Below are positions 1-64,000 of a stretch of DNA of 64,000 nt, piece after piece (positions within the stretch are counted from its first letter, which is position 1; each line of letters opens with the position of its first letter). The notes below the pieces were generated by a model that saw only the letters and a list, made by a program, of their open reading frames with translations, was not told where the DNA came from and searched no databases. Origin of the DNA: Rubripirellula amarantea (GTDB taxonomy: Bacteria; Planctomycetota; Planctomycetia; Pirellulales; Pirellulaceae); the NCBI RefSeq assembly GCF_007859865.1, contig NZ_SJPI01000003.1:744001-808000 (forward strand), in the 5' to 3' direction. The translations under genes were made by a program, and so were the position numbers.

Positions 1-307
1 AACCTAGGGTTGCCCAAAGTGGTCCCCAGCTCAATGCTCCTGAATCGTCGGTCTTTGAGAAGGCGCCAAGCGGTGAACTGGACCACTTCGCAGGCTTGCC
101 AATCCATTGGGCCAGAGGATTGACCGCGGTAACGGCCACTTCACCAGTTTCAGATGCCGCGCTGGTCGTGCTGACCACGACACAAGCCAGTGAACCGATC
201 AAAATGAATGTTGCGCAGATGATCGCGAGCCAATCATCAGAAATATTCTTCCGGCTGATCTGGTTCTGACTAACCGGTTCCGACGGGCTGCTATTGGCGT
301 CTGGCAC
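1..307 (-). CDS. Partial membrane transporter N-terminus, YeiH/UPF0324-like (putative sulfate exporter family)
   Basis: This open frame on the minus strand runs off the left edge of the window, so only about 102 N-terminal residues are present. It begins with a GTG codon at 307, preceded by an AGGAA ribosome-binding site. A polar N-terminus is followed by one clear membrane segment (DWLAIICATFILIGSLACVV) and then a stretch rich in W, P and G (NPLAQWIGKPAKWSSSPLGAF). From memory, that order (DW, one helix, NPL..W...P..W...P) resembles the start of planctomycete UPF0324 transporters; this family call is an inference. It is divergent from the universal stress gene at 640. Confidence 0.5.
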   Translation of the reverse strand, partial: MPDANSSPSEPVSQNQISRKNISDDWLAIICATFILIGSLACVVVSTTSAASETGEVAVTAVNPLAQWIGKPAKWSSSPLGAFSKTDDSGALSWGPLWATLG

Positions 308-422
308 GCTTTTCCTCACTTCTTTGCAAACAGGACGATTCTTCGAAAAACTCTCAGAGAAGGATGATCATATCCGGAAGATGATCCAATGAAACGAGTG
401 CTACGAGATCGCTGCCCGGTCA

Positions 423-444
423 CTTCCGATTCGCTTCCGATTCG
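423..444. repeat. Perfect 11-bp tandem repeat, candidate activator site
   Basis: CTTCCGATTCG is repeated twice head to tail. The repeat lies about 124 bp upstream of the -24 box at 568, a normal distance for a sigma-54 enhancer. The 11-bp period would put both copies on one DNA face. The activator role is inferred. Confidence 0.4.
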
Positions 445-567
445 ATGGTAGTTGATCTTGGGTACTTCCTTTATGACCGGTTTCGATCCGTGCGTCCGTG
501 ACATCACAGCGTGCTAATTCGCGCACTATACTGAGCGATTGTTTCTTGCGGTTGCAGTATATTGAGT

Positions 568-582
568 TGGCACCTGCTTTGC
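568..582 (+). promoter_or_regulatory. Sigma-54 (-24/-12) promoter of the first universal stress gene
   Basis: TGGCAC-N5-TTGC matches every core position of the sigma-54 consensus with GG and GC exactly 12 bp apart. The predicted transcription start is near 594, about 45 nt before the ATG at 640. Confidence 0.8.
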
Positions 583-639
583 GTGTAGTCCAGTGTTAAT
601 CCCGATCGGTGATTCTTGTAAACAATTCTGGAGACAACG

Positions 640-1605
640 ATGAGAGTTATTCTTGCCAACGACGCTTCCCCTCACTCTCATGCCGCTGCAGACTACTTGC
701 TTGCGATTCCATTTCGCAAACCGATTGATGTAGAAATCGTCGCAGCAGTGGCTCCACCGATGGTCCTGGATACGGGAATGGCCGGGATGCCCGTCGATCT
801 CGGATTGTTCATCAGTGAAGAACGAGATGCCGTTCAGGAACGCGTCGATGCCGCCGCCGACGAACTTCGTACAGACGCTCATCAGAAGCTGTTGCATTCG
901 GTAAATACACACGTGCCGATCGGACCGGCGTCAAGCGAACTGTTGCGTGTGGCGGACGATACCGACGCTGACTTGATTGTGCTGGGGGCGGTAGGACATT
1001 CGGCTCTTGACCGAGTTCTGTTGGGTAGCATCTCTGATTACGTGGCCACTCATAGCGACGTATCGACGCTGGTGGTCCGTCCCAATCGGCGTTCCGAAAT
1101 TCCGCCGGGACTTGAAAAGATCATGATCGCCTTATCCGGCGGCCCCGAAGACCAACGGATGGTGGACTGGTTGCGTCAACTAAACTTAAGACCGAGCGTC
1201 GAAGTTCACTTGGTGCGAATCTTGATTCTTGAAACGCTTTACCGCCAAGACATCCGTCAAAAAGCCTCGGAATTCTGGCAGTCGTTCTCGAACGATGCAC
1301 AGCAGCAGATCCTTGACTTTGAGACTCAGTTACAATCGATGGGTCTGAACACCGAAACACATCTCGTCGAAAGTAGTCATGCGGGCGAAGCATTGATCGA
1401 ATACGCCGAAAACCATGGTTGCGACTTGATCATGACGGGCGATAGCGACAGTGGTTTGCTGACGCGTGTGTTCATGGGCAGCACGTCACGTTATGTGCTG
1501 CGTCATGCTCAATGCAGTGTGCTGACCGTTCGAGACAAGAATGACCGCGCCAAAGCGAAGCAGGAAGCGGCGGAGCAGACACAACGAAGTGGTGCGGCTC
1601 ACTAA
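640..1605 (+). CDS. Universal stress protein, two UspA domains
   Basis: This 321-residue protein has two tandem UspA domains and is probably a cytoplasmic nucleotide-binding stress protein. Domain 1 covers about residues 1-148 and carries the ATP-binding signature G-x2-G-H-S-x3-R-x3-G-S near residues 116-132 (GAVGHSALDRVLLGS). Domain 2 covers about 159-300 and ends in a matching motif (GDSDSGLLTRVFMGSTSRY). A GGAG ribosome-binding site lies 8 nt before the ATG. The gene leads a group with a small membrane methyltransferase 23 bp downstream and a TerB-like gene. Transcription is predicted from the sigma-54 promoter at 568-582. Its relatives in this window are at 7087, 8134 and 12589. The exact physiological role is unknown. 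Confidence 0.93.
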   Translation: MRVILANDASPHSHAAADYLLAIPFRKPIDVEIVAAVAPPMVLDTGMAGMPVDLGLFISEERDAVQERVDAAADELRTDAHQKLLHSVNTHVPIGPASSELLRVADDTDADLIVLGAVGHSALDRVLLGSISDYVATHSDVSTLVVRPNRRSEIPPGLEKIMIALSGGPEDQRMVDWLRQLNLRPSVEVHLVRILILETLYRQDIRQKASEFWQSFSNDAQQQILDFETQLQSMGLNTETHLVESSHAGEALIEYAENHGCDLIMTGDSDSGLLTRVFMGSTSRYVLRHAQCSVLTVRDKNDRAKAKQEAAEQTQRSGAAH

Positions 1606-1628
1606 ACGAAAGATTCCGTTTTCATCGC

Positions 1629-2063
1629 ATGTTCCATTCACTGCTGATCGCCGGTCAATTTGTTTGCGCCGCCGTTCTAGTTCTATCGGCGAGTTGGTGG
1701 CCGATACCTTGGCTTGTCATCGTACTTTCACTTCCCGGAATATTACTGGCAGTTTGGGCTTGGCTTACAATGGGCTTACTTCGACTGCGAATCCATCCGT
1801 CCATTAACGACAACACACGACTGCTCGTGAACGGTCCTTATGCACTCGTTCGCCATCCCATGTACACAGGCCTGCTTTGGTTTGGGGCAGCAACGCTTGG
1901 CAGTGGATTTGCTTGGTGGCGACTTGCCGTATGGGGCGTATTAGCCGTCATACTGGTCATGAAGGCAAACGAAGAAGAACAGTCGATACTGCAGCGTTTT
2001 CCGCAATACCGCGACTACCAAGAGAAGACCGGACAACTCGTTCCGCGACTGGATCGCGTTTAA
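1629..2063 (+). CDS. Isoprenylcysteine carboxyl methyltransferase-like (ICMT/PEMT) membrane protein
   Basis: This 144-residue integral membrane protein has about four hydrophobic segments. The family signature G-P-Y-A-L-V-R-H-P-M-Y-T-G lies near residues 69-81, followed by a conserved acidic stretch (EEEQSILQRFPQYRDY) near the C-terminus. These are the marks of the ICMT/phospholipid methyltransferase family, which binds S-adenosylmethionine at the membrane face. Bacterial members modify lipids or are uncharacterised, and the substrate cannot be read here. It follows the universal stress gene by 23 bp and is probably co-transcribed, so lipid modification under the same stress is a reasonable inference. 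Confidence 0.85.
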   Translation: MFHSLLIAGQFVCAAVLVLSASWWPIPWLVIVLSLPGILLAVWAWLTMGLLRLRIHPSINDNTRLLVNGPYALVRHPMYTGLLWFGAATLGSGFAWWRLAVWGVLAVILVMKANEEEQSILQRFPQYRDYQEKTGQLVPRLDRV

Positions 2064-2144
2064 GATTCGAATACGTTTGGTTCGTTGCACTTCTGCTTTT
2101 CGCTTTCGAGCGTTTTGCTTTTTCACCTGATGTCAAAGCGGCAT

Positions 2145-2159
2145 AGGCATGACCTTTGC
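2145..2159 (+). promoter_or_regulatory. Sigma-54-like promoter before the TerB-like gene
   Basis: AGGCATG-N3-TTTGC has GG and GC 12 bp apart and an intact -12 TTTGC, with A instead of T before GG. The predicted start is near 2171, 35 nt before the ATG at 2206. Confidence 0.55.
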
Positions 2160-2205
2160 TCATCCACTCTGTTCGAAACGCACCCCCACCCACTGAGGCA
2201 ATTCC

Positions 2206-2784
2206 ATGTTTGAACGAGATGCTATTCACGAACGAGGCAAAGCACTGGAAGATGAGTTTTTCCATCGCGTCGATGAAAAACTAAGGGCCGAATTGCGTCG
2301 AAAGATGGAACATGACGATGCCGTTGCGAGACTTCAATCGGCCACCGGTTTTGAAGACGCTCAGTTGCTTAGTCACCTTGTGGATTCCGACTTTACACCG
2401 GCATCGATAGCCGTGATCGCGTTAGTGCCTTTGGTGTTCGTCGCATGGGCGGACGGGTTCATTACCCCTGCGGAACGTCAATCAATCTTGAGTGCAGCGT
2501 TGCATCGAGGGATCAAGGACAATCCAACAGCGTCTGAAGTACTGGAGCAGTGGCTCCACCATCGCCCATCGGACTCGCTTCTGGAACTATGGAAAGAGTA
2601 CGCCATTGCACTAGGGCAAACACTCACACCGACACTTGCAAAGATGCTCCAACAAGAAATCTTAAGATTGGCCACCGCTGTAGCTCAAGCTTCCAAGAAG
2701 CAGTTTAGTCGTGAGAGTATTTCAGCAGCGGAACAAGCTGTCCTTGATAAGATCGCAGAAGTTCCGATCACACCTGCCCAGTAG
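2206..2784 (+). CDS. TerB-like helical protein (paralogue of 9310-9897)
   Basis: This 192-residue soluble, mostly helical protein has the central motif L-V-P-L-V-F-V-A-W-A-D-G-x4-P-A-E-R near residues 73-90. That resembles the AWADG...EER core of TerB-fold proteins, where acidic residues can bind metal. The N-terminus is charged and probably coiled coil. The protein at 9310-9897 aligns with it over nearly its whole length (shared FF..L/V..K, STG/ATG, AWAEG/AWADG, ER..I motifs). Both genes sit next to universal stress genes and behind sigma-54-like promoters. Function is not known; the TerB assignment is tentative. Confidence 0.65.
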   Translation: MFERDAIHERGKALEDEFFHRVDEKLRAELRRKMEHDDAVARLQSATGFEDAQLLSHLVDSDFTPASIAVIALVPLVFVAWADGFITPAERQSILSAALHRGIKDNPTASEVLEQWLHHRPSDSLLELWKEYAIALGQTLTPTLAKMLQQEILRLATAVAQASKKQFSRESISAAEQAVLDKIAEVPITPAQ

Positions 2785-3008
2785 ACATTCCTTTCCACTT
2801 TACTGTTCTGCCCATTTACGAGCCGCGACAAATTCGCGGCGTCATCATCGATCAAGTGAATTCCTCAATTCCATAATCTTCGCAATCGCAGGTAAACGCA
2901 GTTTTCTAAGGTTCAAACGCACTGCCAGTGGGACGTGTTGTGCGACTAGCTGTGACGCCGCATCAACTGGGCAAACCGAGCCCTGCTAACCCACCATTGG
3001 ATATCTAC

Positions 3009-3935
3009 TTAAAAGGTTGTATTGGCAGGAATGCCCTTGGGGGCATCTAGACTCTCCGTGAGCATGCAGATGCTTTCCTGTCGGTCTCCATTGAACCAAC
3101 GGAGAAATTTTTTTCGCTCTCGCTTTGCCAGACACTTTTCTTTTCTACGCAACTTTTTCAGGCATGATTCAAATCGCTTTGAGCATACTTTCCTTCGTAG
3201 TTTCAGCAAGTATTGCGAAACAACAACGCGGTCGTGAATCAGGCCAATGGACTTCTGAATGGAGCACGTTGCGGAGTAGAGCTTTCGCAACGAATCGTTC
3301 GGAATAGACTCTTGCTGTAGTTCGATACAGTAGCGGAGATGCTTCGCTCTCTTACGAAGCATGTGCAATGAATCATGGTCGATCTTCCGGGCCTGGATCA
3401 CCGCCGCGAGCGACCTAGCTGCCTCGGCAACGTGACTTTCTACCATTGCCGAGACTTCGTCGGCAGAAGCCAAATCTAGTGCGACAACGCATGCAACAAT
3501 CCGATTGCTAAGCCTCCTATCGGACGACAATCGCTTCTGTATCTTCTTCAGTGGACCTTGAGCCTGGGCTCGTTGCTTCTTGAGGCATCGCTTGAGCTTT
3601 TTCAGACGACTAGTTTTGCAGTTCTCATAGTAGGCCAGCATGACGTCCAAGTCGCGAGCCTCGCCGGCAGCCGATCGGATTCGCTTCAGCTCTCTCCGCA
3701 ACCACTTCACCAGTTGGGATGGTAGGCGATCTTCATACAAGTCCAATCCCGCAATCGCCTCTCTGGTGGCAACGCGTAATTGGTGCACGTATTCACAATC
3801 TTCGTCGGCGTGCTTAGCCGCCAATGGCAGAAATTGTTGCACATCGCTTAATCGTTTCCCCAATGACTGGGATGCAGACAAATCAGTCGGAGCACAAGTT
3901 TTCATCGTTAGAACGAATATCGAGTTAGCTTTCAT
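3009..3935 (-). CDS. CHAD domain protein
   Basis: This 308-residue protein has a CHAD domain, recognised by the motif V-H-Q-L-R-V-A-T-R-E-A near residues 50-60 and its helical, Lys/Arg-rich repeat (M-L-R-K-R-A-K-H-L-R-Y near 193-203). CHAD domains are helical bundles that bind inorganic polyphosphate and associate with polyphosphate granules. The start at 3935 overlaps the end of the upstream flavoprotein gene by 11 nt; an alternative ATG lies at 3905. It is the last gene of the minus-strand stress group. A polyphosphate link would fit a starvation or dormancy module, but that is inference. Confidence 0.88.
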   Translation of the reverse strand: MKANSIFVLTMKTCAPTDLSASQSLGKRLSDVQQFLPLAAKHADEDCEYVHQLRVATREAIAGLDLYEDRLPSQLVKWLRRELKRIRSAAGEARDLDVMLAYYENCKTSRLKKLKRCLKKQRAQAQGPLKKIQKRLSSDRRLSNRIVACVVALDLASADEVSAMVESHVAEAARSLAAVIQARKIDHDSLHMLRKRAKHLRYCIELQQESIPNDSLRKLYSATCSIQKSIGLIHDRVVVSQYLLKLRRKVCSKRFESCLKKLRRKEKCLAKRERKKFLRWFNGDRQESICMLTESLDAPKGIPANTTF

Positions 3936-4998
3936 TGCGTGCTTGCGAAATCAGAGCTTGCTTTTCCGACGTCTCAAGATGTTCTGTCAACGCGGCGATG
4001 TAGGCAGCACGCTCTTCATCACTGTTGAATTCTAGCGGACGTTGCATTTGCAAGTCGCGAAGCGTTTTCATTTGGCGACGCTCCATGAACTCCACCAACC
4101 CTTCCAACAAGGTTCGAATCACATCAGGTCCTTCGCGGTAAACAGCCGACGTGACCATACCGACATCGGCTCCCGCTAGTAGAGCTTTCACTAGATCGTC
4201 AGCATGACCAATGCCACCACTAGCCGCCAACGGCATTGCTGGACAATAGCTGTGGACTTGCATCAGCGCATCAAGCGACTCACTTTGAACACCGCTATTG
4301 GTCAGCTTCCATTGCCTAGTTAGATTTAGCGTTTCAAGACTGATATCAAGTGCTGGGGCGCGACCATGGAGAACAAGTCCCTGCGCACCAGAAAGCAATT
4401 GGCGTGCAATGTGAGGGACGCTGGTAAAGTTGCGGCCAAGTTTGACAAACAACGGAATCGTAATTGCCGCGTTGATTTCGCGCACCGCATCGCGAATGAT
4501 CGTTTCAATTTCTACTGAATTGTCGTAATCGCGGGCATGCGAATGAGGCACATTGAGTTCGATGGCCGACGCCCCGGCCTCTTCGAGTTCACCCGCGAAA
4601 TCCATCCAGCCGCCAGCCGTAAATCCATTCAAACTGGCAATGATGGGAACTGTCTGCAACGCACTCGCTCGATTGACAAGCGACAAGTACGATTCCGCAT
4701 CTTGGACCGCCCAATTGTGTTCGGTCCGGTTGGCTCGCGCGTAGATTTCTTTCTCTCGTTGGGTAATCGTGCGTCCCGAAGCGATGCTCCATCCGATGAC
4801 TTGCTCTTCGAATAGAGAAGGCAACACGATTGCGCCAACGCCGGCATTTTGCATCGCCAGTCGAGATTGCTCGCTTAGCGTCATCGGGCACGCACCGACG
4901 ATTAAAGGAGATTGAAGCGAGAGGCCACCAAAATTGGTCAGCAGAGAGGTTGTCATCTTAGTATCCATGTGAATGGGGTAACGATTGAGTGAAGTCAT
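3925..4998 (-). CDS. Dihydroorotate dehydrogenase-like flavoprotein
   Basis: This 357-residue TIM-barrel flavoprotein resembles class 1 dihydroorotate dehydrogenase. The N-terminus has the family pattern L-x-S-P-L-I-V-G-A-C-P, a central substrate/FMN segment reads A-S-A-I-E-L-N-V-P (about 140-148), followed by F-V-K-L-G-R-N. The phosphate-binding glycine motif is A-S-G-G-I-G near 255-260. Members lacking the pyrimidine-pathway context are often found beside universal stress genes and are annotated only as DHOD-like, so pyrimidine synthesis should not be assumed. The start at 4998 overlaps the stop of the upstream gene as ATGA, which supports translational coupling and this start. Confidence 0.85.
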   Translation of the reverse strand: MTSLNRYPIHMDTKMTTSLLTNFGGLSLQSPLIVGACPMTLSEQSRLAMQNAGVGAIVLPSLFEEQVIGWSIASGRTITQREKEIYARANRTEHNWAVQDAESYLSLVNRASALQTVPIIASLNGFTAGGWMDFAGELEEAGASAIELNVPHSHARDYDNSVEIETIIRDAVREINAAITIPLFVKLGRNFTSVPHIARQLLSGAQGLVLHGRAPALDISLETLNLTRQWKLTNSGVQSESLDALMQVHSYCPAMPLAASGGIGHADDLVKALLAGADVGMVTSAVYREGPDVIRTLLEGLVEFMERRQMKTLRDLQMQRPLEFNSDEERAAYIAALTEHLETSEKQALISQARNES

Positions 4999-6554
4999 AA
5001 GTGATCGGCAATCTTGATCGCGTCCGGCACGTCTGCGAGATAATCAAGTTCGTTTCCAGAGAGCGGTTGGCGGGAAACAAGTTGATCCTCGAGAACACGA
5101 AGATCGGCATCGGACGCGTCGTTATTCAAAGCCATGCGATTGGCAATGCGATCGCGAAGCGTTTGAGGATCTGCTCGACAATCTAAAATCGCAAACGGAA
5201 CGTGTTCTTGACTTGCCAGCTTAAGAAAACGCTGACGGTCATTTCGACGCAAGAACGTCGCGTCAACGATGACGCTATAACCAGCCCGAACAATATCTTT
5301 CGCAAGTGATGCAAGTCGCTCATAGGTGCGTTCATCGGCCGTGTCACTGTACATCTCAGCTTGCAACTGCTCTGAAGGGCGTTGGGTTTCTGAGAGACCA
5401 AACAACCGCTTGCGTTCAAGATCGCTGCGCAAGCGGAATGCGCTGTGCTTTTGCACGACCGATTCGCTGAGGGTCGTTTTGCCACTACCGCTTACGCCAT
5501 GCGTGATCCACAACTGAGGGCGACTGTCCATCGTGAACTTTTGGGCCAAACTGATGTGCTGCCGAGCATCGGCAATCGAAGCGTGACGTTCGCTGGAACT
5601 CAGTCCGCTCTGCTTAGATCGCATCGTTGCAACCCAAGATCGCACTAAGGAGCGATAAACTAGAAACCAACGAAGAATGACTAGCGACTGATAATCGCCC
5701 GTTTCTTCCAGGTAAGTATTGATGACGGTATGCGACAAATCTTGGTGTCCTCGGGCGGCAAGGTCCATTTGTAAGAACCCCACATCGCTGAGAACGTCGA
5801 TCCACCGCAAACGTTCGTTGAACTCGATGCCATCGAACGGAACGAGTCGTCCGTCCCAAAAAACAATGTTCTCGGAATGCAGATCGCCATGGCATTCGCG
5901 AATAAAACCATCGGCAACACGACTGCCGAACACCTGCAGATGCTGCTTGAAGTAGTCATCCGACCAATCATGCAATTCCGCTAGAGTGGATGCCGTTTGG
6001 GAATCTGTGTTGTCCTTGAGTTGAGTTGCGATCTGATGAAAATTTTTGACCAGATAATCCGTCCATCCGGATGCAAAGCTCGCTTCACACTTCGTTGCAC
6101 CGCAATGAAAGTAAGCGATCGTCTTCGCTAATTGTTTCAGATCCGATGTCGTCAATTCCCCGGTCTCAATGCGTTCGCTAAGCAACGACCCTTTAGCAAA
6201 CCTTCTCATTTTCACTGCGTATTCAACAGGCGGCGCAGAAGTCCCCAAACACAACTGCCCACGTTCCCAACCGATGGATTCAACGCCTAGGTACAGATCG
6301 CTTGCGTATCGGCTATCCAGCGCCAATTCCTTTTCGCAAAACTGCTTTCGCAGTTCGAGGGTGCTGTAATCCAAAAAATCGGTTCGAAGCGGCTTCTTGA
6401 TCTTGTAGGCAAAATCCCCGGCAAGAAACACCACTGAAATATGCGTTTCGTGTACTTCGACTTCGCCCGCCGTCGGGTGCGGATAGGCGGCGTCCCGGGT
6501 GAGTCCCTCGATCAATTGCTCCATGCTCACGGAGTTCTCAGTTGATACAGTCAT
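4995..6554 (-). CDS. Aminoglycoside phosphotransferase-like / P-loop kinase fusion protein
   Basis: This protein of about 519 residues joins two kinase-type domains. The N-terminal part (about 1-340) has a phosphotransferase fold with catalytic-loop motif C-H-G-D-L-H-S-E-N and a following V-P-F-D-G-I-E-F. The C-terminal part has a Walker A sequence G-V-S-G-S-G-K-T-T-L and resembles small-molecule P-loop kinases (zeta toxin/YjjG-like AAA_33). This architecture is shared with mycobacterial Rv2004c, a DosR-regulon protein. The ATG at 6554 is chosen; a TTG at 6569 and an ATG at 6524 are also possible. It overlaps the next gene by 4 nt. A weak sigma-54-like site lies at 6625-6639. The substrate is unknown; antibiotic resistance is not implied. 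Confidence 0.88.
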   Translation of the reverse strand: MTVSTENSVSMEQLIEGLTRDAAYPHPTAGEVEVHETHISVVFLAGDFAYKIKKPLRTDFLDYSTLELRKQFCEKELALDSRYASDLYLGVESIGWERGQLCLGTSAPPVEYAVKMRRFAKGSLLSERIETGELTTSDLKQLAKTIAYFHCGATKCEASFASGWTDYLVKNFHQIATQLKDNTDSQTASTLAELHDWSDDYFKQHLQVFGSRVADGFIRECHGDLHSENIVFWDGRLVPFDGIEFNERLRWIDVLSDVGFLQMDLAARGHQDLSHTVINTYLEETGDYQSLVILRWFLVYRSLVRSWVATMRSKQSGLSSSERHASIADARQHISLAQKFTMDSRPQLWITHGVSGSGKTTLSESVVQKHSAFRLRSDLERKRLFGLSETQRPSEQLQAEMYSDTADERTYERLASLAKDIVRAGYSVIVDATFLRRNDRQRFLKLASQEHVPFAILDCRADPQTLRDRIANRMALNNDASDADLRVLEDQLVSRQPLSGNELDYLADVPDAIKIADHL

Positions 6555-6624
6555 CAGACAAACTTTCAAGTTCGAAGGTCAGAGGCCGAAGGTTCCACGG
6601 AGGAAAGACCCTTGAGCGACGTGT

Positions 6625-6639
6625 GCATGCGGTTTGCCT
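6625..6639 (-). promoter_or_regulatory. Weak sigma-54-like site before the kinase-fusion gene
   Basis: On the minus strand AGGCAAACCGCATGC has GG and GC 12 bp apart and GGCA plus TGC, but lacks the TTGC and the full TGGCAC. The downstream genes may instead be read through from 9100. Confidence 0.3.
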
Positions 6640-6658
6640 CGTTATCGGTACCGCCGCG

Positions 6659-7078
6659 CTACTCGACATCCAGTTTCATAAACTCAACCCGGTGCTTTCG
6701 CATATAGGAATGGCACTCGACACAGCGAACGGTGAGGGCAACGTAGCCAAGCGTCGCACGATGAATATCTTTGTCATCAGCGGCTTCGATCACCAAATCC
6801 GCAGCACGTTGAAAGTCGCGACTTTGGGCTGCGTACTCTTTTGTTTGCAACACGTTCCAACCAGATTCTGTGCTCAGCAATCGAAGTGCCCGGGCATTGA
6901 TTTTAATGGTGTCGAATTGCTCGAGCGTTAGGCCTTCGAGAATGGCCTTTGACTTATCGAGTTTCAAATGCATCAGCGGAGTGATCTTGCTGGGTTGATC
7001 TAGAGGAGGATCTGCCGCAGTCGCCACCGCCACAAGTACCGTCGCAATCGGAACAACATAAAGTAGAAAGCGTTTCAT
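6659..7078 (-). CDS. Secreted c-type heme protein, single CxxCH
   Basis: This 139-residue protein has a hydrophobic signal sequence (MKRFLLYVVPIATVLVAVATA) of about 21 residues. One heme-attachment motif, C-V-E-C-H, lies near residue 118, close to the C-terminus as in cytochrome c-prime-like four-helix proteins. The preceding helices and the R-C-V-E-C-H-S-Y context fit that fold, but the family is not certain. A GTG at 7090 would overlap the upstream universal stress stop; the ATG at 7078 gives a cleaner signal peptide. It is the third gene of the minus-strand stress group, which suggests a redox or gas-sensing periplasmic role (inference). Confidence 0.8.
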   Translation of the reverse strand: MKRFLLYVVPIATVLVAVATAADPPLDQPSKITPLMHLKLDKSKAILEGLTLEQFDTIKINARALRLLSTESGWNVLQTKEYAAQSRDFQRAADLVIEAADDKDIHRATLGYVALTVRCVECHSYMRKHRVEFMKLDVE

Positions 7079-7086
7079 CAAGGGTC

Positions 7087-8061
7087 TCACAATAGAGGCA
7101 AGGGTTCGTCTTCTTCAATCAACAATGCATTTGCAACTTGGATGGGTGACACAAAGCCATCCGGTTTCAAGGCCAGCAGAGAGCATGTCACGTCGGAGAT
7201 CACCGTCTCGGCAGTGTTTCCGATTAAGAACCCTGCAACGCCAGTTCGGCAGACGGTCCCCATCACCATTAGGTCCGCCTCAATCTCATCCGCAACACTT
7301 CGAATCACTGAGGCAGGCGTCCCCTGGCGCAGATGCAGATGAACGTCGTCCGACTTGGAATACGGGGCTTGCAATAATTCATCGATTGCCTTGTTGACCT
7401 TCGCCTCATGCTCTTTGCGAAGTAGCTCAACAGCGTCGTCCCCGGCGTTTCGACGCACGGCGTCCTCCATCCAAATTTGCCATGCACCCACGACGTGCAA
7501 TTCCGCTTGGTCACGCTGAGCAATTGAGTAAGCGAGTTCAAGGATTTTGCGGTTCAAATCCGCATGTTTCGCATCCAAAGAATCAACGTCGATGGCTGCC
7601 AGGACGCGATCGAATTCACCATGAATTTGCGGTTTCAGCAACCATACTGGGCATGGGCACAGTCGTAGTAAAGACTTGGCAATGCTGCCAAATAGCCTGC
7701 CAGCCGGTGAGAATCCGTCTGCTGTTTTGACCACCAAATCGTATTGGTCACTGACAACTTGACGAGTGATTTCCGTCGCCGGATCGCCAATGGCAACCAG
7801 CACATCGAGCTGCAGTCCAGTGTCAGATATCTCGCTGGCAAGATCTAGTAAACGGCGACGGCGATCCGCTGCGACGAGTTTTTCAAGCTCGTCCGGTTTC
7901 GCAACATCCGTCATCAAACCCAATGCCTTAGGGATTGGCTTGACAACGTCCATCAATGTCAGTGATGCGTTGTTTTCGAGGGCTAACTGAGCAGCACGTG
8001 TGACAGCAACTTCCGGCTGCTCGGTACCCGCATAAACTAGGATGTGCTTAAAGTTTCTCAT
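7087..8061 (-). CDS. Universal stress protein, UspE-like tandem domains
   Basis: This 324-residue cytoplasmic protein has two UspA domains. Domain 1 (about 1-150) lacks the usual GxxGHS and reads K-T-A-D-G-F-S-P-A-G-R-L-F-G-S, as in UspE proteins that probably do not bind ATP through that site. Domain 2 (about 155-305) ends M-G-T-V-C-R-T-G-V-A-G-F-L-I-G-N. The cysteine pair in R-L-C-P-C-P-V-W is also UspE-like. It lies 72 bp downstream of another universal stress gene on the same strand, with no promoter seen between, and slightly overlaps the possible GTG start of the heme protein, so the three probably share a transcript. Confidence 0.92.
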   Translation of the reverse strand: MRNFKHILVYAGTEQPEVAVTRAAQLALENNASLTLMDVVKPIPKALGLMTDVAKPDELEKLVAADRRRRLLDLASEISDTGLQLDVLVAIGDPATEITRQVVSDQYDLVVKTADGFSPAGRLFGSIAKSLLRLCPCPVWLLKPQIHGEFDRVLAAIDVDSLDAKHADLNRKILELAYSIAQRDQAELHVVGAWQIWMEDAVRRNAGDDAVELLRKEHEAKVNKAIDELLQAPYSKSDDVHLHLRQGTPASVIRSVADEIEADLMVMGTVCRTGVAGFLIGNTAETVISDVTCSLLALKPDGFVSPIQVANALLIEEDEPLPLL

Positions 8062-8133
8062 GTCCGGTGGCCTCAGTTGAAACGGCTTGTTTGAAATTTA
8101 CGAAGAAGATCAATTGACCTATTCATCTTCTAT

Positions 8134-9054
8134 CTATTGCGACGCTACTGTTGATTTTGATGTTCTTTTCTTAACGCCCTCGATCATTCGATTGCGAGTG
8201 ATCCACACACTGCACGGAGCATGGCGAAGAACGAATCGAGTCATGCTCCCCATAAGCATGCGGTTCAAACGGGTCCGAGGCGTTTCGCCGACAATCAACA
8301 AGTCAGCCCGGTTGGATTCGACAAACTTTACTAATCCTTCCCCGACGTGATCACCGTTAACAATTCGACCGATAGCGTTCGGAGCAACCTCGCGAATCTG
8401 CTGCGCGGCATCATCGACTGCATGCTGGGTAAGACGCTGGTCGTCCTCGCTCTTTCCGCCGGCTAGCGCCTGAAGTGCCGGTGTGGTGGCGACAGTAACG
8501 ACGTCAACTTTAGTGCTGGATCCCCAGCGAAACTCCGCAAACTCTTCCAATGCAGCTTGCGCTGGCCCCGTTTCGTCGTACCCAATCGTGACTTGCAATG
8601 GGTGATTCTGCGTTGACGCTTGGTTCGGACGGACCACAAGCGTGCTGCAGGGTGCATGGGTGGCGATGTAGTCACTGGTGCTTCCCAGTAACACCCGAGC
8701 GATAGCCGAATGTCCCGTTGCTCCGATTACCACTAAATCAGGACGAACCTCATTGGCGACCTGTACGATAGTTTCAGCGGGCAGTCCTTCACGAACGACC
8801 TGCCTCAGACTCACGTTGGCCCCCTCGAACATTTCGACAACTGACTTGTACGCTTGGTCAGCCTGTTTGCGTTCCTGAGCTAAACACGCTGCAATCCAAT
8901 CGCTGTCGAGTAAAGTTTTCTCGCGACCAGACACGAAAACAGCCGTCACAACGATTAGCTCTAACTGCCCATCGTGAGGAAGCCTTGCAACAAACCTAGC
9001 CGCCTGAAGGGCTGGTTCAGAACCGTCGGTGGCAAGCAGTACTTTTTTCATCAT
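8134..9054 (-). CDS. Universal stress protein, two UspA domains
   Basis: This 306-residue tandem UspA protein starts at the ATG at 9054, preceded by GGGAGA; a longer frame to 9087 would lack a ribosome-binding site. Domain 1 has the ATP-binding motif G-A-T-G-H-S-A-I-A-R-V-L-L-G-S. Domain 2 has G-E-T-P-R-T-R-L-N-R-M-L-M-G-S and the typical R-H-A-P-C-S-V-W. It is first in a minus-strand group followed by the UspE-like and heme genes. A sigma-54-type promoter at 9100-9114 fits a start near 9088. It is divergent from the TerB-like gene at 9310, which has its own sigma-54-like site. Confidence 0.93.
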   Translation of the reverse strand: MMKKVLLATDGSEPALQAARFVARLPHDGQLELIVVTAVFVSGREKTLLDSDWIAACLAQERKQADQAYKSVVEMFEGANVSLRQVVREGLPAETIVQVANEVRPDLVVIGATGHSAIARVLLGSTSDYIATHAPCSTLVVRPNQASTQNHPLQVTIGYDETGPAQAALEEFAEFRWGSSTKVDVVTVATTPALQALAGGKSEDDQRLTQHAVDDAAQQIREVAPNAIGRIVNGDHVGEGLVKFVESNRADLLIVGETPRTRLNRMLMGSMTRFVLRHAPCSVWITRNRMIEGVKKRTSKSTVASQ

Positions 9055-9099
9055 GGTCTCCCGTGGGTTTCCAGAGAGGTAACGCAATCAGTAGTGCAC

Positions 9100-9114
9100 G
9101 CATTCGTGATGCCA
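9100..9114 (-). promoter_or_regulatory. Sigma-54 promoter of the 9054 universal stress gene
   Basis: The minus strand reads TTGGCATCACGAATGC, with GG and GC 12 bp apart and an intact TTGGCA. The predicted start near 9088 leaves a 34-nt leader. It is back to back with the plus-strand site at 9237. Confidence 0.7.
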
Positions 9115-9236
9115 AACCAAGAATCGGTGAAAAACCATACATCCAGCGTGCATGTTGCGCGCCATAACGCACAAATGAGCGTGGACGTTCCACTTCCGCT
9201 CGGATGTTTAATACCCGCAGCAGTGATTGCAGTGAG

Positions 9237-9251
9237 TGGCCCACCCTTTGC
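9237..9251 (+). promoter_or_regulatory. Sigma-54 promoter of the 9310 TerB-like gene
   Basis: TGGCCCACCCTTTGC has GG and GC 12 bp apart and an intact TTTGC. The start would be near 9263, 47 nt before the ATG. The 122 bp between this and the site at 9100-9114 could hold one shared enhancer. Confidence 0.68.
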
Positions 9252-9309
9252 TGCACGAGTGTTCCATAAGACTTGGCTCGTTCTGCATATCTCAGCAATA
9301 GATCTCATC

Positions 9310-9897
9310 ATGAAGAAATTGAAACACCAATCACCGCTAAGTAAACACGCTGAGGCGGAACACTTTTTCGCTGAGCTAGAAGAAAAGATCGTTCAAAAGC
9401 TGCACGCGGAAGCGACCAGCGATGATGGGCGCCGTGAACTGTTACGCAGCACTGGCATTCACGACGAAAAGCTACTCGACGAAATGGCGAAGCTCGGCAT
9501 CACTGCCGATGGCGTGATCGCGCTACGATTGATTCCGCTAGTGTTGGTCGCTTGGGCAGAAGGAGTCGCTGATCAACGGGAGCGGACCGCGGTGATTGCT
9601 GCTGCGACTCGTTTAGGTATACACGAAGCGACGACGGCTTGGATCTTGCTGGACCGTTGGCTGACGAAACATCCCCCAGGACTTTGTGTTGATGCGTGGA
9701 AGCGATACACGCATGAGACTTTCGCAAAGATGTCGAGCACAGCTCAAAACCGGCTCGTTGAATTGACGCAGAAACAGATGATCGAAGTTGCAAAATCTTC
9801 AGGCGGCCATCTGGGTATTGGAAAGATTTCCAAGAAAGAGGAAGCCATCATTCATCAAGTGGTCACCTCGATGCGACTTCAAGCAATGCTGCAGTAA
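9310..9897 (+). CDS. TerB-like helical protein (paralogue of 2206-2784)
   Basis: This 195-residue soluble protein is a clear paralogue of the one at 2206. The shared core here reads I-P-L-V-L-V-A-W-A-E-G-V-A-D-Q-R-E-R near residues 77-94. It begins with Lys-rich residues and a helical segment E-H-F-F-A-E-L-E-E-K. The longer upstream frame from 8974 is rejected because it overlaps the divergent universal stress gene and the promoter. No strong ribosome-binding site is seen before the ATG at 9310. Function is unknown; association with universal stress genes twice in one window suggests a conserved partner role. Confidence 0.75.
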   Translation: MKKLKHQSPLSKHAEAEHFFAELEEKIVQKLHAEATSDDGRRELLRSTGIHDEKLLDEMAKLGITADGVIALRLIPLVLVAWAEGVADQRERTAVIAAATRLGIHEATTAWILLDRWLTKHPPGLCVDAWKRYTHETFAKMSSTAQNRLVELTQKQMIEVAKSSGGHLGIGKISKKEEAIIHQVVTSMRLQAMLQ

Positions 9898-9928
9898 CGC
9901 GGATGCGGCGGTGCATTTCGAACACTTG

Positions 9929-10960
9929 CTAAGCCTCAGAAAGCTGCTCTTCGTACTTGGCTCGAAAGTTTTTGATATCGCCGGTATGCCCCATCACGAT
10001 CACAACCTCGCCAGTTTTGAACGTGTGCATAGCATTCGGGTTAAACGTTAATGCTCCCGTAGCATCTTGAATCGCAATCATCAACAGGTTGTGATCTCGG
10101 TGCGCGTTGGTAGCTCCAACGGTTAGTCCCGCAAGCTTCCCGTGCTCGCTAATGCGCAGCTCATCAAGTTCAAGATCCGCAAATTCACGCTGCGAAACCA
10201 ATTCAATCAAGTCTGCAGTAGTGGGACGAGTGATAACACGAGCCATCTGCCTCGACCCGACCACCGTGGGCATGACGACTCGATTCGCACCGGCTTGGTG
10301 CAGTTTCTTTTCGGTACTTACCTGGTCAGCTCGGGCAACGATTTGAAGATTGGCGTTCAAGTTTCGAGCCGTCAACGTTAAAAACACGTTTTCAGCATCA
10401 CCCGACAAAGCCGCGACCAAAGTACTGGCGCGATCGATCCCGACGGACATTAACGTTGACTCCTCCGTCGCATCGCCGGTCAGGCAAGCGTACCCGAGCA
10501 TGTCAGCTTCACGCAGTCGATCCGGATTGCTTTCGAGAATAACCGCTTTGCGGCCCTGCGATTTAAGCTCTTCAGCTAAGCACTGTCCCATTCGGCCGAA
10601 GCCGCAGATGATGACGTGTCCCTTCATGTTGGCAATTTCTGCAGTCATACGTCGAAGTCCGATCAGACGATCAATCTCGCCCTCCAAGAGAAGTTGAATC
10701 AAGCCGCCGAAGGTATAGGCGGCTGCCGACATGCCAAACAGAATGACCATGACGGTAAACACTTGCAGTATTGGGGAAAGCGAACTTGATTCGCTGTACC
10801 CCACGGTGGAGATCGTGATGACGACCATCCAGACCGATTCCAGCCACCCATAGTTGCCCAAGAATCGGTAACCGATGACGGAAACCCCAAAGACCACCAA
10901 CAACAGTACTCCACCGCTGGCGATGCGTTGAAGCGGCGACTTGAGCTTGCTTTTAATCAC
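9929..10960 (-). CDS. Potassium channel with RCK (TrkA-N/TrkA-C) domains
   Basis: This 343-residue protein is a two-helix K+ channel subunit joined to regulatory RCK domains. The first membrane helix covers about residues 14-33. The pore loop has the selectivity filter T-V-G-Y-S near 52-56, and the second helix covers about 65-90. The RCK_N Rossmann domain starts at G-H-V-I-I-C-G-F-G-R-M-G near 113, and a TrkA-C domain follows from about 250. This is the MthK/Kch type, gated by a cytosolic ligand. No sigma-54-like site was found in the 254 bp upstream. Its place inside the stress module suggests membrane-potential or osmotic adjustment. Confidence 0.93.
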   Translation of the reverse strand: MIKSKLKSPLQRIASGGVLLLVVFGVSVIGYRFLGNYGWLESVWMVVITISTVGYSESSSLSPILQVFTVMVILFGMSAAAYTFGGLIQLLLEGEIDRLIGLRRMTAEIANMKGHVIICGFGRMGQCLAEELKSQGRKAVILESNPDRLREADMLGYACLTGDATEESTLMSVGIDRASTLVAALSGDAENVFLTLTARNLNANLQIVARADQVSTEKKLHQAGANRVVMPTVVGSRQMARVITRPTTADLIELVSQREFADLELDELRISEHGKLAGLTVGATNAHRDHNLLMIAIQDATGALTFNPNAMHTFKTGEVVIVMGHTGDIKNFRAKYEEQLSEA

Positions 10961-11214
10961 TCGCGGTGTAAATCTTTCAATGGACTTGCTTCACGGCCCA
11001 ACGCTGGAAACATCAGTGATCTAGGTATCGTTCGTAAAGCACTTTGTCAGTCAATCGTTCGTACAACGATGGACGTTAAGCATCCTCAGGTCGCTAATGT
11101 CGAGTCAATGGTTTAATCGATGTAAGTGAACTTGCATTCGCGCGCGACCGCGACGATGTTTTGACTTCCAATCGTATCATGCGTGTGGGTAAAGGTGTTG
11201 GCCCGAAAGTAATG

Positions 11215-12327
11215 TCATGATTCATTTCGCATGCTAGGAAGCTGAACCAACACTTCACTGCCGACATCGTAGTGACATACGAAATCAATCGTGCCTCCAT
11301 GAGCCGCGACAATACGGCGACACAGCGATAACCCAAGTCCAGTCCCTTGCTGCTTTGTTGTGAAGAATGGTTCAAACGCACGTTTGGCAATGTCTTCGCC
11401 AATCCCTGAACCGTAGTCGCGAATCCGAAGTTCAAGCCCTTCTCCACTCGGTGCAGTGCTTGCATGGAAGACGCACCGGATTAGGGCGAGCTCGGGACTC
11501 GCCTGAATCGCGTTCTTTAGCAGATGATAAATGACTTGTTGCATTCGAGCTTGGTCGACATAAGCACGCTGGCATACGCTATCGCACTCGACTTTCAGTT
11601 GCACTGAGTACTGAGCAAGTTCGATCGAAAGTTCAGTCATGGTATCACCGCACAACTTAGCCAAGTCCACATCACTTCGACGAAGCGTGATCGGAGAGGC
11701 ATAGCTTTTTGCTTCTTCGTAGTTTTTATGCAAGTCCGCCAGTGCCGCGCGAACACGGTCGGTAAGTTGCAACGAACTCGATTCCTTCGGCAGATCAAGC
11801 TCTATCAAAGCAAGACAGGATTGAGCGCGTTGCATGGCATTTCGACACCCGTGGGCGAGTCCCGAAACCATCTCTAGAACGGCGGATAGTCGCTCGTCCT
11901 CGATTCGCTTTGCAAGATCAGCATCCTTTAGCGGAAAATTCATTTCACCGAAAAACACAATCTCATCCAGAGTCTTCGACAAACGATGCGACGTGAATCG
12001 AACGGGAAAGATGCTGCCATTTTTTCGTCGGCCAACAAGGTCCCATTGTTTCCCATCGTACTCACCCGATCGTTGCCCAAAATGTGACAGGGGGCACGCT
12101 TGGTGTGCACCAGCGTCACTCGCTACTTGTCTCGAGAACAGGACGTCAACGACCTTTTCTTGCAATTCGGCTTCGCTATATCCAAACCATGTCAGTGTCA
12201 CACGATTCACCCACTGAATTTCCCCCAACAGATTCGTTATCAAGACCGCTGCGGGCGATAATTCTAACAACCTACTTGCGAGACCATTCTGGCGAATGCT
12301 TGCGGTTCGTGTTTGCGTTTCTGACAT
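11215..12327 (-). CDS. Orphan PAS-domain sensor histidine kinase
   Basis: This cytoplasmic kinase of about 370 residues has an N-terminal PAS domain (about 15-130, with V-L-I-T-N-L-L-G-E-I-Q-W-V-N) and an NtrB-like transmitter. The phospho-acceptor box reads G-L-A-H-G-C-R-N-A-M, where the residue after His is Gly rather than the usual Glu/Asp. The ATPase boxes are L-L-K-N-A-I-Q-A-S (N), D-Y-G-S-G-I-G (G1) and G-T-G-L-G-L-S-L (G2). There is no membrane helix and no response regulator next to it. ATG 12327 is preferred; GTG 12339 is also in frame. Its promoter at 12366-12380 is sigma-54-like, so it may sit inside the regulon it controls. Confidence 0.88.
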   Translation of the reverse strand: MSETQTRTASIRQNGLASRLLELSPAAVLITNLLGEIQWVNRVTLTWFGYSEAELQEKVVDVLFSRQVASDAGAHQACPLSHFGQRSGEYDGKQWDLVGRRKNGSIFPVRFTSHRLSKTLDEIVFFGEMNFPLKDADLAKRIEDERLSAVLEMVSGLAHGCRNAMQRAQSCLALIELDLPKESSSLQLTDRVRAALADLHKNYEEAKSYASPITLRRSDVDLAKLCGDTMTELSIELAQYSVQLKVECDSVCQRAYVDQARMQQVIYHLLKNAIQASPELALIRCVFHASTAPSGEGLELRIRDYGSGIGEDIAKRAFEPFFTTKQQGTGLGLSLCRRIVAAHGGTIDFVCHYDVGSEVLVQLPSMRNES

Positions 12328-12365
12328 CTTTTTCTGCACGGCTTTTTGTTAAAACCGACTGTTTT

Positions 12366-12380
12366 GCAATCGCGATACCA
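12366..12380 (-). promoter_or_regulatory. Sigma-54 promoter of the PAS histidine kinase
   Basis: The minus strand reads TGGTATCGCGATTGCA, with GG and GC 12 bp apart and an intact TTGCA. The start would be near 12354. It faces away from the plus-strand site at 12521. Confidence 0.68.
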
Positions 12381-12520
12381 CTGGCGAAGATGATGCAAAG
12401 AATTCACAGATTGAAGCACCCAAGATCGGTTACAGATAGCAACAATCCACCCCACGGTGACATGAACTTAGTCGACAATGGCTAGGTCGCCCGATGTGGA
12501 TGAAGTTTGCAGATTAGGCT

Positions 12521-12535
12521 TGGTATGAAAGCTGC
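12521..12535 (+). promoter_or_regulatory. Sigma-54 promoter of the 12589 universal stress gene
   Basis: TTGGTATGAAAGCTGCA has GG and GC 12 bp apart, with TGGTATG and CTGCA as allowed variants. The start would be near 12547, 42 nt before the ATG. About 140 bp separate it from the divergent site at 12366. Confidence 0.62.
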
Positions 12536-12588
12536 ATCCACAGTCATGCAACATTGATCCCCAACTGCCCGCCAGCGGAGAAACGACG

Positions 12589-13485
12589 ATGAAAGTTCTA
12601 TTGCCGATTGATGGATCGGACAACGCAGACGAAGCCATCGGTTTTGTACAATCGCTCGCCGAAGACAACACGGTCGATGTGACGATCATGCACGTCACCT
12701 ACGATCCAACGGGCTACGCATTGCAACCATGGCTGGCGGAATGGTCGGAACAAGAGAACCAACGTAGCAAAGCGATCTTGGATCAAGCACAAACTGACCT
12801 GGATGCATCATGCAACTCAACGTCGATTGTTCATGGATCGGGGGCGATCGTGCCATGCATCTTAGAAGAATCCAAGAAATCGCAGGCCGACCTGATTGTT
12901 ATCGGAGCGAAGGGGCACTCGGCCATCGGACGATTGTTGCTGGGAAGCGTATCGGACAGCGTTGCCAGTCGCGCCGAATGTTCCGTCGTTGTTGTACGAC
13001 CACAATCCGACACTTCCCAACCAGCGAAGATCGTGCTCGGCTTTGACAGATCGCGTGCGTCGCGTGAGGCCGTCGCCGAAATGTTAGAACTGAATTGGCA
13101 AAGCGACACTAGAGTCGAGGTGGTTAGCGTGGTCCTTAATCCGTACGTCTTCGTCGGGGAAGGTTACATGGCAAACCCAATGACCGTCACTCCCGAACAA
13201 ATCGCGCCGATTACAGAGACGGCCGAGCGAATGTCTAGCCGGCTTGCCGATACGTTCCCTCATACGACGTCTCGCATCCAGATTGCAGATCATGTCGGCG
13301 AAGCTATCGTCCAGGCTGCAGAGTCCGACAATGCGGACTTAATCATTGTTGGTGACAGTGAACATAGCCGGCTTGGAAACTTCTTGCTCGGCAGCACCTC
13401 GAAGTACGTCCTGCGCCACGCACCTTGTAGCGTCTGGATTTCTAGGCACCATTGGAAATCATCCGAATCAAACGATTCGGCATAA
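12589..13485 (+). CDS. Universal stress protein, two UspA domains
   Basis: This 298-residue tandem UspA protein begins M-K-V-L-L-P-I-D-G-S-D-N. Domain 1 has the ATP-binding motif G-A-K-G-H-S-A-I-G-R-L-L-L-G-S near residues 105-119. Domain 2 ends G-D-S-E-H-S-R-L-G-N-F-L-L-G-S and R-H-A-P-C-S-V-W. The start has a good GGAGA-type ribosome-binding site (GCGGAGAAACGACG). It is a single-gene unit convergent with the PDZ gene. A short CCGAATC/GATTCGG hairpin lies at 13463-13480 inside the last codons, without a T tract. Transcription is predicted from the sigma-54-like promoter at 12521. Confidence 0.93.
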   Translation: MKVLLPIDGSDNADEAIGFVQSLAEDNTVDVTIMHVTYDPTGYALQPWLAEWSEQENQRSKAILDQAQTDLDASCNSTSIVHGSGAIVPCILEESKKSQADLIVIGAKGHSAIGRLLLGSVSDSVASRAECSVVVVRPQSDTSQPAKIVLGFDRSRASREAVAEMLELNWQSDTRVEVVSVVLNPYVFVGEGYMANPMTVTPEQIAPITETAERMSSRLADTFPHTTSRIQIADHVGEAIVQAAESDNADLIIVGDSEHSRLGNFLLGSTSKYVLRHAPCSVWISRHHWKSSESNDSA

Positions 13486-13516
13486 CGCGAGAACCAATTC
13501 CAAACGACAGGACGTG

Positions 13517-13945
13517 CTAGAAGTGTCGATGAACGCGAGTCAATCGTACGTTCACGTTGAGCAGTCGATTGGTTCGGTGATCCTGCACCAACAACCTCAC
13601 CCAACCATTTCTCGTTGATTGCAATGCAATGTCGAGCGGGTACCGCATACTGATCCGTTGACCATTGACAGCAACAATTCGGTCGCCAACTTCTAAACCA
13701 ACGGCCGAAGCCGCTGTCCGTGGATAAACCTGAGTCAACTGCAAACCGGTGGAGGTGTAATTGCCATAAACGCCAAGGTACCATTCGCCTAAGCGAGGCA
13801 CATGACGAATCTTGGGTTCGACAAACTCGGCTTTAACCTCCGGCTCCCCAACGGGTTGGGCACAAAGTCGTTGCGAACCAACAACGTTTAAGACAACGAA
13901 GGTTAGTAACGAACATAACTGAATAGCGTGATGACGTTTCAACAT
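13517..13945 (-). CDS. Secreted single-PDZ protein
   Basis: This 142-residue protein has an N-terminal hydrophobic segment (about residues 8-28) ending near C-A-Q-P, consistent with a signal peptide. It is followed by one PDZ domain (about 52-132) with the carboxylate-binding loop region Y-L-G-V-Y-G and the core S-A-V-G-L-E-V-G-D-R-I-V-A-V-N-G. No protease domain is attached, so it probably acts as a binding module. It overlaps the end of the LEPRxLL gene by 7 nt, the last of a chain of tight junctions that starts at the sigma factor at 18707. A partner among the secreted proteins of the operon is a reasonable inference. Confidence 0.85.
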   Translation of the reverse strand: MLKRHHAIQLCSLLTFVVLNVVGSQRLCAQPVGEPEVKAEFVEPKIRHVPRLGEWYLGVYGNYTSTGLQLTQVYPRTAASAVGLEVGDRIVAVNGQRISMRYPLDIALQSTRNGWVRLLVQDHRTNRLLNVNVRLTRVHRHF

Positions 13946-15252
13946 TGCCTGACTCCTCGTTTTCCGACCTCAACATTCTTCAGTTTGGATGACCAATAAA
14001 ACAGACGACGAGTTCCGCGAAGCAGATAATGGATGGCGGATTTCTTGCGGCGAACCGGAGCTTCGGTTATCGAGCGAACGTAGCGAGTCATGGATCTAAA
14101 AGTCGTCGTGTCTTGCGACTTCTTACTCAGTGGAGACGTGCGCACTGAAATCACCAACGACACGACGCTGAAGAAACCAACCTGCCAACCTTGCGGTGCC
14201 GAAGCCAATCGACTTTCAATCGTGGCGGGCTGCCCTTGCGTTTGCGCAATCGCCACACCCGTTTGTTCAACGAATTCCTGAGCGATTGCGACGTCGATTG
14301 CCGCTGGATCAAGCAGTGACGATGCGAGTGCGTGGTCCGCAATACGCAGAGCCTCTTCCGCGGCTGCGATGGCAGATTGATCCGCGACATCGTTTTCATC
14401 CATCATCGTCATATCGTTGTTGCGGTCACTCGTTTCGCCAGAGGCGACTTCGCGTCCGCTCACCGCAAACCTGGCATCGTTTGAAGCAACATGGGATTCT
14501 TTGTTCATCGAATCGGTCGATGACTTGGCAGAACCTTCACGTAACTGCAAACCCGATCGCTCTAACAACGAATGGGCGAAGAATGTGTTCCGTACCGCAT
14601 CAGTCATCAACGGTTCTGCATCTAGGCTCTTGAACGGGTCATGAACGGCTTGATTGGAAGCGACAAAGTATCGAAAGCTTGATGATCGATCCGCGCGCGT
14701 TTCGGATGCGGACGATGGTTGCCCCGAGTCGAAAGATAACCGGGAACGACCGCTGTCCATTGACGTCGCGAAAGAGGACAACCAGTTCGAGGATTCCTTA
14801 ACTTCGATGGGAGCCTGTTGTTCCTTTTCTGACCCACGTTCCGATCGGATCGCTGGCGGTACGGATATATCGGGCCGATCAGCAGGCTCTGTGGTAGTGC
14901 CGCTGAACTGATCGTTCTTCAGTTCGGCTTCCAGGCATTCTCCATCCTGCCCATGGCTGTGTTCATCATCATGTTCGCCATCACCATGATGGCAAATGTC
15001 GTTCTCGAGATCTGTATCGGAAACACCCGACAAATCACGACCCTGGTTCGCTGCATTGTCTTGTATGACTTCGTGTCTAACTTCCGCCGCCACGGCAACA
15101 ACCGGGCCGGTATCCAACGGAAGCAAAGAATCGCCAACGTTGATCAAACCAGCCAGCAAGCTGCGAGACTCCAATTGTTCTACGCGAACAAACCCGCGAA
15201 CTTGACGCGAAGTACTGCGATGATGAATTGTCCTTATTCTATTTTGCATCAC
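13939..15252 (-). CDS. LEPRxLL-type secreted protein with His/Asp-rich segment
   Basis: This 437-residue protein carries the planctomycete LEPRxLL-type motif as L-E-S-R-S-L-L-A-G near residues 27-35. Most of the rest is low-complexity, acidic and Ser-rich. A His/Asp/Glu-rich patch (C-H-H-G-D-G-E-H-D-D-E-H-S-H-G near residues 86-100) could bind divalent metal. A hydrophobic helix (about residues 350-365) precedes a basic C-terminal tail. It starts 12 bp after the Ser/Thr kinase and overlaps the PDZ gene. Kinase substrate or co-regulated envelope protein are both possible. No enzyme domain was recognised. Confidence 0.75.
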   Translation of the reverse strand: MMQNRIRTIHHRSTSRQVRGFVRVEQLESRSLLAGLINVGDSLLPLDTGPVVAVAAEVRHEVIQDNAANQGRDLSGVSDTDLENDICHHGDGEHDDEHSHGQDGECLEAELKNDQFSGTTTEPADRPDISVPPAIRSERGSEKEQQAPIEVKESSNWLSSFATSMDSGRSRLSFDSGQPSSASETRADRSSSFRYFVASNQAVHDPFKSLDAEPLMTDAVRNTFFAHSLLERSGLQLREGSAKSSTDSMNKESHVASNDARFAVSGREVASGETSDRNNDMTMMDENDVADQSAIAAAEEALRIADHALASSLLDPAAIDVAIAQEFVEQTGVAIAQTQGQPATIESRLASAPQGWQVGFFSVVSLVISVRTSPLSKKSQDTTTFRSMTRYVRSITEAPVRRKKSAIHYLLRGTRRLFYWSSKLKNVEVGKRGVRQC

Positions 15253-15264
15253 ATAAATCCTTGT

Positions 15265-18081
15265 TTACTTCCCACCTGCTGGCGAGCCCACCGCGGCCAT
15301 TGTTATTGATGGCGAGTGATAGGGATGACAGGCTTTTAGTTGACTCAACAACCGGTCCAATAGTTCGCGGTGTTTCTGCAATTGGCTTCGATACCCGTGG
15401 TGAAACGGAGCTTGCTTTAAGGCTTGCGACTGCAACCCCAGAGCTTCTGTTAATCGATCCATCGCCTCAGCCAGGGATCCCTGACTTTGACAGACGGTTC
15501 CCCGATTGTGCAGCACCGACGCAAGTTGGCTTAGTACTTCGTGGCGGGAATGGGATTGAGCGAACTCTTGTCGCAAAAGACTCTCGGCGGTCTCGAAAGC
15601 CTCAACCGCCGCACTACCATCTGCGTTTTCGTTCGCTGTAGCATTGGACCATAAGGCTTGCCCCAGATTGTTATGGGCCATGGCAAGCTGCATCTTCGAT
15701 GTCGCATTCGAGGGAGACTTGGCGCAAATATCATTAAGTAGTGGAATCGTTCTTTCTAATACTCGTACCGCTTCTTCGTATCTTGCCCCTCGGCTAAGCA
15801 CCGTCGCCAAATTGTTCCGTGAAACGGCAATCTGATAGTCAAGCGGTTGACTGATCGATGCATGAACCGCACTGGTGTCCTTGCCGTTGGCTTGTGATTG
15901 CTCAGCCAACAAGTCGTCTAAATCGGTAATGTTCGCAAGCAGCAACGACTCCGCCTCACCGAGATCGTTCTCCAGGCAGGTTGCCACTAGCGAGTTCCGG
16001 CATTCGATCAATTGCTGACGAAGCTCGACGTTCGATGGCGACTGTTGCAATGCATCCTGCAGTTGAGTCTGCGTTGTTAACAGGCATGTTCTTGCTTCAG
16101 CTACATCGCCACTTTGCCAAAGCAGCAGGCCGAGATTGTTCTTCGTCATCGCCATTTGCTGCCGATAGCTTGCATTGTCGGGGAATTTATCCACGAGATG
16201 CTCATGCAGTTCACTTGCTTGGCGATAGTGGTGCAAAGCTTCGGTAAAGCGGCCTTGATCTTTCTGAAGTGCGGCTAGGTTGTGAAGACACAATGCCATA
16301 TCAGCATCGTTAATGGTGGTCCCATTGAAGTCATCGCGAATGGCTGCATAGCCCGCCAAGGCTTCCAAGTATTTGTGCTCTGCTTGATCAATCTCGCCTA
16401 ACTGCGATAGCGTTGCCGCCAAACGGAAACGAACCTTCGCCAGGTCAGCGCCGAGCGCTGGTTTGTCTTCGGCGTATCTAAGAAAGTCTTCGTAGTAACG
16501 TTCTGCCTCGCGCAAAACTTCACTTCGGATTTGATCACCACCTGGAATGTTCGAAAGACGGCTCGACATCAAACCACCAAAACGATCAACCAGTGCGTGA
16601 GCCTGGTCAAGGTGCAGCCTCGCTTCCAAAGTTGCTTCATCCTTTAATCGGCTTTCCTTTGCAATTAGGAAAGTCGCTGCTCCCAGTCCACTAATGGCCA
16701 CCAACATCAAACAAAAAACCGATGCTACCAAACGTTGGCGACGAACCGCCCACCGCACGGCGCGCTCAACCGGCGTCGGGCGACGCGCGATTGTAGGTCG
16801 TCCATCAAGAAAGCGGCGAAGGTCTTCGGCAAGCTCGCCGGCTGTCGCATAGCGATCGTCTTTTCCCTTGGCGATTGACTTGAGAACGATGGTTTCAAGG
16901 TCCACTGCGATGGACGGATTGATTCGCCGAGGCAACGTCGGTTCGAGGCACTCGATGGCAGCGAACATCGTCTCACGATCCTCTGCCGCGAACGCTGGTG
17001 TCAGCGTCAATAGTTCATAGAGCGTGATCCCTAGCGAATAGATGTCAGTTCGATGATCGATCTCTTGGGGTTTACCAGAGATCTGTTCAGGACTCATGTA
17101 GCGAGCCGTGCCCATCACCTTTCCTTCGGCGGTTAGGTTTGACAAGCCTCTGGCTCGAGCGAGTCCGAAGTCAGCAACCCAAACCTTTCCTGTGGAATCG
17201 ATGAGGAGGTTGGATGGCTTGATGTCGCGATGAACCACACCTTGTTGGTGAGCGAAATCCAAGGCGTCGGCAACACAGATAATTGACTCGACTGAGTTTC
17301 GGATGTAGTCCCGGCTACGAATCGAATGCAACGTGCTGGCATGATCATCAAAGGCTACATGCGTTGTTCGATCAGCTTTCGCCCTTATATCCACTTTGCC
17401 CGACGACAAATCGCCGGATTCTTCAGCGAGCGAATCGGAGTCTTGAACGAACTTGCGAGATGGTGACGAGCTACGGTGGTTCCACCGAACGTTTTGCTCG
17501 ATCGTGGTATCATTTTGACGCTTCCTGCTTCGGTCAGGAGCCGCATACAGATCTGGATACTCAATGACCTGTTCCAGTGTCTGGCCGTCGATGAGCTGCA
17601 TGCTGTAGTAGTGCACACCACGTTCACACCCGACCGCGTAGACCGGAACGATGTGAGCATGATGCAAGGATGCAGCAGCCTGGGCTTCGTTTCGAAATCG
17701 AGCGACTTGTTGCTTGTCCAAGACAGCGGCAAAAGGCAACACCTTCAACGCCACGCTGCGACGCAAAGAAAGTTGCGTTGCTTCATAGACAACCCCCATG
17801 CCACCACGACCGATCTCTCGATTGAGACGGTAATCGCCCAGGACCGATCCATTGATCTCGGATTGCTGGTCAGGAGCAACGGATCGTTGGGCTTGTTTAG
17901 AAACGCGACAAAGAGCTTGCAACGTTTCTAAGTGCTGGCCCCAAAGTGCGCTGAGTTCCGGATGCTGGTCCAACAGCAATGAAGCGCCGCGTTCGTCTCC
18001 TTGTTCAAGACGCTCGGCGTACTTATTTAACAGTTCAGCGATCATGTCGTGGGGTTGTTCGGTTTTTTGATCCAAAATCAT
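15265..18081 (-). CDS. Membrane Ser/Thr protein kinase with TPR-like C-terminus
   Basis: This 938-residue protein has a short helical N-terminus and a Hanks-type kinase domain (about 80-430). The kinase carries G-R-G-G-M-G-V-V-Y-E, V-A-L-K-V-L, H-R-D-I-K-P-S-N-L-L and D-F-G-L-A-R, with activation-segment G-T-A-R-Y-M-S-P-E-Q. A Ser/Arg-rich insert of about 90 residues interrupts the domain before the catalytic loop. One transmembrane helix near residue 455 is followed by TPR-like repeats (L-A-A-L-Q-K-D-Q-G-R-F-T-E-A-L-H-H-Y) outside the kinase. The start overlaps the sigma factor stop as ATGA. Sigma factor plus Ser/Thr kinase in one operon is a known planctomycete arrangement. Confidence 0.93.
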   Translation of the reverse strand: MILDQKTEQPHDMIAELLNKYAERLEQGDERGASLLLDQHPELSALWGQHLETLQALCRVSKQAQRSVAPDQQSEINGSVLGDYRLNREIGRGGMGVVYEATQLSLRRSVALKVLPFAAVLDKQQVARFRNEAQAAASLHHAHIVPVYAVGCERGVHYYSMQLIDGQTLEQVIEYPDLYAAPDRSRKRQNDTTIEQNVRWNHRSSSPSRKFVQDSDSLAEESGDLSSGKVDIRAKADRTTHVAFDDHASTLHSIRSRDYIRNSVESIICVADALDFAHQQGVVHRDIKPSNLLIDSTGKVWVADFGLARARGLSNLTAEGKVMGTARYMSPEQISGKPQEIDHRTDIYSLGITLYELLTLTPAFAAEDRETMFAAIECLEPTLPRRINPSIAVDLETIVLKSIAKGKDDRYATAGELAEDLRRFLDGRPTIARRPTPVERAVRWAVRRQRLVASVFCLMLVAISGLGAATFLIAKESRLKDEATLEARLHLDQAHALVDRFGGLMSSRLSNIPGGDQIRSEVLREAERYYEDFLRYAEDKPALGADLAKVRFRLAATLSQLGEIDQAEHKYLEALAGYAAIRDDFNGTTINDADMALCLHNLAALQKDQGRFTEALHHYRQASELHEHLVDKFPDNASYRQQMAMTKNNLGLLLWQSGDVAEARTCLLTTQTQLQDALQQSPSNVELRQQLIECRNSLVATCLENDLGEAESLLLANITDLDDLLAEQSQANGKDTSAVHASISQPLDYQIAVSRNNLATVLSRGARYEEAVRVLERTIPLLNDICAKSPSNATSKMQLAMAHNNLGQALWSNATANENADGSAAVEAFETAESLLRQEFAQSHSRHEVLSQLASVLHNRGTVCQSQGSLAEAMDRLTEALGLQSQALKQAPFHHGYRSQLQKHRELLDRLLSQLKACHPYHSPSITMAAVGSPAGGK

Positions 18082-18707
18082 GATTGCTTCTCCATTGCCA
18101 AACGCAGATGTTCGATTGCCCTAAGCCAAAGCATTCTGACCGCGCCCGAGGTACGTTCCATTCGATCTGCCACTTCGGCGAAATCAAGCCCTTCGAGATG
18201 CCGAAGAACAATGACGGTCCGATAGTCTGAGGGTAACTGTTCGAGTGCAGCAGCTAGTTCCGATAGCGTTTCTTGATGCCCCGCTTCTGAAGCAGGCGAA
18301 CGGTAAGCGTCCGCAGCAAGTGCTGAAAGTCGCTGATGCGAATGATCTACGGAAGCGGAAAGGCTTCCTACAAGTTGTTCGCGATGGACGCTACGTTTTG
18401 CGGCCAACATATGAGTTCCTACGGCGTTTGCGATATTGTGTACTAAGACTTGACGGAGCCAACCGGTGAATTCATGAAGTTCGAGACCATGGAAATTTGC
18501 AATGTCGCGGTGCGCCTCCATCAGTGTCTCTTGAACTACATCAGACGGGCTGACCCGGTGCTGGATTCGCTTGTCTAAATGAGTGCGTGAAAGGACGTGC
18601 AGGTAACCTGAAAAGCTTGCTAAAAGGCGATCAAGACTCTCGGTATCGCCGGAGATAGCCCGGCGGAACAAATCGAGTCTTTCTTCGGGATCTCCACAAT
18701 CTGTCAC
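18078..18707 (-). CDS. ECF-type RNA polymerase sigma factor
   Basis: This 209-residue protein has sigma region 2 (about 15-90, with H-R-V-S-P-S-D-V-V-Q-E-T) and region 4 (about 150-205, with L-P-S-D-Y-R-T-V-I-V-L-R-H-L-E-G-L). It lacks regions 1 and 3, as expected for the ECF group, and matches the planctomycete type encoded with Ser/Thr kinases. It overlaps the kinase start by 4 nt. No anti-sigma gene is adjacent, so the neighbouring membrane kinase may supply the control, which is inference. The start at 18707 follows AGGGAGTGTTAGGTG on the minus strand. Confidence 0.92.
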   Translation of the reverse strand: MTDCGDPEERLDLFRRAISGDTESLDRLLASFSGYLHVLSRTHLDKRIQHRVSPSDVVQETLMEAHRDIANFHGLELHEFTGWLRQVLVHNIANAVGTHMLAAKRSVHREQLVGSLSASVDHSHQRLSALAADAYRSPASEAGHQETLSELAAALEQLPSDYRTVIVLRHLEGLDFAEVADRMERTSGAVRMLWLRAIEHLRLAMEKQS

Positions 18708-18887
18708 CTAACACTCCCTAATACGCTTGGCCAAAACGAAGCTTATTTGTCACGCTCAAATTGGTAATTTTTTCTAACGTGACACCGATTAGTGTCCGGA
18801 GCTTTGCTATTTCCTACCGCGGCCATACTTTTGCATGGGGCTCGTTCTAGTCGCCACCTTGAGGCCCGCCCCAAGCATTTAACCGGC

Positions 18888-18909
18888 ATTCAATCGGTAT
18901 TCAATCTGG
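18888..18909. repeat. 11-bp tandem repeat, candidate activator site
   Basis: ATTCAATC plus three bases is repeated twice with 9 of 11 positions identical. It lies 95 bp upstream of the -24 box at 19004, the same layout as the 11-bp tandem repeat at 423-444. A regulatory role is inferred. Confidence 0.35.
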
Positions 18910-19003
18910 CGTTTTCAAACGGGTCCATGACGTTGATTCCCATCCGCTGGGCTTCGCCGCTTTGTTGCCGGCACGCTTATCTAATTCCGCGTTTTGATAG
19001 CTT

Positions 19004-19018
19004 TGGCACGGCTTGTGC
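19004..19018 (+). promoter_or_regulatory. Sigma-54 promoter of the 19087 gene
   Basis: TTTGGCACGGCTTGTGC has a perfect TTGGCACG -24 element and a TGC at -12 with GG and GC 12 bp apart. The predicted start near 19030 leaves a 57-nt leader. Confidence 0.68.
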
Positions 19019-19086
19019 CTTATTTCGCCTTCCTTGCTAGGAGCTTTCCTGCCTACCCAAACCTCGTTGCATCGGAGTGCCATATT

Positions 19087-20241
19087 ATGAAACACCGCCG
19101 GAATTTCCGCCAGACTCGACGCTTTTTTGTCACCTCTGTCGCGCTCGCCTTCACCGTCTCGCTAGCTCATGCCCAAGAAACGCAGCCGATTTCCAAGACA
19201 GAAACCTTGCGACAGTCAATTGTCGACAAAGGACTTGCTTTCTTGGCTAACGAAGGTCAGTCCGACGCGGGCACATTTTCGGACAAAGTCGGTCCCGGTG
19301 TCACAGCACTAGCGGTTACGTCGGCGCTGCGAAACGGCCGCGGCGTTGACGAACCGATCGTTGCCGAGGGATTGGACGCATTGGAAAGCTACGTCAAACC
19401 CGATGGAGGCATCTACGGGAACGGCCGGCTGAAGAACTACGAAACCTGCGTCTCGATCGTCTGTTTTGCTGAAGCGAATAATTCACCCACGAACAAGAAT
19501 CCGGGCAAGTACAACGAGCTGATCAATCGTGCCAAAGACTTTGTCACCGGTGTTCAGTACGGCAAGGGAAAACGCGAACCGTCGGACCCTTGGTACGGTG
19601 GCGTGGGCTACGGTGGTGAAGGCCGTCCAGACCTCTCCAACACTGGCTACTTCATTGAAGCGTTACGAGCAGCCGAAACCGGTCCTGACGATCCAGCTAT
19701 TCAGCGAGCACTCGCCTTTGTTTCGCGGTGCCAGAATCTTGATGCCGAATACAACGATACCCAGTTCGCCGCGAAGGTCGATGACGGAGGATTCTACTAC
19801 GAAATCCCAACAACAAAAATTGACCCAAGCACTTCGGATGAACGATACACACCCAACGGTGGACTACGAAGTTATGGCTCGATGGGCTACACGGGACTCA
19901 AGAGCATGATCTTTGCTGGGCTTACGCCAAACGATCCCCGCGTTAAAGCGGCTCAGCAATGGATCACGGATCACTACAGCGTCGAAGAGAACCCAGGAAT
20001 GGGTTCCGCTGGGTTGTATTACTACTACCACACCTTCGCATCGGGTCTCAACGCGAGCGGCTTAAAAACGGTCGATCAAAGCGACGGAACGAAGCACGAT
20101 TGGAAAGCTGACTTGGTTGCTGAACTTGCCAAGCGGCAAAACGATGATGGGTCTTGGAGCAACGACAATCAGCGTTGGTTCGAGAACGATAAAAACCTTG
20201 CAACTAGCTTTGCATTAATGGCCTTGGCCTATTGCAAATAA
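19087..20241 (+). CDS. Secreted prenyltransferase/squalene-cyclase-fold protein
   Basis: This 384-residue protein starts at the ATG at 19087, behind CGGAG. It has a signal peptide cleaved near L-A-H-A-Q-E (about residue 28). The mature part has alpha-toroid repeats of the prenyltransferase/squalene oxidase type, for example G-P-G-V-T-A-L-A-V-T-S, S-N-T-G-Y-F-I-E-A-L and a final Q-N-D-D-G-S-W-S-N. The DxDD catalytic motif of cyclases is not seen, and export argues against terpene cyclisation. A structural or binding role is more likely. A membrane protein gene lies 92 bp downstream on the same strand. Confidence 0.85.
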   Translation: MKHRRNFRQTRRFFVTSVALAFTVSLAHAQETQPISKTETLRQSIVDKGLAFLANEGQSDAGTFSDKVGPGVTALAVTSALRNGRGVDEPIVAEGLDALESYVKPDGGIYGNGRLKNYETCVSIVCFAEANNSPTNKNPGKYNELINRAKDFVTGVQYGKGKREPSDPWYGGVGYGGEGRPDLSNTGYFIEALRAAETGPDDPAIQRALAFVSRCQNLDAEYNDTQFAAKVDDGGFYYEIPTTKIDPSTSDERYTPNGGLRSYGSMGYTGLKSMIFAGLTPNDPRVKAAQQWITDHYSVEENPGMGSAGLYYYYHTFASGLNASGLKTVDQSDGTKHDWKADLVAELAKRQNDDGSWSNDNQRWFENDKNLATSFALMALAYCK

Positions 20242-20333
20242 GCGAAGTCAACAGAGGAGTCTTCGAGCGCACGCAGACGCATTGCAATCCGTTCCAGCGG
20301 TTTACTCGTTGCGTTGAAACGTCAGAATTACCA

Positions 20334-21074
20334 ATGAAAACCAAGCAAATTTGGATTATCCATATCGTCACGTTGATTGCGTTTCCTTTGTGGATCGCAG
20401 TCGATCCGTCCGTCGAATCGATAATGCAAAGGCTTGATTTTTCGGACGCGATGGGCAACACGGACTGGTTTAGATTCGGTGCTTTCAGCATTACTTCGGT
20501 GGTCGCGGCGGTCACCCTTATTGCACTGTTCGCGAGAATGCTGGGGCGTTCTAAGAATGCACTAGACAGTTCTAAGAATGCACTAGGCAGTCGCTCCATA
20601 CGGCAGTTGTTTGTGCTGGTCGGCGTGATTGCGATTTGGTGTTCGGTGGGGCGTTACCACCAATCCATTGCGTGGCAAGGCAAACGCATTCGATTTGCAA
20701 GTCGTGTTGATCAACTCGAAGCGATCGCTTCGACCTTTCGAGACGACTGGCCGACGACTGATGGACAACGTAATGCGGTCGGACCGTTCATGGCTTATCC
20801 ATTTGGTCGCCCGACAACGCTTGTGTTGTTGGAAGCGCCTCGCATCGAAAGTCGCCTCGTCTACATCAGTGCAATCGAACGTTGTGCGAATGGTGCGATC
20901 AAGTTGCAGTTAACCGGCACTGATGGTGGCGACTGGGCCGAGTGGCATCCGCCCAACAGTAGACCCTCCTCTTTCATTGGTGGGCTTTCAGATCCGCATG
21001 AACTAGAAACCGCAACGTCGATTGGCCGCGGATGGTTTTTGGTGCGTTATCGTGCCGAGCAGCCAATCGTTTGA
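20334..21074 (+). CDS. Membrane protein of unknown function
   Basis: This 246-residue protein has three predicted membrane helices (about residues 5-22, 43-62 and 87-105) and then a soluble domain of about 140 residues with many Trp and Arg. Between helices 2 and 3 the sequence S-K-N-A-L-D-S-S-K-N-A-L-G-S reflects a 21-bp tandem duplication. The start at 20334 is chosen because the longer frame from 20232 would begin inside the upstream stop region with no hydrophobic content. It probably shares a transcript with the secreted protein before it. No family was recognised. Confidence 0.65.
   Translation: MKTKQIWIIHIVTLIAFPLWIAVDPSVESIMQRLDFSDAMGNTDWFRFGAFSITSVVAAVTLIALFARMLGRSKNALDSSKNALGSRSIRQLFVLVGVIAIWCSVGRYHQSIAWQGKRIRFASRVDQLEAIASTFRDDWPTTDGQRNAVGPFMAYPFGRPTTLVLLEAPRIESRLVYISAIERCANGAIKLQLTGTDGGDWAEWHPPNSRPSSFIGGLSDPHELETATSIGRGWFLVRYRAEQPIV
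20548..20589 (+). repeat. 21-bp in-frame tandem duplication inside a gene
   Basis: Two 21-bp copies (20548-20568 and 20569-20589) differ at one base. The unit encodes seven residues, so a change in copy number would keep the frame. It lies in the loop between two membrane helices. Confidence 0.85.
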
Positions 21075-21081
21075 ACAAGGC

Positions 21082-21309
21082 TCACTTCGTCAAAACAAGT
21101 TTGCCTTGCCGGGTGCTCTGTAGCCGATAAAGCTTCCCTTGGTACTCGATCCAAATCTCATCACCACAGAGTGCGAGCTCTTCAAACCGGAGTATTTTCC
21201 GGGCCAGATTTTCTTGGGGCGCATCACTTTGGCTTGCGCATCGTTCGCCCTGAGGATCATCAGAAGGCAGAGGCATAGAGCTGGTAGGGGAGTAAGAGAC
21301 GGCGGGCAT
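21082..21309 (-). CDS. hemP: Hemin uptake protein HemP
   Basis: This small protein of about 75 residues ends with the HemP signature: I-W-I-E-Y-Q-G-K-L-Y-R-L, then T-R-Q-G-K-L-V-L-T-K at the very C-terminus. The N-terminal 30 residues are polar and not conserved. The ATG at 21307-21309 lies in the loop of a GGCGGG-CAT-CCCGCC inverted repeat, so the start is uncertain; in-frame upstream codons exist. HemP is a short protein found with heme acquisition genes in many bacteria. No heme receptor or transporter is seen nearby. It is convergent with the membrane protein at 20334-21074, 7 bp apart. Confidence 0.8.
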   Translation of the reverse strand: MPAVSYSPTSSMPLPSDDPQGERCASQSDAPQENLARKILRFEELALCGDEIWIEYQGKLYRLQSTRQGKLVLTK

Positions 21310-21668
21310 CCCGCCTTGTTGCGAACGGGTCTCATTAAGAAAACTCCCGGAGTCAATTTTGTCAACGTCGGCTGCGAAAAAAAAAATGGCCGTGTTTTTC
21401 AGTGCCAAACGAAGGCCTGCTCGAGAATTTTGAAAGCTGGGGCTTTCGCGGCCAACCCCAAGCACCTAGAATCGGCCTTGTTGAGATCAATTCTCAACAG
21501 CCTTCCAAGGTAGCAAGCAAGACCAATCGGTGCTGGCATTCGTGCGTCTGAAGACGCCAAAATCGCCCACTCGACTTTGATCCAGCGAGCAAGACAGAAG
21601 CGCCGCACCCCGTTGCATCGTGCAACGAGCGGGCGATTTTCGTGACTTGTTTTGCAGAGGTCAGTGCT
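21310..21668. other. Divergent intergenic region with stacked stem-loops
   Basis: This region lies between hemP and the PEP-CTERM/DUF1559 fusion gene. It contains an A10 tract near 21380 and a series of stem-loops from 21544 to 21640, described separately. No sigma-54-like promoter with the right spacing was found. Confidence 0.6.
21544..21640. other. Structured leader: three stem-loops upstream of the fusion gene
   Basis: The first hairpin is GCGTCT-GA-AGACGC (21544-21557). The second is a long-range pair, AAAATCGCCC (21559-21568) with GGGCGATTTT (21631-21640), extending inward through CTCG/CGAG. Inside it sits CGTTGCA-TCG-TGCAACG (21611-21627). The structure ends 28 bp before the ATG at 21669, so it could shape a 5' leader or act as a terminator for leftward reading. 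Confidence 0.5.
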
Positions 21669-23384
21669 ATGCATTGGTGTCGTTTTGTTTGGATCTCACT
21701 CGCCGTCTCTTACGGTGGGCTCGTATCTTCTTCGGCTGCATTCGCAGCGATTTATGTTCCCGGCGATGTTGTGCCGAATGTCTCCGGTGAAATCTTTGGA
21801 TGGTCCCGTGGCGATGCGAACAGCACCTACAGCGGTTGGGACGTGTTCGAAGCCGCGATACTGCCGAACAATCCCATTAACGGTTTTGTGGATTCAACTC
21901 CGGACATCGCAGGACAGTTCGGAACCGCTAGCTCGATTGCCGTTGGTCCGGGCGGCATTTCTGTCGAAAGCGGGAATGCGTATTCGCCGTTTGCACCGCT
22001 TAGCTTTCAATCCACAATCAATTCAGGAACCAGTGGAGGCGACAACACGAGAATCGTCGCCCAGTTCCAAACAGGCGGCAGTGAACTGAATTACGGCGGT
22101 TTGCTGTTGAGCTTTGACGAACTGACCGCGGGAACGATCGCTCCTACCTTCGCCATGGAAACCAGTCGAACGTCGTTGGGCGGTTCCAGCGGCGACATGA
22201 TTCAATATCTCGCGATTTGGGACCTTACCACGAGCCAAGATTCGTTTCGCCTAGACTTTGGTGCAGCGGGGAGCTCATTGTCGTTGCAACAATTCCATGT
22301 TGACACGTTCACTCAAAGCACGGCTTTTGCCTCACCCACTGCCGTTCCCGAACCGGGTAGCTGGGCACTCCTAGGACTTGTTGCCGGCGGTGTGTTACTG
22401 CGACGCCGACGTGATAAGAATGGTCGATCGCATCGCAAAGCCAATCGCCGACGAGCAGGATTTACTCTGATCGAGTTGTTGGTCGTCATCGCCATCATTG
22501 GCATTTTGATCGGCTTACTATTGCCCGGCGTTCAAGCCGCACGCGAAGCGGCACGTCGCATGTCGTGCAGCAACAACCTTAAGCAGGTCGGGTTGGCTAT
22601 GCACAATTACAACAACGTCCATCGCAAATTACCGCCCAGTGCATTGGGCGTTCGCGTCGGCGGAACCAATCGAGAGCCCATTCAGCAAGGTGGACTCACG
22701 GCTTTTGTGTCCATTCTGCCTTTCTTGGAACAGTCGTCGTTGTTCGAGCAGTTCGACTTGACTTCGGATGCTTGGTCGCCGCAGAACGAAGTGCCGGCCA
22801 GCAAGACTCCGGAAGTCTATCTTTGCCCTTCGATGTCATTTCCCAACGTGGGCGGCTCACCGGATGGGTACTCCAGTTACGCAGTTTCCACTGGTACCAA
22901 GAAGTATCGCAACCAGATCCACGATGGTGCGATCGTTGATGCGATGAACGTGTTTCGCAATGAACGAGTAACGGCGGGATTGCCCGATGATTCCTCTTGG
23001 CTTTCTTGGGTCACCGTCGATGATATCTCCAATGCAGACGGAACCACGAACACCTTGCTTGCCGGCGAATTCGGTGTCCAGGTTCGCGAAACGTCGTCTT
23101 TACCGTTTCCCTATCCTGGATCGGGTGGCGAAAGCGCTGGAAAATGGGCGTTAAGCTATCCCTACCATTCCACGGCATCCACTTTTGGAAAATTCAACGC
23201 GACTGAAATCTCGTTGTTTGACATACCCTCGTACGAATCGTTTCGAGGGCCACATATTTCCGGCGTACAGTTTGTACTTAGCGATGGCGGGGTTCGGTTT
23301 CTGACGGAATCGGTTGACGCTGTAATCCTGCAACGACTGACTGCTCGCAACGATGGTGAAGTGATCGACAAGGAACCTTGGTAA
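21669..23384 (+). CDS. PEP-CTERM protein fused in frame to a DUF1559 pseudopilin
   Basis: This 571-residue protein appears to join two complete proteins. Residues 1-27 form a signal peptide, and about 28-220 form a beta-rich secreted domain rich in Gly, Ser and Thr. A PEP-CTERM anchor follows near 226-250 ([11 protein letters not shown], then hydrophobic, then R-R-R-R). About 15 residues later a type IV pilin-like start appears ([17 protein letters not shown]), with the DUF1559 motifs A-R-E-A-A-R-R and C-S-N-N-L-K-Q. The C-terminus has L-S-D-G-G-V-R-F-L as in free DUF1559 proteins. The ATG at 21669 is behind AGAGG. It overlaps the next lipoprotein gene by 1 nt. Confidence 0.9.
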
Positions 23385-23815
23385 TGCGTCGCGTGTACAA
23401 ATCGCTGATTCTTGCTCTTGCGATTTCAACTTGCGTGGTGGGTTGCAAAGACTCTGCATCCCCTTCGGTAGAAGCAACCGGCATCGTGATGGCTGACGGA
23501 GAACCTTTATCGGGGGCGGTGGTGACGCTGGAACCGATGCGTCAGACAACCGGTCCTAATGCTTCGGTTCCCGTATTCGATGGCAAGTTTGAAGTCCCTG
23601 CAAGTGCGGGCCTGCATGGCGGTTTGTACCGAGTTCGCGTTGCCATGATTCCGGCAGAGATTCGCAAAAGCATCCCTGCCGAACAAGCAACGAATCTACC
23701 TCCCGACGATGCGATGATTGATCCTGCGTTTGACGCAAACAGCGATCTCACATGCGAACTTAAGCCCGACCAAGCGAACTCACTTTCTTTCGCGGTCGCG
23801 TTCTTGAATCCCTAA
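23384..23815 (+). CDS. Small lipoprotein with transthyretin-like domain
   Basis: This 143-residue protein starts at the ATG that overlaps the upstream stop (TAATG). It has a lipoprotein signal with lipobox V-V-G-C at about residue 20. The mature part is beta-rich (G-I-V-M-A-D-G-E-P-L-S-G-A-V-V-T-L near 33-50), the pattern of carboxypeptidase-regulatory/transthyretin-like domains common downstream of DUF1559 genes in planctomycetes. It is likely an envelope partner of the preceding fusion protein. The domain call is by pattern only. Confidence 0.8.
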   Translation: MRRVYKSLILALAISTCVVGCKDSASPSVEATGIVMADGEPLSGAVVTLEPMRQTTGPNASVPVFDGKFEVPASAGLHGGLYRVRVAMIPAEIRKSIPAEQATNLPPDDAMIDPAFDANSDLTCELKPDQANSLSFAVAFLNP

Positions 23816-23855
23816 TTTTTGCAACAACCTACCTCTCCACCAATCCCTGAGAATA

Positions 23856-25538
23856 ATGAACATCCTCAACCGATCCCGCCTGGCTCTTGTTGCCGTTTCC
23901 TGCTTAACGTTATCCAACCTCGCTCATGGCCACATGCCATGGTTGACTACGGATGATCAAGGTCATGCCGTCATGTGGTTCGGCGAATCACTGGAAGACC
24001 GAACCTATCACATGCCCGAGAAGGTCGCAGCCATCCAATTATCCGATGGCAACTCTACGCTCTCGACCGAGTCAGTCGAGTCCGATTCGCTGATCGGCAT
24101 TCGAAGTCAGAAAGCAGTCGCGTCAGCGGAAGAAGTCGCCGGGGTTGTGACATATGGCCTTTACCATGGAACCAAACTGACCTATCACGTCGAGCATTTA
24201 CCGCAAACCGACTCAAGTACTTGGCCGACGCAAGAGCGAGCGAACGCACCGCTGCAGTCGATCATTATCGCGTCGCCCACCGGTGGACTAAGCGTTACGA
24301 TTCTTCGCGATGGCAAACCCGCCAAAGATGTCGAAGTCAAACTGTATTGCGAAGATGGTCACGAAGAAACCGCCGCAACGACCGACATAGCTGGCATCGT
24401 GACGTTCAAGAGTTCGGTTGTGGAACCGGGTTTGAATGCGATAGTGGCGGGAGTGACCGACGGCAAGAATAAGGGCACTCTTGATGGCGAATCATACAGC
24501 AGCACCACGGACTACTTGACGGCCACATTCCGAATTCCCGGTGAGTCGTCGAAAAATGAGAAGGTCAAACGCGAACCCCAACGACCAACGATGGAAGCCG
24601 ATAGCGATGTTTCGATTGTCCCATCCAACTTGCCCGCTTTGCCAGAAGAATTGACCAGCTTTGGTGCCGCCATCGCTGGCAACAACTTGTATGTGTATGG
24701 CGGACATACCGGGAGCGCCCATTCGTATTCGACGGCCGAACAATCCGATCGCTTTTGGTGTCTGGACGTTGCTGCTGGCGAAAACGGCAAGTGGCGCCAA
24801 CTGGCCGGCGGTCCGTCGTTGCAAGGGCTCGCCTTGGTAGCTCATCAAGATCGTGTGATCCGCATCGGAGGTTTCACCGCAACAAACGCCAGCGGCGAAG
24901 AACACAGCTTGCACTCGCAGAACTCTGTGGCCGCTTATCAGGCCGCGACCGACACATGGACCGATTTGCCGTCGCTTCCCGAACCTCGTTCGTCATTAGA
25001 CGCCGCGGTGATTGGCGACACGGTTTATGTCGTGGGAGGCTGGAAACTGAATGGTGAAAGTGACGAAAGCCAATGGCATGACACGGCTTGGTCACTTGAC
25101 CTAAGCGACGACAAAGCCACTTGGCAACCACTTGCAACGCCCACCTTTCAACGCCGAGCAATCAGCGTGGCCGCTCACCAAGGAAAACTATTCGTGCTCG
25201 GCGGCATGAACTCCGACGGTAAACCGACCACTCGTGTCGATGTTTACGATCCCGTTGCAAAGACCTGGGCGGAAGGACCATCGTTGCCAGGAAGCGGAAT
25301 GTCTGGCTTTGGATCATCGTCATTTGCCACCGGCGGAAACCTCTATGTCAGCACCATGGACGGCTTCGTTCATCGGCTCAGCAGCGATCAGAAATCCTGG
25401 TCAACGCTTGCCAAGAGCGATCCCGCTCGCTTCTTTCATCGCATGCTTCCTATCAGCAAAAACGAACTGCTAATGGTCGGCGGCGCGAATATGGAAATCG
25501 GTAAGTTCACGCAAATCGACCGCATCGTGCTTCCCTAA
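23856..25538 (+). CDS. Secreted DUF4198-like domain plus Kelch propeller protein
   Basis: This 560-residue protein has a signal peptide (to about L-A-H-G, residue 25) followed at once by H-M-P-W-L, typical of DUF4198-like secreted proteins. The first 220 residues resemble DUF4198, including a beta-sandwich segment with G-G-L-S-V-T-I-L-R-D-G-K-P-A. Residues about 260-560 form a Kelch beta-propeller, with blades marked by L-Y-V-Y-G-G, V-I-R-I-G-G, V-Y-V-V-G-G, L-F-V-L-G-G and L-L-M-V-G-G. DUF4198 proteins are linked to metal uptake in some bacteria; that link is only suggestive here, with hemP nearby. The gene follows the lipoprotein by 40 bp. Confidence 0.85.
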   Translation: MNILNRSRLALVAVSCLTLSNLAHGHMPWLTTDDQGHAVMWFGESLEDRTYHMPEKVAAIQLSDGNSTLSTESVESDSLIGIRSQKAVASAEEVAGVVTYGLYHGTKLTYHVEHLPQTDSSTWPTQERANAPLQSIIIASPTGGLSVTILRDGKPAKDVEVKLYCEDGHEETAATTDIAGIVTFKSSVVEPGLNAIVAGVTDGKNKGTLDGESYSSTTDYLTATFRIPGESSKNEKVKREPQRPTMEADSDVSIVPSNLPALPEELTSFGAAIAGNNLYVYGGHTGSAHSYSTAEQSDRFWCLDVAAGENGKWRQLAGGPSLQGLALVAHQDRVIRIGGFTATNASGEEHSLHSQNSVAAYQAATDTWTDLPSLPEPRSSLDAAVIGDTVYVVGGWKLNGESDESQWHDTAWSLDLSDDKATWQPLATPTFQRRAISVAAHQGKLFVLGGMNSDGKPTTRVDVYDPVAKTWAEGPSLPGSGMSGFGSSSFATGGNLYVSTMDGFVHRLSSDQKSWSTLAKSDPARFFHRMLPISKNELLMVGGANMEIGKFTQIDRIVLP

Positions 25539-25552
25539 CGCCGTGTCAGACC

Positions 25553-25587
25553 CAACGACGCAGGTTGGCAAACAACCAGCGTCGTTG
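25553..25587. terminator. Convergent terminator hairpin
   Basis: CAACGACGC-A-GGTTG pairs with CAACC-A-GCGTCGTTG around a GCAAA loop, giving a 14-bp stem with one A-A mismatch. It sits between the Kelch gene and the convergent ABM gene. No long T tract follows. Confidence 0.65.
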
Positions 25588-25601
25588 TGAACGGGCCAAT
25601 T

Positions 25602-26180
25602 CTATGAGGGCTTAGGATACAACCAAGCTCGAAACACCCATGTCAGCAGCGGCAGGATGATCCATGTCATGGTGGCCACACTGATGGCTGCCAACATCGC
25701 ACTGGAAAGCAAGGGTGGTATTGAAGCAAATGCCGGTTTCAAAACGCTGATCATTGGCAGAACGGCAGCGTAGACAGCAATCCAAACCACGACAAACATC
25801 TTGTACTTCGGTGGTGCGTCGAACGACACCGACGAATCGTCCGGTGGCGTAAACCATGGTTCGAAGCCAGTAAGTTGCTGAATCTCAGCAGGCTGTTGTT
25901 CGAACGGACTCAACTTTTCGACTCGCTCCTGCCTTTCGCTCGAGTGATACCAGCGACGCATGTTTTCCATGGTGTCGAAACGTGTGATCACTCGATAGTG
26001 CGGTTGGTCAGCGGACTCGGGATGCAGAATGGTTGTCCCTTGGTGACCAGGGAAGGTTGACGACGCGCGAATCAAATCGCCAATCGCCAGCTCCCACAGC
26101 TGTTCTTTGCCCGGTGCCGGGAAGGCAGTCGCGAAGATAGTAGCATGACACGCTCCGGTGCTCTGTTTTGTATGGTTCAT
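25602..26180 (-). CDS. Antibiotic biosynthesis monooxygenase-type (ABM) domain protein with membrane tail
   Basis: This 192-residue protein has an N-terminal ABM ferredoxin-like domain (about 15-100) with the family-like stretch V-I-T-R-F-D-T-M-E-N-M-R-R-W. It is followed by a linker and two hydrophobic helices (about 130-150 and 158-185). This ABM-plus-two-helix layout is widespread in bacteria and usually unassigned; despite the domain name it does not imply antibiotic synthesis. It lies 115 bp downstream of the efflux pump on the same strand and could be read through from it. Confidence 0.8.
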   Translation of the reverse strand: MNHTKQSTGACHATIFATAFPAPGKEQLWELAIGDLIRASSTFPGHQGTTILHPESADQPHYRVITRFDTMENMRRWYHSSERQERVEKLSPFEQQPAEIQQLTGFEPWFTPPDDSSVSFDAPPKYKMFVVVWIAVYAAVLPMISVLKPAFASIPPLLSSAMLAAISVATMTWIILPLLTWVFRAWLYPKPS

Positions 26181-26295
26181 ATTGACAATTGCGCCGTGAA
26201 CTTCTCCTTAAGACCAATCATTCTCTCGTTGCGATGGCTACCCCATGCGCACTGCCACATGCTGATAGCCATCGCTTGATCAGTTTGCAACGATG

Positions 26296-29200
26296 TCAAG
26301 CTGCTTGGGATCCCGAATCGGTTGGCTTTGCCTTTGCGAACCGACGAAGCAGAACATAAAACACTGGCGTCAGGAATAGACCAAATAAGGTGACACCCAA
26401 CATACCGCTGAACACGGCTGTACCGAGCACACGCCGCATCTCAAATCCAGCTCCCGTTGCAACGAGCAAGGGAACAACGCCCAAGATGAACGAAAACGCC
26501 GTCATCAAGATGGGACGCAGTCGCAAACGACATGCCGCAACGGCAGCGTCGAAACGATTCTTACCAGCATCTTCCTCAGCCTTAGCGAACTCGACAATCA
26601 AAATTGCATTTTTGCAAGCCAGTCCAATCAAAACGATGAACCCAATTTGAGTCAACACATTGTTGTCCATGCTGCGGAACCAAACTCCCACGATCGCAAA
26701 CAGCAAACATAACGGAACGATTAAGATGATCGCCAATGGCAAGAGCCAACTTTCGTACTGAGCTGCCAAGGCAAGGAACACGAACAAAACCGCCAACGGA
26801 AACAAGAAGACAATCGTGTTGCCGGCCTGCTTTTCTTGAAATGCAAGCTCGGTCCATTCGTAACCGAAACCAACGGGCAAATTCTGATCAGCAAGTTGTT
26901 CCATGGCTGCGAGTGACTGACCGGAACTAAAACCAGGAACAGTCGTCCCGTTCAAGTCGGCGGCCGGAAATAGATTGAATCGGACCAAACGATCCGGACC
27001 AGCCGTGGTGGTGACGTCGACGACCGACCCAAGCGCTACACTCGCACCACGCGCACTTCGAGTGCGAAGCTTCACGATGTCGGACGCCTCATCGCGATAC
27101 TCAGGTTCCGCCTGCGCCGTGACGCGATACGTTCGACCTAGAAAATTGAAGTCGTTGACGTACATCGACCCTAGATAGATTTGCAACGCATCGAACACGT
27201 TACCAACCGGCACGTCCAACATTTGAGCCTTGGTCCGATCAATATCAGCGTACACCTGCGGCACATCCATGCGTAGGTTGGTGAACACCTGAGTGATCCC
27301 AGGTTGAGCATTGGCTTGAGCCAACATAGCGTCGGTCACTTGCCCCAGTGCGTTCGTTCCTGCTCCGCCGCGATCTTGAACATACATTTTGAATCCACCT
27401 CCACGCCCAATCCCGCGAATCGGTGGCGGAGGAATAATCAAAACCTGAGCTTCATTGATTGAGCCGACTTCACGCCGAAGATCCGCAGCAATTGCTTCCA
27501 CGCTACGACCACGCTCGGCACGATCCTTAGCATCTTGCAACGGCAAAAACGTTACGGCAGCATTGGGTTTGATGGTAAAGGTCGCACCCGAAAGCCCAGC
27601 GATGCCTACCGCGTGTGCCACACCATCAATTCCTTTCCCGATTTCAGCAACTTGGCGAGTCACTTTATCGGTACGCGATAACGAAGCACCATCGGGCAAA
27701 TTGATCGCAACAATGATGTAGCCTTGATCCTGGTCCGGTATGAAACCGGTCGGAACAAGTCCGAAACTTAATCCGGTGCAAACCAGCAGCAGTACGTAGA
27801 TCACAATGGCGATTCCCGATTTCTTCACCAAGCGACCAATGATTTTGGCGTACACGTTGCTCGTGAAATCAAACGTGCGATTGAATAGCCTAAAGAACCA
27901 TCCAAACAACACGTCAATCAATCGGCCAACGCGATTCTTCGCGGCATCTGTGGGCCGCAACAAGATAGCGCACAATGCCGGACTAAGCGTCAGTGACACA
28001 AACGTTGAGATGGCCGTAGAGATCGAAATCGTCAACGCAAATTGTTGATAAAACTGACCACTGATGCCTGGAACAAACACGGTCGGCACGAAGACAGCGA
28101 TCAACACCAACGTGGTCGCGATTAGGGCGGACCCGACTTCATCCATCGCCTTGTGCGTAGCCTCGCGTGCCGACATCCCCTCGGCAATCAATCGCTCTAC
28201 GTTCTCAACAACCACAATCGCATCGTCCACCACGATCCCGATCGCGAGCACTAAACCGAACAACGATAAAGTATTGAGGGTCACGCCCAGAAACTGCATC
28301 ACCGCAAACGTTCCGATCAACGAAATCGGAATCGCGATGACCGGAATGACCGTAGGACGCCATCCATGCAGGAACATGAAGACGGTTAGAACGACGAAGA
28401 CGGTTGTCAAGAACAATGTCTCGATCACTTCATCAATTGATTCTTCAACGTAGTCGGTTGGGTTGTAAGCGATCTCGTATCCGATCCCTTGCGGAAACTC
28501 TTCGCTCATTTCTGCCATGGTGCGTTTTACCTCGGCAGCCGTATCGACGGCATTGGTCCCAGGGCGCTGGTACACCAAGACAGCAATCGCCGACTTACCA
28601 TCCAGGTAACTCAACCGCGAATAATCTTGTGCTCCCAGTTCGACGCGAGCAACGTCGCGCAACCGCGTCACTCGACCATCCGTTCCGCGCTTGACGATGA
28701 TATCGCCAAACTCTTCCTCTTTGACCAAACGACCTTGAGTCGTCACGTTAAGTTGGAAGTCACCTGTGTCACTCGTTGGTGGTTGGCCGATCACACCCGC
28801 AGCCACTTGGACGTTCTGGCCACGAATTGCTTCGACCACTTCGCCGGCCGTCAGGTCCACATGAGTCATCTTTTCGATGTCCAGCCAAATCCGCATGGCA
28901 TACTCGTTGCCACCAGCGATGCGAATTTCGCCGACGCCGTCTAGTCGCATCAGAGCATCCCGCACTCTAAGAAACGCATAGTTGCTGATGTACAGCAAAT
29001 CGCGACTGTCGTCGGGTGAGTTGATGTGAACAACCATCAACATGTCGGGAATCTGCTTCGTCGTAGTGACACCGATCTGGCGCACCTGCTCGGGAAGGCG
29101 AGACTCTGCAATCGCGACACGGTTCTGGACAAGAACCTGAGCATCGTCGAGATCTGTTCCCAACTTGAAGGTAACGGTCAACTGCATGGTGCCATCGCTA

Positions 29201-29454
29201 CTCGACGACGATTCCATGTACAGCATGTCGTCGACGCCGTTCATTTCCTGTTCGATCGGTGTGGCAACCGTGTCAGCAATCACTTGCGGAGTCGCACCGG
29301 GATAGCTGGCTCGCACCAACACCGTTGGCGGCGCGACATTGGGGTACTGCGAGACGGGCAAAGTGACGTACGTAATCCCACCAACCAAAACGATCAGGAA
29401 GGACAGAACCGCAGCGAAGATTGGCCGCTCAATGAAGAAGTGTGGAAATTTCAT
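26296..29454 (-). CDS. RND efflux pump inner-membrane transporter (HAE1 family)
   Basis: This protein of about 1052 residues is full length for an AcrB/MexB-type transporter. It starts M-K-F-P-H-F-F-I-E-R-P-I-F-A and has the expected twelve membrane helices and two large periplasmic loops. Helix 4 carries G-I-V-V-D-D-A-I-V-V-V-E-N, which includes the proton-relay aspartates. The ATG at 29454 overlaps the stop of the adaptor gene as ATGA. Together with the upstream adaptor it would expel hydrophobic compounds using the proton gradient. No outer-membrane TolC-like gene is in the operon, so a distant one must be used. Confidence 0.95.
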   Translation of the reverse strand: MKFPHFFIERPIFAAVLSFLIVLVGGITYVTLPVSQYPNVAPPTVLVRASYPGATPQVIADTVATPIEQEMNGVDDMLYMESSSSSDGTMQLTVTFKLGTDLDDAQVLVQNRVAIAESRLPEQVRQIGVTTTKQIPDMLMVVHINSPDDSRDLLYISNYAFLRVRDALMRLDGVGEIRIAGGNEYAMRIWLDIEKMTHVDLTAGEVVEAIRGQNVQVAAGVIGQPPTSDTGDFQLNVTTQGRLVKEEEFGDIIVKRGTDGRVTRLRDVARVELGAQDYSRLSYLDGKSAIAVLVYQRPGTNAVDTAAEVKRTMAEMSEEFPQGIGYEIAYNPTDYVEESIDEVIETLFLTTVFVVLTVFMFLHGWRPTVIPVIAIPISLIGTFAVMQFLGVTLNTLSLFGLVLAIGIVVDDAIVVVENVERLIAEGMSAREATHKAMDEVGSALIATTLVLIAVFVPTVFVPGISGQFYQQFALTISISTAISTFVSLTLSPALCAILLRPTDAAKNRVGRLIDVLFGWFFRLFNRTFDFTSNVYAKIIGRLVKKSGIAIVIYVLLLVCTGLSFGLVPTGFIPDQDQGYIIVAINLPDGASLSRTDKVTRQVAEIGKGIDGVAHAVGIAGLSGATFTIKPNAAVTFLPLQDAKDRAERGRSVEAIAADLRREVGSINEAQVLIIPPPPIRGIGRGGGFKMYVQDRGGAGTNALGQVTDAMLAQANAQPGITQVFTNLRMDVPQVYADIDRTKAQMLDVPVGNVFDALQIYLGSMYVNDFNFLGRTYRVTAQAEPEYRDEASDIVKLRTRSARGASVALGSVVDVTTTAGPDRLVRFNLFPAADLNGTTVPGFSSGQSLAAMEQLADQNLPVGFGYEWTELAFQEKQAGNTIVFLFPLAVLFVFLALAAQYESWLLPLAIILIVPLCLLFAIVGVWFRSMDNNVLTQIGFIVLIGLACKNAILIVEFAKAEEDAGKNRFDAAVAACRLRLRPILMTAFSFILGVVPLLVATGAGFEMRRVLGTAVFSGMLGVTLFGLFLTPVFYVLLRRFAKAKPTDSGSQAA

Positions 29455-30893
29455 GAGAGCAAGCCCCCAGCACAAAAGCGGTTTCCAATGGTTCCATCAG
29501 CCAAATTGTCCGACAACGGATTGGGTCGTTCTAGCGAAGCCGCCGAAGGTGCTTGGTCAGGAGCAGGCGATATCCACTGCGACTTTGGCACCGGTTCGTA
29601 TTCGTCGGGTAGACCATCTTCCACTACCTCGATCGTTCCCTCGACTGCGTTGACTTTGGCATCGGGACGCGACTGAAGCAGCCCTTCAATCACGATCGTT
29701 TCATCACCCGTTAGTCCTTCGCGAACTACTCGCAGTCCATCGACAATGGGTCCCAGCTTGACGGGATAGCGTTTGATCACTCCATCAACAACGGCAAACA
29801 CGTACTGCGATGATTGATCTGTCCCAACGGCGGAATCGGGAATCAAAACGGCTTCATGACTGGAACTGCCGGGGATCCGAATTCTGGCGAACATACCCGG
29901 CAACAATAGCTGGTCGTCATTTCGAAACACGCATCGAGCACGCATACTAGCCGTATCGGTGTCGAAACGATTGTCGACAAAGTCCATGTGTCCTTTGTGC
30001 GGGAATCCATCTTCATCGACTAGCCCCAGGAACACTGGATTCTTGGCGACTCGCGAACTTTCTCGTTCGCCAGATTGAGCGAGGCGAATGTACTTCAAGA
30101 CATCTTGTTCGGTTGCATCAAAGACGCAGTAGATCGGTTGGATCGACGTGATCGTTGTCAGCATCGAGGACGTGGCGGAACCGCCCGCAATCAAGTTGCC
30201 TTGCGTGATCTCTTGCCGGCTGATCCGACCTGAAACGGGAGCTCGTATTTGAGTGTACTGAAGATTCAACTCAGCCGTTTCAACACCTGCCTTGGCAATT
30301 TCAATTTCGGCCTGAGCAGTCGCGATTGCTGATTCAGCAGAATGAATGCTTGCGGTCACGCCTTCAATGTCTGCTTTCGCCTGCAGATACTCGGCTTCGC
30401 GTTCGTCCACTTCCTCCTGAGAACTCGCGTTGCGTTGGCTCAGCTGCTTTGATCGCCTGAACCGCAATTCCGCCAAGTTGAGTTGCGCCTCGGATTGCAT
30501 CGAACGAGCCTTGGCTTCATCGAGCATAGCCTCGGATTGTTTCAGCCGAGATTCAGATTGCTGAAGCTTAGCCTTCGCAGCGTTTAGCTCAGCTTCAAAA
30601 GGACGCGGGTCGATAACGAACAGCAAATCGCCTTTATTGACGATCTGGCCTTCATCGAAATGCACTGATTGCAGATAGCCGCCCACGCGAGCTCGGATTT
30701 CCACCAAATCGACCGCTTCAAGTCGCCCCGTGTAGGCGTCCCACTCAACGATGGTTTTCTTGACCGGCTTCGCTACTGTAACCGACGGAGTCGGCATTTG
30801 CGGTGGTCCAGATGCGGGCTTACTACACCCGCCGAGCAAGGCGATCATCAACAATCCCAAGGACGTCGATATCTTGTTCTGAAAATATAGCAT
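29451..30893 (-). CDS. RND efflux periplasmic adaptor (membrane fusion) lipoprotein
   Basis: This 480-residue protein has a lipoprotein signal with lipobox L-G-G-C near residue 23. The usual adaptor order follows: a lipoyl half (I-R-A-R-V-G-G-Y-L-Q-S-V), a long alpha-helical hairpin (about 105-205, rich in A, E, Q and K), the second lipoyl half (I-R-A-P-V-S-G-R-I-S-R) and a beta-barrel. The C-terminal 60 residues after the membrane-proximal domain are Pro-rich and longer than in MexA. It follows the MarR regulator by 5 bp and overlaps the transporter gene. Its partner is the RND pump. Confidence 0.94.
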   Translation of the reverse strand: MLYFQNKISTSLGLLMIALLGGCSKPASGPPQMPTPSVTVAKPVKKTIVEWDAYTGRLEAVDLVEIRARVGGYLQSVHFDEGQIVNKGDLLFVIDPRPFEAELNAAKAKLQQSESRLKQSEAMLDEAKARSMQSEAQLNLAELRFRRSKQLSQRNASSQEEVDEREAEYLQAKADIEGVTASIHSAESAIATAQAEIEIAKAGVETAELNLQYTQIRAPVSGRISRQEITQGNLIAGGSATSSMLTTITSIQPIYCVFDATEQDVLKYIRLAQSGERESSRVAKNPVFLGLVDEDGFPHKGHMDFVDNRFDTDTASMRARCVFRNDDQLLLPGMFARIRIPGSSSHEAVLIPDSAVGTDQSSQYVFAVVDGVIKRYPVKLGPIVDGLRVVREGLTGDETIVIEGLLQSRPDAKVNAVEGTIEVVEDGLPDEYEPVPKSQWISPAPDQAPSAASLERPNPLSDNLADGTIGNRFCAGGLLS

Positions 30894-30898
30894 TCTGT

Positions 30899-31378
30899 TT
30901 AGTCTTCGCTCTCGGTGAGTGACTCTCGTGTCTTTTCTAATAGTTCGATCAGCGACTTCAGCTCGCTGCGGTTCAACTTCTTCAACAATGATTTTTCGAG
31001 TTCAACAAGTGGATCTTTCAACGCGTCCGCCACTTCGCGTCCATGCTTTGTGATTTGCACATGGACGACCCTACGGTCTTCACTACTACGATGCCGCTGG
31101 ACCATTCCGTTTTGTTCAAGGTGGTCGACCAGCGAAGTGATTGCGGGAACCAACTGGATCATCCGCTCCCCAATTTCACCGCACGTCAGTGGCCGCTCAG
31201 CAACGATTAGGCTTCGCAGAACATTGAAGCGAGACAGCGTCAGCCCATGTTCGCGGAATAAACGCGACAGGCGGTTGTCGAGCTGATCACCGGCGCGCAA
31301 CAAGTTCAACAACGCTTCCTGCTGCAGTGACGCAAACGGGATTGGTCGTTTGAGTTCGTGCTGTAGCTTCATGGACAA
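30899..31378 (-). CDS. MarR-family transcriptional regulator
   Basis: This 159-residue protein is a winged-helix MarR regulator. It has the recognition region L-T-C-G-E-I-G-E-R-M near 64-73, and the wing motif D-R-R-V-V-H-V-Q-I-T near 101-110. Coiled-coil dimer helices flank the DNA-binding domain. It leads the efflux operon by 5 bp and probably represses its own promoter. A near-perfect 18-bp palindrome at 31414-31431, about 36 bp before its start, is the likely operator. The inducing ligand is unknown. Confidence 0.92.
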   Translation of the reverse strand: MSMKLQHELKRPIPFASLQQEALLNLLRAGDQLDNRLSRLFREHGLTLSRFNVLRSLIVAERPLTCGEIGERMIQLVPAITSLVDHLEQNGMVQRHRSSEDRRVVHVQITKHGREVADALKDPLVELEKSLLKKLNRSELKSLIELLEKTRESLTESED

Positions 31379-31413
31379 TCTCGCGGCCGGGGATCAAATA
31401 TCTCACTGCAAAA

Positions 31414-31431
31414 TATATTACTAGTAAGATA
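31414..31431. promoter_or_regulatory. MarR-type palindromic operator candidate
   Basis: TATATTACTAGTAAGATA has a perfect TTACTAGTAA core and pairs at 16 of 18 positions overall. It lies just upstream of the marR start in an AT-rich stretch, where it would overlap the promoter. Confidence 0.65.
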
Positions 31432-31488
31432 CTTTATGTCCAATGGATTAATGCGGCGGTCATCCGCCCAATCAAAGCCGAGATTGCT

Positions 31489-32898
31489 TCAATTCTCGTC
31501 GTCGATCTTGTAGGCGCGAAGTCGATCACGTAGCGTGCCTCGATGGATGCCAAGCATCTCTGCCGCCCGGGCTCGGTTCCCGCCAGTATGACGCAGCACC
31601 ACCCGCAATAGAGAAGGTTCAACGGCGGCGAGAAAGTCACTATGGATCGTTACGGCGCTAGGGTCCTCCGCAACTTTGGTTTCAGCCCAGGTAGCGATTG
31701 CTGATTCAAGCGAGTGAGTTGAGGAAACTGGCACGGCATCGCGACTCGGTTTGGCGACGGGGAAGTCGTCTATGGTTAGCCGGCGGCCGCGAGCGACAAC
31801 GGCCGCGTGACCGACCGCATTTTTTAGCTCACGAATGTTTCCATGCCACGGTCGCGTTTTCAGTTCTGCGAAAACCGATTCGTCAATCGTCGTATCGCCA
31901 TAGTTCATGGCGGTTAAGAAATGTTGGCACAGCGGACCAATGTCCTCGGTGCGTTCACGCAAGGGTGGCAAATGAATCTGCACCCCGGTCAGCCGATGAA
32001 AAAGATCCTCACGGAACTCGCCCGAGGTTACCGCGTCGTGAAGATTACAATTGGTCGCGGCTAACACTCGAACGTTCGCGGTCCGTGGCGTCGCATCGCC
32101 GACGCGACTGTATTGCCCCTGTTCTAAAACTCGCAACAACTTGACCTGCGTACCGAGTGGCAAGTCACCAATTTCATCGAGCAGGATCGTTCCTCCTTCG
32201 GCCCTCTCGAATAACCCCGGACGGTCCTCGCTTGCGCCAGTGAAAGCTCCTTTGACGTGGCCGAAAAGTTCGCTCTCGATCAAGTCCAGGTTCAATGCCA
32301 CCGGTGCGATAGGAATATAAGGAGCCTTGGAACGTTGACTGTGCCGATGAATCGCTGCAGCAACGAGTTCCTTTCCCGTGCCCGTTTCACCCGTAATCAG
32401 AACCGACAAGTCACTATCCGCGACGAGTGCGATTTGGCGAAACACTTGCTGCATCGCAGGTGAGGCACCGACCAGGACAGAATTATCAGCAGCCATTGGC
32501 TGAGTCGCCTTGGGCACTGCTCTTTGCGACGACTTTTGCAACGTGAGCCGACAAGTTCGCAGCGCATCCTCCAACTTAAATGGTTTGGTCAGATAGTCGG
32601 TTGCCCCCTTCTTTACTGCTGCAACCGCGGTTTCTAAGTCGCCAAACGCAGTGATGATCACAACAGGTGCATTGTTAGTCGCGGCAAGAAATTTAGGCAG
32701 GGCGGTGATGCCATCTTCCTGAGGCAAACGAACATCCAGCACGACCATCGCGGGCTGATGCTTCTTGGCTAACTGCAATCCCTCCTCGGCACTCGATGCG
32801 GTCACGACATTATGACCTTCGCGCGTGAGCATCTTTTCGAGTGCCCAGCAGATCGAAGGTTCGTCATCGACAACCAGGATCGTTTGCTTCTCGGTCAT
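31489..32898 (-). CDS. NtrC-family sigma-54 response regulator
   Basis: This 469-residue activator has a receiver domain (about 1-125, phospho-Asp in V-V-L-D-V-R-L-P), a sigma-54 AAA+ domain (about 145-370) and a Fis-type helix-turn-helix (R-A-R-A-A-E-M-L-G-I-H-R-G-T-L near 445-459). The AAA+ domain carries Walker A G-E-T-G-T-G-K-E, the GAFTGA loop that contacts sigma-54, and Walker B G-T-I-L-L-D-E. It overlaps the sensor kinase stop by 4 nt (ATGA). A near-consensus sigma-54 promoter in the divergent region, at 34359, is its most obvious target. Confidence 0.95.
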   Translation of the reverse strand: MTEKQTILVVDDEPSICWALEKMLTREGHNVVTASSAEEGLQLAKKHQPAMVVLDVRLPQEDGITALPKFLAATNNAPVVIITAFGDLETAVAAVKKGATDYLTKPFKLEDALRTCRLTLQKSSQRAVPKATQPMAADNSVLVGASPAMQQVFRQIALVADSDLSVLITGETGTGKELVAAAIHRHSQRSKAPYIPIAPVALNLDLIESELFGHVKGAFTGASEDRPGLFERAEGGTILLDEIGDLPLGTQVKLLRVLEQGQYSRVGDATPRTANVRVLAATNCNLHDAVTSGEFREDLFHRLTGVQIHLPPLRERTEDIGPLCQHFLTAMNYGDTTIDESVFAELKTRPWHGNIRELKNAVGHAAVVARGRRLTIDDFPVAKPSRDAVPVSSTHSLESAIATWAETKVAEDPSAVTIHSDFLAAVEPSLLRVVLRHTGGNRARAAEMLGIHRGTLRDRLRAYKIDDEN

Positions 32899-34235
32899 GA
32901 CGTTCGTTCCCCTTGGGCCTTGGTTGATTGCGAAAGGATTCTGGCATCCAATTCAAAAATGGTCCGATCATCTTCGCGGCGCCAACGCACGTCGCCTTCC
33001 AATCGCTCCGCAGCCCTACGAACAACTGAAAGACCAAGCCCCATGCCTTCGGGTTTTGACGTCACAAACGGTTCAAACAACTCATCAGCAACCGAGTCCG
33101 CGATCCCCGATCCATTGTCGGACACGACTAACCGAACTCGGTCATCGGCAACCTTCTGCAACGCAACTTTCACGTCGTCACCGGCCTGCATCGCGTTATG
33201 AACTAAGTTGCTAGCCGCAGCGATCCAGGTGGGACCGTCCTGAACGAACAAGCCTGTGATTGCATCGTCACAATTCCAGTCGATGTTTACTCGCAAGTGT
33301 TTCGCTATCGGCGATAAGCTGTTCTGTATATCAAGGAAACACTGGCGAATGTCCGCCGGTCGATCTTCATCTTGCCGACCTGACGCGACTAACAACAATC
33401 GTCGAACGTAGTCTTCGGAAACTTCGATTTGCTCGATCGCAACCTCAATCCCTTCATCGTCGCTGCGACACTGGCTAGCGTGTAATTCCACCGCCATCCT
33501 TGCTCCGGTCAGGCTGTTGCGAAGTTGATGTGCCATTCCGCCCGCGATTTGATGCAGCAGCTTTTCACTTTGCTGGCGGTTGATGCGTTTCCAAAGCTCA
33601 CTTAGTTGGGCAGCCATAGAATCCACAGCACCGCCAAGACGTCCAAGTTCATCTTCGACATCATCTGATACTGTTGATTCAAAGTCGCCCCCGGCTACTA
33701 GTTCCACACGTCGTTGCAACTTGCCAAAGCGACTGACCAATCGCGACGATAGTAGCAACGCAACGCTACTGAGGGCCAGGATGGTGGACAGCCCTGTAAC
33801 GAGTGGTAGGATCGCTGCGCGTTGTCGGCTCGCGGCGATCTGCTGCTTATCGAATAGGACCTCAACCTCTGACACTCGATCCTGGCGCGACGAAGGATTA
33901 CTTGTCGCAAAGCGATAGATACTGAAACGTTGTCGCGACGCGGCGTCCAGATCAATCGTGCTGTGAGTCACATTGCCTTGAAGGTCCAGTCCAACCAATT
34001 CGGTTTGCGTTAGATCGGCTAGCGAATCGAGCACCATCGGATTGAGCGGAAAGGTGGATTCCGCCAGTGAGCGTTCAATTGCGTCGAACCGCTGCTTGAG
34101 ATCACCCTGAGCCCAACGGTCTCCGAGCCAATACGATGCAATCGCGACTGCGACAGCGGCCAACAACGCCGTGACGACCATAGGGGCGATAAGACGAAGT
34201 CGAAGCGATCGAAAAGGAGCGGGGTGCTGGTTCAC
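32895..34235 (-). CDS. Membrane sensor histidine kinase, NtrC-type partner
   Basis: This 446-residue kinase has two membrane helices (about 13-32 and 148-168) around a periplasmic sensor domain of about 115 residues. A HAMP domain follows (about 170-220). The H box reads G-G-M-A-H-Q-L-R-N-S-L, with Gln after His. The ATPase boxes are N-L-V-H-N-A-M-Q-A-G, S-D-N-G-S-G-I-A and G-M-G-L-G-L-S-V. Its stop overlaps the regulator start, so the two form one operon. The signal sensed is not known. A role like PilS, controlling a pseudopilin, is suggested by the divergent DUF1559 gene. Confidence 0.93.
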   Translation of the reverse strand: MNQHPAPFRSLRLRLIAPMVVTALLAAVAVAIASYWLGDRWAQGDLKQRFDAIERSLAESTFPLNPMVLDSLADLTQTELVGLDLQGNVTHSTIDLDAASRQRFSIYRFATSNPSSRQDRVSEVEVLFDKQQIAASRQRAAILPLVTGLSTILALSSVALLLSSRLVSRFGKLQRRVELVAGGDFESTVSDDVEDELGRLGGAVDSMAAQLSELWKRINRQQSEKLLHQIAGGMAHQLRNSLTGARMAVELHASQCRSDDEGIEVAIEQIEVSEDYVRRLLLVASGRQDEDRPADIRQCFLDIQNSLSPIAKHLRVNIDWNCDDAITGLFVQDGPTWIAAASNLVHNAMQAGDDVKVALQKVADDRVRLVVSDNGSGIADSVADELFEPFVTSKPEGMGLGLSVVRRAAERLEGDVRWRREDDRTIFELDARILSQSTKAQGERTS

Positions 34236-34358
34236 GTCTCCATTCTATTCAATTCGTGCCGGTGGAATATCCGCCGTCGGTGGCGAAAGGAACGTCACGC
34301 ATTGCCGAATTGACGACTGGGCCTCGGGGAATACCATTGGTTTTGCAAATATTGGGTT

Positions 34359-34373
34359 TGGCACGTGGTCTGC
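34359..34373 (+). promoter_or_regulatory. Sigma-54 promoter of the DUF1559 gene
   Basis: TTGGCACGTGGTCTGCA has a perfect TTGGCACG -24 element and CTGCA at -12, with GG and GC 12 bp apart. The predicted start near 34385 leaves a leader of about 126 nt before the ATG at 34511. It is next to an NtrC-type activator operon. Confidence 0.78.
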
Positions 34374-34510
34374 ATACCTGTCGCACTCAAGGTCAAAGAC
34401 TTCGAATTGAAGCGACCATAGGGAATAGAGCCGCGTCGAATACAGCCGCATTGGAGCGAGCTGCACAAAAGCGAATCTGAACAGCCGAGCCGATTGAAAG
34501 AGGGAACTCT

Positions 34511-35521
34511 ATGCCGAAGCGTCGTGATGCTTTCACGCTTGTTGAACTTCTTGTCGTGATTGCCATTATCGGTATTCTCGTCGGCTTGCTGCTGCCTGCC
34601 GTCCAGGCCGCTCGCGAAGCGGCCCGTCGGATGCAGTGCAGCAATAACCTGAAACAAATTGCCTTGGCTTGTCACAATTACCAAAGTGCCTTCAAAAAAT
34701 TCCCTCCTTCGGCGATCGTTGATCTAAGCGTTACTGATACCGGCAACAACGGTTCGTGGGGAGTTCACGGTCGCATCTTGCCCTATCTCGAACAGGGCAA
34801 CGTTTACGAAAACATTGATCTCTCTGTTGCATGGGATTACCAGACCGCCATTGACGGGCTGAAAATCGCAACATACGCCTGCCCGAGTGATCCTGGGACT
34901 GATCAAGTTCGCGGATTTGATGACGGTCGCCCTTCCTTGTATCCCACCACTTACGGATTCAACTTCGGTCGTTGGTTTGTCTTCAATCCGGCTGATCGCA
35001 AAGCAGGTGATGGAATGTTTTACCCCAATTCGTTCCTGAGCTTCCGAGACTGCTTGGACGGTACGACGCAAACTCTACTGGTCGGTGAAGTCAAAGCCTG
35101 GACGCCCTATCAACGCAATGGCGGGCCGTCATCGACAACCTTGCCGATCAACAAAGCTGAAGCCGAAGTGATCGTTGCCAGTGGTGCTCAGTTTAAGGAC
35201 ACCGGCCATACCGAATGGCCCGATGGTCGAGTTCACCACACTGGCTTCACCGTTACACTTCCACCCAACAGCAAAGTCGAATACACCAATAGCGGAATAC
35301 TCTACGAGGAAACGGATTTCAATTCTTGGCAAGAAGGTAAGAACGGTATCGCCGGAAACCCCACTTACGCCATGATTACGTCGCGGAGTTACCACATTGG
35401 GCTAGTCAATGTCGCGAAACTTGACGGCAGTGTTTCATCAATAACGGAATCCATCGACATTGATGTTTGGCACGCCTTGGGAACTCGCGATGGTCACGAG
35501 ATTATCGAAGGAGCGTGGTAA
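34511..35521 (+). CDS. DUF1559 pseudopilin-like protein
   Basis: This 336-residue protein has a type IV pilin-like leader (residues 1-7) and the prepilin methylation region [15 protein letters not shown], where the usual Gly before Phe is Ala. The DUF1559 motifs A-R-E-A-A-R-R and C-S-N-N-L-K-Q follow. The C-terminal L-D-G-S-V portion is also typical. It is probably processed by a prepilin peptidase and displayed on the envelope. A GAAAGAGGG ribosome-binding site precedes the ATG. Control by sigma-54 from 34359 is predicted. Confidence 0.92.
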   Translation: MPKRRDAFTLVELLVVIAIIGILVGLLLPAVQAAREAARRMQCSNNLKQIALACHNYQSAFKKFPPSAIVDLSVTDTGNNGSWGVHGRILPYLEQGNVYENIDLSVAWDYQTAIDGLKIATYACPSDPGTDQVRGFDDGRPSLYPTTYGFNFGRWFVFNPADRKAGDGMFYPNSFLSFRDCLDGTTQTLLVGEVKAWTPYQRNGGPSSTTLPINKAEAEVIVASGAQFKDTGHTEWPDGRVHHTGFTVTLPPNSKVEYTNSGILYEETDFNSWQEGKNGIAGNPTYAMITSRSYHIGLVNVAKLDGSVSSITESIDIDVWHALGTRDGHEIIEGAW

Positions 35522-35728
35522 AGGCCGCGACCCCGCCTTTCGATCCTAAATGGGTTCGTTCAGTAAGAACACCAACCTGTTCAGCGACGGGATCGAAGTC
35601 GGCCGTTAAACCGCAAATGCCTTCATCGGTTGATTTTCACTGGCGGAAATCACCAACCTATGACAACTTACAGTTTGAATACTCCGTGCAAGAATGCATG
35701 GCTCAAACAAACTCATGTCACATCAACG

Positions 35729-36079
35729 ATGAATAAAATCTCGACTCACTGCCCTCTAGGCCATCACGTGCAAGGAAACGCTTCGCTGCTTGGAACTTGG
35801 GTTCATTGCCCTGTATGCCAAGCTGGATTTGAGTTTGCTCTTCCGACGAATGCAAACGATTCGGCGGCTACCGAAGCCGACCATCGTTCCGTCACAGATA
35901 CCGGAATCATGCGAATCTTGGGGCCTTACGAACCACCATCTGCTTCCCAGCCGAAGAATGAACCGGCCAATAGCGAGGCACCGGAACCGGAATCCGACGT
36001 AGTGCTGCAGTACAAACCAAGTATGACGGCCACGACAATTGAGGCCATTCGGAACGCTTTCCAGAACCAGCAGTCGTAG
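35729..36079 (+). CDS. Small zinc-ribbon protein
   Basis: This 116-residue protein begins with a zinc-ribbon-like motif (C-P-L-G-H then H-C-P-V-C, near residues 6-32). The rest is acidic, Pro- and Glu-rich and probably disordered. The ATG at 35729 is chosen because the zinc motif starts at once after it; a longer frame reaches 35630. The ribbon resembles planctomycete zinc-ribbon proteins that begin with such motifs. Function is unknown. Confidence 0.6.
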   Translation: MNKISTHCPLGHHVQGNASLLGTWVHCPVCQAGFEFALPTNANDSAATEADHRSVTDTGIMRILGPYEPPSASQPKNEPANSEAPEPESDVVLQYKPSMTATTIEAIRNAFQNQQS

Positions 36080-36118
36080 CTTGGCCTGACGACACAGATT
36101 TTTAGCATGGCTATGTGT

Positions 36119-36153
36119 GGTCTCTACACTTGAACTGCTTGTTGTGTGAGACC
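36119..36153. terminator. Possible convergent terminator hairpin
   Basis: GGTCTC-T-ACAC pairs with GTGTGAGACC around a 14-nt loop, with one bulged T. It lies between two convergent genes. No clear T tract follows, so the call is weak. Confidence 0.35.
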
Positions 36154-36185
36154 GATCTGCATTTGCAAAGGTCGTTCGCGGCGAT

Positions 36186-36704
36186 TTAGCGAAGCCTTGG
36201 TCTTGGTCCCGAACGAGGACGACCGCCACGGAACATGCTGTCATTTCGCTGACTTCTCTGCTGCTGAAACTGTTGCTCATTGCGACTGCTTTCCAGTTGA
36301 TCAATTCGCAACATCAACTGCACTACCAACAAACGCAAATCATCATCGCCGATGTCAACGAGTGTTTCCGTTGGCTTGGACCAAATAGAGATTTGTCTTT
36401 CCACCTCGTCCAACTCCTGTTGCATCACGGCGACGGATGGATGGTCTGTGCCCAAGTCATTCATAGCCTGGGTTAATAGCGACTGACGTTCTGCAAGCTC
36501 GGCTTGTCGATCTTTGATCATTTGATCAAGTGCTTTCTCGTCAACAAGCAGACTTGTGTCTCGCGGTGCAGTGTTCGGCCCTTCTTGATTGGTCCCCACG
36601 GCAGACGTCGTCGACACAAGAGCCGATAACACAATGGCACCAACGACCAAAGAAACGCTGCTGAATGACTGAGTTACAAACCGGTTCTTCGATAACGAAT
36701 TCAT
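36186..36704 (-). CDS. Secreted coiled-coil protein of unknown function
   Basis: This 172-residue protein has an N-terminal signal or anchor segment (about residues 12-36). The middle (about 55-140) is a coiled coil with heptad-like L/I spacing (I-K-D-R-Q-A-E-L-A-E-R-Q). The C-terminus is Arg-, Gly- and Pro-rich (R-G-G-R-P-R-S-G-P-R-P-R-L-R). No family was recognised. The basic tail could bind acidic polymer or nucleic acid, which is speculation. Confidence 0.6.
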   Translation of the reverse strand: MNSLSKNRFVTQSFSSVSLVVGAIVLSALVSTTSAVGTNQEGPNTAPRDTSLLVDEKALDQMIKDRQAELAERQSLLTQAMNDLGTDHPSVAVMQQELDEVERQISIWSKPTETLVDIGDDDLRLLVVQLMLRIDQLESSRNEQQFQQQRSQRNDSMFRGGRPRSGPRPRLR

Positions 36705-37212
36705 GTCGAGCTTCTATGGCGAGGGAAGTGATTTGTTTTGCAGCCGAACGTTAGGGTGATGCGTGAATCGGCGATATAACGCGAGCTACTGAACTTACCA
36801 ATATCTGCAGACGCGATTGGCATTCAGTTCAAGTATTTCCGCATCGAATTCTAGAACAGCAAGCCGGTAGACAAAGGTCTCAACATGTCTGCGGTTCCCG
36901 ACACGCTCGCGTGACCTATCTTGCACCTGAAGATCGTGAGCATGACGAACAATGTGCAAGACGGCAGAAGGTCATCGCACACCATTGAATTAGGACGATT
37001 TGCCAGCCATTTGTCACTCTAAGAGTACTAACCCCAAGAGTACCGACCGAGCGGGGCGAGAAATTGCAAACCGATGGAACTCTAGTCCGGTTTGGCGATG
37101 TGACATTGAACTGAACTGTTCGTCCCCTAACTAATAGCCCGCCACAAGTCGCAGTTAGGCGATCTTCGTTGGCTCTCTCTTCTCTCGTACCAACCAACCC
37201 ATAGGTAATTCC
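36705..37212. other. Divergent intergenic region, no gene seen
   Basis: This 508-bp stretch separates the coiled-coil gene from the haloperoxidase gene. It has a direct repeat AAGAGTAC at 37021-37028 and 37036-37043, which could be a regulator site. A GG-N10-GC match near 37054 is too poor at -24 to call. The minus-strand frame at 36916-37197 has no recognisable features. Confidence 0.5.
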
Positions 37213-39483
37213 ATGGCAACGTTTTGGAATCGCTGGATCAATCGGACTCGGTCGCGTCGGAAGAATGTTAAAAGACCGTCTCAGCGACGACGCGCGTTGG
37301 CTGAGAACCTAGAGACACGGCAGCTACTAGCGGCAAACATCTTTCACAACGAACTACTGCCCGAAGACGTCAACGAAGACGGCGTGGTATCCGCTTTAGA
37401 CGCCCTGACGATTATCAACCAAATGAATCGCCAATCCGCGAACGGATCGGGGCAGGGTGTTCAAAGTGGCAACGATTTCAATCGCGAACCTGGCCGAATG
37501 ACGGACGTTAACAATGACGGCCGAGATTCAGCGCTCGATGCTTTGTTGGTGATCAATCGCCTCAGTCGCGAACAAGAAAGGTTTGATCCACTTTCTCGCA
37601 ATCCTGGCAATCCAAACGAGACACCGACGGATGAACAGCCAACCGATGACCTCAACAGTGACGCAACAACCACTGAAGACACTACTGATGACGAATTAGA
37701 AACTGACGATTCAGTGACCGTTGGTAATCCTACGGCCGAGGACACACCAGTTTCCGAGGCGAGTAGCGATCCTGTTTTGTTTTGGAATGATGTGTTCGGA
37801 GCAGTCTTGGGCGATAGTCTCGAGAATCAAAACCCGGGTTACGCATCACGGTCCGCTGCAATCCTGAACTTGGCAATCTTTGATTCCGTCGCAATCGCGT
37901 CGGGAAATACGGAAGGAACGTTTTACGATTACGACTCGGATATCGTAAATGCGACTGATGACTTGTCGGCGGAAGCGGTCGCGACCGCAGCGGCCTACAC
38001 GGCGCTAAGTGGTCTGTACCCTGATCAACAAGCTCAGCTTGATGATGCCTTCGAACAATCGCTCACGGTCTTTTCGTCGAGTGACGATCTGAGCGCGAGC
38101 CTATTGCTCGGCGAAGAGATTGCCAACGAGATTCTTGCACTTCGAGTCGATGATGGTTCCGATCTGACTAGCGAATATACCTACACCGATGAGGTTGGTT
38201 ACTTTCAACCCGATCCGCTGAACCCTGACGTGCCAGCTTGGGGAACAGCATGGCGAGATGTCGACACCTTCTCGATTTCATCCACCGAACCATTCGTCCC
38301 CGACACCACGCCAGCACTTACCAGTGATGAGTACGCTGCATCGTACAACGAAGTACTCGCGTTAGGATCAGTCGACAGCACCGAGCGAACCGCTGAAGAA
38401 ACCGAAATCGGCATCTTTTGGGCCTATGACCGCGAAGGTCTCGGTACCCCCATTGCTCTGTACACGGACGTTCTCGAAAGCGTTGCCACTCAAGAAGGAA
38501 ATACATTTGAAGAAAACGTCGCTCTATTCGCCCAGGCCTCGGTTGCTATGGCCGATGCTGCCATCGTTGCTTGGGAAACCAAGTTCAGCGAAGAGTTTTG
38601 GCGCCCCATCACCGCCATTCAACAAGGTGACGACGACGGCAATCCACTGACCGAAGGCGATACGCAGTGGACCGCACTGGGAGCACCCGATGGCGGTGAT
38701 GACATTGTCGGCTTCACTCCGCAATTCCCAACCTATATCTCAGGCCACGCGACCTTTGGCGGAGCTCTGTTTGGAACGCTGCAAGATTTCTACGGCACCG
38801 ACGACATCTCGTTTGAAGTGACATCAGAAGAGCTAGAAGTATTGCTCGACAACCCTGAACTTCAGGACGCCTACGGTCTTGACCTTGATGACGCAACGCG
38901 GACGTTTGATTCGTTTAGTGAGGCGATGGCAGAAAACGGTCGTAGTCGAGTTTACCTTGGCATTCACTTCGACTTTGATGACTTGGTTGGCCAAGAAGTA
39001 GGTCAAACAATCGCAGCCTCCGTCGCCGCCGACTTCGATGCGTTGACAGAAATTTCGGACACCTCCGACTCTGGTGAGACCTCATTCGTGGTAAGCGGAA
39101 CAGTGGTCGACGCAACGGATTCTGATGAGTGGCCTTCAAATCCTAGAAGCATTATCAGTGACCACGATCTAACTTTGCTCGCGATGGATCAGTCCAATCT
39201 TCGTGGCGATCAACATCCAGCGGCAGACAATGGTCGTTTGGATGAAGGAGTCAGCGGTGTGACGGTAGAACTGCTCGACAGCACTGGCAATGTTGTGGCA
39301 GAAACCGTCACCGACGACCGCGGGAGGTACGTGTTTGATTCGATCGCTGATGCCGGCGCTTACCAAGCACACATCGTTGTTGCAGAACTCTGGATGGTGC
39401 TGGGCGATGACACTCAGGACATCGTACTTACGAACGACCACGATAGGCTGGGCGGTGTCAACTTCCGCGTCAGCTTGGTCTAG
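37213..39483 (+). CDS. LEPRxLL-dockerin-vanadium haloperoxidase-like protein
   Basis: This 756-residue secreted protein has the planctomycete export-type motif L-E-T-R-Q-L-L-A-A near residues 33-41. Two dockerin-type calcium repeats follow (D-V-N-E-D-G-V-V-S-A-L-D-A-L and D-V-N-N-D-G-R-D-S-A-L-D-A-L). After a Thr/Asp/Glu-rich linker comes a vanadium-dependent haloperoxidase/PAP2 domain (about 185-620). The vanadate-binding set is visible: K-F-S-E-E-F-W-R-P, then F-P-T-Y-I-S-G-H-A-T-F, then R-S-R-V-Y-L-G-I-H-F. A C-terminal beta domain (about 635-756) is SdrD-B-like. It probably oxidises halide outside the cell. The halide used cannot be read here. Confidence 0.9.
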   Translation: MATFWNRWINRTRSRRKNVKRPSQRRRALAENLETRQLLAANIFHNELLPEDVNEDGVVSALDALTIINQMNRQSANGSGQGVQSGNDFNREPGRMTDVNNDGRDSALDALLVINRLSREQERFDPLSRNPGNPNETPTDEQPTDDLNSDATTTEDTTDDELETDDSVTVGNPTAEDTPVSEASSDPVLFWNDVFGAVLGDSLENQNPGYASRSAAILNLAIFDSVAIASGNTEGTFYDYDSDIVNATDDLSAEAVATAAAYTALSGLYPDQQAQLDDAFEQSLTVFSSSDDLSASLLLGEEIANEILALRVDDGSDLTSEYTYTDEVGYFQPDPLNPDVPAWGTAWRDVDTFSISSTEPFVPDTTPALTSDEYAASYNEVLALGSVDSTERTAEETEIGIFWAYDREGLGTPIALYTDVLESVATQEGNTFEENVALFAQASVAMADAAIVAWETKFSEEFWRPITAIQQGDDDGNPLTEGDTQWTALGAPDGGDDIVGFTPQFPTYISGHATFGGALFGTLQDFYGTDDISFEVTSEELEVLLDNPELQDAYGLDLDDATRTFDSFSEAMAENGRSRVYLGIHFDFDDLVGQEVGQTIAASVAADFDALTEISDTSDSGETSFVVSGTVVDATDSDEWPSNPRSIISDHDLTLLAMDQSNLRGDQHPAADNGRLDEGVSGVTVELLDSTGNVVAETVTDDRGRYVFDSIADAGAYQAHIVVAELWMVLGDDTQDIVLTNDHDRLGGVNFRVSLV

Positions 39484-39534
39484 GTCGTCTCACTACCAGA
39501 TCGGTAACAACTTTCGCCCTATCGGCCGCGCCCG

Positions 39535-39589
39535 GTGAAGCAACCAACAATCGTGAAGCAACCAACAATCGTGAAACAACCGAACAATG
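39535..39589 (+). repeat. 18-bp tandem repeat, about three copies
   Basis: GTGAAGCAACCAACAATC occurs twice exactly (39535-39552, 39553-39570) and a third, diverged copy follows (39571-39589). It lies just after the haloperoxidase stop. Confidence 0.8.
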
Positions 39590-39640
39590 GAGTGGCTGCA
39601 AAGAATGTTCTTAAACGCGATAGCAGTCGTCTCCCTACAA

Positions 39641-39669
39641 CAAGAGCCTCGTTTGAAACGAGGCTCTTG
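39641..39669. terminator. Strong bidirectional terminator hairpin
   Basis: CAAGAGCCTCGTTT faces AAACGAGGCTCTTG with one G between, so at least 12 bp pair perfectly. It lies between the rightward haloperoxidase gene and the leftward tmRNA gene, and may stop both. Confidence 0.75.
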
Positions 39670-39715
39670 AAAGTTATTGCTGCTTCGCCCTGATAAAAAC
39701 AGAACAAACCAGCGA

Positions 39716-40092
<377 letters not shown>

Positions 40093-40643
40093 GGATATCG
40101 ATAGATGGATATCTAAAACTAGCGTCATTCAAATTCAACACTAATCTACGGCTCCATTCTAATCGGCATGGCAATAGTCAGCTAGCCAGCCGCGATTTCG
40201 CTCTGGACAGTGGCCGACCCCCGACTACCTTACCTGCTACGCATTGCCGAACCACCCGCTAGAGCCTAGCCGGGTCTCCTCCAGCGGCGAAACGCTCATT
40301 CACCACTCATACATCCGCAAATTGGCTCGACTTCGCCGTATCCGCTTCTTGTCGCAGACGGGGAAGATTAGGGCGTTTGGGGAAAGAACCCTTACAATGG
40401 TGTGGAATAGTCCTATTGTAGGGTTGGTGACACCTGTCAACTCTGGGGCAGTTTTGCGGCTGGAATCCAGACATTGGCCTTGGCTGACCAGAGGAATTCA
40501 TTGCGTTCCTCAACGACTCACGGACAATGGGAGCGTTCGCCCCGAGATGCGAACATTAATTTACAGCACAGACGAACAGCGGTTGGAGCTCCCCTCGCGT
40601 TCGCTGTGAACTTCGACCCTTAATTTTTTGAAGCCTGGCTTTG
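40093..40643. other. Intergenic region upstream of the polysaccharide locus
   Basis: This 551-bp region lies between ssrA and the tyrosine-kinase gene. It contains an inverted repeat CCCTTACAAT (40389-40398) / ATTGTAGGG (40415-40423) and a TGACA-CC-TGTCA dyad (40428-40439) next to it. No gene was supported; the frame at 40244-40609 is treated as chance. Confidence 0.5.
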
Positions 40644-43007
40644 ATGGCGACCTCCACAGAAAACACCAGCTTGCGAACACAGCTCTCCAATCGCCTTTCG
40701 AGCGACGAGGACAACGACGGTCTGGAGATCTTCGCGATTCTCAGTCGCCAACGTTGGTTGATCGGCTTGCTAACTCTCGCCGGGTTGGCGGTTGGGCTCA
40801 TCTACGCTCTCAACGCGGAAGTATGGTATCGCTCGCAAGCGAAGGTGCTGATCAATGAAAAGAGCGCGGGCTTGGGTGCGGGATCCGCAGCCACCGACAT
40901 CATTGATGAAGACATCCTGGCCAACCACATGGAATTGCTGCAAAGCCGCTTGATCGTTGGCGAAGCACTGGAATCCAACGGGTTGATGAATCTCGAATCC
41001 ATCACACCTCACCTGGGCGATTCGGGTGATCCCGTCGAGTACGTGATTGATCGTTTGGAATTGGTAAAGGGCGGTGACGGATCAGCTAAGACAGCACGTA
41101 GCCTGAACATTGCTTTAACTCACACCGACCCCGAAGACACCCAGTTGATTTTGACCGCGGTGCTGAAACGCTACGAGCAATTCATCATCAATCAAGTTGA
41201 GCAGGTGATGGGTCGCGCCAACGAAATGGTCAACAAGGCCAAGACCGAAGTTGAGACCGATCTGGTGGCGGCTGAACAAGAATATTTGACGGCCAGACAG
41301 GAAGCACCGTTGTTCTTCCAAGGTGAAGGAAGCAGCAATATCTACCAGGATCGCTATCGCCGTCTGCAGGAACAATTGCTCGACATTGATATTCAAGAAT
41401 CCACCATTCGCACGCGATTGGAACGGGTCGAAGAAACTCTTTCAGAAATGGACGAGGAAAAAAGCACAGCGGCGGATCAACTAGACAAGTTAGCGTTGAT
41501 CGATAGCGAGAGCCTTGAACGATTAGGAGTTTTTGCAGGGCTGCAAATGAATTCAGCGAATACGGCTGAGTTCCGAGCCGCGATGCCTGCTCAGACGGAA
41601 AAAGCACGAGCCGAAATCACTCACCTGTTACAACTCAACAGCGAAAAGCAACGTCTTACCGCTGTCTTTGGCCCTGGGCATCCAAAGGTTCAAGATATTC
41701 AAAGCGAAATTGAATCGGTCAAGGCGTTCCTGCAAGAGAACGACGAGCTTGCGGAACCAGCGGCGATGTTCGCTGATAGCACACTAACACCTACGGGATT
41801 GTTACGGGCTTACGTCGGTTTCCTGAATCACGACATGTCTGCGCTTAATGAACAACGCAAAGAATTAACTTTCTTGGCCGCTGATGCGGAAGAGAAAGCA
41901 AAAGCGTTGATCGAATACGAATTAAAAGATTTGGTCCTGCAAAAGAAAATCTCTCGCCAGGAAGCTTTGTTCGATGGCGTTGTTCAACAACTCCGCGACC
42001 TCGATACTGCGAGTGGTTTGAGTGGCTACCTTTACGAGTTCTTGGAAGTTCCACGCCTTGGTAAAAAGTCATGGCCGAAATTGCCCATCTGCGGTCTCGG
42101 TGGACTAATGCTTGGACTTTTCTCTGGATTGGTACTCGCGGTGGCCAATGAAGTTCGTGATCGACGCTTCCGTTCGGCGTCAGAACTCGACGAAGCAATC
42201 GGCCTCCCCAACTTGGGAATGGTTGCGAAGTTGAACTCGATCCGAGAAGGCATCTCTGGATTGATCGCTGCGGAAAACTCCCCCAACGCGGAAGCTTTCC
42301 GACTCGGGCGTACGGTCCTGTTGCCTGAGATTCGCTCGGGTGAATTGCGAGTACTTGGTTTTACCAGCCCGATGCAGGGGGACGGAAAATCGACGGTCAC
42401 GTCCAACTTTGCCGTTTCGTTCTCGCAAATTGGCTTGAAGGTGCTGGTCATTGACGCCGACCTTCGTCGACCAAGTGTTCACCGCTATTTCTCTGTCGCG
42501 AAGGGAGCTGGCCTTTGCGATGTCCTTGAAGGGCGTGAACAGTTCAAAGATATGATTCGCGAAACGGAAGCCGAAGGCGTCCATGTGGTCACAGCCGGGT
42601 CGTCACCCAAGATGGCAGCAGAACTACTTCAATCCGACAAGTTGGATGAAGTGATTGCTGAGGCTCGCGAAATGTACGACTTGGTTCTTGTTGACTTGCC
42701 GCCCGTGCTAGCCGTCTCGGATCCGATCGTCGTCATGCCTCGACTTGACGGCGGAGTCTTGGTGGTACGCGTTTCGCGTGTTCGTCGTGACGAGGTAATC
42801 AATACAATGAGACGGATCGAGTCTTCGGGCGGTAACTTCGTCGGTTGTATGCTCAACGCGTTCGGTGCTGGCAAGAAGTTCAATGTCGAAGGCGGATATT
42901 ACGGTTACTACCGCAGCGACTATTCAAGGCCAGCCAGCAAGAATGGTTCGTCCAAGCGAATCGCATCGCCGGCACGCGCGTCGTCGATTCCAACGGACAT
43001 GAACTAA
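40644..43007 (+). CDS. Polysaccharide co-polymerase / autokinase (Wzc-like BY-kinase)
   Basis: This protein of about 787 residues controls exopolysaccharide chain length and export. It has an N-terminal Wzz domain with a first membrane helix (about 30-52), a long periplasmic coiled-coil region (about 180-440) and a second helix (about 475-495). The cytoplasmic tyrosine kinase domain carries Walker A Q-G-D-G-K-S-T, Walker A-prime V-I-D-A-D-L-R-R-P and Walker B L-V-L-V-D-L-P-P. The C-terminus has the tyrosine cluster G-G-Y-Y-G-Y-Y-R-S-D-Y, the expected autophosphorylation site. ATG 40644 is preferred over an adjacent TTG at 40641. It is convergent with the wza gene. Confidence 0.94.
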   Translation: MATSTENTSLRTQLSNRLSSDEDNDGLEIFAILSRQRWLIGLLTLAGLAVGLIYALNAEVWYRSQAKVLINEKSAGLGAGSAATDIIDEDILANHMELLQSRLIVGEALESNGLMNLESITPHLGDSGDPVEYVIDRLELVKGGDGSAKTARSLNIALTHTDPEDTQLILTAVLKRYEQFIINQVEQVMGRANEMVNKAKTEVETDLVAAEQEYLTARQEAPLFFQGEGSSNIYQDRYRRLQEQLLDIDIQESTIRTRLERVEETLSEMDEEKSTAADQLDKLALIDSESLERLGVFAGLQMNSANTAEFRAAMPAQTEKARAEITHLLQLNSEKQRLTAVFGPGHPKVQDIQSEIESVKAFLQENDELAEPAAMFADSTLTPTGLLRAYVGFLNHDMSALNEQRKELTFLAADAEEKAKALIEYELKDLVLQKKISRQEALFDGVVQQLRDLDTASGLSGYLYEFLEVPRLGKKSWPKLPICGLGGLMLGLFSGLVLAVANEVRDRRFRSASELDEAIGLPNLGMVAKLNSIREGISGLIAAENSPNAEAFRLGRTVLLPEIRSGELRVLGFTSPMQGDGKSTVTSNFAVSFSQIGLKVLVIDADLRRPSVHRYFSVAKGAGLCDVLEGREQFKDMIRETEAEGVHVVTAGSSPKMAAELLQSDKLDEVIAEAREMYDLVLVDLPPVLAVSDPIVVMPRLDGGVLVVRVSRVRRDEVINTMRRIESSGGNFVGCMLNAFGAGKKFNVEGGYYGYYRSDYSRPASKNGSSKRIASPARASSIPTDMN

Positions 43008-43036
43008 AAGTCGACGTTTCGGTTGTCGCAAAAAAA

Positions 43037-43065
43037 AAAGCGGCGAGGGTAATCCTCGCCGCTTT
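43037..43065. terminator. Bidirectional intrinsic terminator
   Basis: GCGGCGAGG-GTAAT-CCTCGCCGC is flanked by an A10 tract on the left and a T-rich tract on the right, so it works as an intrinsic terminator in both directions. It lies between the convergent kinase and wza genes. Confidence 0.92.
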
Positions 43066-43089
43066 CTTTTTTGGGAATCATAACGACTG

Positions 43090-44454
43090 TTAGTCGCTGT
43101 TAACCGTACGGGTGATCGCCTGGACGATGCCGTTGCCGGAGAACCAGTTCAGCGTCACGTTCAGAGTCGATGCACTTGGCTTGAACATCAGCATCACAAC
43201 GTCGTTTGGAAGGATGCGGATTCGTTCTTTCGGATCGTAGATTGCACGGTCCAAGTCGGCACGGATCGTCATCTGGCGACCGTCGGGCAGTTTGCGAAGG
43301 ATCAACACGCGGGTTGGTTCTCGCAGGTAGCCTGGGTTTCCGCCGGAAAGCACGGAACCATCGAGTCCCAGAGGACCACCGGCCGAACCGGTCGCCATGG
43401 CAATCGCTTCGATCACGTCAACGTCTTCATCGCGCGGCAATGGAATCTTACCACCGGGTAGCAAACCGCCGGTGATGAAGTATTCATTACGACGAGGGAT
43501 GTAAAGCACGTCGCCTTCGCCAAGCGTAATGTCTTCTTCGGTGAACGGCACTTGTTCGCAAGGACACCCGGCCAGCGGAATTCGGATCACGCCAGGGCTG
43601 CATCCATCACCTTGACCACCGCTGACGAGACTTTGCAAGTTACCCGCACTTAAGAAGCGATTGTCAAAGCCGCTTCCTTTGCGAATCACGTAGACTTCGC
43701 GAGGAGCGTCGGTTCCTGGCAATCCACCAGTTGCAGCCATCGCGTGCAGCACATCGTTCTCGTACACGGGCAAGTCGATGACTTGACCACTACCGCGGTG
43801 AATTTCGTCCACTGACTGTGGCGACACAATGCTGACGTTCTCCGCTGGTGTGTCTTCACGAAGTACGACTACTCGAGTCACACGAGGTTGCGACAGACTG
43901 ATTGTGATTCGTTCGCGACCTTCCTGAAGAATGTCTTCCGCACGATACTCTTCCAAGATCGAATCGATAGCTTGGGTGATGGTCTGTCCAGCAACGACTT
44001 GTCGTCCGATCAAAGGAAGATCGATCGTTCCATCGGCTTCGACGCGAATGGGCAAACCGGTAGTTGGACCAAGGCTTGATCCACGAGCAGGGTAGTACCG
44101 TTGATTGACCGCTTGCGTTCGTTGCACGACCGGGGTTTCATCTTCGGTAGGTGGAAACACACCATAGATGTAAACCGAAAGCGTGTCGCCAGCACCGATG
44201 ACGTGATCCGCAGGCTTGGTTTGTCCCAGCGCAGCGAACGGCAATGGTGCGAGAGATTCGCGAGGACAGTCAAAAAGATCGGGCGGCAGCCGGTGAGCTG
44301 GAACGGCATCCTTGGCGGATGAAACCAAATGACAACCAGTACTACTGGTCAACATCCCAACGGCCATCAATCCCATCATCAGGTGCCGCAGGCGAGCGGG
44401 CTTAGATGCGATCTTCGTAACGATTCGCGATCGAATTGGATTCGATTGATTCAT
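43090..44454 (-). CDS. wza: Outer-membrane polysaccharide export lipoprotein (Wza-like)
   Basis: This protein of about 454 residues forms the outer-membrane export channel for the polysaccharide. It starts at the ATG at 44454, behind AAGGGAA, and has a lipoprotein signal with lipobox S-T-G-C near residue 40. The poly-export domain follows (V-I-G-A-G-D-T-L-S-V-Y-I-Y-G). Two SLBB-type domains follow in the middle and C-terminal parts. The longer frame to 44595 lacks a signal. It is convergent with the co-polymerase kinase. Confidence 0.92.
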   Translation of the reverse strand: MNQSNPIRSRIVTKIASKPARLRHLMMGLMAVGMLTSSTGCHLVSSAKDAVPAHRLPPDLFDCPRESLAPLPFAALGQTKPADHVIGAGDTLSVYIYGVFPPTEDETPVVQRTQAVNQRYYPARGSSLGPTTGLPIRVEADGTIDLPLIGRQVVAGQTITQAIDSILEEYRAEDILQEGRERITISLSQPRVTRVVVLREDTPAENVSIVSPQSVDEIHRGSGQVIDLPVYENDVLHAMAATGGLPGTDAPREVYVIRKGSGFDNRFLSAGNLQSLVSGGQGDGCSPGVIRIPLAGCPCEQVPFTEEDITLGEGDVLYIPRRNEYFITGGLLPGGKIPLPRDEDVDVIEAIAMATGSAGGPLGLDGSVLSGGNPGYLREPTRVLILRKLPDGRQMTIRADLDRAIYDPKERIRILPNDVVMLMFKPSASTLNVTLNWFSGNGIVQAITRTVNSD

Positions 44455-44625
44455 TGCTGATTCCCTTCGCAATGGACTTTTAGTGACTTGGAAAAGTGTC
44501 GTCGTACAACGAACACATCGTTTGTCGATTTTGCGTGTCCGAACCATCCTTGATCCGATAGGTGTCGCCCCTTGGCGAGGCGACACATTCAACACGTTCG
44601 ACTTGTATCTATTGAGTACCGAACC

Positions 44626-45945
44626 TTATTTGGCGAGTACTACTGGCGGTTGATCGCTTTCAATCATCTCGAATGTTACCGGAAGCATTTTAACAGCGAC
44701 TTCAGGATGTTCTGAAACGCTTGCTTGCTGAGTTGCATTTGACTTGACCGAAGAGTTCGATTTGGCAACCGGCGCGTCGGACTTTGCCGTAGGCTTGTCT
44801 TCAGCAATGGTAATTTCTTGAGCTCGCTGAACCGGTGCGTTGTCGACCACAGGCTTTGCGGTCGCCTGCTTAGCATCAGCGGTTGTCGCTGGTACTTGGT
44901 CTTGAACGGGCACCGGAATCTTGATTGCTGGCTGAGCGTTGCTGACTTCGGCAAGCTTCGTCTGAGCTAGCTTTTCTTGTTTCAGTTTCTCTTCGGCGAT
45001 CTTTGCTTGAGCTAGTTTGGCAGCCGCAATTCGCTCTTCCTCAAGCTTTGCCTTTGTGATGGCTGCTTGACGTTGTTTTTCGAGCTCTTCTTTTGCGAGA
45101 TCCTTTTCTTCCACAACGATGGTTTGCACTTTAGCTGTGGCTTTTACCGCAACAGCGTCGTTTTGCAAGTTTTCGATCGGGTCGCTGGACTGCAGTTGAA
45201 CGGTTGCATCGCTTGGCAACATGACATCGAACGCGGCACCGAAGATGGTGTCGGCATCGTTCGCCTTAAGAAGGTCTTCATGTGGGACAGCAGCGATGTC
45301 TTGGGTGACCAAGGTTTCGGGCGTAGAGATCATTCCAACGGAAGCGTCGGCTTCAAGCACCTCGTCGCCGTTATACTCAAGAGCCGACTGGTCGGCCTCA
45401 CCGTCAATCATGGGAGCGGGTGGAACAGGCAGTTCCGATTCGCTTGGAATGATCGTTTCGGTGTAAGGCATCTCGATCAGGTCCGTGTACGCCGACGCAC
45501 CCAGGTAGTTTGCACCACAAGGTCCGCAGGCTCCGGTTCCACACGGCATTTCGCAACGTGGCATTGGGCATTCACAAGTTTCAAAGATGCGTAAGTGATG
45601 CGTATCGGGGAACTGTGTTGCCCGTGCCGCACCGTCTTGCCAACCGCTGTAGAACGCATGGCGTCGGTTGTCGCAATCGTCGAGAACCTGTTTCGGATTC
45701 CAGTATCGCTGAGGCGCGACCGCTGGTGGGCAATTCGGTCCCCCGGTCGAGATGGTATAGAAACCATCAAGCCATCCGAGCTTGTAGTCATGCGGATATC
45801 GCTCGCACTCAGGTTTTCCACACTTGTGGTACTCAAGAACGGCGCGAGCCTTTTGAGTGTTTTCGTACTTGGCATCGTTCAGTGCAGCGCATCCCACCAT
45901 GGATAACAACGCAACTGAAGCCAGTGTCCATTGAATCTTGTTCAC
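44626..45945 (-). CDS. Lipoprotein with Cys-rich and long helical KLA-type regions
   Basis: This 439-residue lipoprotein begins with GTG at 45945, 7 nt after AGGAG. The lipobox is S-M-V-G-C at about residue 19. The N-terminal 140 residues have a planctomycete-type pattern (K-L-G-W-L-D-G-F-Y, G-W-Q-D-G-A-A-R-A) and a Cys cluster (C-E-C-P-M-P-R-C-E-M-P-C, then C-G-P-C). The middle is acidic, and about residues 290-350 form a charged helix of repeated A-K-L-A-Q, E-E-R and E-K-L units. It lies upstream of wza on the same strand (171 bp). A structural role in the export machinery is inferred. Confidence 0.7.
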   Translation of the reverse strand: MNKIQWTLASVALLSMVGCAALNDAKYENTQKARAVLEYHKCGKPECERYPHDYKLGWLDGFYTISTGGPNCPPAVAPQRYWNPKQVLDDCDNRRHAFYSGWQDGAARATQFPDTHHLRIFETCECPMPRCEMPCGTGACGPCGANYLGASAYTDLIEMPYTETIIPSESELPVPPAPMIDGEADQSALEYNGDEVLEADASVGMISTPETLVTQDIAAVPHEDLLKANDADTIFGAAFDVMLPSDATVQLQSSDPIENLQNDAVAVKATAKVQTIVVEEKDLAKEELEKQRQAAITKAKLEEERIAAAKLAQAKIAEEKLKQEKLAQTKLAEVSNAQPAIKIPVPVQDQVPATTADAKQATAKPVVDNAPVQRAQEITIAEDKPTAKSDAPVAKSNSSVKSNATQQASVSEHPEVAVKMLPVTFEMIESDQPPVVLAK

Positions 45946-46456
45946 GACATGCTCCTGCGGAATTTCGGGATCCTTCCCTAGCTGCTGTCTTCGACGATCC
46001 AATGATCTCCTATAGCCTGAAAACACCAACGAAACGGGTGATTGGCTAAAGCTCAACCCAACGATCCATGCGACTGGTTCATTGGTCAAATCCGGTTCGA
46101 ACCGAATAATCGGTACATACCCCCAGGCCAGTGCACATCAGCACACCACCCCCGCGAGCCAAGTGGTGATATACCCAAGAGTCCGGTGCCGTTAAAATAA
46201 TCACAAGCGGCAGCGGAGGAATTAACTCTCCTTATAGAACTCTCACTGGTGGTTTCTTAACCGGTGCAACAGTTTTGATTGGATGAGGGGTGCCTATATG
46301 TTTGCCTTGACTAGGATGTCCGAGTGAGAAAACCGGAAAGCACATGCTATATTGCCCAACCAGCAAGGTTGCTTGACTCACGATTGGCCCAACCCCGCAG
46401 GCGGCGGGTTTGGGTAACAAAGCTGCATTAGTTTCCACATCGAGATTTATTTGGAC
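45946..46456. other. Divergent intergenic region with hairpin before the initiating transferase
   Basis: This 511-bp stretch lies between the lipoprotein and the WbaP-like gene. It contains an inverted repeat CCCAACCCCGC (46388-46398) / GCGGGTTTGGG (46404-46414) with one mismatch and a 5-nt loop, about 43 bp before the start at 46457. Two-sided promoter activity is expected but no clear boxes were found. Confidence 0.5.
46388..46414 (+). other. GC-rich hairpin in the leader of the initiating transferase gene
   Basis: CCCAAcCCCGC pairs with GCGGGtTTGGG around the loop AGGCG, with one mismatch. It could act as an attenuator or a repressor site. No T tract follows, so simple termination is unlikely. 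Confidence 0.45.
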
Positions 46457-48037
46457 ATGTCCAAGCTACCTGTTGGCGTCATTTCTGCTGACGCGATTGA
46501 ACCGATCGATCCCATCTCGCGAGCGGAAATGCAATCGTTTCCCGGCGCATGGACAGGAGAGTATGAAAATCCAACCGCCAAACGGATTCAACGGCCCAAG
46601 GCATTAGCCGCAGGTCCAAGCGGAACGGTTCGGTTCTTCCTAACCGCCGGATCATTGTTATTAGTTGACGCGATCGCCATTGTTTCATGTTTGGCTGCCA
46701 CCGCGATTGTGATGCAGTTCGCGTTCGGACTTAACACGAACGTGAGTATGTTCTTTCAGTCCTTGGGCGTATTAGCTTGCTACTTCGCCATTGGATCGTT
46801 GATGGGACTCTTTCCGGGGACGGCTGTGAGTCCGGTTTTGGAACTTCGACAACTTGTCCGCTCATGCCTTATCTCTTGCGCCCTCGTCCTGTTGCTCAAC
46901 AAGCTATTTGCGACGCTTAGTTTTTCGGAACTTGTGATTGGGACAGTCGGCGGGATCTTCACCGCAATCTGCCTACCGTTTGCTCGAACGTTTAGTCGCT
47001 ATCAACTTGCTAAGTTCGATTGGTGGGGCGAACGGGCGATCATTATCGGCGCTGGTCCTCAAGGTCGTGCGATCTACAACTTTCATCAGCGTGCCCCGCA
47101 GCGCGGCCTACGTCCCATCGGACTTGTCGATTTCCCTCAATCTCCGATGGAAGTCACATTTGATTCAGGGAATCCTGATCTTCCCTATCTTGGTTCGGTT
47201 GAAAGGATCTCGCGACTAGCACAACGCTATCGGATCCGATGGGGAATTGTTGCTCCGGCGGGATGCGATACCCTCAGCATGAATGAGGTGATGAAGTTCA
47301 GTGCAGACCTTAAGAACCTGCTCGTGCTGCCTTCACCCTACCTATTGCCCAGCCTGTGGTCGAGTTCGCGCGAATGTGCTGGTGTGCTGGGCGTGCACGT
47401 CAGCGACCATCTACGCAGCCCTATCGCACAAGCGGTCAAAAAGCTCATTGACTGGGTAGTCGCCTTTTTCGCGTTGATCGTCTTAGCTCCTATAATCGGT
47501 ACTTTTGTGCTGATGATCAAACGACAAAGTCCAGGCCCAGCGTTCTACGGACATGAAAGAATCGGTCGTGGTGGCAAGAAGTTCAAAGCGTGGAAACTTC
47601 GCACGATGGTCACCAACGCTGACCAAGTTCTTGAGCAGCATCTCGAAGCCGATCCCGTCATGCGGATGCAGTGGATCGAAGATCAAAAGCTGAAAAACGA
47701 TCCTCGCATCATTCCAAAGATCGGACACTTCCTTCGCAAAACCAGCCTCGACGAACTACCGCAACTCTTCAATGTTTTGAAGGGAGAAATGAGTATCGTT
47801 GGACCTCGCCCGATCGTCACAAACGAAATCGGTCGCTATGGCGATATGTATCCTCTTTATCTTCGCGTAGTTCCGGGGATTACCGGGCTATGGCAAGTAA
47901 GCGGTCGCAATGACACAAGCTATGACCAACGCGTTCGGCTAGACAGTTATTACGTTTGCAATTGGTCCGTTTGGCTTGATGCGTACATCGTTGTTCGCAC
48001 CTTTCGTACGCTGTTGCTTCGCGAAGGCGCTTACTAG
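46457..48037 (+). CDS. Undecaprenyl-phosphate sugar phosphotransferase (WbaP-like)
   Basis: This protein of about 526 residues starts polysaccharide assembly by moving a sugar-1-phosphate to undecaprenyl phosphate. It has four or more N-terminal membrane helices (about 55-180), a CoA-binding-like domain and a fifth helix (about 330-350). The C-terminal transferase domain has the family motifs [29 protein letters not shown] and [12 protein letters not shown]. Those fit the WbaP family. ATG 46457 is used; a TTG at 46451 is also in frame. It begins the rightward group with the two sugar-activation genes. Confidence 0.93.
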
Positions 48038-48132
48038 AGCGAAGGCCAATCATCGCTCTCATGTTTTTCCCATGACGCACGCAAGGTTGAAGCCCGTGCG
48101 CCGGCAGGGTCCACCCAAGAGATTGTCGCAGC

Positions 48133-48639
48133 ATGAGTTCTATTGAATCCAAGCTTCTGGAACCCGGTCAGTGCGGTGCCAAGCTATCCGGCCTGCAGGG
48201 TCGTATTGGTTTTTGCACGGGTTGCTTTGACATTTTGCAGTCGGGCCACGCCGTATTCTTCGAACAATGCAAGGAATACTGCGACCATTTAGTGGTTGTC
48301 GTTGGGCGTGGGAAGAACATTGGCAAGCTCAAACCAGGCCGCCCCATCAACCAAGACAACAATCGGCTTTTTTTGGTCGCGGCATTGGAACCAGTTGATT
48401 TCGCAGTGTTGGGCGACGAAGAGTACAGCATGGGAAAGATCGACTGCGTCACGTTCTGCGAGGACGTTCACCCGGATGTCTACATCGTTAACGACGATGA
48501 CAGCGGACTGGATCAAAAGCGCGACTTCAGTCGCGACCGAGGCATCGAACTCGTGACGGTCCCGCGCGTCGTGCCCAGTTTTCTACAACCCACTTCGACT
48601 ACTGAAATCATTGAGAAGGCGAAGATCTCGACGTCTTGA
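48133..48639 (+). CDS. Cytidylyltransferase-family nucleotidyltransferase (HldE-C/TagD type)
   Basis: This 168-residue enzyme has the nucleotidyltransferase core motif G-C-F-D-I-L-Q-S-G-H near residues 30-39, where the first His of HxGH is Gln. A second motif with I-I-E-K-A-K lies at the C-terminus. Such enzymes join a sugar phosphate to a nucleotide, as in ADP-heptose synthesis. It overlaps the region before the GHMP-kinase fusion gene and is probably translated with it. It would make the nucleotide sugar with the adjacent kinase. The exact sugar is unknown. Confidence 0.85.
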   Translation: MSSIESKLLEPGQCGAKLSGLQGRIGFCTGCFDILQSGHAVFFEQCKEYCDHLVVVVGRGKNIGKLKPGRPINQDNNRLFLVAALEPVDFAVLGDEEYSMGKIDCVTFCEDVHPDVYIVNDDDSGLDQKRDFSRDRGIELVTVPRVVPSFLQPTSTTEIIEKAKISTS

Positions 48640-48653
48640 GATCGAATCAACCT

Positions 48654-49790
48654 ATGAAGATTTTGACCTCTGGATTCTTTGACCAACTCAATCCCAGCCA
48701 ACTTCGGTTTCTTCAGTCAGCGGCCAGGCTAGGCGATTTGTACGTCGGTGTGGGCTCGGATGAGAATCACTTCCGGCTCAAGTCAACTCGTTCGCTGTAT
48801 TCGCAAGCTGACCGCGCCAACATGTTAGCCGCGTTGGAATGCGTTGCCAGCAGCATTGCTTTGCATGGTGAAGGGGAAGCGGATTTTGAAGAAGCTATTG
48901 AGTCAGTGAATCCCGATTGCTACCTCTCGTCGATCTACAACGATTCACCTGTCAAACGAGCACTCTGCGAAAAGCATGGTGTTGAGTATCGCGTTGTCGA
49001 CCCGAATGACTTCGATGGTCGCCCCGTGGAAGCCACGCCTGAAAAATCAGTTAGCATCGACACCACCAATCTGTACTTCCCTTATCGGATATGCATGACC
49101 GGGGGTTGGCTCGATCAACCGTGGGTCTCGGAAGTTCATCCTGGCGGTGTTACCGTTTTAGGAGTAGAACCCGATCGCAGCTTCATGCTGCGCGGCGGAA
49201 TGGCCACGAGCACTCGTGAGACAGCCAAGCGAATTTGGTCGACGTTTCCGAGCGGTGACCCAGTTCATCTCGCTGAAATTCTATTCGGAGCCGAGAACCC
49301 ACCAGGCAAGAAATACATCTCTGGTTCACAGGACGCTTTGGGGCTCTGTTTGCCGGGCTATTCTTTGCTTCATTACGACGGCGGGTTTTGGCCCACCAAG
49401 ATTGAATCTGAATGTGACAAAGAGACAACGGCTTGGTTGGAAAGCGTGATTTGGATGGTCCCGCTACGCGAACGAACCGATGGCTACGATCCCCTGCTCG
49501 AACAAGATCTATCCCGTGCCAATATTTCCGGTCTAGCTCGTTCAAGCGAGTTGGCAATGAAAGCGGTCAGATCCAAGTCCACCGAGATGCTTGGTGAAGC
49601 CTTGCTGCTAACTCTTGATGCGTGGCGGAAGATGTTGCCGCTCACGGTGCCCGACGAGTTCGAACCCTTCTTTAAAAAGTTCGACGCAACCGCAGGATAC
49701 AATATGTCAGGTTGTGGTGGCGGATACTTGATCGTGATAAGCGACAAGCCCGTCGAAGGTGGCTTTCAAATCCGGGTTCGACGAGCGTAG
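48654..49790 (+). CDS. Degenerate nucleotidyltransferase fused to GHMP sugar kinase
   Basis: This 378-residue protein has an N-terminal nucleotidyltransferase-like domain (about 1-130). Its catalytic HxGH is replaced: F-F-D-Q-L-N-P-S-Q-L-R-F-L aligns with the usual F-D-x-L-H-P-G-H-x-R-F-L. The C-terminal part (about 145-378) is a GHMP kinase, with P-Y-R-I-C-M-T-G-G-W-L-D-Q-P for motif 1, S-G-S-Q-D-A-L-G for motif 2 and S-G-C-G-G-G-Y-L for motif 3. This resembles heptose kinases such as HddA. ATG 48654 is chosen; the gene follows the nucleotidyltransferase closely. It probably makes a sugar 1-phosphate. Confidence 0.85.
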   Translation: MKILTSGFFDQLNPSQLRFLQSAARLGDLYVGVGSDENHFRLKSTRSLYSQADRANMLAALECVASSIALHGEGEADFEEAIESVNPDCYLSSIYNDSPVKRALCEKHGVEYRVVDPNDFDGRPVEATPEKSVSIDTTNLYFPYRICMTGGWLDQPWVSEVHPGGVTVLGVEPDRSFMLRGGMATSTRETAKRIWSTFPSGDPVHLAEILFGAENPPGKKYISGSQDALGLCLPGYSLLHYDGGFWPTKIESECDKETTAWLESVIWMVPLRERTDGYDPLLEQDLSRANISGLARSSELAMKAVRSKSTEMLGEALLLTLDAWRKMLPLTVPDEFEPFFKKFDATAGYNMSGCGGGYLIVISDKPVEGGFQIRVRRA

Positions 49791-49794
49791 CGGG

Positions 49795-51036
49795 TCATTT
49801 CGCCAGACATTCCTGGTCAACTGGAATCCCGAGTTCGGCTGCAAATCGTTTGCCGATCTTTGCGATGTCGAATTCTTTCTCGGCATATTGCCGGGCACGC
49901 TCGCCCATTTCCTGCCGTCGTTCATTATCGGCGGCCAATTCCATCGCCATTCGTACAAATGGTTCGGACTCAGTGGCTGATGTGTTAAGACCGACATCGA
50001 GATCACGAATCAAGCGAGCAGCAAGATTGTCGTGAGGAATTGCGGTTAACAAGGCTCGACCCGCGCAAAGATAGGTGAGAATCTTGGAGGGCACGCAGAA
50101 CACTCCTGCATCGGGTTCCAAAATCGCCAGCAATACATCTGCGGCACCGAGCACCATTGGCAATTGCGAAAACGGTTGAAACGGCAGCACGCTTAGGCTG
50201 GGAAGTTTCTTGCTGTGCTCGGCCAACCAATCGGCAGCCTCACCTTCGGAGATCACGATCAGACGTCCGCGTTTCTCTTTGTCCAACCTGATCGCCAAAT
50301 CGAGCAGCAATTGCGGATTGTGTCGGACCGACAATGTCCCTGAATAGATAAACCGAGGCTCATCCCCCAATTTCATCGATTGCGACCAATCATTGTCACG
50401 AGGCATCTGTGGCATTTCGTCCAGCGGCGCCCAATTATGAATCGGTTGAATCTTGGAAGCGTCGACACCTTGCTTCAGCAAAAGCGGAGTGAAATCCTCG
50501 GTGATGGGGATCACGGAATCACTTTGCCGATAGCTCTTCCCGTCAAGATGAATGAGATAGTTTCCCGCAAGTCCTCCCAACACGGGGATTTTCTTGCTTA
50601 GCACACGTTTGGCGGCGACTCCGTACATGTCTTGGATCCACGTTGCAACGCGAGCGTTGTTTCGGTTGCACCAATTCACCAACATCAACTGGGCTACCGT
50701 GGGAGTATTTCCCGAAAGCACCGCTTCCGGCTTGCGTTGTTCGCAAAGCTCGCACAGCAAGCGTCCATACTTTTTTTCAGAGATGAAACGATCCACGAAC
50801 CGATACTTCTGGATCATCTTCCCAAGCGACAACGGCACCACTTCAAAGTTTGGTGGATCATCCGGCGTGACTTGCAGTGAACCTTGCGGTGTGTGCGTGG
50901 AAGACGAAAACGCGTGAATGACGCGAATGCCCTGATCTTTCCAAACCGATGCTAGGTACCGACTCAGTTCAACCTGGAAAGGGTGTCCGGCATAGTCATG
51001 AATGATGACCGTTCGTTGATTCATAGAAGAGGCCAC
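49795..51036 (-). CDS. Glycosyltransferase, GT4 family (WbuB-like)
   Basis: This 413-residue enzyme has two Rossmann domains of the GT-B fold. The N-terminal part has V-I-I-H-D-Y-A-G-H-P-F. The C-terminal donor-binding part has F-I-Y-S-G-T-L-S-V-R-H-N-P and the E-x7-E-like segment D-A-G-V-F-C-V-P-S-K-I-L-T-Y-L. It retains sugar stereochemistry and adds a sugar to the lipid-linked repeat unit. It follows the methyltransferase by 3 bp on the minus strand. ATG 51036 and an internal ATG at 51024 are both possible. Confidence 0.9.
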   Translation of the reverse strand: MASSMNQRTVIIHDYAGHPFQVELSRYLASVWKDQGIRVIHAFSSSTHTPQGSLQVTPDDPPNFEVVPLSLGKMIQKYRFVDRFISEKKYGRLLCELCEQRKPEAVLSGNTPTVAQLMLVNWCNRNNARVATWIQDMYGVAAKRVLSKKIPVLGGLAGNYLIHLDGKSYRQSDSVIPITEDFTPLLLKQGVDASKIQPIHNWAPLDEMPQMPRDNDWSQSMKLGDEPRFIYSGTLSVRHNPQLLLDLAIRLDKEKRGRLIVISEGEAADWLAEHSKKLPSLSVLPFQPFSQLPMVLGAADVLLAILEPDAGVFCVPSKILTYLCAGRALLTAIPHDNLAARLIRDLDVGLNTSATESEPFVRMAMELAADNERRQEMGERARQYAEKEFDIAKIGKRFAAELGIPVDQECLAK

Positions 51037-51039
51037 CGT

Positions 51040-51987
51040 CTACTTGATGCGCAGATAGATAGAAGAAGGAAAATGTTTTCCTACCGCTGCCGGGCTCGAC
51101 TTCATGCCGTCAGGATAAAGGCCGTCAACCAATTCCAGCGGTTGATAGCTCGGGAAGACATCACGCAAAGCGTCAGGTCTTTCGTGATGCAAATGACTTT
51201 GGCAGAACAAAATTTCCACCTTGTGATTGTGCGTTAGGAAGGCTCGCAACAGCGAAGTTTCCATCCAGTGAAGATAAGTGTGCAGTGTTTTTGGTGCATA
51301 GTCATACGGCAGATAAATGTCGTGAATATGAACCAATACTCCCGGTCGAATTCGGGGCAGGATTTCTAAGAAGAGGTAGTTCACGTCGCTTCCGGGTTTA
51401 ACCGCATGCGACGAATCAATGAACAACAAGTCACCTTCACCCAGTGCCTCGAAACAATCTTCAAACGCAACACGCTGAACGAATTTCTCGATCAGATTGA
51501 CGTTCATTTGACGAAGCTTATCCGAGGGATAGGGTTCGACGCAGGTGATTTCGAACGGCTTGGGCGATTCCTTCTGATTAATTTGAAACGCTTCATACAT
51601 GCATTGTGTTGATACTCCGCTGCCCACTTCTACGACGCGTGAAGGCTTATGGTGGCGAATGAAGGCATGTAGACACTGAGCCTCGATTGCACCATATCCC
51701 GGCCCATAGTTGTTCTGGGTAGCGAAGGCGAAGGTTTCACTTTTGTCGTATTCGTCCTGATACGGAAGGCAAGTCTGACGAAGGGTTTCGACTTGCGCAT
51801 CAAGATCGACTGCAACGCCAGGCATCGCTGACGGCTTGGCCCAATCTTCCCTCGTTTTTTCGAGTGTGATTACATCAGGTTGGGCCGAATAATAGTGAAC
51901 GGGCGAAACATGCAATCCAGCACGGCTAAGCAATCGGTGGACACCGAACGATTGCGCTTTGATGAATGCCTTCAATTTTGATTTCAT
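51040..51987 (-). CDS. Class I SAM-dependent methyltransferase (Methyltransf_24 type)
   Basis: This 315-residue protein has the SAM-binding glycine motif V-V-E-V-G-S-G-V-S-T near residues 118-127. A second conserved motif, D-L-L-F-I-D-S-S-H-A-V-K near 185, matches the Methyltransf_24 family that methylates sugars. The ATG at 51987 is chosen because a longer start overlaps the pyruvyltransferase stop. It would methylate a sugar of the repeat unit, which is inference. Downstream is a GT4 glycosyltransferase. Confidence 0.85.
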   Translation of the reverse strand: MKSKLKAFIKAQSFGVHRLLSRAGLHVSPVHYYSAQPDVITLEKTREDWAKPSAMPGVAVDLDAQVETLRQTCLPYQDEYDKSETFAFATQNNYGPGYGAIEAQCLHAFIRHHKPSRVVEVGSGVSTQCMYEAFQINQKESPKPFEITCVEPYPSDKLRQMNVNLIEKFVQRVAFEDCFEALGEGDLLFIDSSHAVKPGSDVNYLFLEILPRIRPGVLVHIHDIYLPYDYAPKTLHTYLHWMETSLLRAFLTHNHKVEILFCQSHLHHERPDALRDVFPSYQPLELVDGLYPDGMKSSPAAVGKHFPSSIYLRIK

Positions 51988-51991
51988 AACA

Positions 51992-53092
51992 CTAGCCCTT
52001 GGGGAACAACTGTTGTGCAGCGTCACGCAAGAAAGCCAACTCGGATTCCTGTTCTTGATGCAACATATCTAAATCGAGCAAGACTGGTTTTGCCCGTATC
52101 TCGTCGAGCCCTAGTCGTTCGAACAAGTAAGCGCGAGGTGTCGGGTGACACAGCATTGCTGGCTTGCCGGCCGCGAGCGTTGCAACACAAGCATGCACAC
52201 GGTCCGATAGCGTCAACTCAGTTTGGGAATAGATCGTGAAGTACGTGAACGGCTCGTCGGATCCAATCGCTCCTGGCTGACTGTAAACCTTCCATGTGAT
52301 GTGCGGGTTCACTCGATGCTCGGGACGCATTACGGTCAGTCCGTCAATCTTCTCTGGCAAAGAACGCATGTCCAATCGAGCACCGAGATAGCACTGCCAT
52401 TGCCCTGCGGCGGAAAATTTCTTCAGGAGTGAAGGCTGCTTCAATGCCCAGTGTCGGCCCAGTGCCTCGAACGATTGATCCGCGTTGGCGGTCACCGAAC
52501 CAGGAAGCGGAGCGTTAGAAACCGTCATGTTCGGTTCAGGATACTGATCGAAGTTGACGGTGATGTAAGGATCCATGTCGAGTTTGACAGGCGTGTAGGC
52601 GCGTGGCCAGAAGAACGCACTGTCGATGCCGCTGTAGGTAAGCGGTGCCAAGTCTTTGATCTTCTCGTAGGTTCTCGCATCACGCGAACTGATCATGTCG
52701 GGCGGGTACTGCTTCAAAAAGCTGATCGCTGCGTCGAACTCTTCGTCGGTGTAGCGAAAGAAACCAGCGCTAAGCAGAATGATCTTGGTCCCGCGTGCTT
52801 TCAGTGCCTTGAACGTCGGCTCCCAAATAGCACGAAAGGACGTCGTTAGCATCGGACCTTGAAGAACGACATAGTCACAGTCGATGTACTGAAGCAACTT
52901 GATGTCGTTCTTAGGGTTCCCACTGTGCTTTTTGTGAAAAGTACGGTACGCCGGTTGATCTTGGATCTCGCTGACGTTGGGACCGAACGTGTTCTCCACG
53001 ATCCACTTGCCACCAATATTGAAAAAGGCGTTGCCGATGTTCTGGCCCCAAAAACCATAAACGAGGGCACCGCGGGGATTCGATTGCGTCAT
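51992..53092 (-). CDS. Polysaccharide pyruvyl transferase family protein
   Basis: This protein of about 366 residues has the pyruvyltransferase family core, with an N-terminal G-Q-N-I-G-N-A-F-F segment and a C-terminal L-S-D-R-V-H-A-C-V-A-T-L-A-A-G-K-P. Members attach ketal-linked pyruvate to sugars, giving acidic polymers. The ATG at 53092 is preferred; the longer frame to 53140 carries no conserved residues. It leads a three-gene minus-strand group with a methyltransferase and a glycosyltransferase. A second family member is at 58651. Confidence 0.85.
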   Translation of the reverse strand: MTQSNPRGALVYGFWGQNIGNAFFNIGGKWIVENTFGPNVSEIQDQPAYRTFHKKHSGNPKNDIKLLQYIDCDYVVLQGPMLTTSFRAIWEPTFKALKARGTKIILLSAGFFRYTDEEFDAAISFLKQYPPDMISSRDARTYEKIKDLAPLTYSGIDSAFFWPRAYTPVKLDMDPYITVNFDQYPEPNMTVSNAPLPGSVTANADQSFEALGRHWALKQPSLLKKFSAAGQWQCYLGARLDMRSLPEKIDGLTVMRPEHRVNPHITWKVYSQPGAIGSDEPFTYFTIYSQTELTLSDRVHACVATLAAGKPAMLCHPTPRAYLFERLGLDEIRAKPVLLDLDMLHQEQESELAFLRDAAQQLFPKG

Positions 53093-53337
53093 GCGAGCAG
53101 TTCTACTGAGCGAAAAGTGAGTGAATAAGTGAGGCCACATGAGACGACGGTTGATCGGCCGCCGATGGACGTCACCTAGAGACTAGCTACTCAACCTCGA
53201 ACATAGAAGCGAACGTTGCCACGTCTTGGGAAGCCTTTCTTGACTCCCCCCCCTAATCCAAACAATTGGAATAGGTGTACCACTCGCTACAAATCAAACT
53301 GACTAGATGTGTCCTAGCCAGCGATCATTAGCCCTTC

Positions 53338-54714
53338 CTACTCGTCGCCAACGCCAATTCGAGGATCCGCCAAGCTAGACGTGACGCCTAGCAAGAACAG
53401 AAAGGCGCCGATCATTTGGTAGTCCGCGTACACGGTGAATAAAAGCACCGATACCGACGCCGCTGCGGCGACGAAGATTTGCATCTGCTCTCGCACCTCA
53501 AACTCGCGTGCTGTCATCATCGTGATCATGGGAGACACCATCAACAACAAGAAGCACGCGAGCCCCACCCAACCGAAGCGAAGCAACAACAACAAATATG
53601 AATTTTCCACCGTCCATACGACTTCCGTGGCCATGGCTTCCTTGGGCAGGTAAGGAATATTCGGTGGAAAGCCACTTACCGCCTGAGTTCCGTAGCCAAA
53701 AAATCCCGCCCGCATTGCCGAGCGACCATAAACGTCGTAAACCCGAAAGCGAGCCAGCGTGCTGGTGTGGATCTTTTCTTCCCCATTAATCACTACGACT
53801 TTTTCGCGTTCGTCACTGAAGTCGCCGGTCTTCATCCACATTGTCTTTGCGGCCTCGAAGTTCATCGCAACCGCTCCGATTCCAATCGCAACGCTGACCA
53901 AGCCAGCGAACAAGACCTTACGACTCATCGTGGTCGCAAACACTCCGGCCGCAGCAAATATCGACAGCACCGCAGCACGAGACAAGAATAAGCAACCTAT
54001 CCCTAGACTGACTGCCGCCGTTAGATAGCGTCGATTGAATTGCTCCTTGTAAGTCCAGCCCAACGACGCGACGGCAAGCGGAAGCATCGACATTAGTAGT
54101 GCGCTGAAGAAAATCGGATGCGTGGTGAGTCCGGCTGTTCGAATGATCCCATATCTTTTGGTCCGACGAGGCGGCTCCCAGTCCGCAAACATCTCGGTAA
54201 CATCGAAACAAACATTGATTCCACCAAAGACATCAACCATCCAAATGGATAGCGAGATAGCGAAGAACGCCCAGATATGAAAGCGTGCATTGCGTAGGGC
54301 TTCAATAGAACCAAACGCATACCGACCCGAAGCGTAAGCGAGCATCCATTCCCCGTACGCGCGAACGATCGCCAATGGCCCTTCACCATGTACCACACCG
54401 TCCGAAACAGCGTGAACGACCATGATGGAACCGATCGCGATGTCGAGCATGTTCAAACGAAAAGCGAGTGATCCCCGCGTCAAAACGAATGCGAACAAGC
54501 ACAGTGCCGCCGAAGCCGTTTGCACACTGATCGGATTTCCGAGAACGTCGACAACCCAGTAGGTAGGAAACCAATAGCTCGCTACGATCGAAGTACCAAG
54601 AGCCAAAGTGGCGTCGTGACGAAATCGTAACCAGAAGAAGTTTGCTAGAACAACGGTTAAAGCGAGAGCGAATAAGAGCGTCAACGTTTTTCCTGACCAG
54701 GTAGTCACTAACAA
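53338..54714 (-). CDS. O-antigen ligase/polymerase-family membrane protein
   Basis: This 458-residue membrane protein has about ten to twelve helices. A large periplasmic loop near residues 290-365, typical of the Wzy_C/WaaL superfamily, contains charged residues (S-D-E-R-E-K-V-V-V). The region around F-L-S-R-A-A-V-L-S-I-F is the conserved helix motif. It either polymerises repeat units or ligates the polymer. The other candidate polymerase is at 61525-62982. A 9-bp perfect hairpin lies just upstream at 54720. Confidence 0.85.
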   Translation of the reverse strand: MLVTTWSGKTLTLLFALALTVVLANFFWLRFRHDATLALGTSIVASYWFPTYWVVDVLGNPISVQTASAALCLFAFVLTRGSLAFRLNMLDIAIGSIMVVHAVSDGVVHGEGPLAIVRAYGEWMLAYASGRYAFGSIEALRNARFHIWAFFAISLSIWMVDVFGGINVCFDVTEMFADWEPPRRTKRYGIIRTAGLTTHPIFFSALLMSMLPLAVASLGWTYKEQFNRRYLTAAVSLGIGCLFLSRAAVLSIFAAAGVFATTMSRKVLFAGLVSVAIGIGAVAMNFEAAKTMWMKTGDFSDEREKVVVINGEEKIHTSTLARFRVYDVYGRSAMRAGFFGYGTQAVSGFPPNIPYLPKEAMATEVVWTVENSYLLLLLRFGWVGLACFLLLMVSPMITMMTAREFEVREQMQIFVAAAASVSVLLFTVYADYQMIGAFLFLLGVTSSLADPRIGVGDE

Positions 54715-54719
54715 ATAGT

Positions 54720-54743
54720 CATCATGGCTCGATTGCCATGATG
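54720..54743. other. Perfect 9-bp inverted repeat at the O-antigen ligase start
   Basis: CATCATGGC-TCGATT-GCCATGATG is a perfect dyad 6 bp upstream of the minus-strand start at 54714 and about 154 bp before the plus-strand flippase start. It could be an operator for both directions or an RNA hairpin that hides the ribosome-binding site. Confidence 0.5.
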
Positions 54744-54803
54744 AATTATCCAGGTGCGATCATTGACCGCGACCGGCAATGAAACTTACCGCTTGTGATA
54801 TGA

Positions 54804-54818
54804 ACCAGCAGTGCTGGT
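54804..54818. promoter_or_regulatory. Palindrome ACCAGCA-G-TGCTGGT, candidate operator
   Basis: Perfect 7-bp arms surround a single G, the form of a dimeric repressor site, in the same divergent region as the 54720 dyad. No promoter boxes were assigned. Confidence 0.35.
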
Positions 54819-54896
54819 AACCAGCGTCGGCTCCGAAATTGTATTTTGTTTCGGCGTCGCACATGTAATCACCATGGAACAAATTAAGATCTTTGC

Positions 54897-56363
54897 ATGT
54901 CCGACTCCACCGAGCCTAAATCAAGACCTCCCCGAAGTTTCACCCGGCAACTGGCGTCAAGCGGCATCTGGTCAGTTGTGGGTCGGGTTGCAGCGATTGG
55001 ATCGGTTTTGCTGAATTACCGGCTGGTTTGCGAGACGCTCCCTGAAGATGAATTGTCGATTTACAACACTGTATTAGGCATCGTCGCCTTAGCAGCCTTG
55101 GTATGTGCGTCGGGATTGGGGTCGGTCTTGCTGCGTCGGTTGAGCCATACGCGCCGGGCTGGGACCGACGATTCAGGTGACCATCCCGAATCGGAAACGC
55201 CACCTCCGAAATCGGCTTTGTTCTTTCAGGTAACGGTGCTTTCGTTTGGGATATGGGCGTTAGTTTCTGCTGTTTTCGTCGGCATTTTGCTTGTAGACCC
55301 CCTGTTCTTTGGCTGGGTCGTGGCACCAATCGCCGCGATCATAGTGACCTGGATCGCCGCTCGGTTGATGCTGAGCTTGATCACCGAGGCGGCGAGAGCA
55401 CTGAAGCACTTCTCATTGGCAGCGATAATCGGTGGCCAACAAGAGGGCCCCGCAGTCAACTTGCTTGTGTTGGCCAGCCTGCTTGTTCACGGCAAGGATG
55501 TAGATACCGCCGGTAAGGCGATCATGCTGCACCTGATCGCGACATCCATCGTCACGGTTTTTTCCATGGTGTTCATGCTTCGAGTTTTCAAACAGCATGA
55601 CCGCCAACTCAGCTTCCGCTTTCCGGTCGCCACATCAAAACTGTTCTCGGAAAGTTCAAAAGTTTTGGTTTCTCAGGTGGCCACTCGGGGCATCACTGAC
55701 ATCGAGACGATTTTGATCGGCAAGTATTGCAGCAGTGAGATGATCAATACCTGGGGAGCGATTCGGCGATTGATGATTGCGGTTAGCGCACCATTGCAGT
55801 TCATCAACGCGGCTATCCCCGGCTTTATCGCGGAACTCCATAGCCATCGTGACTACAAGAAGATGGAACGACTACTGCGAGGCACTTGCACACTGGCAAC
55901 TCCACCGGCAATCGTCGCGTTCGTTGGAATCTGTTTCTTTGGCGGCTGGATGTTAGCCATTTTCGATCCCGCGTTCACAATCGGAACGCCGTCGCTGATT
56001 TTGCTGGCTGCTGCGAACGTGATCTTCGTGGGTGCCGGCAGTGCGGGATTAGCGTTGCGAATGACCGATAACCAAGGTTTTGCAACAGTCTCAACGCTCG
56101 TGATTGGCGGCTTATACCTTGCGATTACCCCATGGGTGATTGAACATTATCAAATCTGGGGCGCAGCGGTGATGGGCACCATTGTGATCGTTAGCCGAAA
56201 CGCAATTGCCACGGCACTGGTGAAGTGGCGGCTCGGGATTTGGTGCACACCCTACTGGGACCCTCGCAAGGCGGGTGGGATCTTAACGATCATACGGAAC
56301 CGCAAGCAAAAGCGGATTAAGCAGCCAGCGACAGCGACAACGGATTCGCGGGAAGGGCTTTAG
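54897..56363 (+). CDS. Polysaccharide flippase (Wzx/MATE-like)
   Basis: This 488-residue membrane protein has the N-terminal segment F-T-R-Q-L-A-S-S-G-I-W-S-V-V-G-R-V-A and about 12 to 14 helices. These match polysaccharide flippases of the MOP superfamily. It would turn lipid-linked repeat units across the inner membrane before polymerisation. A charged loop after helix 2 is unusually rich in D, E and P (H-P-E-S-E-T-P-P-P). The ATG at 54897 is preceded by ATCTTTGC with no clear ribosome-binding site. Confidence 0.88.
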   Translation: MSDSTEPKSRPPRSFTRQLASSGIWSVVGRVAAIGSVLLNYRLVCETLPEDELSIYNTVLGIVALAALVCASGLGSVLLRRLSHTRRAGTDDSGDHPESETPPPKSALFFQVTVLSFGIWALVSAVFVGILLVDPLFFGWVVAPIAAIIVTWIAARLMLSLITEAARALKHFSLAAIIGGQQEGPAVNLLVLASLLVHGKDVDTAGKAIMLHLIATSIVTVFSMVFMLRVFKQHDRQLSFRFPVATSKLFSESSKVLVSQVATRGITDIETILIGKYCSSEMINTWGAIRRLMIAVSAPLQFINAAIPGFIAELHSHRDYKKMERLLRGTCTLATPPAIVAFVGICFFGGWMLAIFDPAFTIGTPSLILLAAANVIFVGAGSAGLALRMTDNQGFATVSTLVIGGLYLAITPWVIEHYQIWGAAVMGTIVIVSRNAIATALVKWRLGIWCTPYWDPRKAGGILTIIRNRKQKRIKQPATATTDSREGL

Positions 56364-56465
56364 CGTATTGCCGACGATTGAGCGTCGACTAGACTGACGC
56401 CATCACGAAAGTCGCCAGCCTGATGCTTTCACTTTTCTCCGCAATTTGTTGATGCAACACGTTTC

Positions 56466-57377
56466 ATGGACAGCGAACCCAAGCAGGCCCCACGTTCGCA
56501 GCCTTCGCTGGTCAAGCGTCTGATCCAATCAGGACGCTACCGGTTTCAAACCAGTGAACTTCGGCATCGTTTCGTCTCGCTGCGACATCGCGGACTCAAA
56601 CCCAACGACGTGTTCCTGGCGTCGTACCCGAAGTCGGGCAACACTTGGATACGCCATTTGCTCGCGCATATGGTCACTCAAAAACCAACACCTTGGCGTG
56701 GCGGTATCGATCAGACTTCTCATTCGGTCGGCCGGCACCAACACCTACCTTCGATTGGAACGAGTGGTCGACTGATCAAGACTCACGAACCCTATCGAAG
56801 CGAATACAAACGCTCAATTCTTTTTGTTCGTGATGGCCGTGACGTGGCTGTGTCCGAGTACTTCTATCAAAAGGCGTACTCGAAGAACTTTTCAGTCTAC
56901 GAGAATTCGTTTGCCAAGTTTCTAGATCTGTTCCTGCGAGGCAAGACGAACGGTTATCGCAGTTGGCACCGACACGTTGAATCATGGCTCGACGCCGCTG
57001 ACTTGGACGGCAACGATTTCCTAGTCCTGAAGTTCGAAGAGCTAAAGACGGACACGTTGGGGTGCCTTCGAAAAATGGCCGACTACATCGGCATCGACGC
57101 AAGCGATGAATTGCTTCACGAAGCGGTGGATCATTGCAGCGTTAAAGCGATGCAACAAAAGGAAGCTGACTTCTGGGCTGCCAAAGGCGAAGCAAATCGA
57201 AGTTTTGTTCGAACGGGAAAATCAGGCGGATGGCGAACGCACTTCACACCCGAAATGGAACGCAAGTTCTGGCAACATGCCGGATCGGCAATGGAACGTT
57301 GTGGGTACGAGCGCATTGAACTTAGCGACGCCCCCGAAACCGCTCCTCCCGCGCCGGACTCCCAAAGCGTTCGCTAA
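56466..57377 (+). CDS. Sulfotransferase domain protein
   Basis: This 303-residue enzyme has the PAPS-binding motif A-S-Y-P-K-S-G-N-T-W near residues 53-62. The 3'-phosphate-binding motif is F-V-R-D-G-R-D-V-A-V-S near 120-130. A third motif (R-T-G-K-S-G-G-W) is near 250-257, as in cytosolic-type sulfotransferases. It is likely to add sulfate to the polysaccharide. A second sulfotransferase is at 60554, so a multiply sulfated polymer is possible. The ATG at 56466 is used; the gene stands 102 bp after the flippase. Confidence 0.92.
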   Translation: MDSEPKQAPRSQPSLVKRLIQSGRYRFQTSELRHRFVSLRHRGLKPNDVFLASYPKSGNTWIRHLLAHMVTQKPTPWRGGIDQTSHSVGRHQHLPSIGTSGRLIKTHEPYRSEYKRSILFVRDGRDVAVSEYFYQKAYSKNFSVYENSFAKFLDLFLRGKTNGYRSWHRHVESWLDAADLDGNDFLVLKFEELKTDTLGCLRKMADYIGIDASDELLHEAVDHCSVKAMQQKEADFWAAKGEANRSFVRTGKSGGWRTHFTPEMERKFWQHAGSAMERCGYERIELSDAPETAPPAPDSQSVR

Positions 57378-57478
57378 GACTTTTTCCCTTCGACCGTTTG
57401 GATGCTTACTCCTCTCGCTCAGTAAACCGAAACGAATCGCCACTAAAACGATTCAAAAAGCGACCAACCAGCACCGCT

Positions 57479-58654
57479 ATGACTTCACCAGAAAAACCTA
57501 TTCGCGTTTCTGTCGTCGCGGTCATGCCCGGCACTAAGAACGGCATGACGCTGATGACTCAGCGCATTGTCGACGAACTGCGTGATCGGTATCGCGTGCG
57601 ATTGTGCGATGTGGGTCGCGGGTACAAGAAATCCAATCGCATTTGGCTGGCGAAAAAAGCGATCCAAAGCATTTTCTCGGGACTACGAATTGCTTGCTGG
57701 AAAGCTAACTCTGGTGAATACCTTTACATTCCTATCAATTCAAATGCTGGATTGTTGTACAACGCCTGGCAAGGTATTTTTGCCCGACTACGAGGATTCC
57801 GGGTGGTCGTTCATCATCACGGATGGTCGTACCTCTATGGCCATGATCGTCGGATGGCTTGGCTCATTCGCATCCTTGGCAGCCAAGCGGTTCACGTCGT
57901 TGCTTGTCCGGAAATGCTGCATGAACTAAAGACGATCTACGGTACAAAATTTGAATCCGCATTTGTAACTCCGGGAATCGTCGGCATTGATTCCGATGAA
58001 GCAACCTCGCTGACAAAGTCCGAAATCCAAGGTCGCCCGCTTCGTCTGGGAATGCTCAGTAATCTGATGATCACCAAAGGCGTCGGCGAAGCAATCGACA
58101 CCTTCGAAGAAATGCGACGTCGAGGCGCCGACGTTGAATTGCATCTTGGCGGTCCAATTCGGGGCGCCGATGCTGAGGAGCGAATCGCTCAGGCAATCGC
58201 CCGCAGCGAAGGCCGCATCATTCACCACGGGCCCGTTTACGGTGACGACAAGAAAGCGTTCTACGAGAACTTGGACGTTTTTCTATTCCCAACGCTTTAT
58301 CGAAACGAATCCTGGGGAATCGTGCTCAACGAAGCATTGATGGCGGGAGTTCCGGTAATGACGTACCGACGCGGATGCACGGGATACGTTGTCGGCGGTG
58401 ACGGTGGCTTGGTGATTCAACGTGATGAGAACTTCGCAAAGTTATCGTCGGACTTGATGGAACAATGGATCGCCAACCCAGACGCATACCAAGTTGCTCG
58501 GCAATCCGCCTACCGTCGGGGGCAAGAACTGCGTGAAGAGGCAGAACATCAATTGTCTCTCTTCATCGACGCATTCGAAAACGGCAACTGGCCGGTGATG
58601 CCTCCTTGCGAACAGGGGATCGTCCCACTTCAATCCGTGGCGGCGCGATCATGA
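57479..58654 (+). CDS. Glycosyltransferase, GT4 family
   Basis: This protein of about 391 residues has two GT-B Rossmann domains. The N-terminal part has G-T-K-N-G-M-T-L-M-T-Q, and H-H-H-G-W-S-Y-L in the acceptor region. The donor domain includes L-H-L-G-G-P-I-R-G-A and the motif E-S-W-G-I-V-L-N-E-A-L, an E-x7-E signature. The ATG at 57479 is chosen because upstream codons have no conservation. Its stop overlaps the next start as ATGA. Confidence 0.9.
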   Translation: MTSPEKPIRVSVVAVMPGTKNGMTLMTQRIVDELRDRYRVRLCDVGRGYKKSNRIWLAKKAIQSIFSGLRIACWKANSGEYLYIPINSNAGLLYNAWQGIFARLRGFRVVVHHHGWSYLYGHDRRMAWLIRILGSQAVHVVACPEMLHELKTIYGTKFESAFVTPGIVGIDSDEATSLTKSEIQGRPLRLGMLSNLMITKGVGEAIDTFEEMRRRGADVELHLGGPIRGADAEERIAQAIARSEGRIIHHGPVYGDDKKAFYENLDVFLFPTLYRNESWGIVLNEALMAGVPVMTYRRGCTGYVVGGDGGLVIQRDENFAKLSSDLMEQWIANPDAYQVARQSAYRRGQELREEAEHQLSLFIDAFENGNWPVMPPCEQGIVPLQSVAARS

Positions 58655-59817
58655 CAGCTAGTGCGAACGCATCAAATGTCTCAAGTGACCAGTACGTTCT
58701 GTACGGTTCTTTTGGTGGCTGGAATGTTGGCGACGAGGCGATTCTTGCAACCGTCGAGAACCTGCTTTCGATTCCAAAGATTCGAAACACCGGCGAACAA
58801 CGTAAGTTCAATCGAACCGTGATCTGCACGCGAGTGCGTGAGGGTGCAAGAGAGCTTTACGAACAAAACGGCCGTAGAATCGTCCTAGCCAAAGACTTTT
58901 CCGCAATCGCCAAGGCGTTACGCGGGCGACAGTTGATCATCGGTGGCGGACAAATCCTTACCGGCGACAAGTCTTACAAAGGACTTATCTTCCTGGTGAT
59001 TCTTACCACCATGGCACGTGTCTTAAGTCGCCGTGCAATCATGGTAGGAATTGGGGTGGAAGGAGTTCACCGTCGCGTCGCCAAATTATTGTGCCGAGTC
59101 ATCACAAACAACTGTCAGCGCGTCGATTGCCGCGATGAGTATTCGCAAGAGATGCTCAAGCAGGCGGGGTGCGACGCTAAACGATTGAATCTAATGGCTG
59201 ATGTCGTGCTCAGCAAAGCGATCGCGGGCGAACACTTACCGGGCTTGGTAGACGATTCAGATGCAAACAACCTAGAAACACTTGAGTCCCACGCTTCCGA
59301 ATTGCCCATGATCTCGGTCGGTTTGCATTTCGCGCCGTCGCGATCATATGCGTCCACAGACGAGATGTCGGCGCTAGCGTCAACAATTGCCGAAGCCTTC
59401 CCGGATCATACTGTGTCGCTCGTATCGAACGACTGCCGAGCCGGTTTCGACGAAGAAATGCTGACGAACTTGGAATCGCAAATCCAGCATCCGCGAATTC
59501 GGTTTTGTCACTTCGACTACCCGGACCAAGTCGTTCAAAATTATGCCCGTTCGGTTTGCGTCGTCAGCGTACGTATGCACCCGCTGATCTTAGCGTTGAT
59601 CCACCGGGTCCCCGTCGTGGGAATACGACGCAGCAACAAGGTAATTCAGTTGTCGCAGCGAGTTCCGTTTCCACTACATGATTGGGGCAACGATCCGCAC
59701 GAACATTTGATCGATCTTATTCGCGTAGCAATCAACGGTCCTGCTCCTAGCATCGATCACTTGGCAAATCTCGCCGCGAGTTCATTCCAATCCGCCACAG
59801 CGGAAAGTCACTCATGA
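58651..59817 (+). CDS. Polysaccharide pyruvyl transferase family protein (CsaB/WcaK-like)
   Basis: This 388-residue protein has the family N-terminus G-G-W-N-V-G-D-E-A-I-L and a G-G-G-Q-I-L segment near 99. The C-terminal motif R-M-H-P-L-I-L-A-L-I-H-R-V-P-V is typical. It overlaps the preceding gene and the next methyltransferase gene by 4 nt each. It would add pyruvate to the polymer. The gene at 51992 is a second, distinct member. Confidence 0.88.
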   Translation: MTASANASNVSSDQYVLYGSFGGWNVGDEAILATVENLLSIPKIRNTGEQRKFNRTVICTRVREGARELYEQNGRRIVLAKDFSAIAKALRGRQLIIGGGQILTGDKSYKGLIFLVILTTMARVLSRRAIMVGIGVEGVHRRVAKLLCRVITNNCQRVDCRDEYSQEMLKQAGCDAKRLNLMADVVLSKAIAGEHLPGLVDDSDANNLETLESHASELPMISVGLHFAPSRSYASTDEMSALASTIAEAFPDHTVSLVSNDCRAGFDEEMLTNLESQIQHPRIRFCHFDYPDQVVQNYARSVCVVSVRMHPLILALIHRVPVVGIRRSNKVIQLSQRVPFPLHDWGNDPHEHLIDLIRVAINGPAPSIDHLANLAASSFQSATAESHS

Positions 59818-60551
59818 TTTCAAAACTAAAAAAGCTCACTTCCGTTGTCGAACAAGGGATCTTTCGCGACCTATTGCGAAAAGGAAAACCTCGCTCGATC
59901 GCCTCGCACGCGATTGGCCGGCAACTAACCAAATTGGCACCTGGACTGGAATTTGTTGTTGATGGCGGGGCGAACCGAGGTCAGTTCTCGCGAGCAATTA
60001 GCCAGTATTTCCCGAATGCCAAGGTGGTCGCGTTTGAACCCTTACCCGAGATGGTCGCAACCTTGCATCGCAACCTCGGTGACCTTCCGAACGTCACCGT
60101 AGTGCAAAAGGCGCTTGGCAAGACGGACGGAAAGATGGTGTTCAACGAGTATTCAGACACACAGTGCTCGTCGTTTCTTGATGGAGTCCCTGACAACGCG
60201 TTGCTTGGATCAGCGCAGGTTGTCAACCGAATCGAAGTGGAAGTTTGCCGGCTCGACACTCATTTCCAAGGAGTCGACTTTGGCAAACCTGCGCTGTTGA
60301 AACTCGACTTGCAAGGTTTTGAAGAACCAGCAATCCAAGGTGCGGGTCAGCGTTTACACGACTTTCAGTACGTGCTTGTGGAATGCCCACTTCTGCGTGC
60401 TTACGAAGGTGAAGCGTCGTTTGGTGAATTGACCGTGCTGATGACCAACGCTGGCTACGAAACGATCGGATTTCTAAATGTCGCTTCCCGAGACGGAACG
60501 ATCGTGCAAGTCGATTCACTCTTCGCCAAGACCAACCACCCGGTGAGCTGA
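59814..60551 (+). CDS. FkbM-family methyltransferase
   Basis: This 245-residue protein has the FkbM motifs F-V-V-D-G-G-A-N-R-G-Q, V-V-A-F-E-P-L-P and L-L-K-L-D-L-Q-G-F-E. These enzymes methylate hydroxyl groups of sugars or secondary metabolites with S-adenosylmethionine. It overlaps the pyruvyltransferase gene as ATGA and is followed by a sulfotransferase gene 2 bp after its stop. It is probably a polymer-modifying enzyme. Confidence 0.92.
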   Translation: MISKLKKLTSVVEQGIFRDLLRKGKPRSIASHAIGRQLTKLAPGLEFVVDGGANRGQFSRAISQYFPNAKVVAFEPLPEMVATLHRNLGDLPNVTVVQKALGKTDGKMVFNEYSDTQCSSFLDGVPDNALLGSAQVVNRIEVEVCRLDTHFQGVDFGKPALLKLDLQGFEEPAIQGAGQRLHDFQYVLVECPLLRAYEGEASFGELTVLMTNAGYETIGFLNVASRDGTIVQVDSLFAKTNHPVS

Positions 60552-60553
60552 TT

Positions 60554-61495
60554 GTGAGTGGTACTTCTGTCCAACCAAACTTCTTCATCGCCGGCGCGCC
60601 AAAGTGTGGCACCACCGCGATAGCAAGCTACTTGCGCACGCATCCGAATGTTTTCATCTCGGAGCCGAAAGAGCCGACATTCTGGGCATCCGACATGCCA
60701 AAGCTCAGCAGCCAAATCGGAATCAATACGCTTGCCGACTACGAGCGTCTATTCGCCAATGCGTCGGGGAAAGCTGCTGTCGGTGAAGGCTCAACGATGT
60801 ACCTGTACTCTGAGAACGCTCTGCCGGATGCTTACGCCTACAATCCCAACGCAAAATTCGTATTTGCGTTCCGATGTCCGGCCGAGGTTGCGCATGCCTA
60901 CCACATGCAAATGTGTTTTTACGAGCAGGAAAACGAAGATAACTTTTCCACCGCCTGGCAATTGCAGGACGCCCGCTTGTCCGATGACACTCTTATTCCC
61001 AATCGGTGCCTAAGTAAAAAACTGCTTCAATACCGTTATGTCGCGGCACTCGGTTCGCAAATCGAACGCGCTCTTACAATCATTCCGCGGGAACAAATTC
61101 ACTTTGTCGTTCTGGACGACTTTGCCCATGATCCATTGAAGTGCTACCAAAATCTACTACGGTTCTTGGAACTTCCCGATGACGGTCGCACTGAATTCCC
61201 AAAACAAAACGCTGCGATGAAAGCGAAATCACGCGTCGTTACAAGAGTACTTCGATCGCGAGCGGTCCGGGAAATCACATTCTGGGCCAAGGGCAAACTA
61301 AATGGCAAGGCATTTGATTTCGCCAAGCAACTCAAGAATCGAGCAATGTTCGTTAATGCACCTCGCGATGAACTCGACGATGCCTTTCGACTCGAACTAC
61401 ATCGATACTTTGAGCCTGAAGTTGCCAAGTTAGAGACCGTCCTCGGGCGTTCACTGGCGACGTGGAATAACCCTCGAGCGAAGTCTACTAACTAA
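60554..61495 (+). CDS. Sulfotransferase family protein
   Basis: This 313-residue protein starts with GTG at 60554, 2 bp after the preceding stop. Its PAPS-binding loop is G-A-P-K-C-G-T-T-A near residues 14-22. The 3'-phosphate-binding part is F-A-F-R-C-P-A-E-V-A-H-A-Y, where the usual Ser is replaced by His. It resembles heparan sulfate-type sulfotransferases. It ends the tightly packed rightward group and probably sulfates the polysaccharide. Confidence 0.9.
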   Translation: MSGTSVQPNFFIAGAPKCGTTAIASYLRTHPNVFISEPKEPTFWASDMPKLSSQIGINTLADYERLFANASGKAAVGEGSTMYLYSENALPDAYAYNPNAKFVFAFRCPAEVAHAYHMQMCFYEQENEDNFSTAWQLQDARLSDDTLIPNRCLSKKLLQYRYVAALGSQIERALTIIPREQIHFVVLDDFAHDPLKCYQNLLRFLELPDDGRTEFPKQNAAMKAKSRVVTRVLRSRAVREITFWAKGKLNGKAFDFAKQLKNRAMFVNAPRDELDDAFRLELHRYFEPEVAKLETVLGRSLATWNNPRAKSTN

Positions 61496-61524
61496 CAGGC
61501 AATTCGACGCGGCAACGCTTGTGC

Positions 61525-62982
61525 TTAGTTGCCAATCTTGACTCTTGATACAAGAGTGACACCGACCACGATGACGAGTGCGGTTAGCGACTGAGTCAAT
61601 GACCGAGTGTAGTCACCTGACATCATGCTTAGGCAGTAAGGCGGTATCACCGACGCATAGAGAACCGCACCGGGAACGGAATAATCAGCAACCCGGTCGA
61701 GCGAATTTGCCAGTAGCCTTAGCAAGGCCCCCGCAACGAGCACGGCAAACGGGAAGCCAAAGACACTAAAGTTGATTATCGACTCGGCAAATAATCCTGG
61801 CGGCGTTCCGCCTCCTTTGTCCTTTAACAACAACCCCTTGTTGTAGACCTTTTCAGTGATCTCGCGTCCCATGGAAACTTGCGGCTTGTCTTCCCATAGT
61901 GAACGTGGGATCGGAGTGTACAAAATGGACACGAAGCTTGATCCATACTTGTAGTCGATCTCATCGGGTACGGCTTCATAGATGTGCGACAACTTGACGA
62001 CATCCGCAAAGCTGTGATTGCCGAAAATAGGCTCTAGGCCCATTTCGGTTAATGCTTCGCCAAACTGCATACCTCGAGAATTGACCCGGCGTAGAGCAAG
62101 CATTCCTGAGATCACGCAAAGCGCTAATACACCGACACCGACAACCGCGACAACGTTGATGGGCCGGATGCGGTTGATCAACACGCATGCCATGATCATC
62201 GTCAAAACGACAATGCCTCGGCTCGATGCGACAAACGGCAATGCAATCGCGAGCACCGTAAAGGCGGCTAAAGAAAGCGTGACCACTAGTGACGTGCGTT
62301 TTCGCATCATCCAAACGCCCACCAAGAACAGCAACACCATCTTGGGAAGTTCTTGCCCAATCAGACGGACATATCCCAATGACGAGTCAACGCCGTTGAT
62401 CAAGACGCGACGTTTTTCGGAGATGCTGGAAAAACCGCTGAACTCGAACCCGGTCGCTTTCAAAAAGAAATACACGCCAACGGCTGAAATAGCGAACCAC
62501 AAAGGCAGAAACGCGAGAAAGCGTTTTTGGTTGAAGGATTCAAACGTCCGAGTCAGCCAACGCAGTTTCAAGAACATCTCTTGCGGCACTAAGTACCCCG
62601 CGCAAAACAGCACCGATCCCACAGCGGAAAGGATCGCGCCAGGAACCAAGGATTCCAAGGGTCGATCATCAAGCAACTCGGTGACGACTGGCGAATCAAC
62701 GCTTAACACGTAGATGATCCGGCCGAACACACCAAAGAACAGCGACAAGGCGATGAAGTTGAGCGGATGAAAAATATCGTAAGGCCGCTTTAGCATCGCC
62801 GTCAAAACAGGCGACGCAAGTGAAACGCTTGCGCATGAAACGAGGATCAAGTTCAACCGCGTTTGGTAGCTATTGCCACCCCAGCCAAACATCACCAAAC
62901 CCGCGACGACGCCGACGAAGGCAAGCAGCAAGAATAAACCAACGGCCAGCAATGAGCTGTTCTTGGCGGCAGCGGTTCCCAA
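61525..62982 (-). CDS. Polysaccharide polymerase-family membrane protein (Wzy-like)
   Basis: This 485-residue protein has about twelve hydrophobic helices and a large loop near 310-395 (G-N-H-S-F-A-D-V-V-K-L-S-H, then L-Y-T-P-I-P-R-S-L-W). That layout is typical of oligosaccharide repeat unit polymerases. The loop pattern P-I-P-R-S-L-W-E-D-K-P is a mark of the family. With the ligase-type protein at 53338 it makes up the polymerisation step. The start is the ATG at 62982 on the minus strand, convergent with the sulfotransferase. Confidence 0.88.
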   Translation of the reverse strand: MGTAAAKNSSLLAVGLFLLLAFVGVVAGLVMFGWGGNSYQTRLNLILVSCASVSLASPVLTAMLKRPYDIFHPLNFIALSLFFGVFGRIIYVLSVDSPVVTELLDDRPLESLVPGAILSAVGSVLFCAGYLVPQEMFLKLRWLTRTFESFNQKRFLAFLPLWFAISAVGVYFFLKATGFEFSGFSSISEKRRVLINGVDSSLGYVRLIGQELPKMVLLFLVGVWMMRKRTSLVVTLSLAAFTVLAIALPFVASSRGIVVLTMIMACVLINRIRPINVVAVVGVGVLALCVISGMLALRRVNSRGMQFGEALTEMGLEPIFGNHSFADVVKLSHIYEAVPDEIDYKYGSSFVSILYTPIPRSLWEDKPQVSMGREITEKVYNKGLLLKDKGGGTPPGLFAESIINFSVFGFPFAVLVAGALLRLLANSLDRVADYSVPGAVLYASVIPPYCLSMMSGDYTRSLTQSLTALVIVVGVTLVSRVKIGN

Positions 62983-63239
62983 TCGATCACTCCAAATTTC
63001 AATTCAATCAGTTAGCAAAACGTTCACGTGCGTGACACCGGATAGTGTAACTAGTGTCACGAAAGACAGGTCGAACACCTGCCACAGTACCAAGCATGGC
63101 CCCGACTAGTGAGAGGCTTGTTCCAATTGGAACAATTCATTGGATTGCACCGCTTGTGGCAGTTCATCATCTGCGGCAACGCACCGATTTGGCAATCTAC
63201 CCATTCACCCAATCAAGGCTTCAGAACTACACCCAAGGA

Positions 63240-64000
63240 CTAAAACCCGTGGGCGACAGACTCTGAATCAACGCTCGAGCAACCGCCACACGATTCAGCG
63301 ATTGGCAACGAGTTCGAAGCTATCGCCGCTTGATACTTGGCATCCTTGATGCTGCGTGGATAGGGAGCATGGTTTTCGGCATAGTCGATCGAAACATCAA
63401 GCGTCTCGAGAATCTTGCGAGTCTGTAAATCAAAATGCAAGAAACTGCCCATGATCGTATGCGCATACTCAAATTTGGTCGGCCCCATCATTGCAGCGCG
63501 AATGAAGTTCTTGATGTACAACCAACGAGTCCGTTTGTCAGTTAACATCCGCCAAGCAATGGTTCGAAAACCCTTGAACATTCGGCGAAATTCCCAACCA
63601 TTGGGGATGTGTTTATTTTGAATATTCATCCGCTTGGTGGTATCCATCACGCGGGCCATGAATGCCTCTGGCGAATACACCGCCTCGATGATCGAACGAA
63701 GTTCCCGGTAGATTTCCACACGGTCTCGCGTGGTCACAAAATTAAGACCACTAATGGTTTGGTCTTTCGATTCGGTGCTGCGAAGTTCGTAGACAGCCCC
63801 CGGTTCACTAATCCAGTTATGCTCGGAATCGATTAGACGGCGTTCTTTGCTGAGTCGACGCGTGAGCTGAGTGTTGGGTAACGCGCTAAGCAGACCGACC
63901 ATCGAGAGAGAGATTCCACTTTCTTGGATAAACTTAATCATTGGCCCATCAGTGCCTGGCTTATCAGTATCGAAGCCAATGATGAGTCCAGCCGCGATCG
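63240..64000 (-). CDS. Partial B12-binding radical SAM protein, C-terminal part
   Basis: The minus-strand frame runs off the right edge, so the N-terminal cobalamin-binding and radical SAM Fe-S regions are outside. What remains is the C-terminus of the radical SAM barrel (G-L-I-I-G-F-D-T-D and S-M-V-G-L-L-S-A-L-P) and a DUF4070 tail (M-N-I-Q-N-K-H-I-P-N-G). The final residues have a Cys pair (S-C-G-G-C-S). Members methylate or rearrange lipids and other substrates; hopanoid methylases are one group. The substrate cannot be read from this part. The true start lies beyond 64000; the ATG at 63941 is internal. Confidence 0.88.
   Translation of the reverse strand, partial: IAAGLIIGFDTDKPGTDGPMIKFIQESGISLSMVGLLSALPNTQLTRRLSKERRLIDSEHNWISEPGAVYELRSTESKDQTISGLNFVTTRDRVEIYRELRSIIEAVYSPEAFMARVMDTTKRMNIQNKHIPNGWEFRRMFKGFRTIAWRMLTDKRTRWLYIKNFIRAAMMGPTKFEYAHTIMGSFLHFDLQTRKILETLDVSIDYAENHAPYPRSIKDAKYQAAIASNSLPIAESCGGCSSVDSESVAHGF

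Follow-up and report, generated by a model that had tools for sequence, protein, structure and literature searches.

In rhizobia, the heme-PAS kinase FixL signals to FixJ, an output protein with a LuxR HTH, and the genes of a cbb3 oxidase (fixNOP) adjoin the pair. In mycobacteria, low oxygen induces several universal stress protein (Usp) genes of the DosR regulon, which has heme sensor kinases and whose NarL-type regulator, DosR, is independent of sigma-54. A hypoxia-induced dormancy regulon of mycobacteria is also mentioned in work on Myxococcus xanthus, where the NtrC-like NmpR has a Usp gene under its control (PMC11841059). The described targets of the NmpRSTU system include a universal stress protein, a CBS protein and a cbb3 oxidase (PMC6211767; PMC11841059), and homologues of nmpSTU were reported in Planctomyces sp. 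SH-PL14 in 2018 (PMC6211767). For the Planctomycetia, a 2025 computational survey found Usp (COG0589) enriched among predicted sigma-54 targets; its passages on these Usp genes name no activator, upstream element or signal, and its main text does not contain the words FixL, cytochrome or tellurite (PMC12316311).

Here we describe a gene module in the planctomycete Rubripirellula amarantea that probably forms a single regulon, in which an NtrC-type regulator would act through a palindrome on sigma-54 promoters as the output of a low-oxygen relay. The module lies in the window, that is, the whole 64,000-nucleotide stretch that was analysed, and comprises the following genes.

640 to 1605, + strand: tandem universal stress protein, 321 aa (Pfam Usp, 1.7e-42)
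1629 to 2063, + strand: PEMT/ICMT-type methyltransferase, likely in an operon with usp 640 (Pfam PEMT, 1.9e-6)
2206 to 2784, + strand: TerB/DUF533-like helical protein, 192 aa (weak TerB in homologues; structure model)
3009 to 3935, - strand: CHAD-domain protein at the end of the operon, overlapping its neighbour 3925 to 4998 (Pfam CHAD, 3.4e-29)
3925 to 4998, - strand: dihydroorotate-dehydrogenase-like protein (Pfam DHO_dh, 6.9e-11)
4995 to 6569, - strand: APH-like and AAA_33 kinase protein, 524 aa (AAA_33, 1.4e-39; APH, 0.0012, below cut-off)
6659 to 7090, - strand: small CxxCH-motif protein, 143 aa (Cytochrom_C_2 only 0.068)
7087 to 8061, - strand: tandem universal stress protein, 324 aa, operon-internal (Pfam Usp, 8.1e-41)
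8134 to 9054, - strand: tandem universal stress protein leading an apparent six-gene operon (Pfam Usp, 2.8e-50)
9310 to 9897, + strand: TerB/DUF533-like protein, 195 aa (DUF533, 0.0026, below cut-off)
9929 to 10960, - strand: ion channel with a TrkA-N domain (TrkA_N, 3.5e-32; Ion_trans_2, 7.2e-9)
11215 to 12339, - strand: PAS histidine kinase, 374 aa (HATPase_c, 2.1e-22; PAS_9, 1e-6)
12589 to 13485, + strand: tandem universal stress protein, 298 aa (Pfam Usp, 7.3e-51)

The sigma-54 sites predicted for these genes are as follows.

568 to 582, + strand: TGGCACCTGCTTTGC, score 15.7, serving the usp gene 640 to 1605
2145 to 2159, + strand: AGGCATGACCTTTGC, score 17.3, serving the TerB-like gene 2206 to 2784
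6625 to 6639, - strand: weak seventh candidate AGGCAAACCGCATGC, score 5.7, not supported
9100 to 9114, - strand: TGGCATCACGAATGC, score 10.6, serving the six-gene operon
9237 to 9251, + strand: TGGCCCACCCTTTGC, score 12.9, serving the second TerB-like gene
12366 to 12380, - strand: TGGTATCGCGATTGC, score 11.1, serving the PAS kinase gene
12521 to 12535, + strand: TGGTATGAAAGCTGC, score 13.6, serving the usp gene 12589

The original prediction of seven sites with GG and GC 12 bp apart was borne out at every position. Six of the seven hold up as predicted sigma-54 promoters, combining this spacing with a TGGCAY/TTGC context at scores of 10.6 to 17.3 on an approximate weight matrix. The bare consensus is no evidence by itself, since in the window TGGCNCN5TTGC, with one mismatch allowed, has 23 occurrences versus 20.3 in shuffles, which is no excess. 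Over 1.24 Mb of the genome, the densities upstream of and within genes are 135 and 8.1 per Mb at scores of at least 14 (approximately 17-fold), 202 and 34 per Mb at 12 or above, and 299 and 112 per Mb at 10 or above. Equal density inside genes, the outcome that had been set as a refutation, was thus not found, and the shared sigma-54 regulon is not refuted. On contig C3, 18 of 689 genes carry a site of at least 10.5 just upstream, and the maximum of five site-bearing genes per 14-gene stretch is reached only by two stretches, both spanning this cluster. The genome encodes one RpoN above the cut-off (C2:1667420), and a search for the sigma-54 activator domain gave 19 matches, of which 17 are strong.

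Given the intragenic density, the sites at 9100 (10.6) and 12366 (11.1) are too weak by score, and it is conservation that supports both. Among close orthologues (at least 50% identity, site threshold of 10), a sigma-54 site lies upstream in 13 of 16 cases for the promoter-led genes and in 0 of 18 for the operon-internal genes; at the same threshold, 7.6% of 250 control ORFs have one. The 9100 site, read by eye, is recognisable in all four aligned loci, and the low value of 1.3 for the usp 8134 counterpart in L028 stems from a misplaced start, the actual site there scoring 9.9. Orthologues score 13.7, 12.7 and 7.8 for the 12366 site, and 9.3, 15.1, 17.3 and 13.6 for the 9237 site, with the upstream palindrome (UAS) described below at 63, 63, 63 and 93 bp. 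Similarly, orthologues of the gene behind 12521 (58-62% identity; L031, L145 and L146) have sites of 13.6, 11.4 and 12.1 with a UAS at 33-34 bp, and the 568 orthologue in L147 scores 14.0 with a UAS at 43 bp; in L030, the UAS is kept (42 bp) and the sigma-54 site is degraded (4.3). In neither of two relatives does the methyltransferase gene have a separate sigma-54 site. The shared regulon over the Usp/TerB-like module is well supported, by upstream enrichment and by the orthologue sites. Its proposed promoter at 6625 is rejected, since the gene it would serve lies within the apparent operon led by 9100 and the orthologues of that gene have no such site in three of three relatives (best scores 4.1, -0.6 and 1.2).

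The original prediction overlooked a second element, a putative palindrome GTGCG-N4-CGCAC upstream of promoters, as well as the regulator and the connection with oxygen. Measured from the -24 element, the palindrome mostly sits 33-98 bp further upstream, roughly as a helical ladder, and two copies are predicted in the window.

511 to 524, + strand: UAS GTGCTAATTCGCGC, placed 44-45 bp ahead of the GG at 568, score 17.3
9159 to 9172, no strand assigned: UAS common to the divergent 9100 and 9237 promoters, GCGCCATAACGCAC, at approximately 45 and 65 bp, score 12.8

These scores come from a matrix trained on relatives' sites, including orthologues of the sites scored here, with the 99% point of the null at 8.7. 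Counterparts of the 9159 UAS in relatives lie 34-46 and 63-94 bp from the promoters. Inspection of four loci by eye first revealed the spacing of six bases between GYGC and GCRC, and the first count (28 entries, one a placeholder rather than a promoter) included those four. In 23 further loci, eight of which adjoin discovery loci of the same genomes, this spacing gave 13 sites upstream and one on the wrong side, and other spacings gave 0-4. The ladder of 42 distances has a permutation p of 0.0024, and 32 further distances, for which no permutation was run, give R of 0.43 at 10.5 bp (0.04 at 10.0 bp, 0.42-0.43 at 10.5-11); a palindrome common to divergent promoters counts as two distances in these sets.

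Regulator and joint pattern (palindrome plus promoter) co-occur within the genus. A regulator with at least 59% identity is present in exactly those 9 of 22 genus genomes that have the TerB-like gene; these nine hold 26 strict joint matches and the other 13 hold three, although the co-occurrence may derive in part from one clade. Fifteen of the 26 lead a universal stress gene and four lead the regulator itself, in an assignment that left out four of the 26 and the three matches of regulator-less genomes. The R. amarantea genome has three strict matches, two of them in the window (568 and 9100), and one genome (G021) has the regulator and no strict match. In the nine and the 13 genomes, respectively, the backwards control gave 6 and 1 matches, the N5 control 4 and 2, and the N5 backwards control 7 and 1. 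Where the regulator is present, the background controls, too, run higher than in the 13 genomes that lack it. In 38 relatives outside the genus, the strict pattern is not in excess (10 matches versus 16 for the backwards control; N5 control, 12), and there is no link between regulator and TerB-like gene. Across 119 family genomes, the strict pattern has 31 matches, spread over 25 genomes, with 9 for the backwards control; the N7 spacing has 11, spread over 10 genomes, with 11 for the backwards control. At loci with regulator homologues, palindrome plus promoter occurs in 17 of 29, facing the regulator gene in 15 of the 17, and in 0 of 29 both on the wrong side and in reversed sequence. The palindrome alone is found at 24 of these 29 loci, but it still turns up in 10 of 29 once the sequence is reversed, and in R. 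amarantea 5 of 17 other activator loci have it nearby.

The candidate regulator of R. amarantea is encoded outside the window.

G000:C2:1492566-1493984: NtrC-type regulator, own copy (REC, sigma-54 activator and Fis HTH domains; GAFTGA)

A paralogue, C3:312346, was considered as the regulator and rejected, the C2 gene being the better orthologue. The C2 gene is the last of a four-gene relay, in which a 371-aa hybrid (receiver plus kinase) shares a gene run with a 255-aa protein consisting of two receivers only. The relay sensor kinase matches the FixL heme PAS (PDB 1d06, 5.4e-34), and HDxYL, with the putative heme-binding histidine, is kept in four of four. A cbb3 oxidase operon is divergent from the relay, with no clear sigma-54 site on its side, and a truncated haemoglobin gene is nearby. 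The best palindrome at the relay operon promoter is 130 bp off, and a weaker one (9.3) lies at 37 bp. The programme parts are scattered across three contigs in R. amarantea. Elsewhere they are joined: a single cluster in G001, where a homologue of the 9929 channel adjoins the regulator gene, holds relay, regulator, Usp and TerB-like genes, and the cluster of Roseiconus nitratireducens JC645 (L193) comprises relay kinase, hybrid, regulator, Usp and TerB-like genes.

The promoters, palindrome, spacing, genus-level link to the regulator, relay architecture and heme-PAS similarity are seen in the sequence itself. In the mechanism that we propose, the FixL-type heme-PAS kinase would sense oxygen, the receiver-kinase hybrid would hand phosphate to the regulator and the double-receiver protein would serve as a phosphate sink. 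The regulator would bind GTGCG-N4-CGCAC, and its AAA+ domain would open the sigma-54 polymerase complex. A drop in oxygen would then switch on the Usp, TerB-like and CxxCH proteins, the operon enzymes and the channel, and probably also the neighbouring cbb3 oxidase. We infer that the regulator binds, which way phosphate flows, that oxygen is the signal and that its loss brings induction. The window PAS kinase is probably a second, self-amplifying input to the regulator: homologues (32-45% identity) lie directly upstream of the regulator gene in three loci (L219, L222 and L223). Its H-x2-C motif, kept in four of four, could be redox-sensitive. The PAS domain of this kinase alone has no relevant match among solved structures, so likeness to FixL is not claimed for it.

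A low-oxygen regulon is the most likely reading, and three others were weighed against it. It is very improbable that the sites are chance matches and that ordinary promoters drive the genes. The bare consensus is indeed no more frequent than in shuffles and the two weakest sites score as many intragenic ones do, but conservation, enrichment, palindrome spacing and co-occurrence within the genus all argue against chance. More room is left for a different activator at 2145, 12366 and 12521, in which case the module would integrate two signals. These three of the six promoters have no palindrome in R. amarantea (best score at 2145, -1.1), and at the kinase promoter 12366 it is also absent in three of three relatives. 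One candidate would be the paralogue C3:312346, which has 55% identity to the C2 regulator. A second promoter cluster adjoins it, and a kinase and several promoter matches lie nearby (C3:313881-342063). Against this, relatives' orthologues of 2206 and 12589 carry the palindrome at ladder distances (for 2145, 76-96 bp upstream in six loci: L029, L030, L032, L035, L038 and L042), and six palindrome-less promoters share no other dyad in a test of low power. We consider this second activator doubtful.

It is unlikely, in turn, that the regulon is real and responds to redox state, nitric oxide, energy status or another heme-PAS ligand instead of oxygen. Heme PAS kinases are able to sense other gases, and the H-x2-C motif of the window kinase would fit a redox signal, but the close FixL match, the divergent cbb3 oxidase, the nearby truncated haemoglobin and the M. 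xanthus precedent favour oxygen.

If the oxygen relay, which is probable, is true, the module would be the planctomycete counterpart of known low-oxygen survival programmes. As far as the published accounts of NmpRSTU extend, the architecture is alike, with an NtrC-type sigma-54 regulator, a receiver-kinase hybrid, a double receiver and a heme-based kinase. Both systems have palindromic sites with GYGC/GCRC halves, and Usp and cbb3 oxidase, targets in M. xanthus, recur here as Usp genes and a neighbouring cbb3 operon. However, NmpU is a protoglobin kinase whereas the planctomycete sensor is of the FixL heme-PAS type, and the M. xanthus site, GCGCA-N5-TGCGC, has one base more between its half-sites than the planctomycete palindrome; N7 between GYGC and GCRC is not enriched in planctomycete loci, whereas N6 is. 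The predicted planctomycete targets centre on several tandem Usp and TerB-like proteins. The relay resembles FixLJ in its FixL-type heme-PAS kinase with cbb3 genes beside it, but its output is an NtrC-type sigma-54 activator in the relay operon, not FixJ. With DosR it shares a heme sensor kinase and, by our reading, Usp genes under low-oxygen control, the regulators differing in type (NarL without sigma-54, NtrC with sigma-54).

The suggestion that the system was possibly undescribed stands in part. Sigma-54 targeting of Usp genes had been predicted in Planctomycetia (PMC12316311) and NmpR control of a Usp gene described in M. xanthus (PMC11841059), while searches of the openly licensed literature yielded no published account of the palindrome, the regulator or the sensor swap and, among the titles listed, no dedicated work on the regulon in planctomycetes. 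We give about equal weight to belief and doubt in a broader proposal, that a Pirellulales-type group of planctomycetes has a low-oxygen or dormancy programme centred on tandem Usp sets and an uncharacterised TerB-like pair. Its Nmp-type relay, with the sensor swapped, would run from a FixL heme-PAS kinase through an NtrC-type activator to sigma-54, with a new helical-ladder palindrome, self-activation of the regulator and a second PAS kinase that has a conserved H-x2-C motif. If true, one relay architecture could be driven by different heme sensors. Little is known of stress regulation in this phylum, and its universal stress genes would gain a testable regulator, DNA element and signal, along with a reason for their presence among predicted sigma-54 targets of Planctomycetia.

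The TerB-like proteins, as yet unnamed, would gain a physiological context. The label itself is weak: the window proteins have no Pfam TerB match at E 0.1, and among 21 homologues five match TerB (weakly) and nine match DUF533 at E 0.01. A structure model of 2206 to 2784 (mean pLDDT 81, pTM 0.67) had no match among solved structures at E 0.001, and a named-genome scan with one TerB-like protein returned no matches. At newly named TerB-like loci, only 2 of 18 have a sigma-54 site of at least 10, and 2 of 21 new loci scanned have any palindrome/promoter pair (L188 and L193). Relatives of the protein encoded at 9310 to 9897 occur in 17 of 60 genomes, its own included.

The original prediction placed sigma-54 promoters at 568, 2145, 6625, 9100, 9237, 12366 and 12521 of the window, which covers 744001-808000 of contig C3, and all seven sites are present as it describes them, ahead of or among the following genes.

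Gene content of the module (labels are gene starts in the window)
usp 640: universal stress gene, with a methyltransferase gene
TerB-like 2206 (2206-2784): first TerB-like gene
usp 8134, usp 7087, small CxxCH protein, APH/AAA_33 protein, dihydroorotate-dehydrogenase-like protein, CHAD protein: apparent six-gene operon, minus strand
TerB-like 9310 (9310-9897): second TerB-like gene
TrkA-N ion channel gene
11215-12339: PAS histidine kinase
usp 12589: universal stress gene

The predicted tally, in which three of four Usp genes, both TerB-like genes and the kinase are served, is correct, and the remaining Usp gene is operon-internal. Separate from this sigma-54 Usp/TerB-like module is a kinase and sigma-factor pair at 15265-18707, in which a large TPR-repeat Ser/Thr kinase adjoins a sigma-70 region 4 protein.

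A bare consensus count in the window carries no signal alone (23 matches versus 20.3 expected). Scored with an approximate weight matrix, six sites reach 10.6 to 17.3; the site at 6625 scores 5.7, none of the three relatives of its gene at ≥50% identity has a site of at least 10, and we drop it as a promoter. Equal site density inside genes had been named as a refuting result, but across 1.24 Mb of the Rubripirellula amarantea genome the density of sites upstream of genes exceeds that within genes at each of three cut-offs, the gap widening with score from 299 versus 112 per Mb (≥10) through 202 versus 34 (≥12) to 135 versus 8.1 (≥14). On contig C3, where a site of at least 10.5 lies just upstream of 18 of 689 genes, the maximum of five such genes per 14 is reached only at the module cluster. 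A single RpoN passes the cut-off in the genome (6.95 Mb, nine contigs), which also encodes 17 strong sigma-54 activator domains.

When the usp 8134/TerB-like 9310 intergenic sequences of four loci in three genomes are aligned, inspection by eye picks out both sigma-54 sites at every locus, with the plus-strand site misaligned by the program in one locus and two sites scoring only 9.3 and 9.9; the rest of the intergenic sequence has mostly drifted. For the six promoter-led genes, relatives yield 38 matches, of which 22 are preceded by a site of at least 10.

Relatives' matches with a sigma-54 site scoring at least 10
usp 640: 1 of 2
TerB-like 2206: 9 of 19
usp 8134: 4 of 5
TerB-like 9310: 3 of 4
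kinase 11215: 2 of 3
usp 12589: 3 of 5

For operon-internal genes the figure is 6 of 25, all six being distant homologues (32-44% identity), and at ≥50% identity it is 0 of 18, as against 13 of 16 for promoter-led genes. Among 250 other ORFs in the same loci, taken as a control, 7.6% have a site of at least 10 and 1.2% one of at least 12. A scan with the TerB-like alignment named matches that include Rubripirellula, Rhodopirellula, Roseimaritima, Roseiconus and strain SV_7m_r; 18 newly named loci, many distant, have a sigma-54 site in two cases (L188 and L193). Members of the TerB-like family that lack the site are also present in Myxococcota, Roseomonas-type and other records. Its predicted structure is a fairly confident helical model, for which a fold search returned no relative among solved structures.

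Between the divergent promoters of the four-locus alignment a palindrome was first seen. GYGC-N6-GCRC is found in 15 of 28 upstream regions, a count that includes the discovery loci; it turns up in 0.5% of random stretches, and other spacings in 0 to 4 of the regions. In 23 further loci, eight of which adjoin discovery loci, the N6 form lies upstream of 13 sigma-54 matches versus one on the wrong side, other spacings giving 0 to 4. A matrix built from 24 relatives' sites (consensus GTGCG-N4-CGCAC) scores 17.3 at 511-524 and 12.8 at 9159-9172 (99% null, 8.7), and finds no palindrome for 2145, 12366, 12521 or 6625. At the three of six window promoters that are without one, either the element may have decayed or another activator may serve them. 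Palindrome-to-promoter distances in module loci cluster near 34, 44, 52-55, 63 and 76-96 bp. Periodicity over 42 distances gives R 0.46 (permutation p 0.0024), and 32 other distances of up to 140 bp give R 0.43 at 10.5 bp, a value given without permutation. Not all of the distances are independent, because divergent promoters share palindromes. The window's top-scoring sigma-54 site (34358-34374, plus strand, 18.1), ahead of a DUF1559/pseudopilin-type gene and with a HAMP kinase (32895-34235) and a second NtrC-type regulator (31489-32898) nearby in the region 31489-35521, has no palindrome of the present type by this matrix.

Two relatives' genomes (G001 and G003) carry an NtrC-type regulator in the same cluster as Usp and TerB-like genes, with C2:1492566-1493984 as its best match in R. 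amarantea (about 60%) and C3:312346 as the second (about 54%). Across 22 same-genus genomes, the TerB-like gene and the regulator (≥59% identity) occur in the same nine and neither in the other 13, an overlap with a chance of 1 in 497,420 by counting that takes no account of phylogeny or of incomplete assemblies. Outside the genus the two no longer go together: regulators of 51-57% are widespread across the order, including in genomes that lack the TerB-like gene, and three of eight non-genus genomes with that gene (G022, G025, G031) have no regulator above 44%. At 29 regulator-homologue loci, palindrome and promoter stand in the right order in 17, in the wrong order in none and in reversed sequence in none; the palindrome alone (24 loci versus 10 reversed) is less telling. 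In 15 of the 17 loci with the right order, the promoter sits immediately upstream of the regulator gene and points towards it, which suggests self-activation.

A strict joint pattern, GTGCN6GCRC-N(26-56)-TGGYAYN6TGC, has three matches in the 6.95 Mb genome: the 568 promoter, the 9100 promoter and C4:61488-61557 (L252), before a pyruvate-phosphate-dikinase-type gene that is followed by another dihydroorotate-dehydrogenase-like gene. The nine regulator-bearing genomes hold 26 matches (3, 7, 2, 1, 4, 3, 2, 4 and 0) and the other 13 hold three. Controls are lower, yet also higher in the nine (backwards, 6 and 1; N5, 4 and 2; N5 backwards, 7 and 1). Fifteen of the 26 lead a Usp gene, four a regulator gene, one the dikinase-type gene and two a CxxCH-type gene (one doubtful), with four assigned no gene; six of the Usp leaders lie in loci added specifically for this test, where Pfam confirms each of the six and one is followed by a CBS protein gene. 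The 38 relatives outside the genus show no excess (joint pattern 10, backwards 16, N5 12), and many palindrome-promoter pairs at their regulator genes lie at least 86 bp apart, beyond the pattern's reach. We regard the regulon as the probable explanation overall, held a shade less firmly because the strict pattern lacks an excess outside the genus and its controls are higher in regulator-bearing genomes.

In R. amarantea a run of four genes ends with the regulator.

Relay genes, in order
receiver-kinase, 371 aa
PAS-PAS kinase, 550 aa
double receiver, 255 aa
regulator, 472 aa

Pfam identifies COX1-FixO, FixG and a metal P-type ATPase in the cbb3 oxidase operon from which this run diverges; 16 kb further on lies a Usp gene whose Usp domain is preceded, at about 55 bp, by a site of 15.7, and 20 kb on a truncated haemoglobin gene. 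The relay PAS kinase matches the FixL heme PAS (PDB 1d06, 5.4e-34), and HDxYL, the motif with the heme histidine, is conserved in all four sequences compared. One cluster of G001 (L029) unites relay, window-type PAS kinase, regulator, channel, TerB-like, Usp and operon genes, and one of Roseiconus nitratireducens (L193) holds relay kinase, hybrid, regulator, haemoglobin, TerB-like and Usp genes; a double receiver was not found in the latter cluster. Since a homologue of the window PAS kinase stands just upstream of the regulator in three loci (L219, L222 and L223), the window kinase may act on the regulator encoded on another contig of its own genome. That kinase and three homologues all carry an H-x2-C motif in the PAS domain, with a possible heme, metal or redox role. 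We infer that the regulator binds the palindrome, that phosphate flows along the relay and that oxygen is the signal.

The relay has the architecture of Myxococcus xanthus NmpRSTU, for which PMC11841059 describes a regulon that is tied to low oxygen and has a Usp, a CBS protein and cbb3 oxidase among its members; a 2018 paper (PMC6211767) points out nmpSTU homologues in a planctomycete. The planctomycete relay works like NmpRSTU but is not classed as such, because two tested features, the sensor domain and the regulator site, differ. Usp genes are reported as enriched among predicted sigma-54 targets of Planctomycetia (PMC12316311), and among the literature matches listed no title concerns the palindrome element, the regulator or the sensor swap in planctomycetes.

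Elsewhere on contig C3, beyond the window, sigma-54 sites are again densely grouped at 310140-342063, around the paralogous NtrC-type regulator 312346, a kinase and a single receiver. Among five promoters tested there, 342063 has the clearest palindrome (11.4) and 332141 scores 8.0 at 108 bp. In G003, three genes of this group adjoin the usp 640 orthologue.
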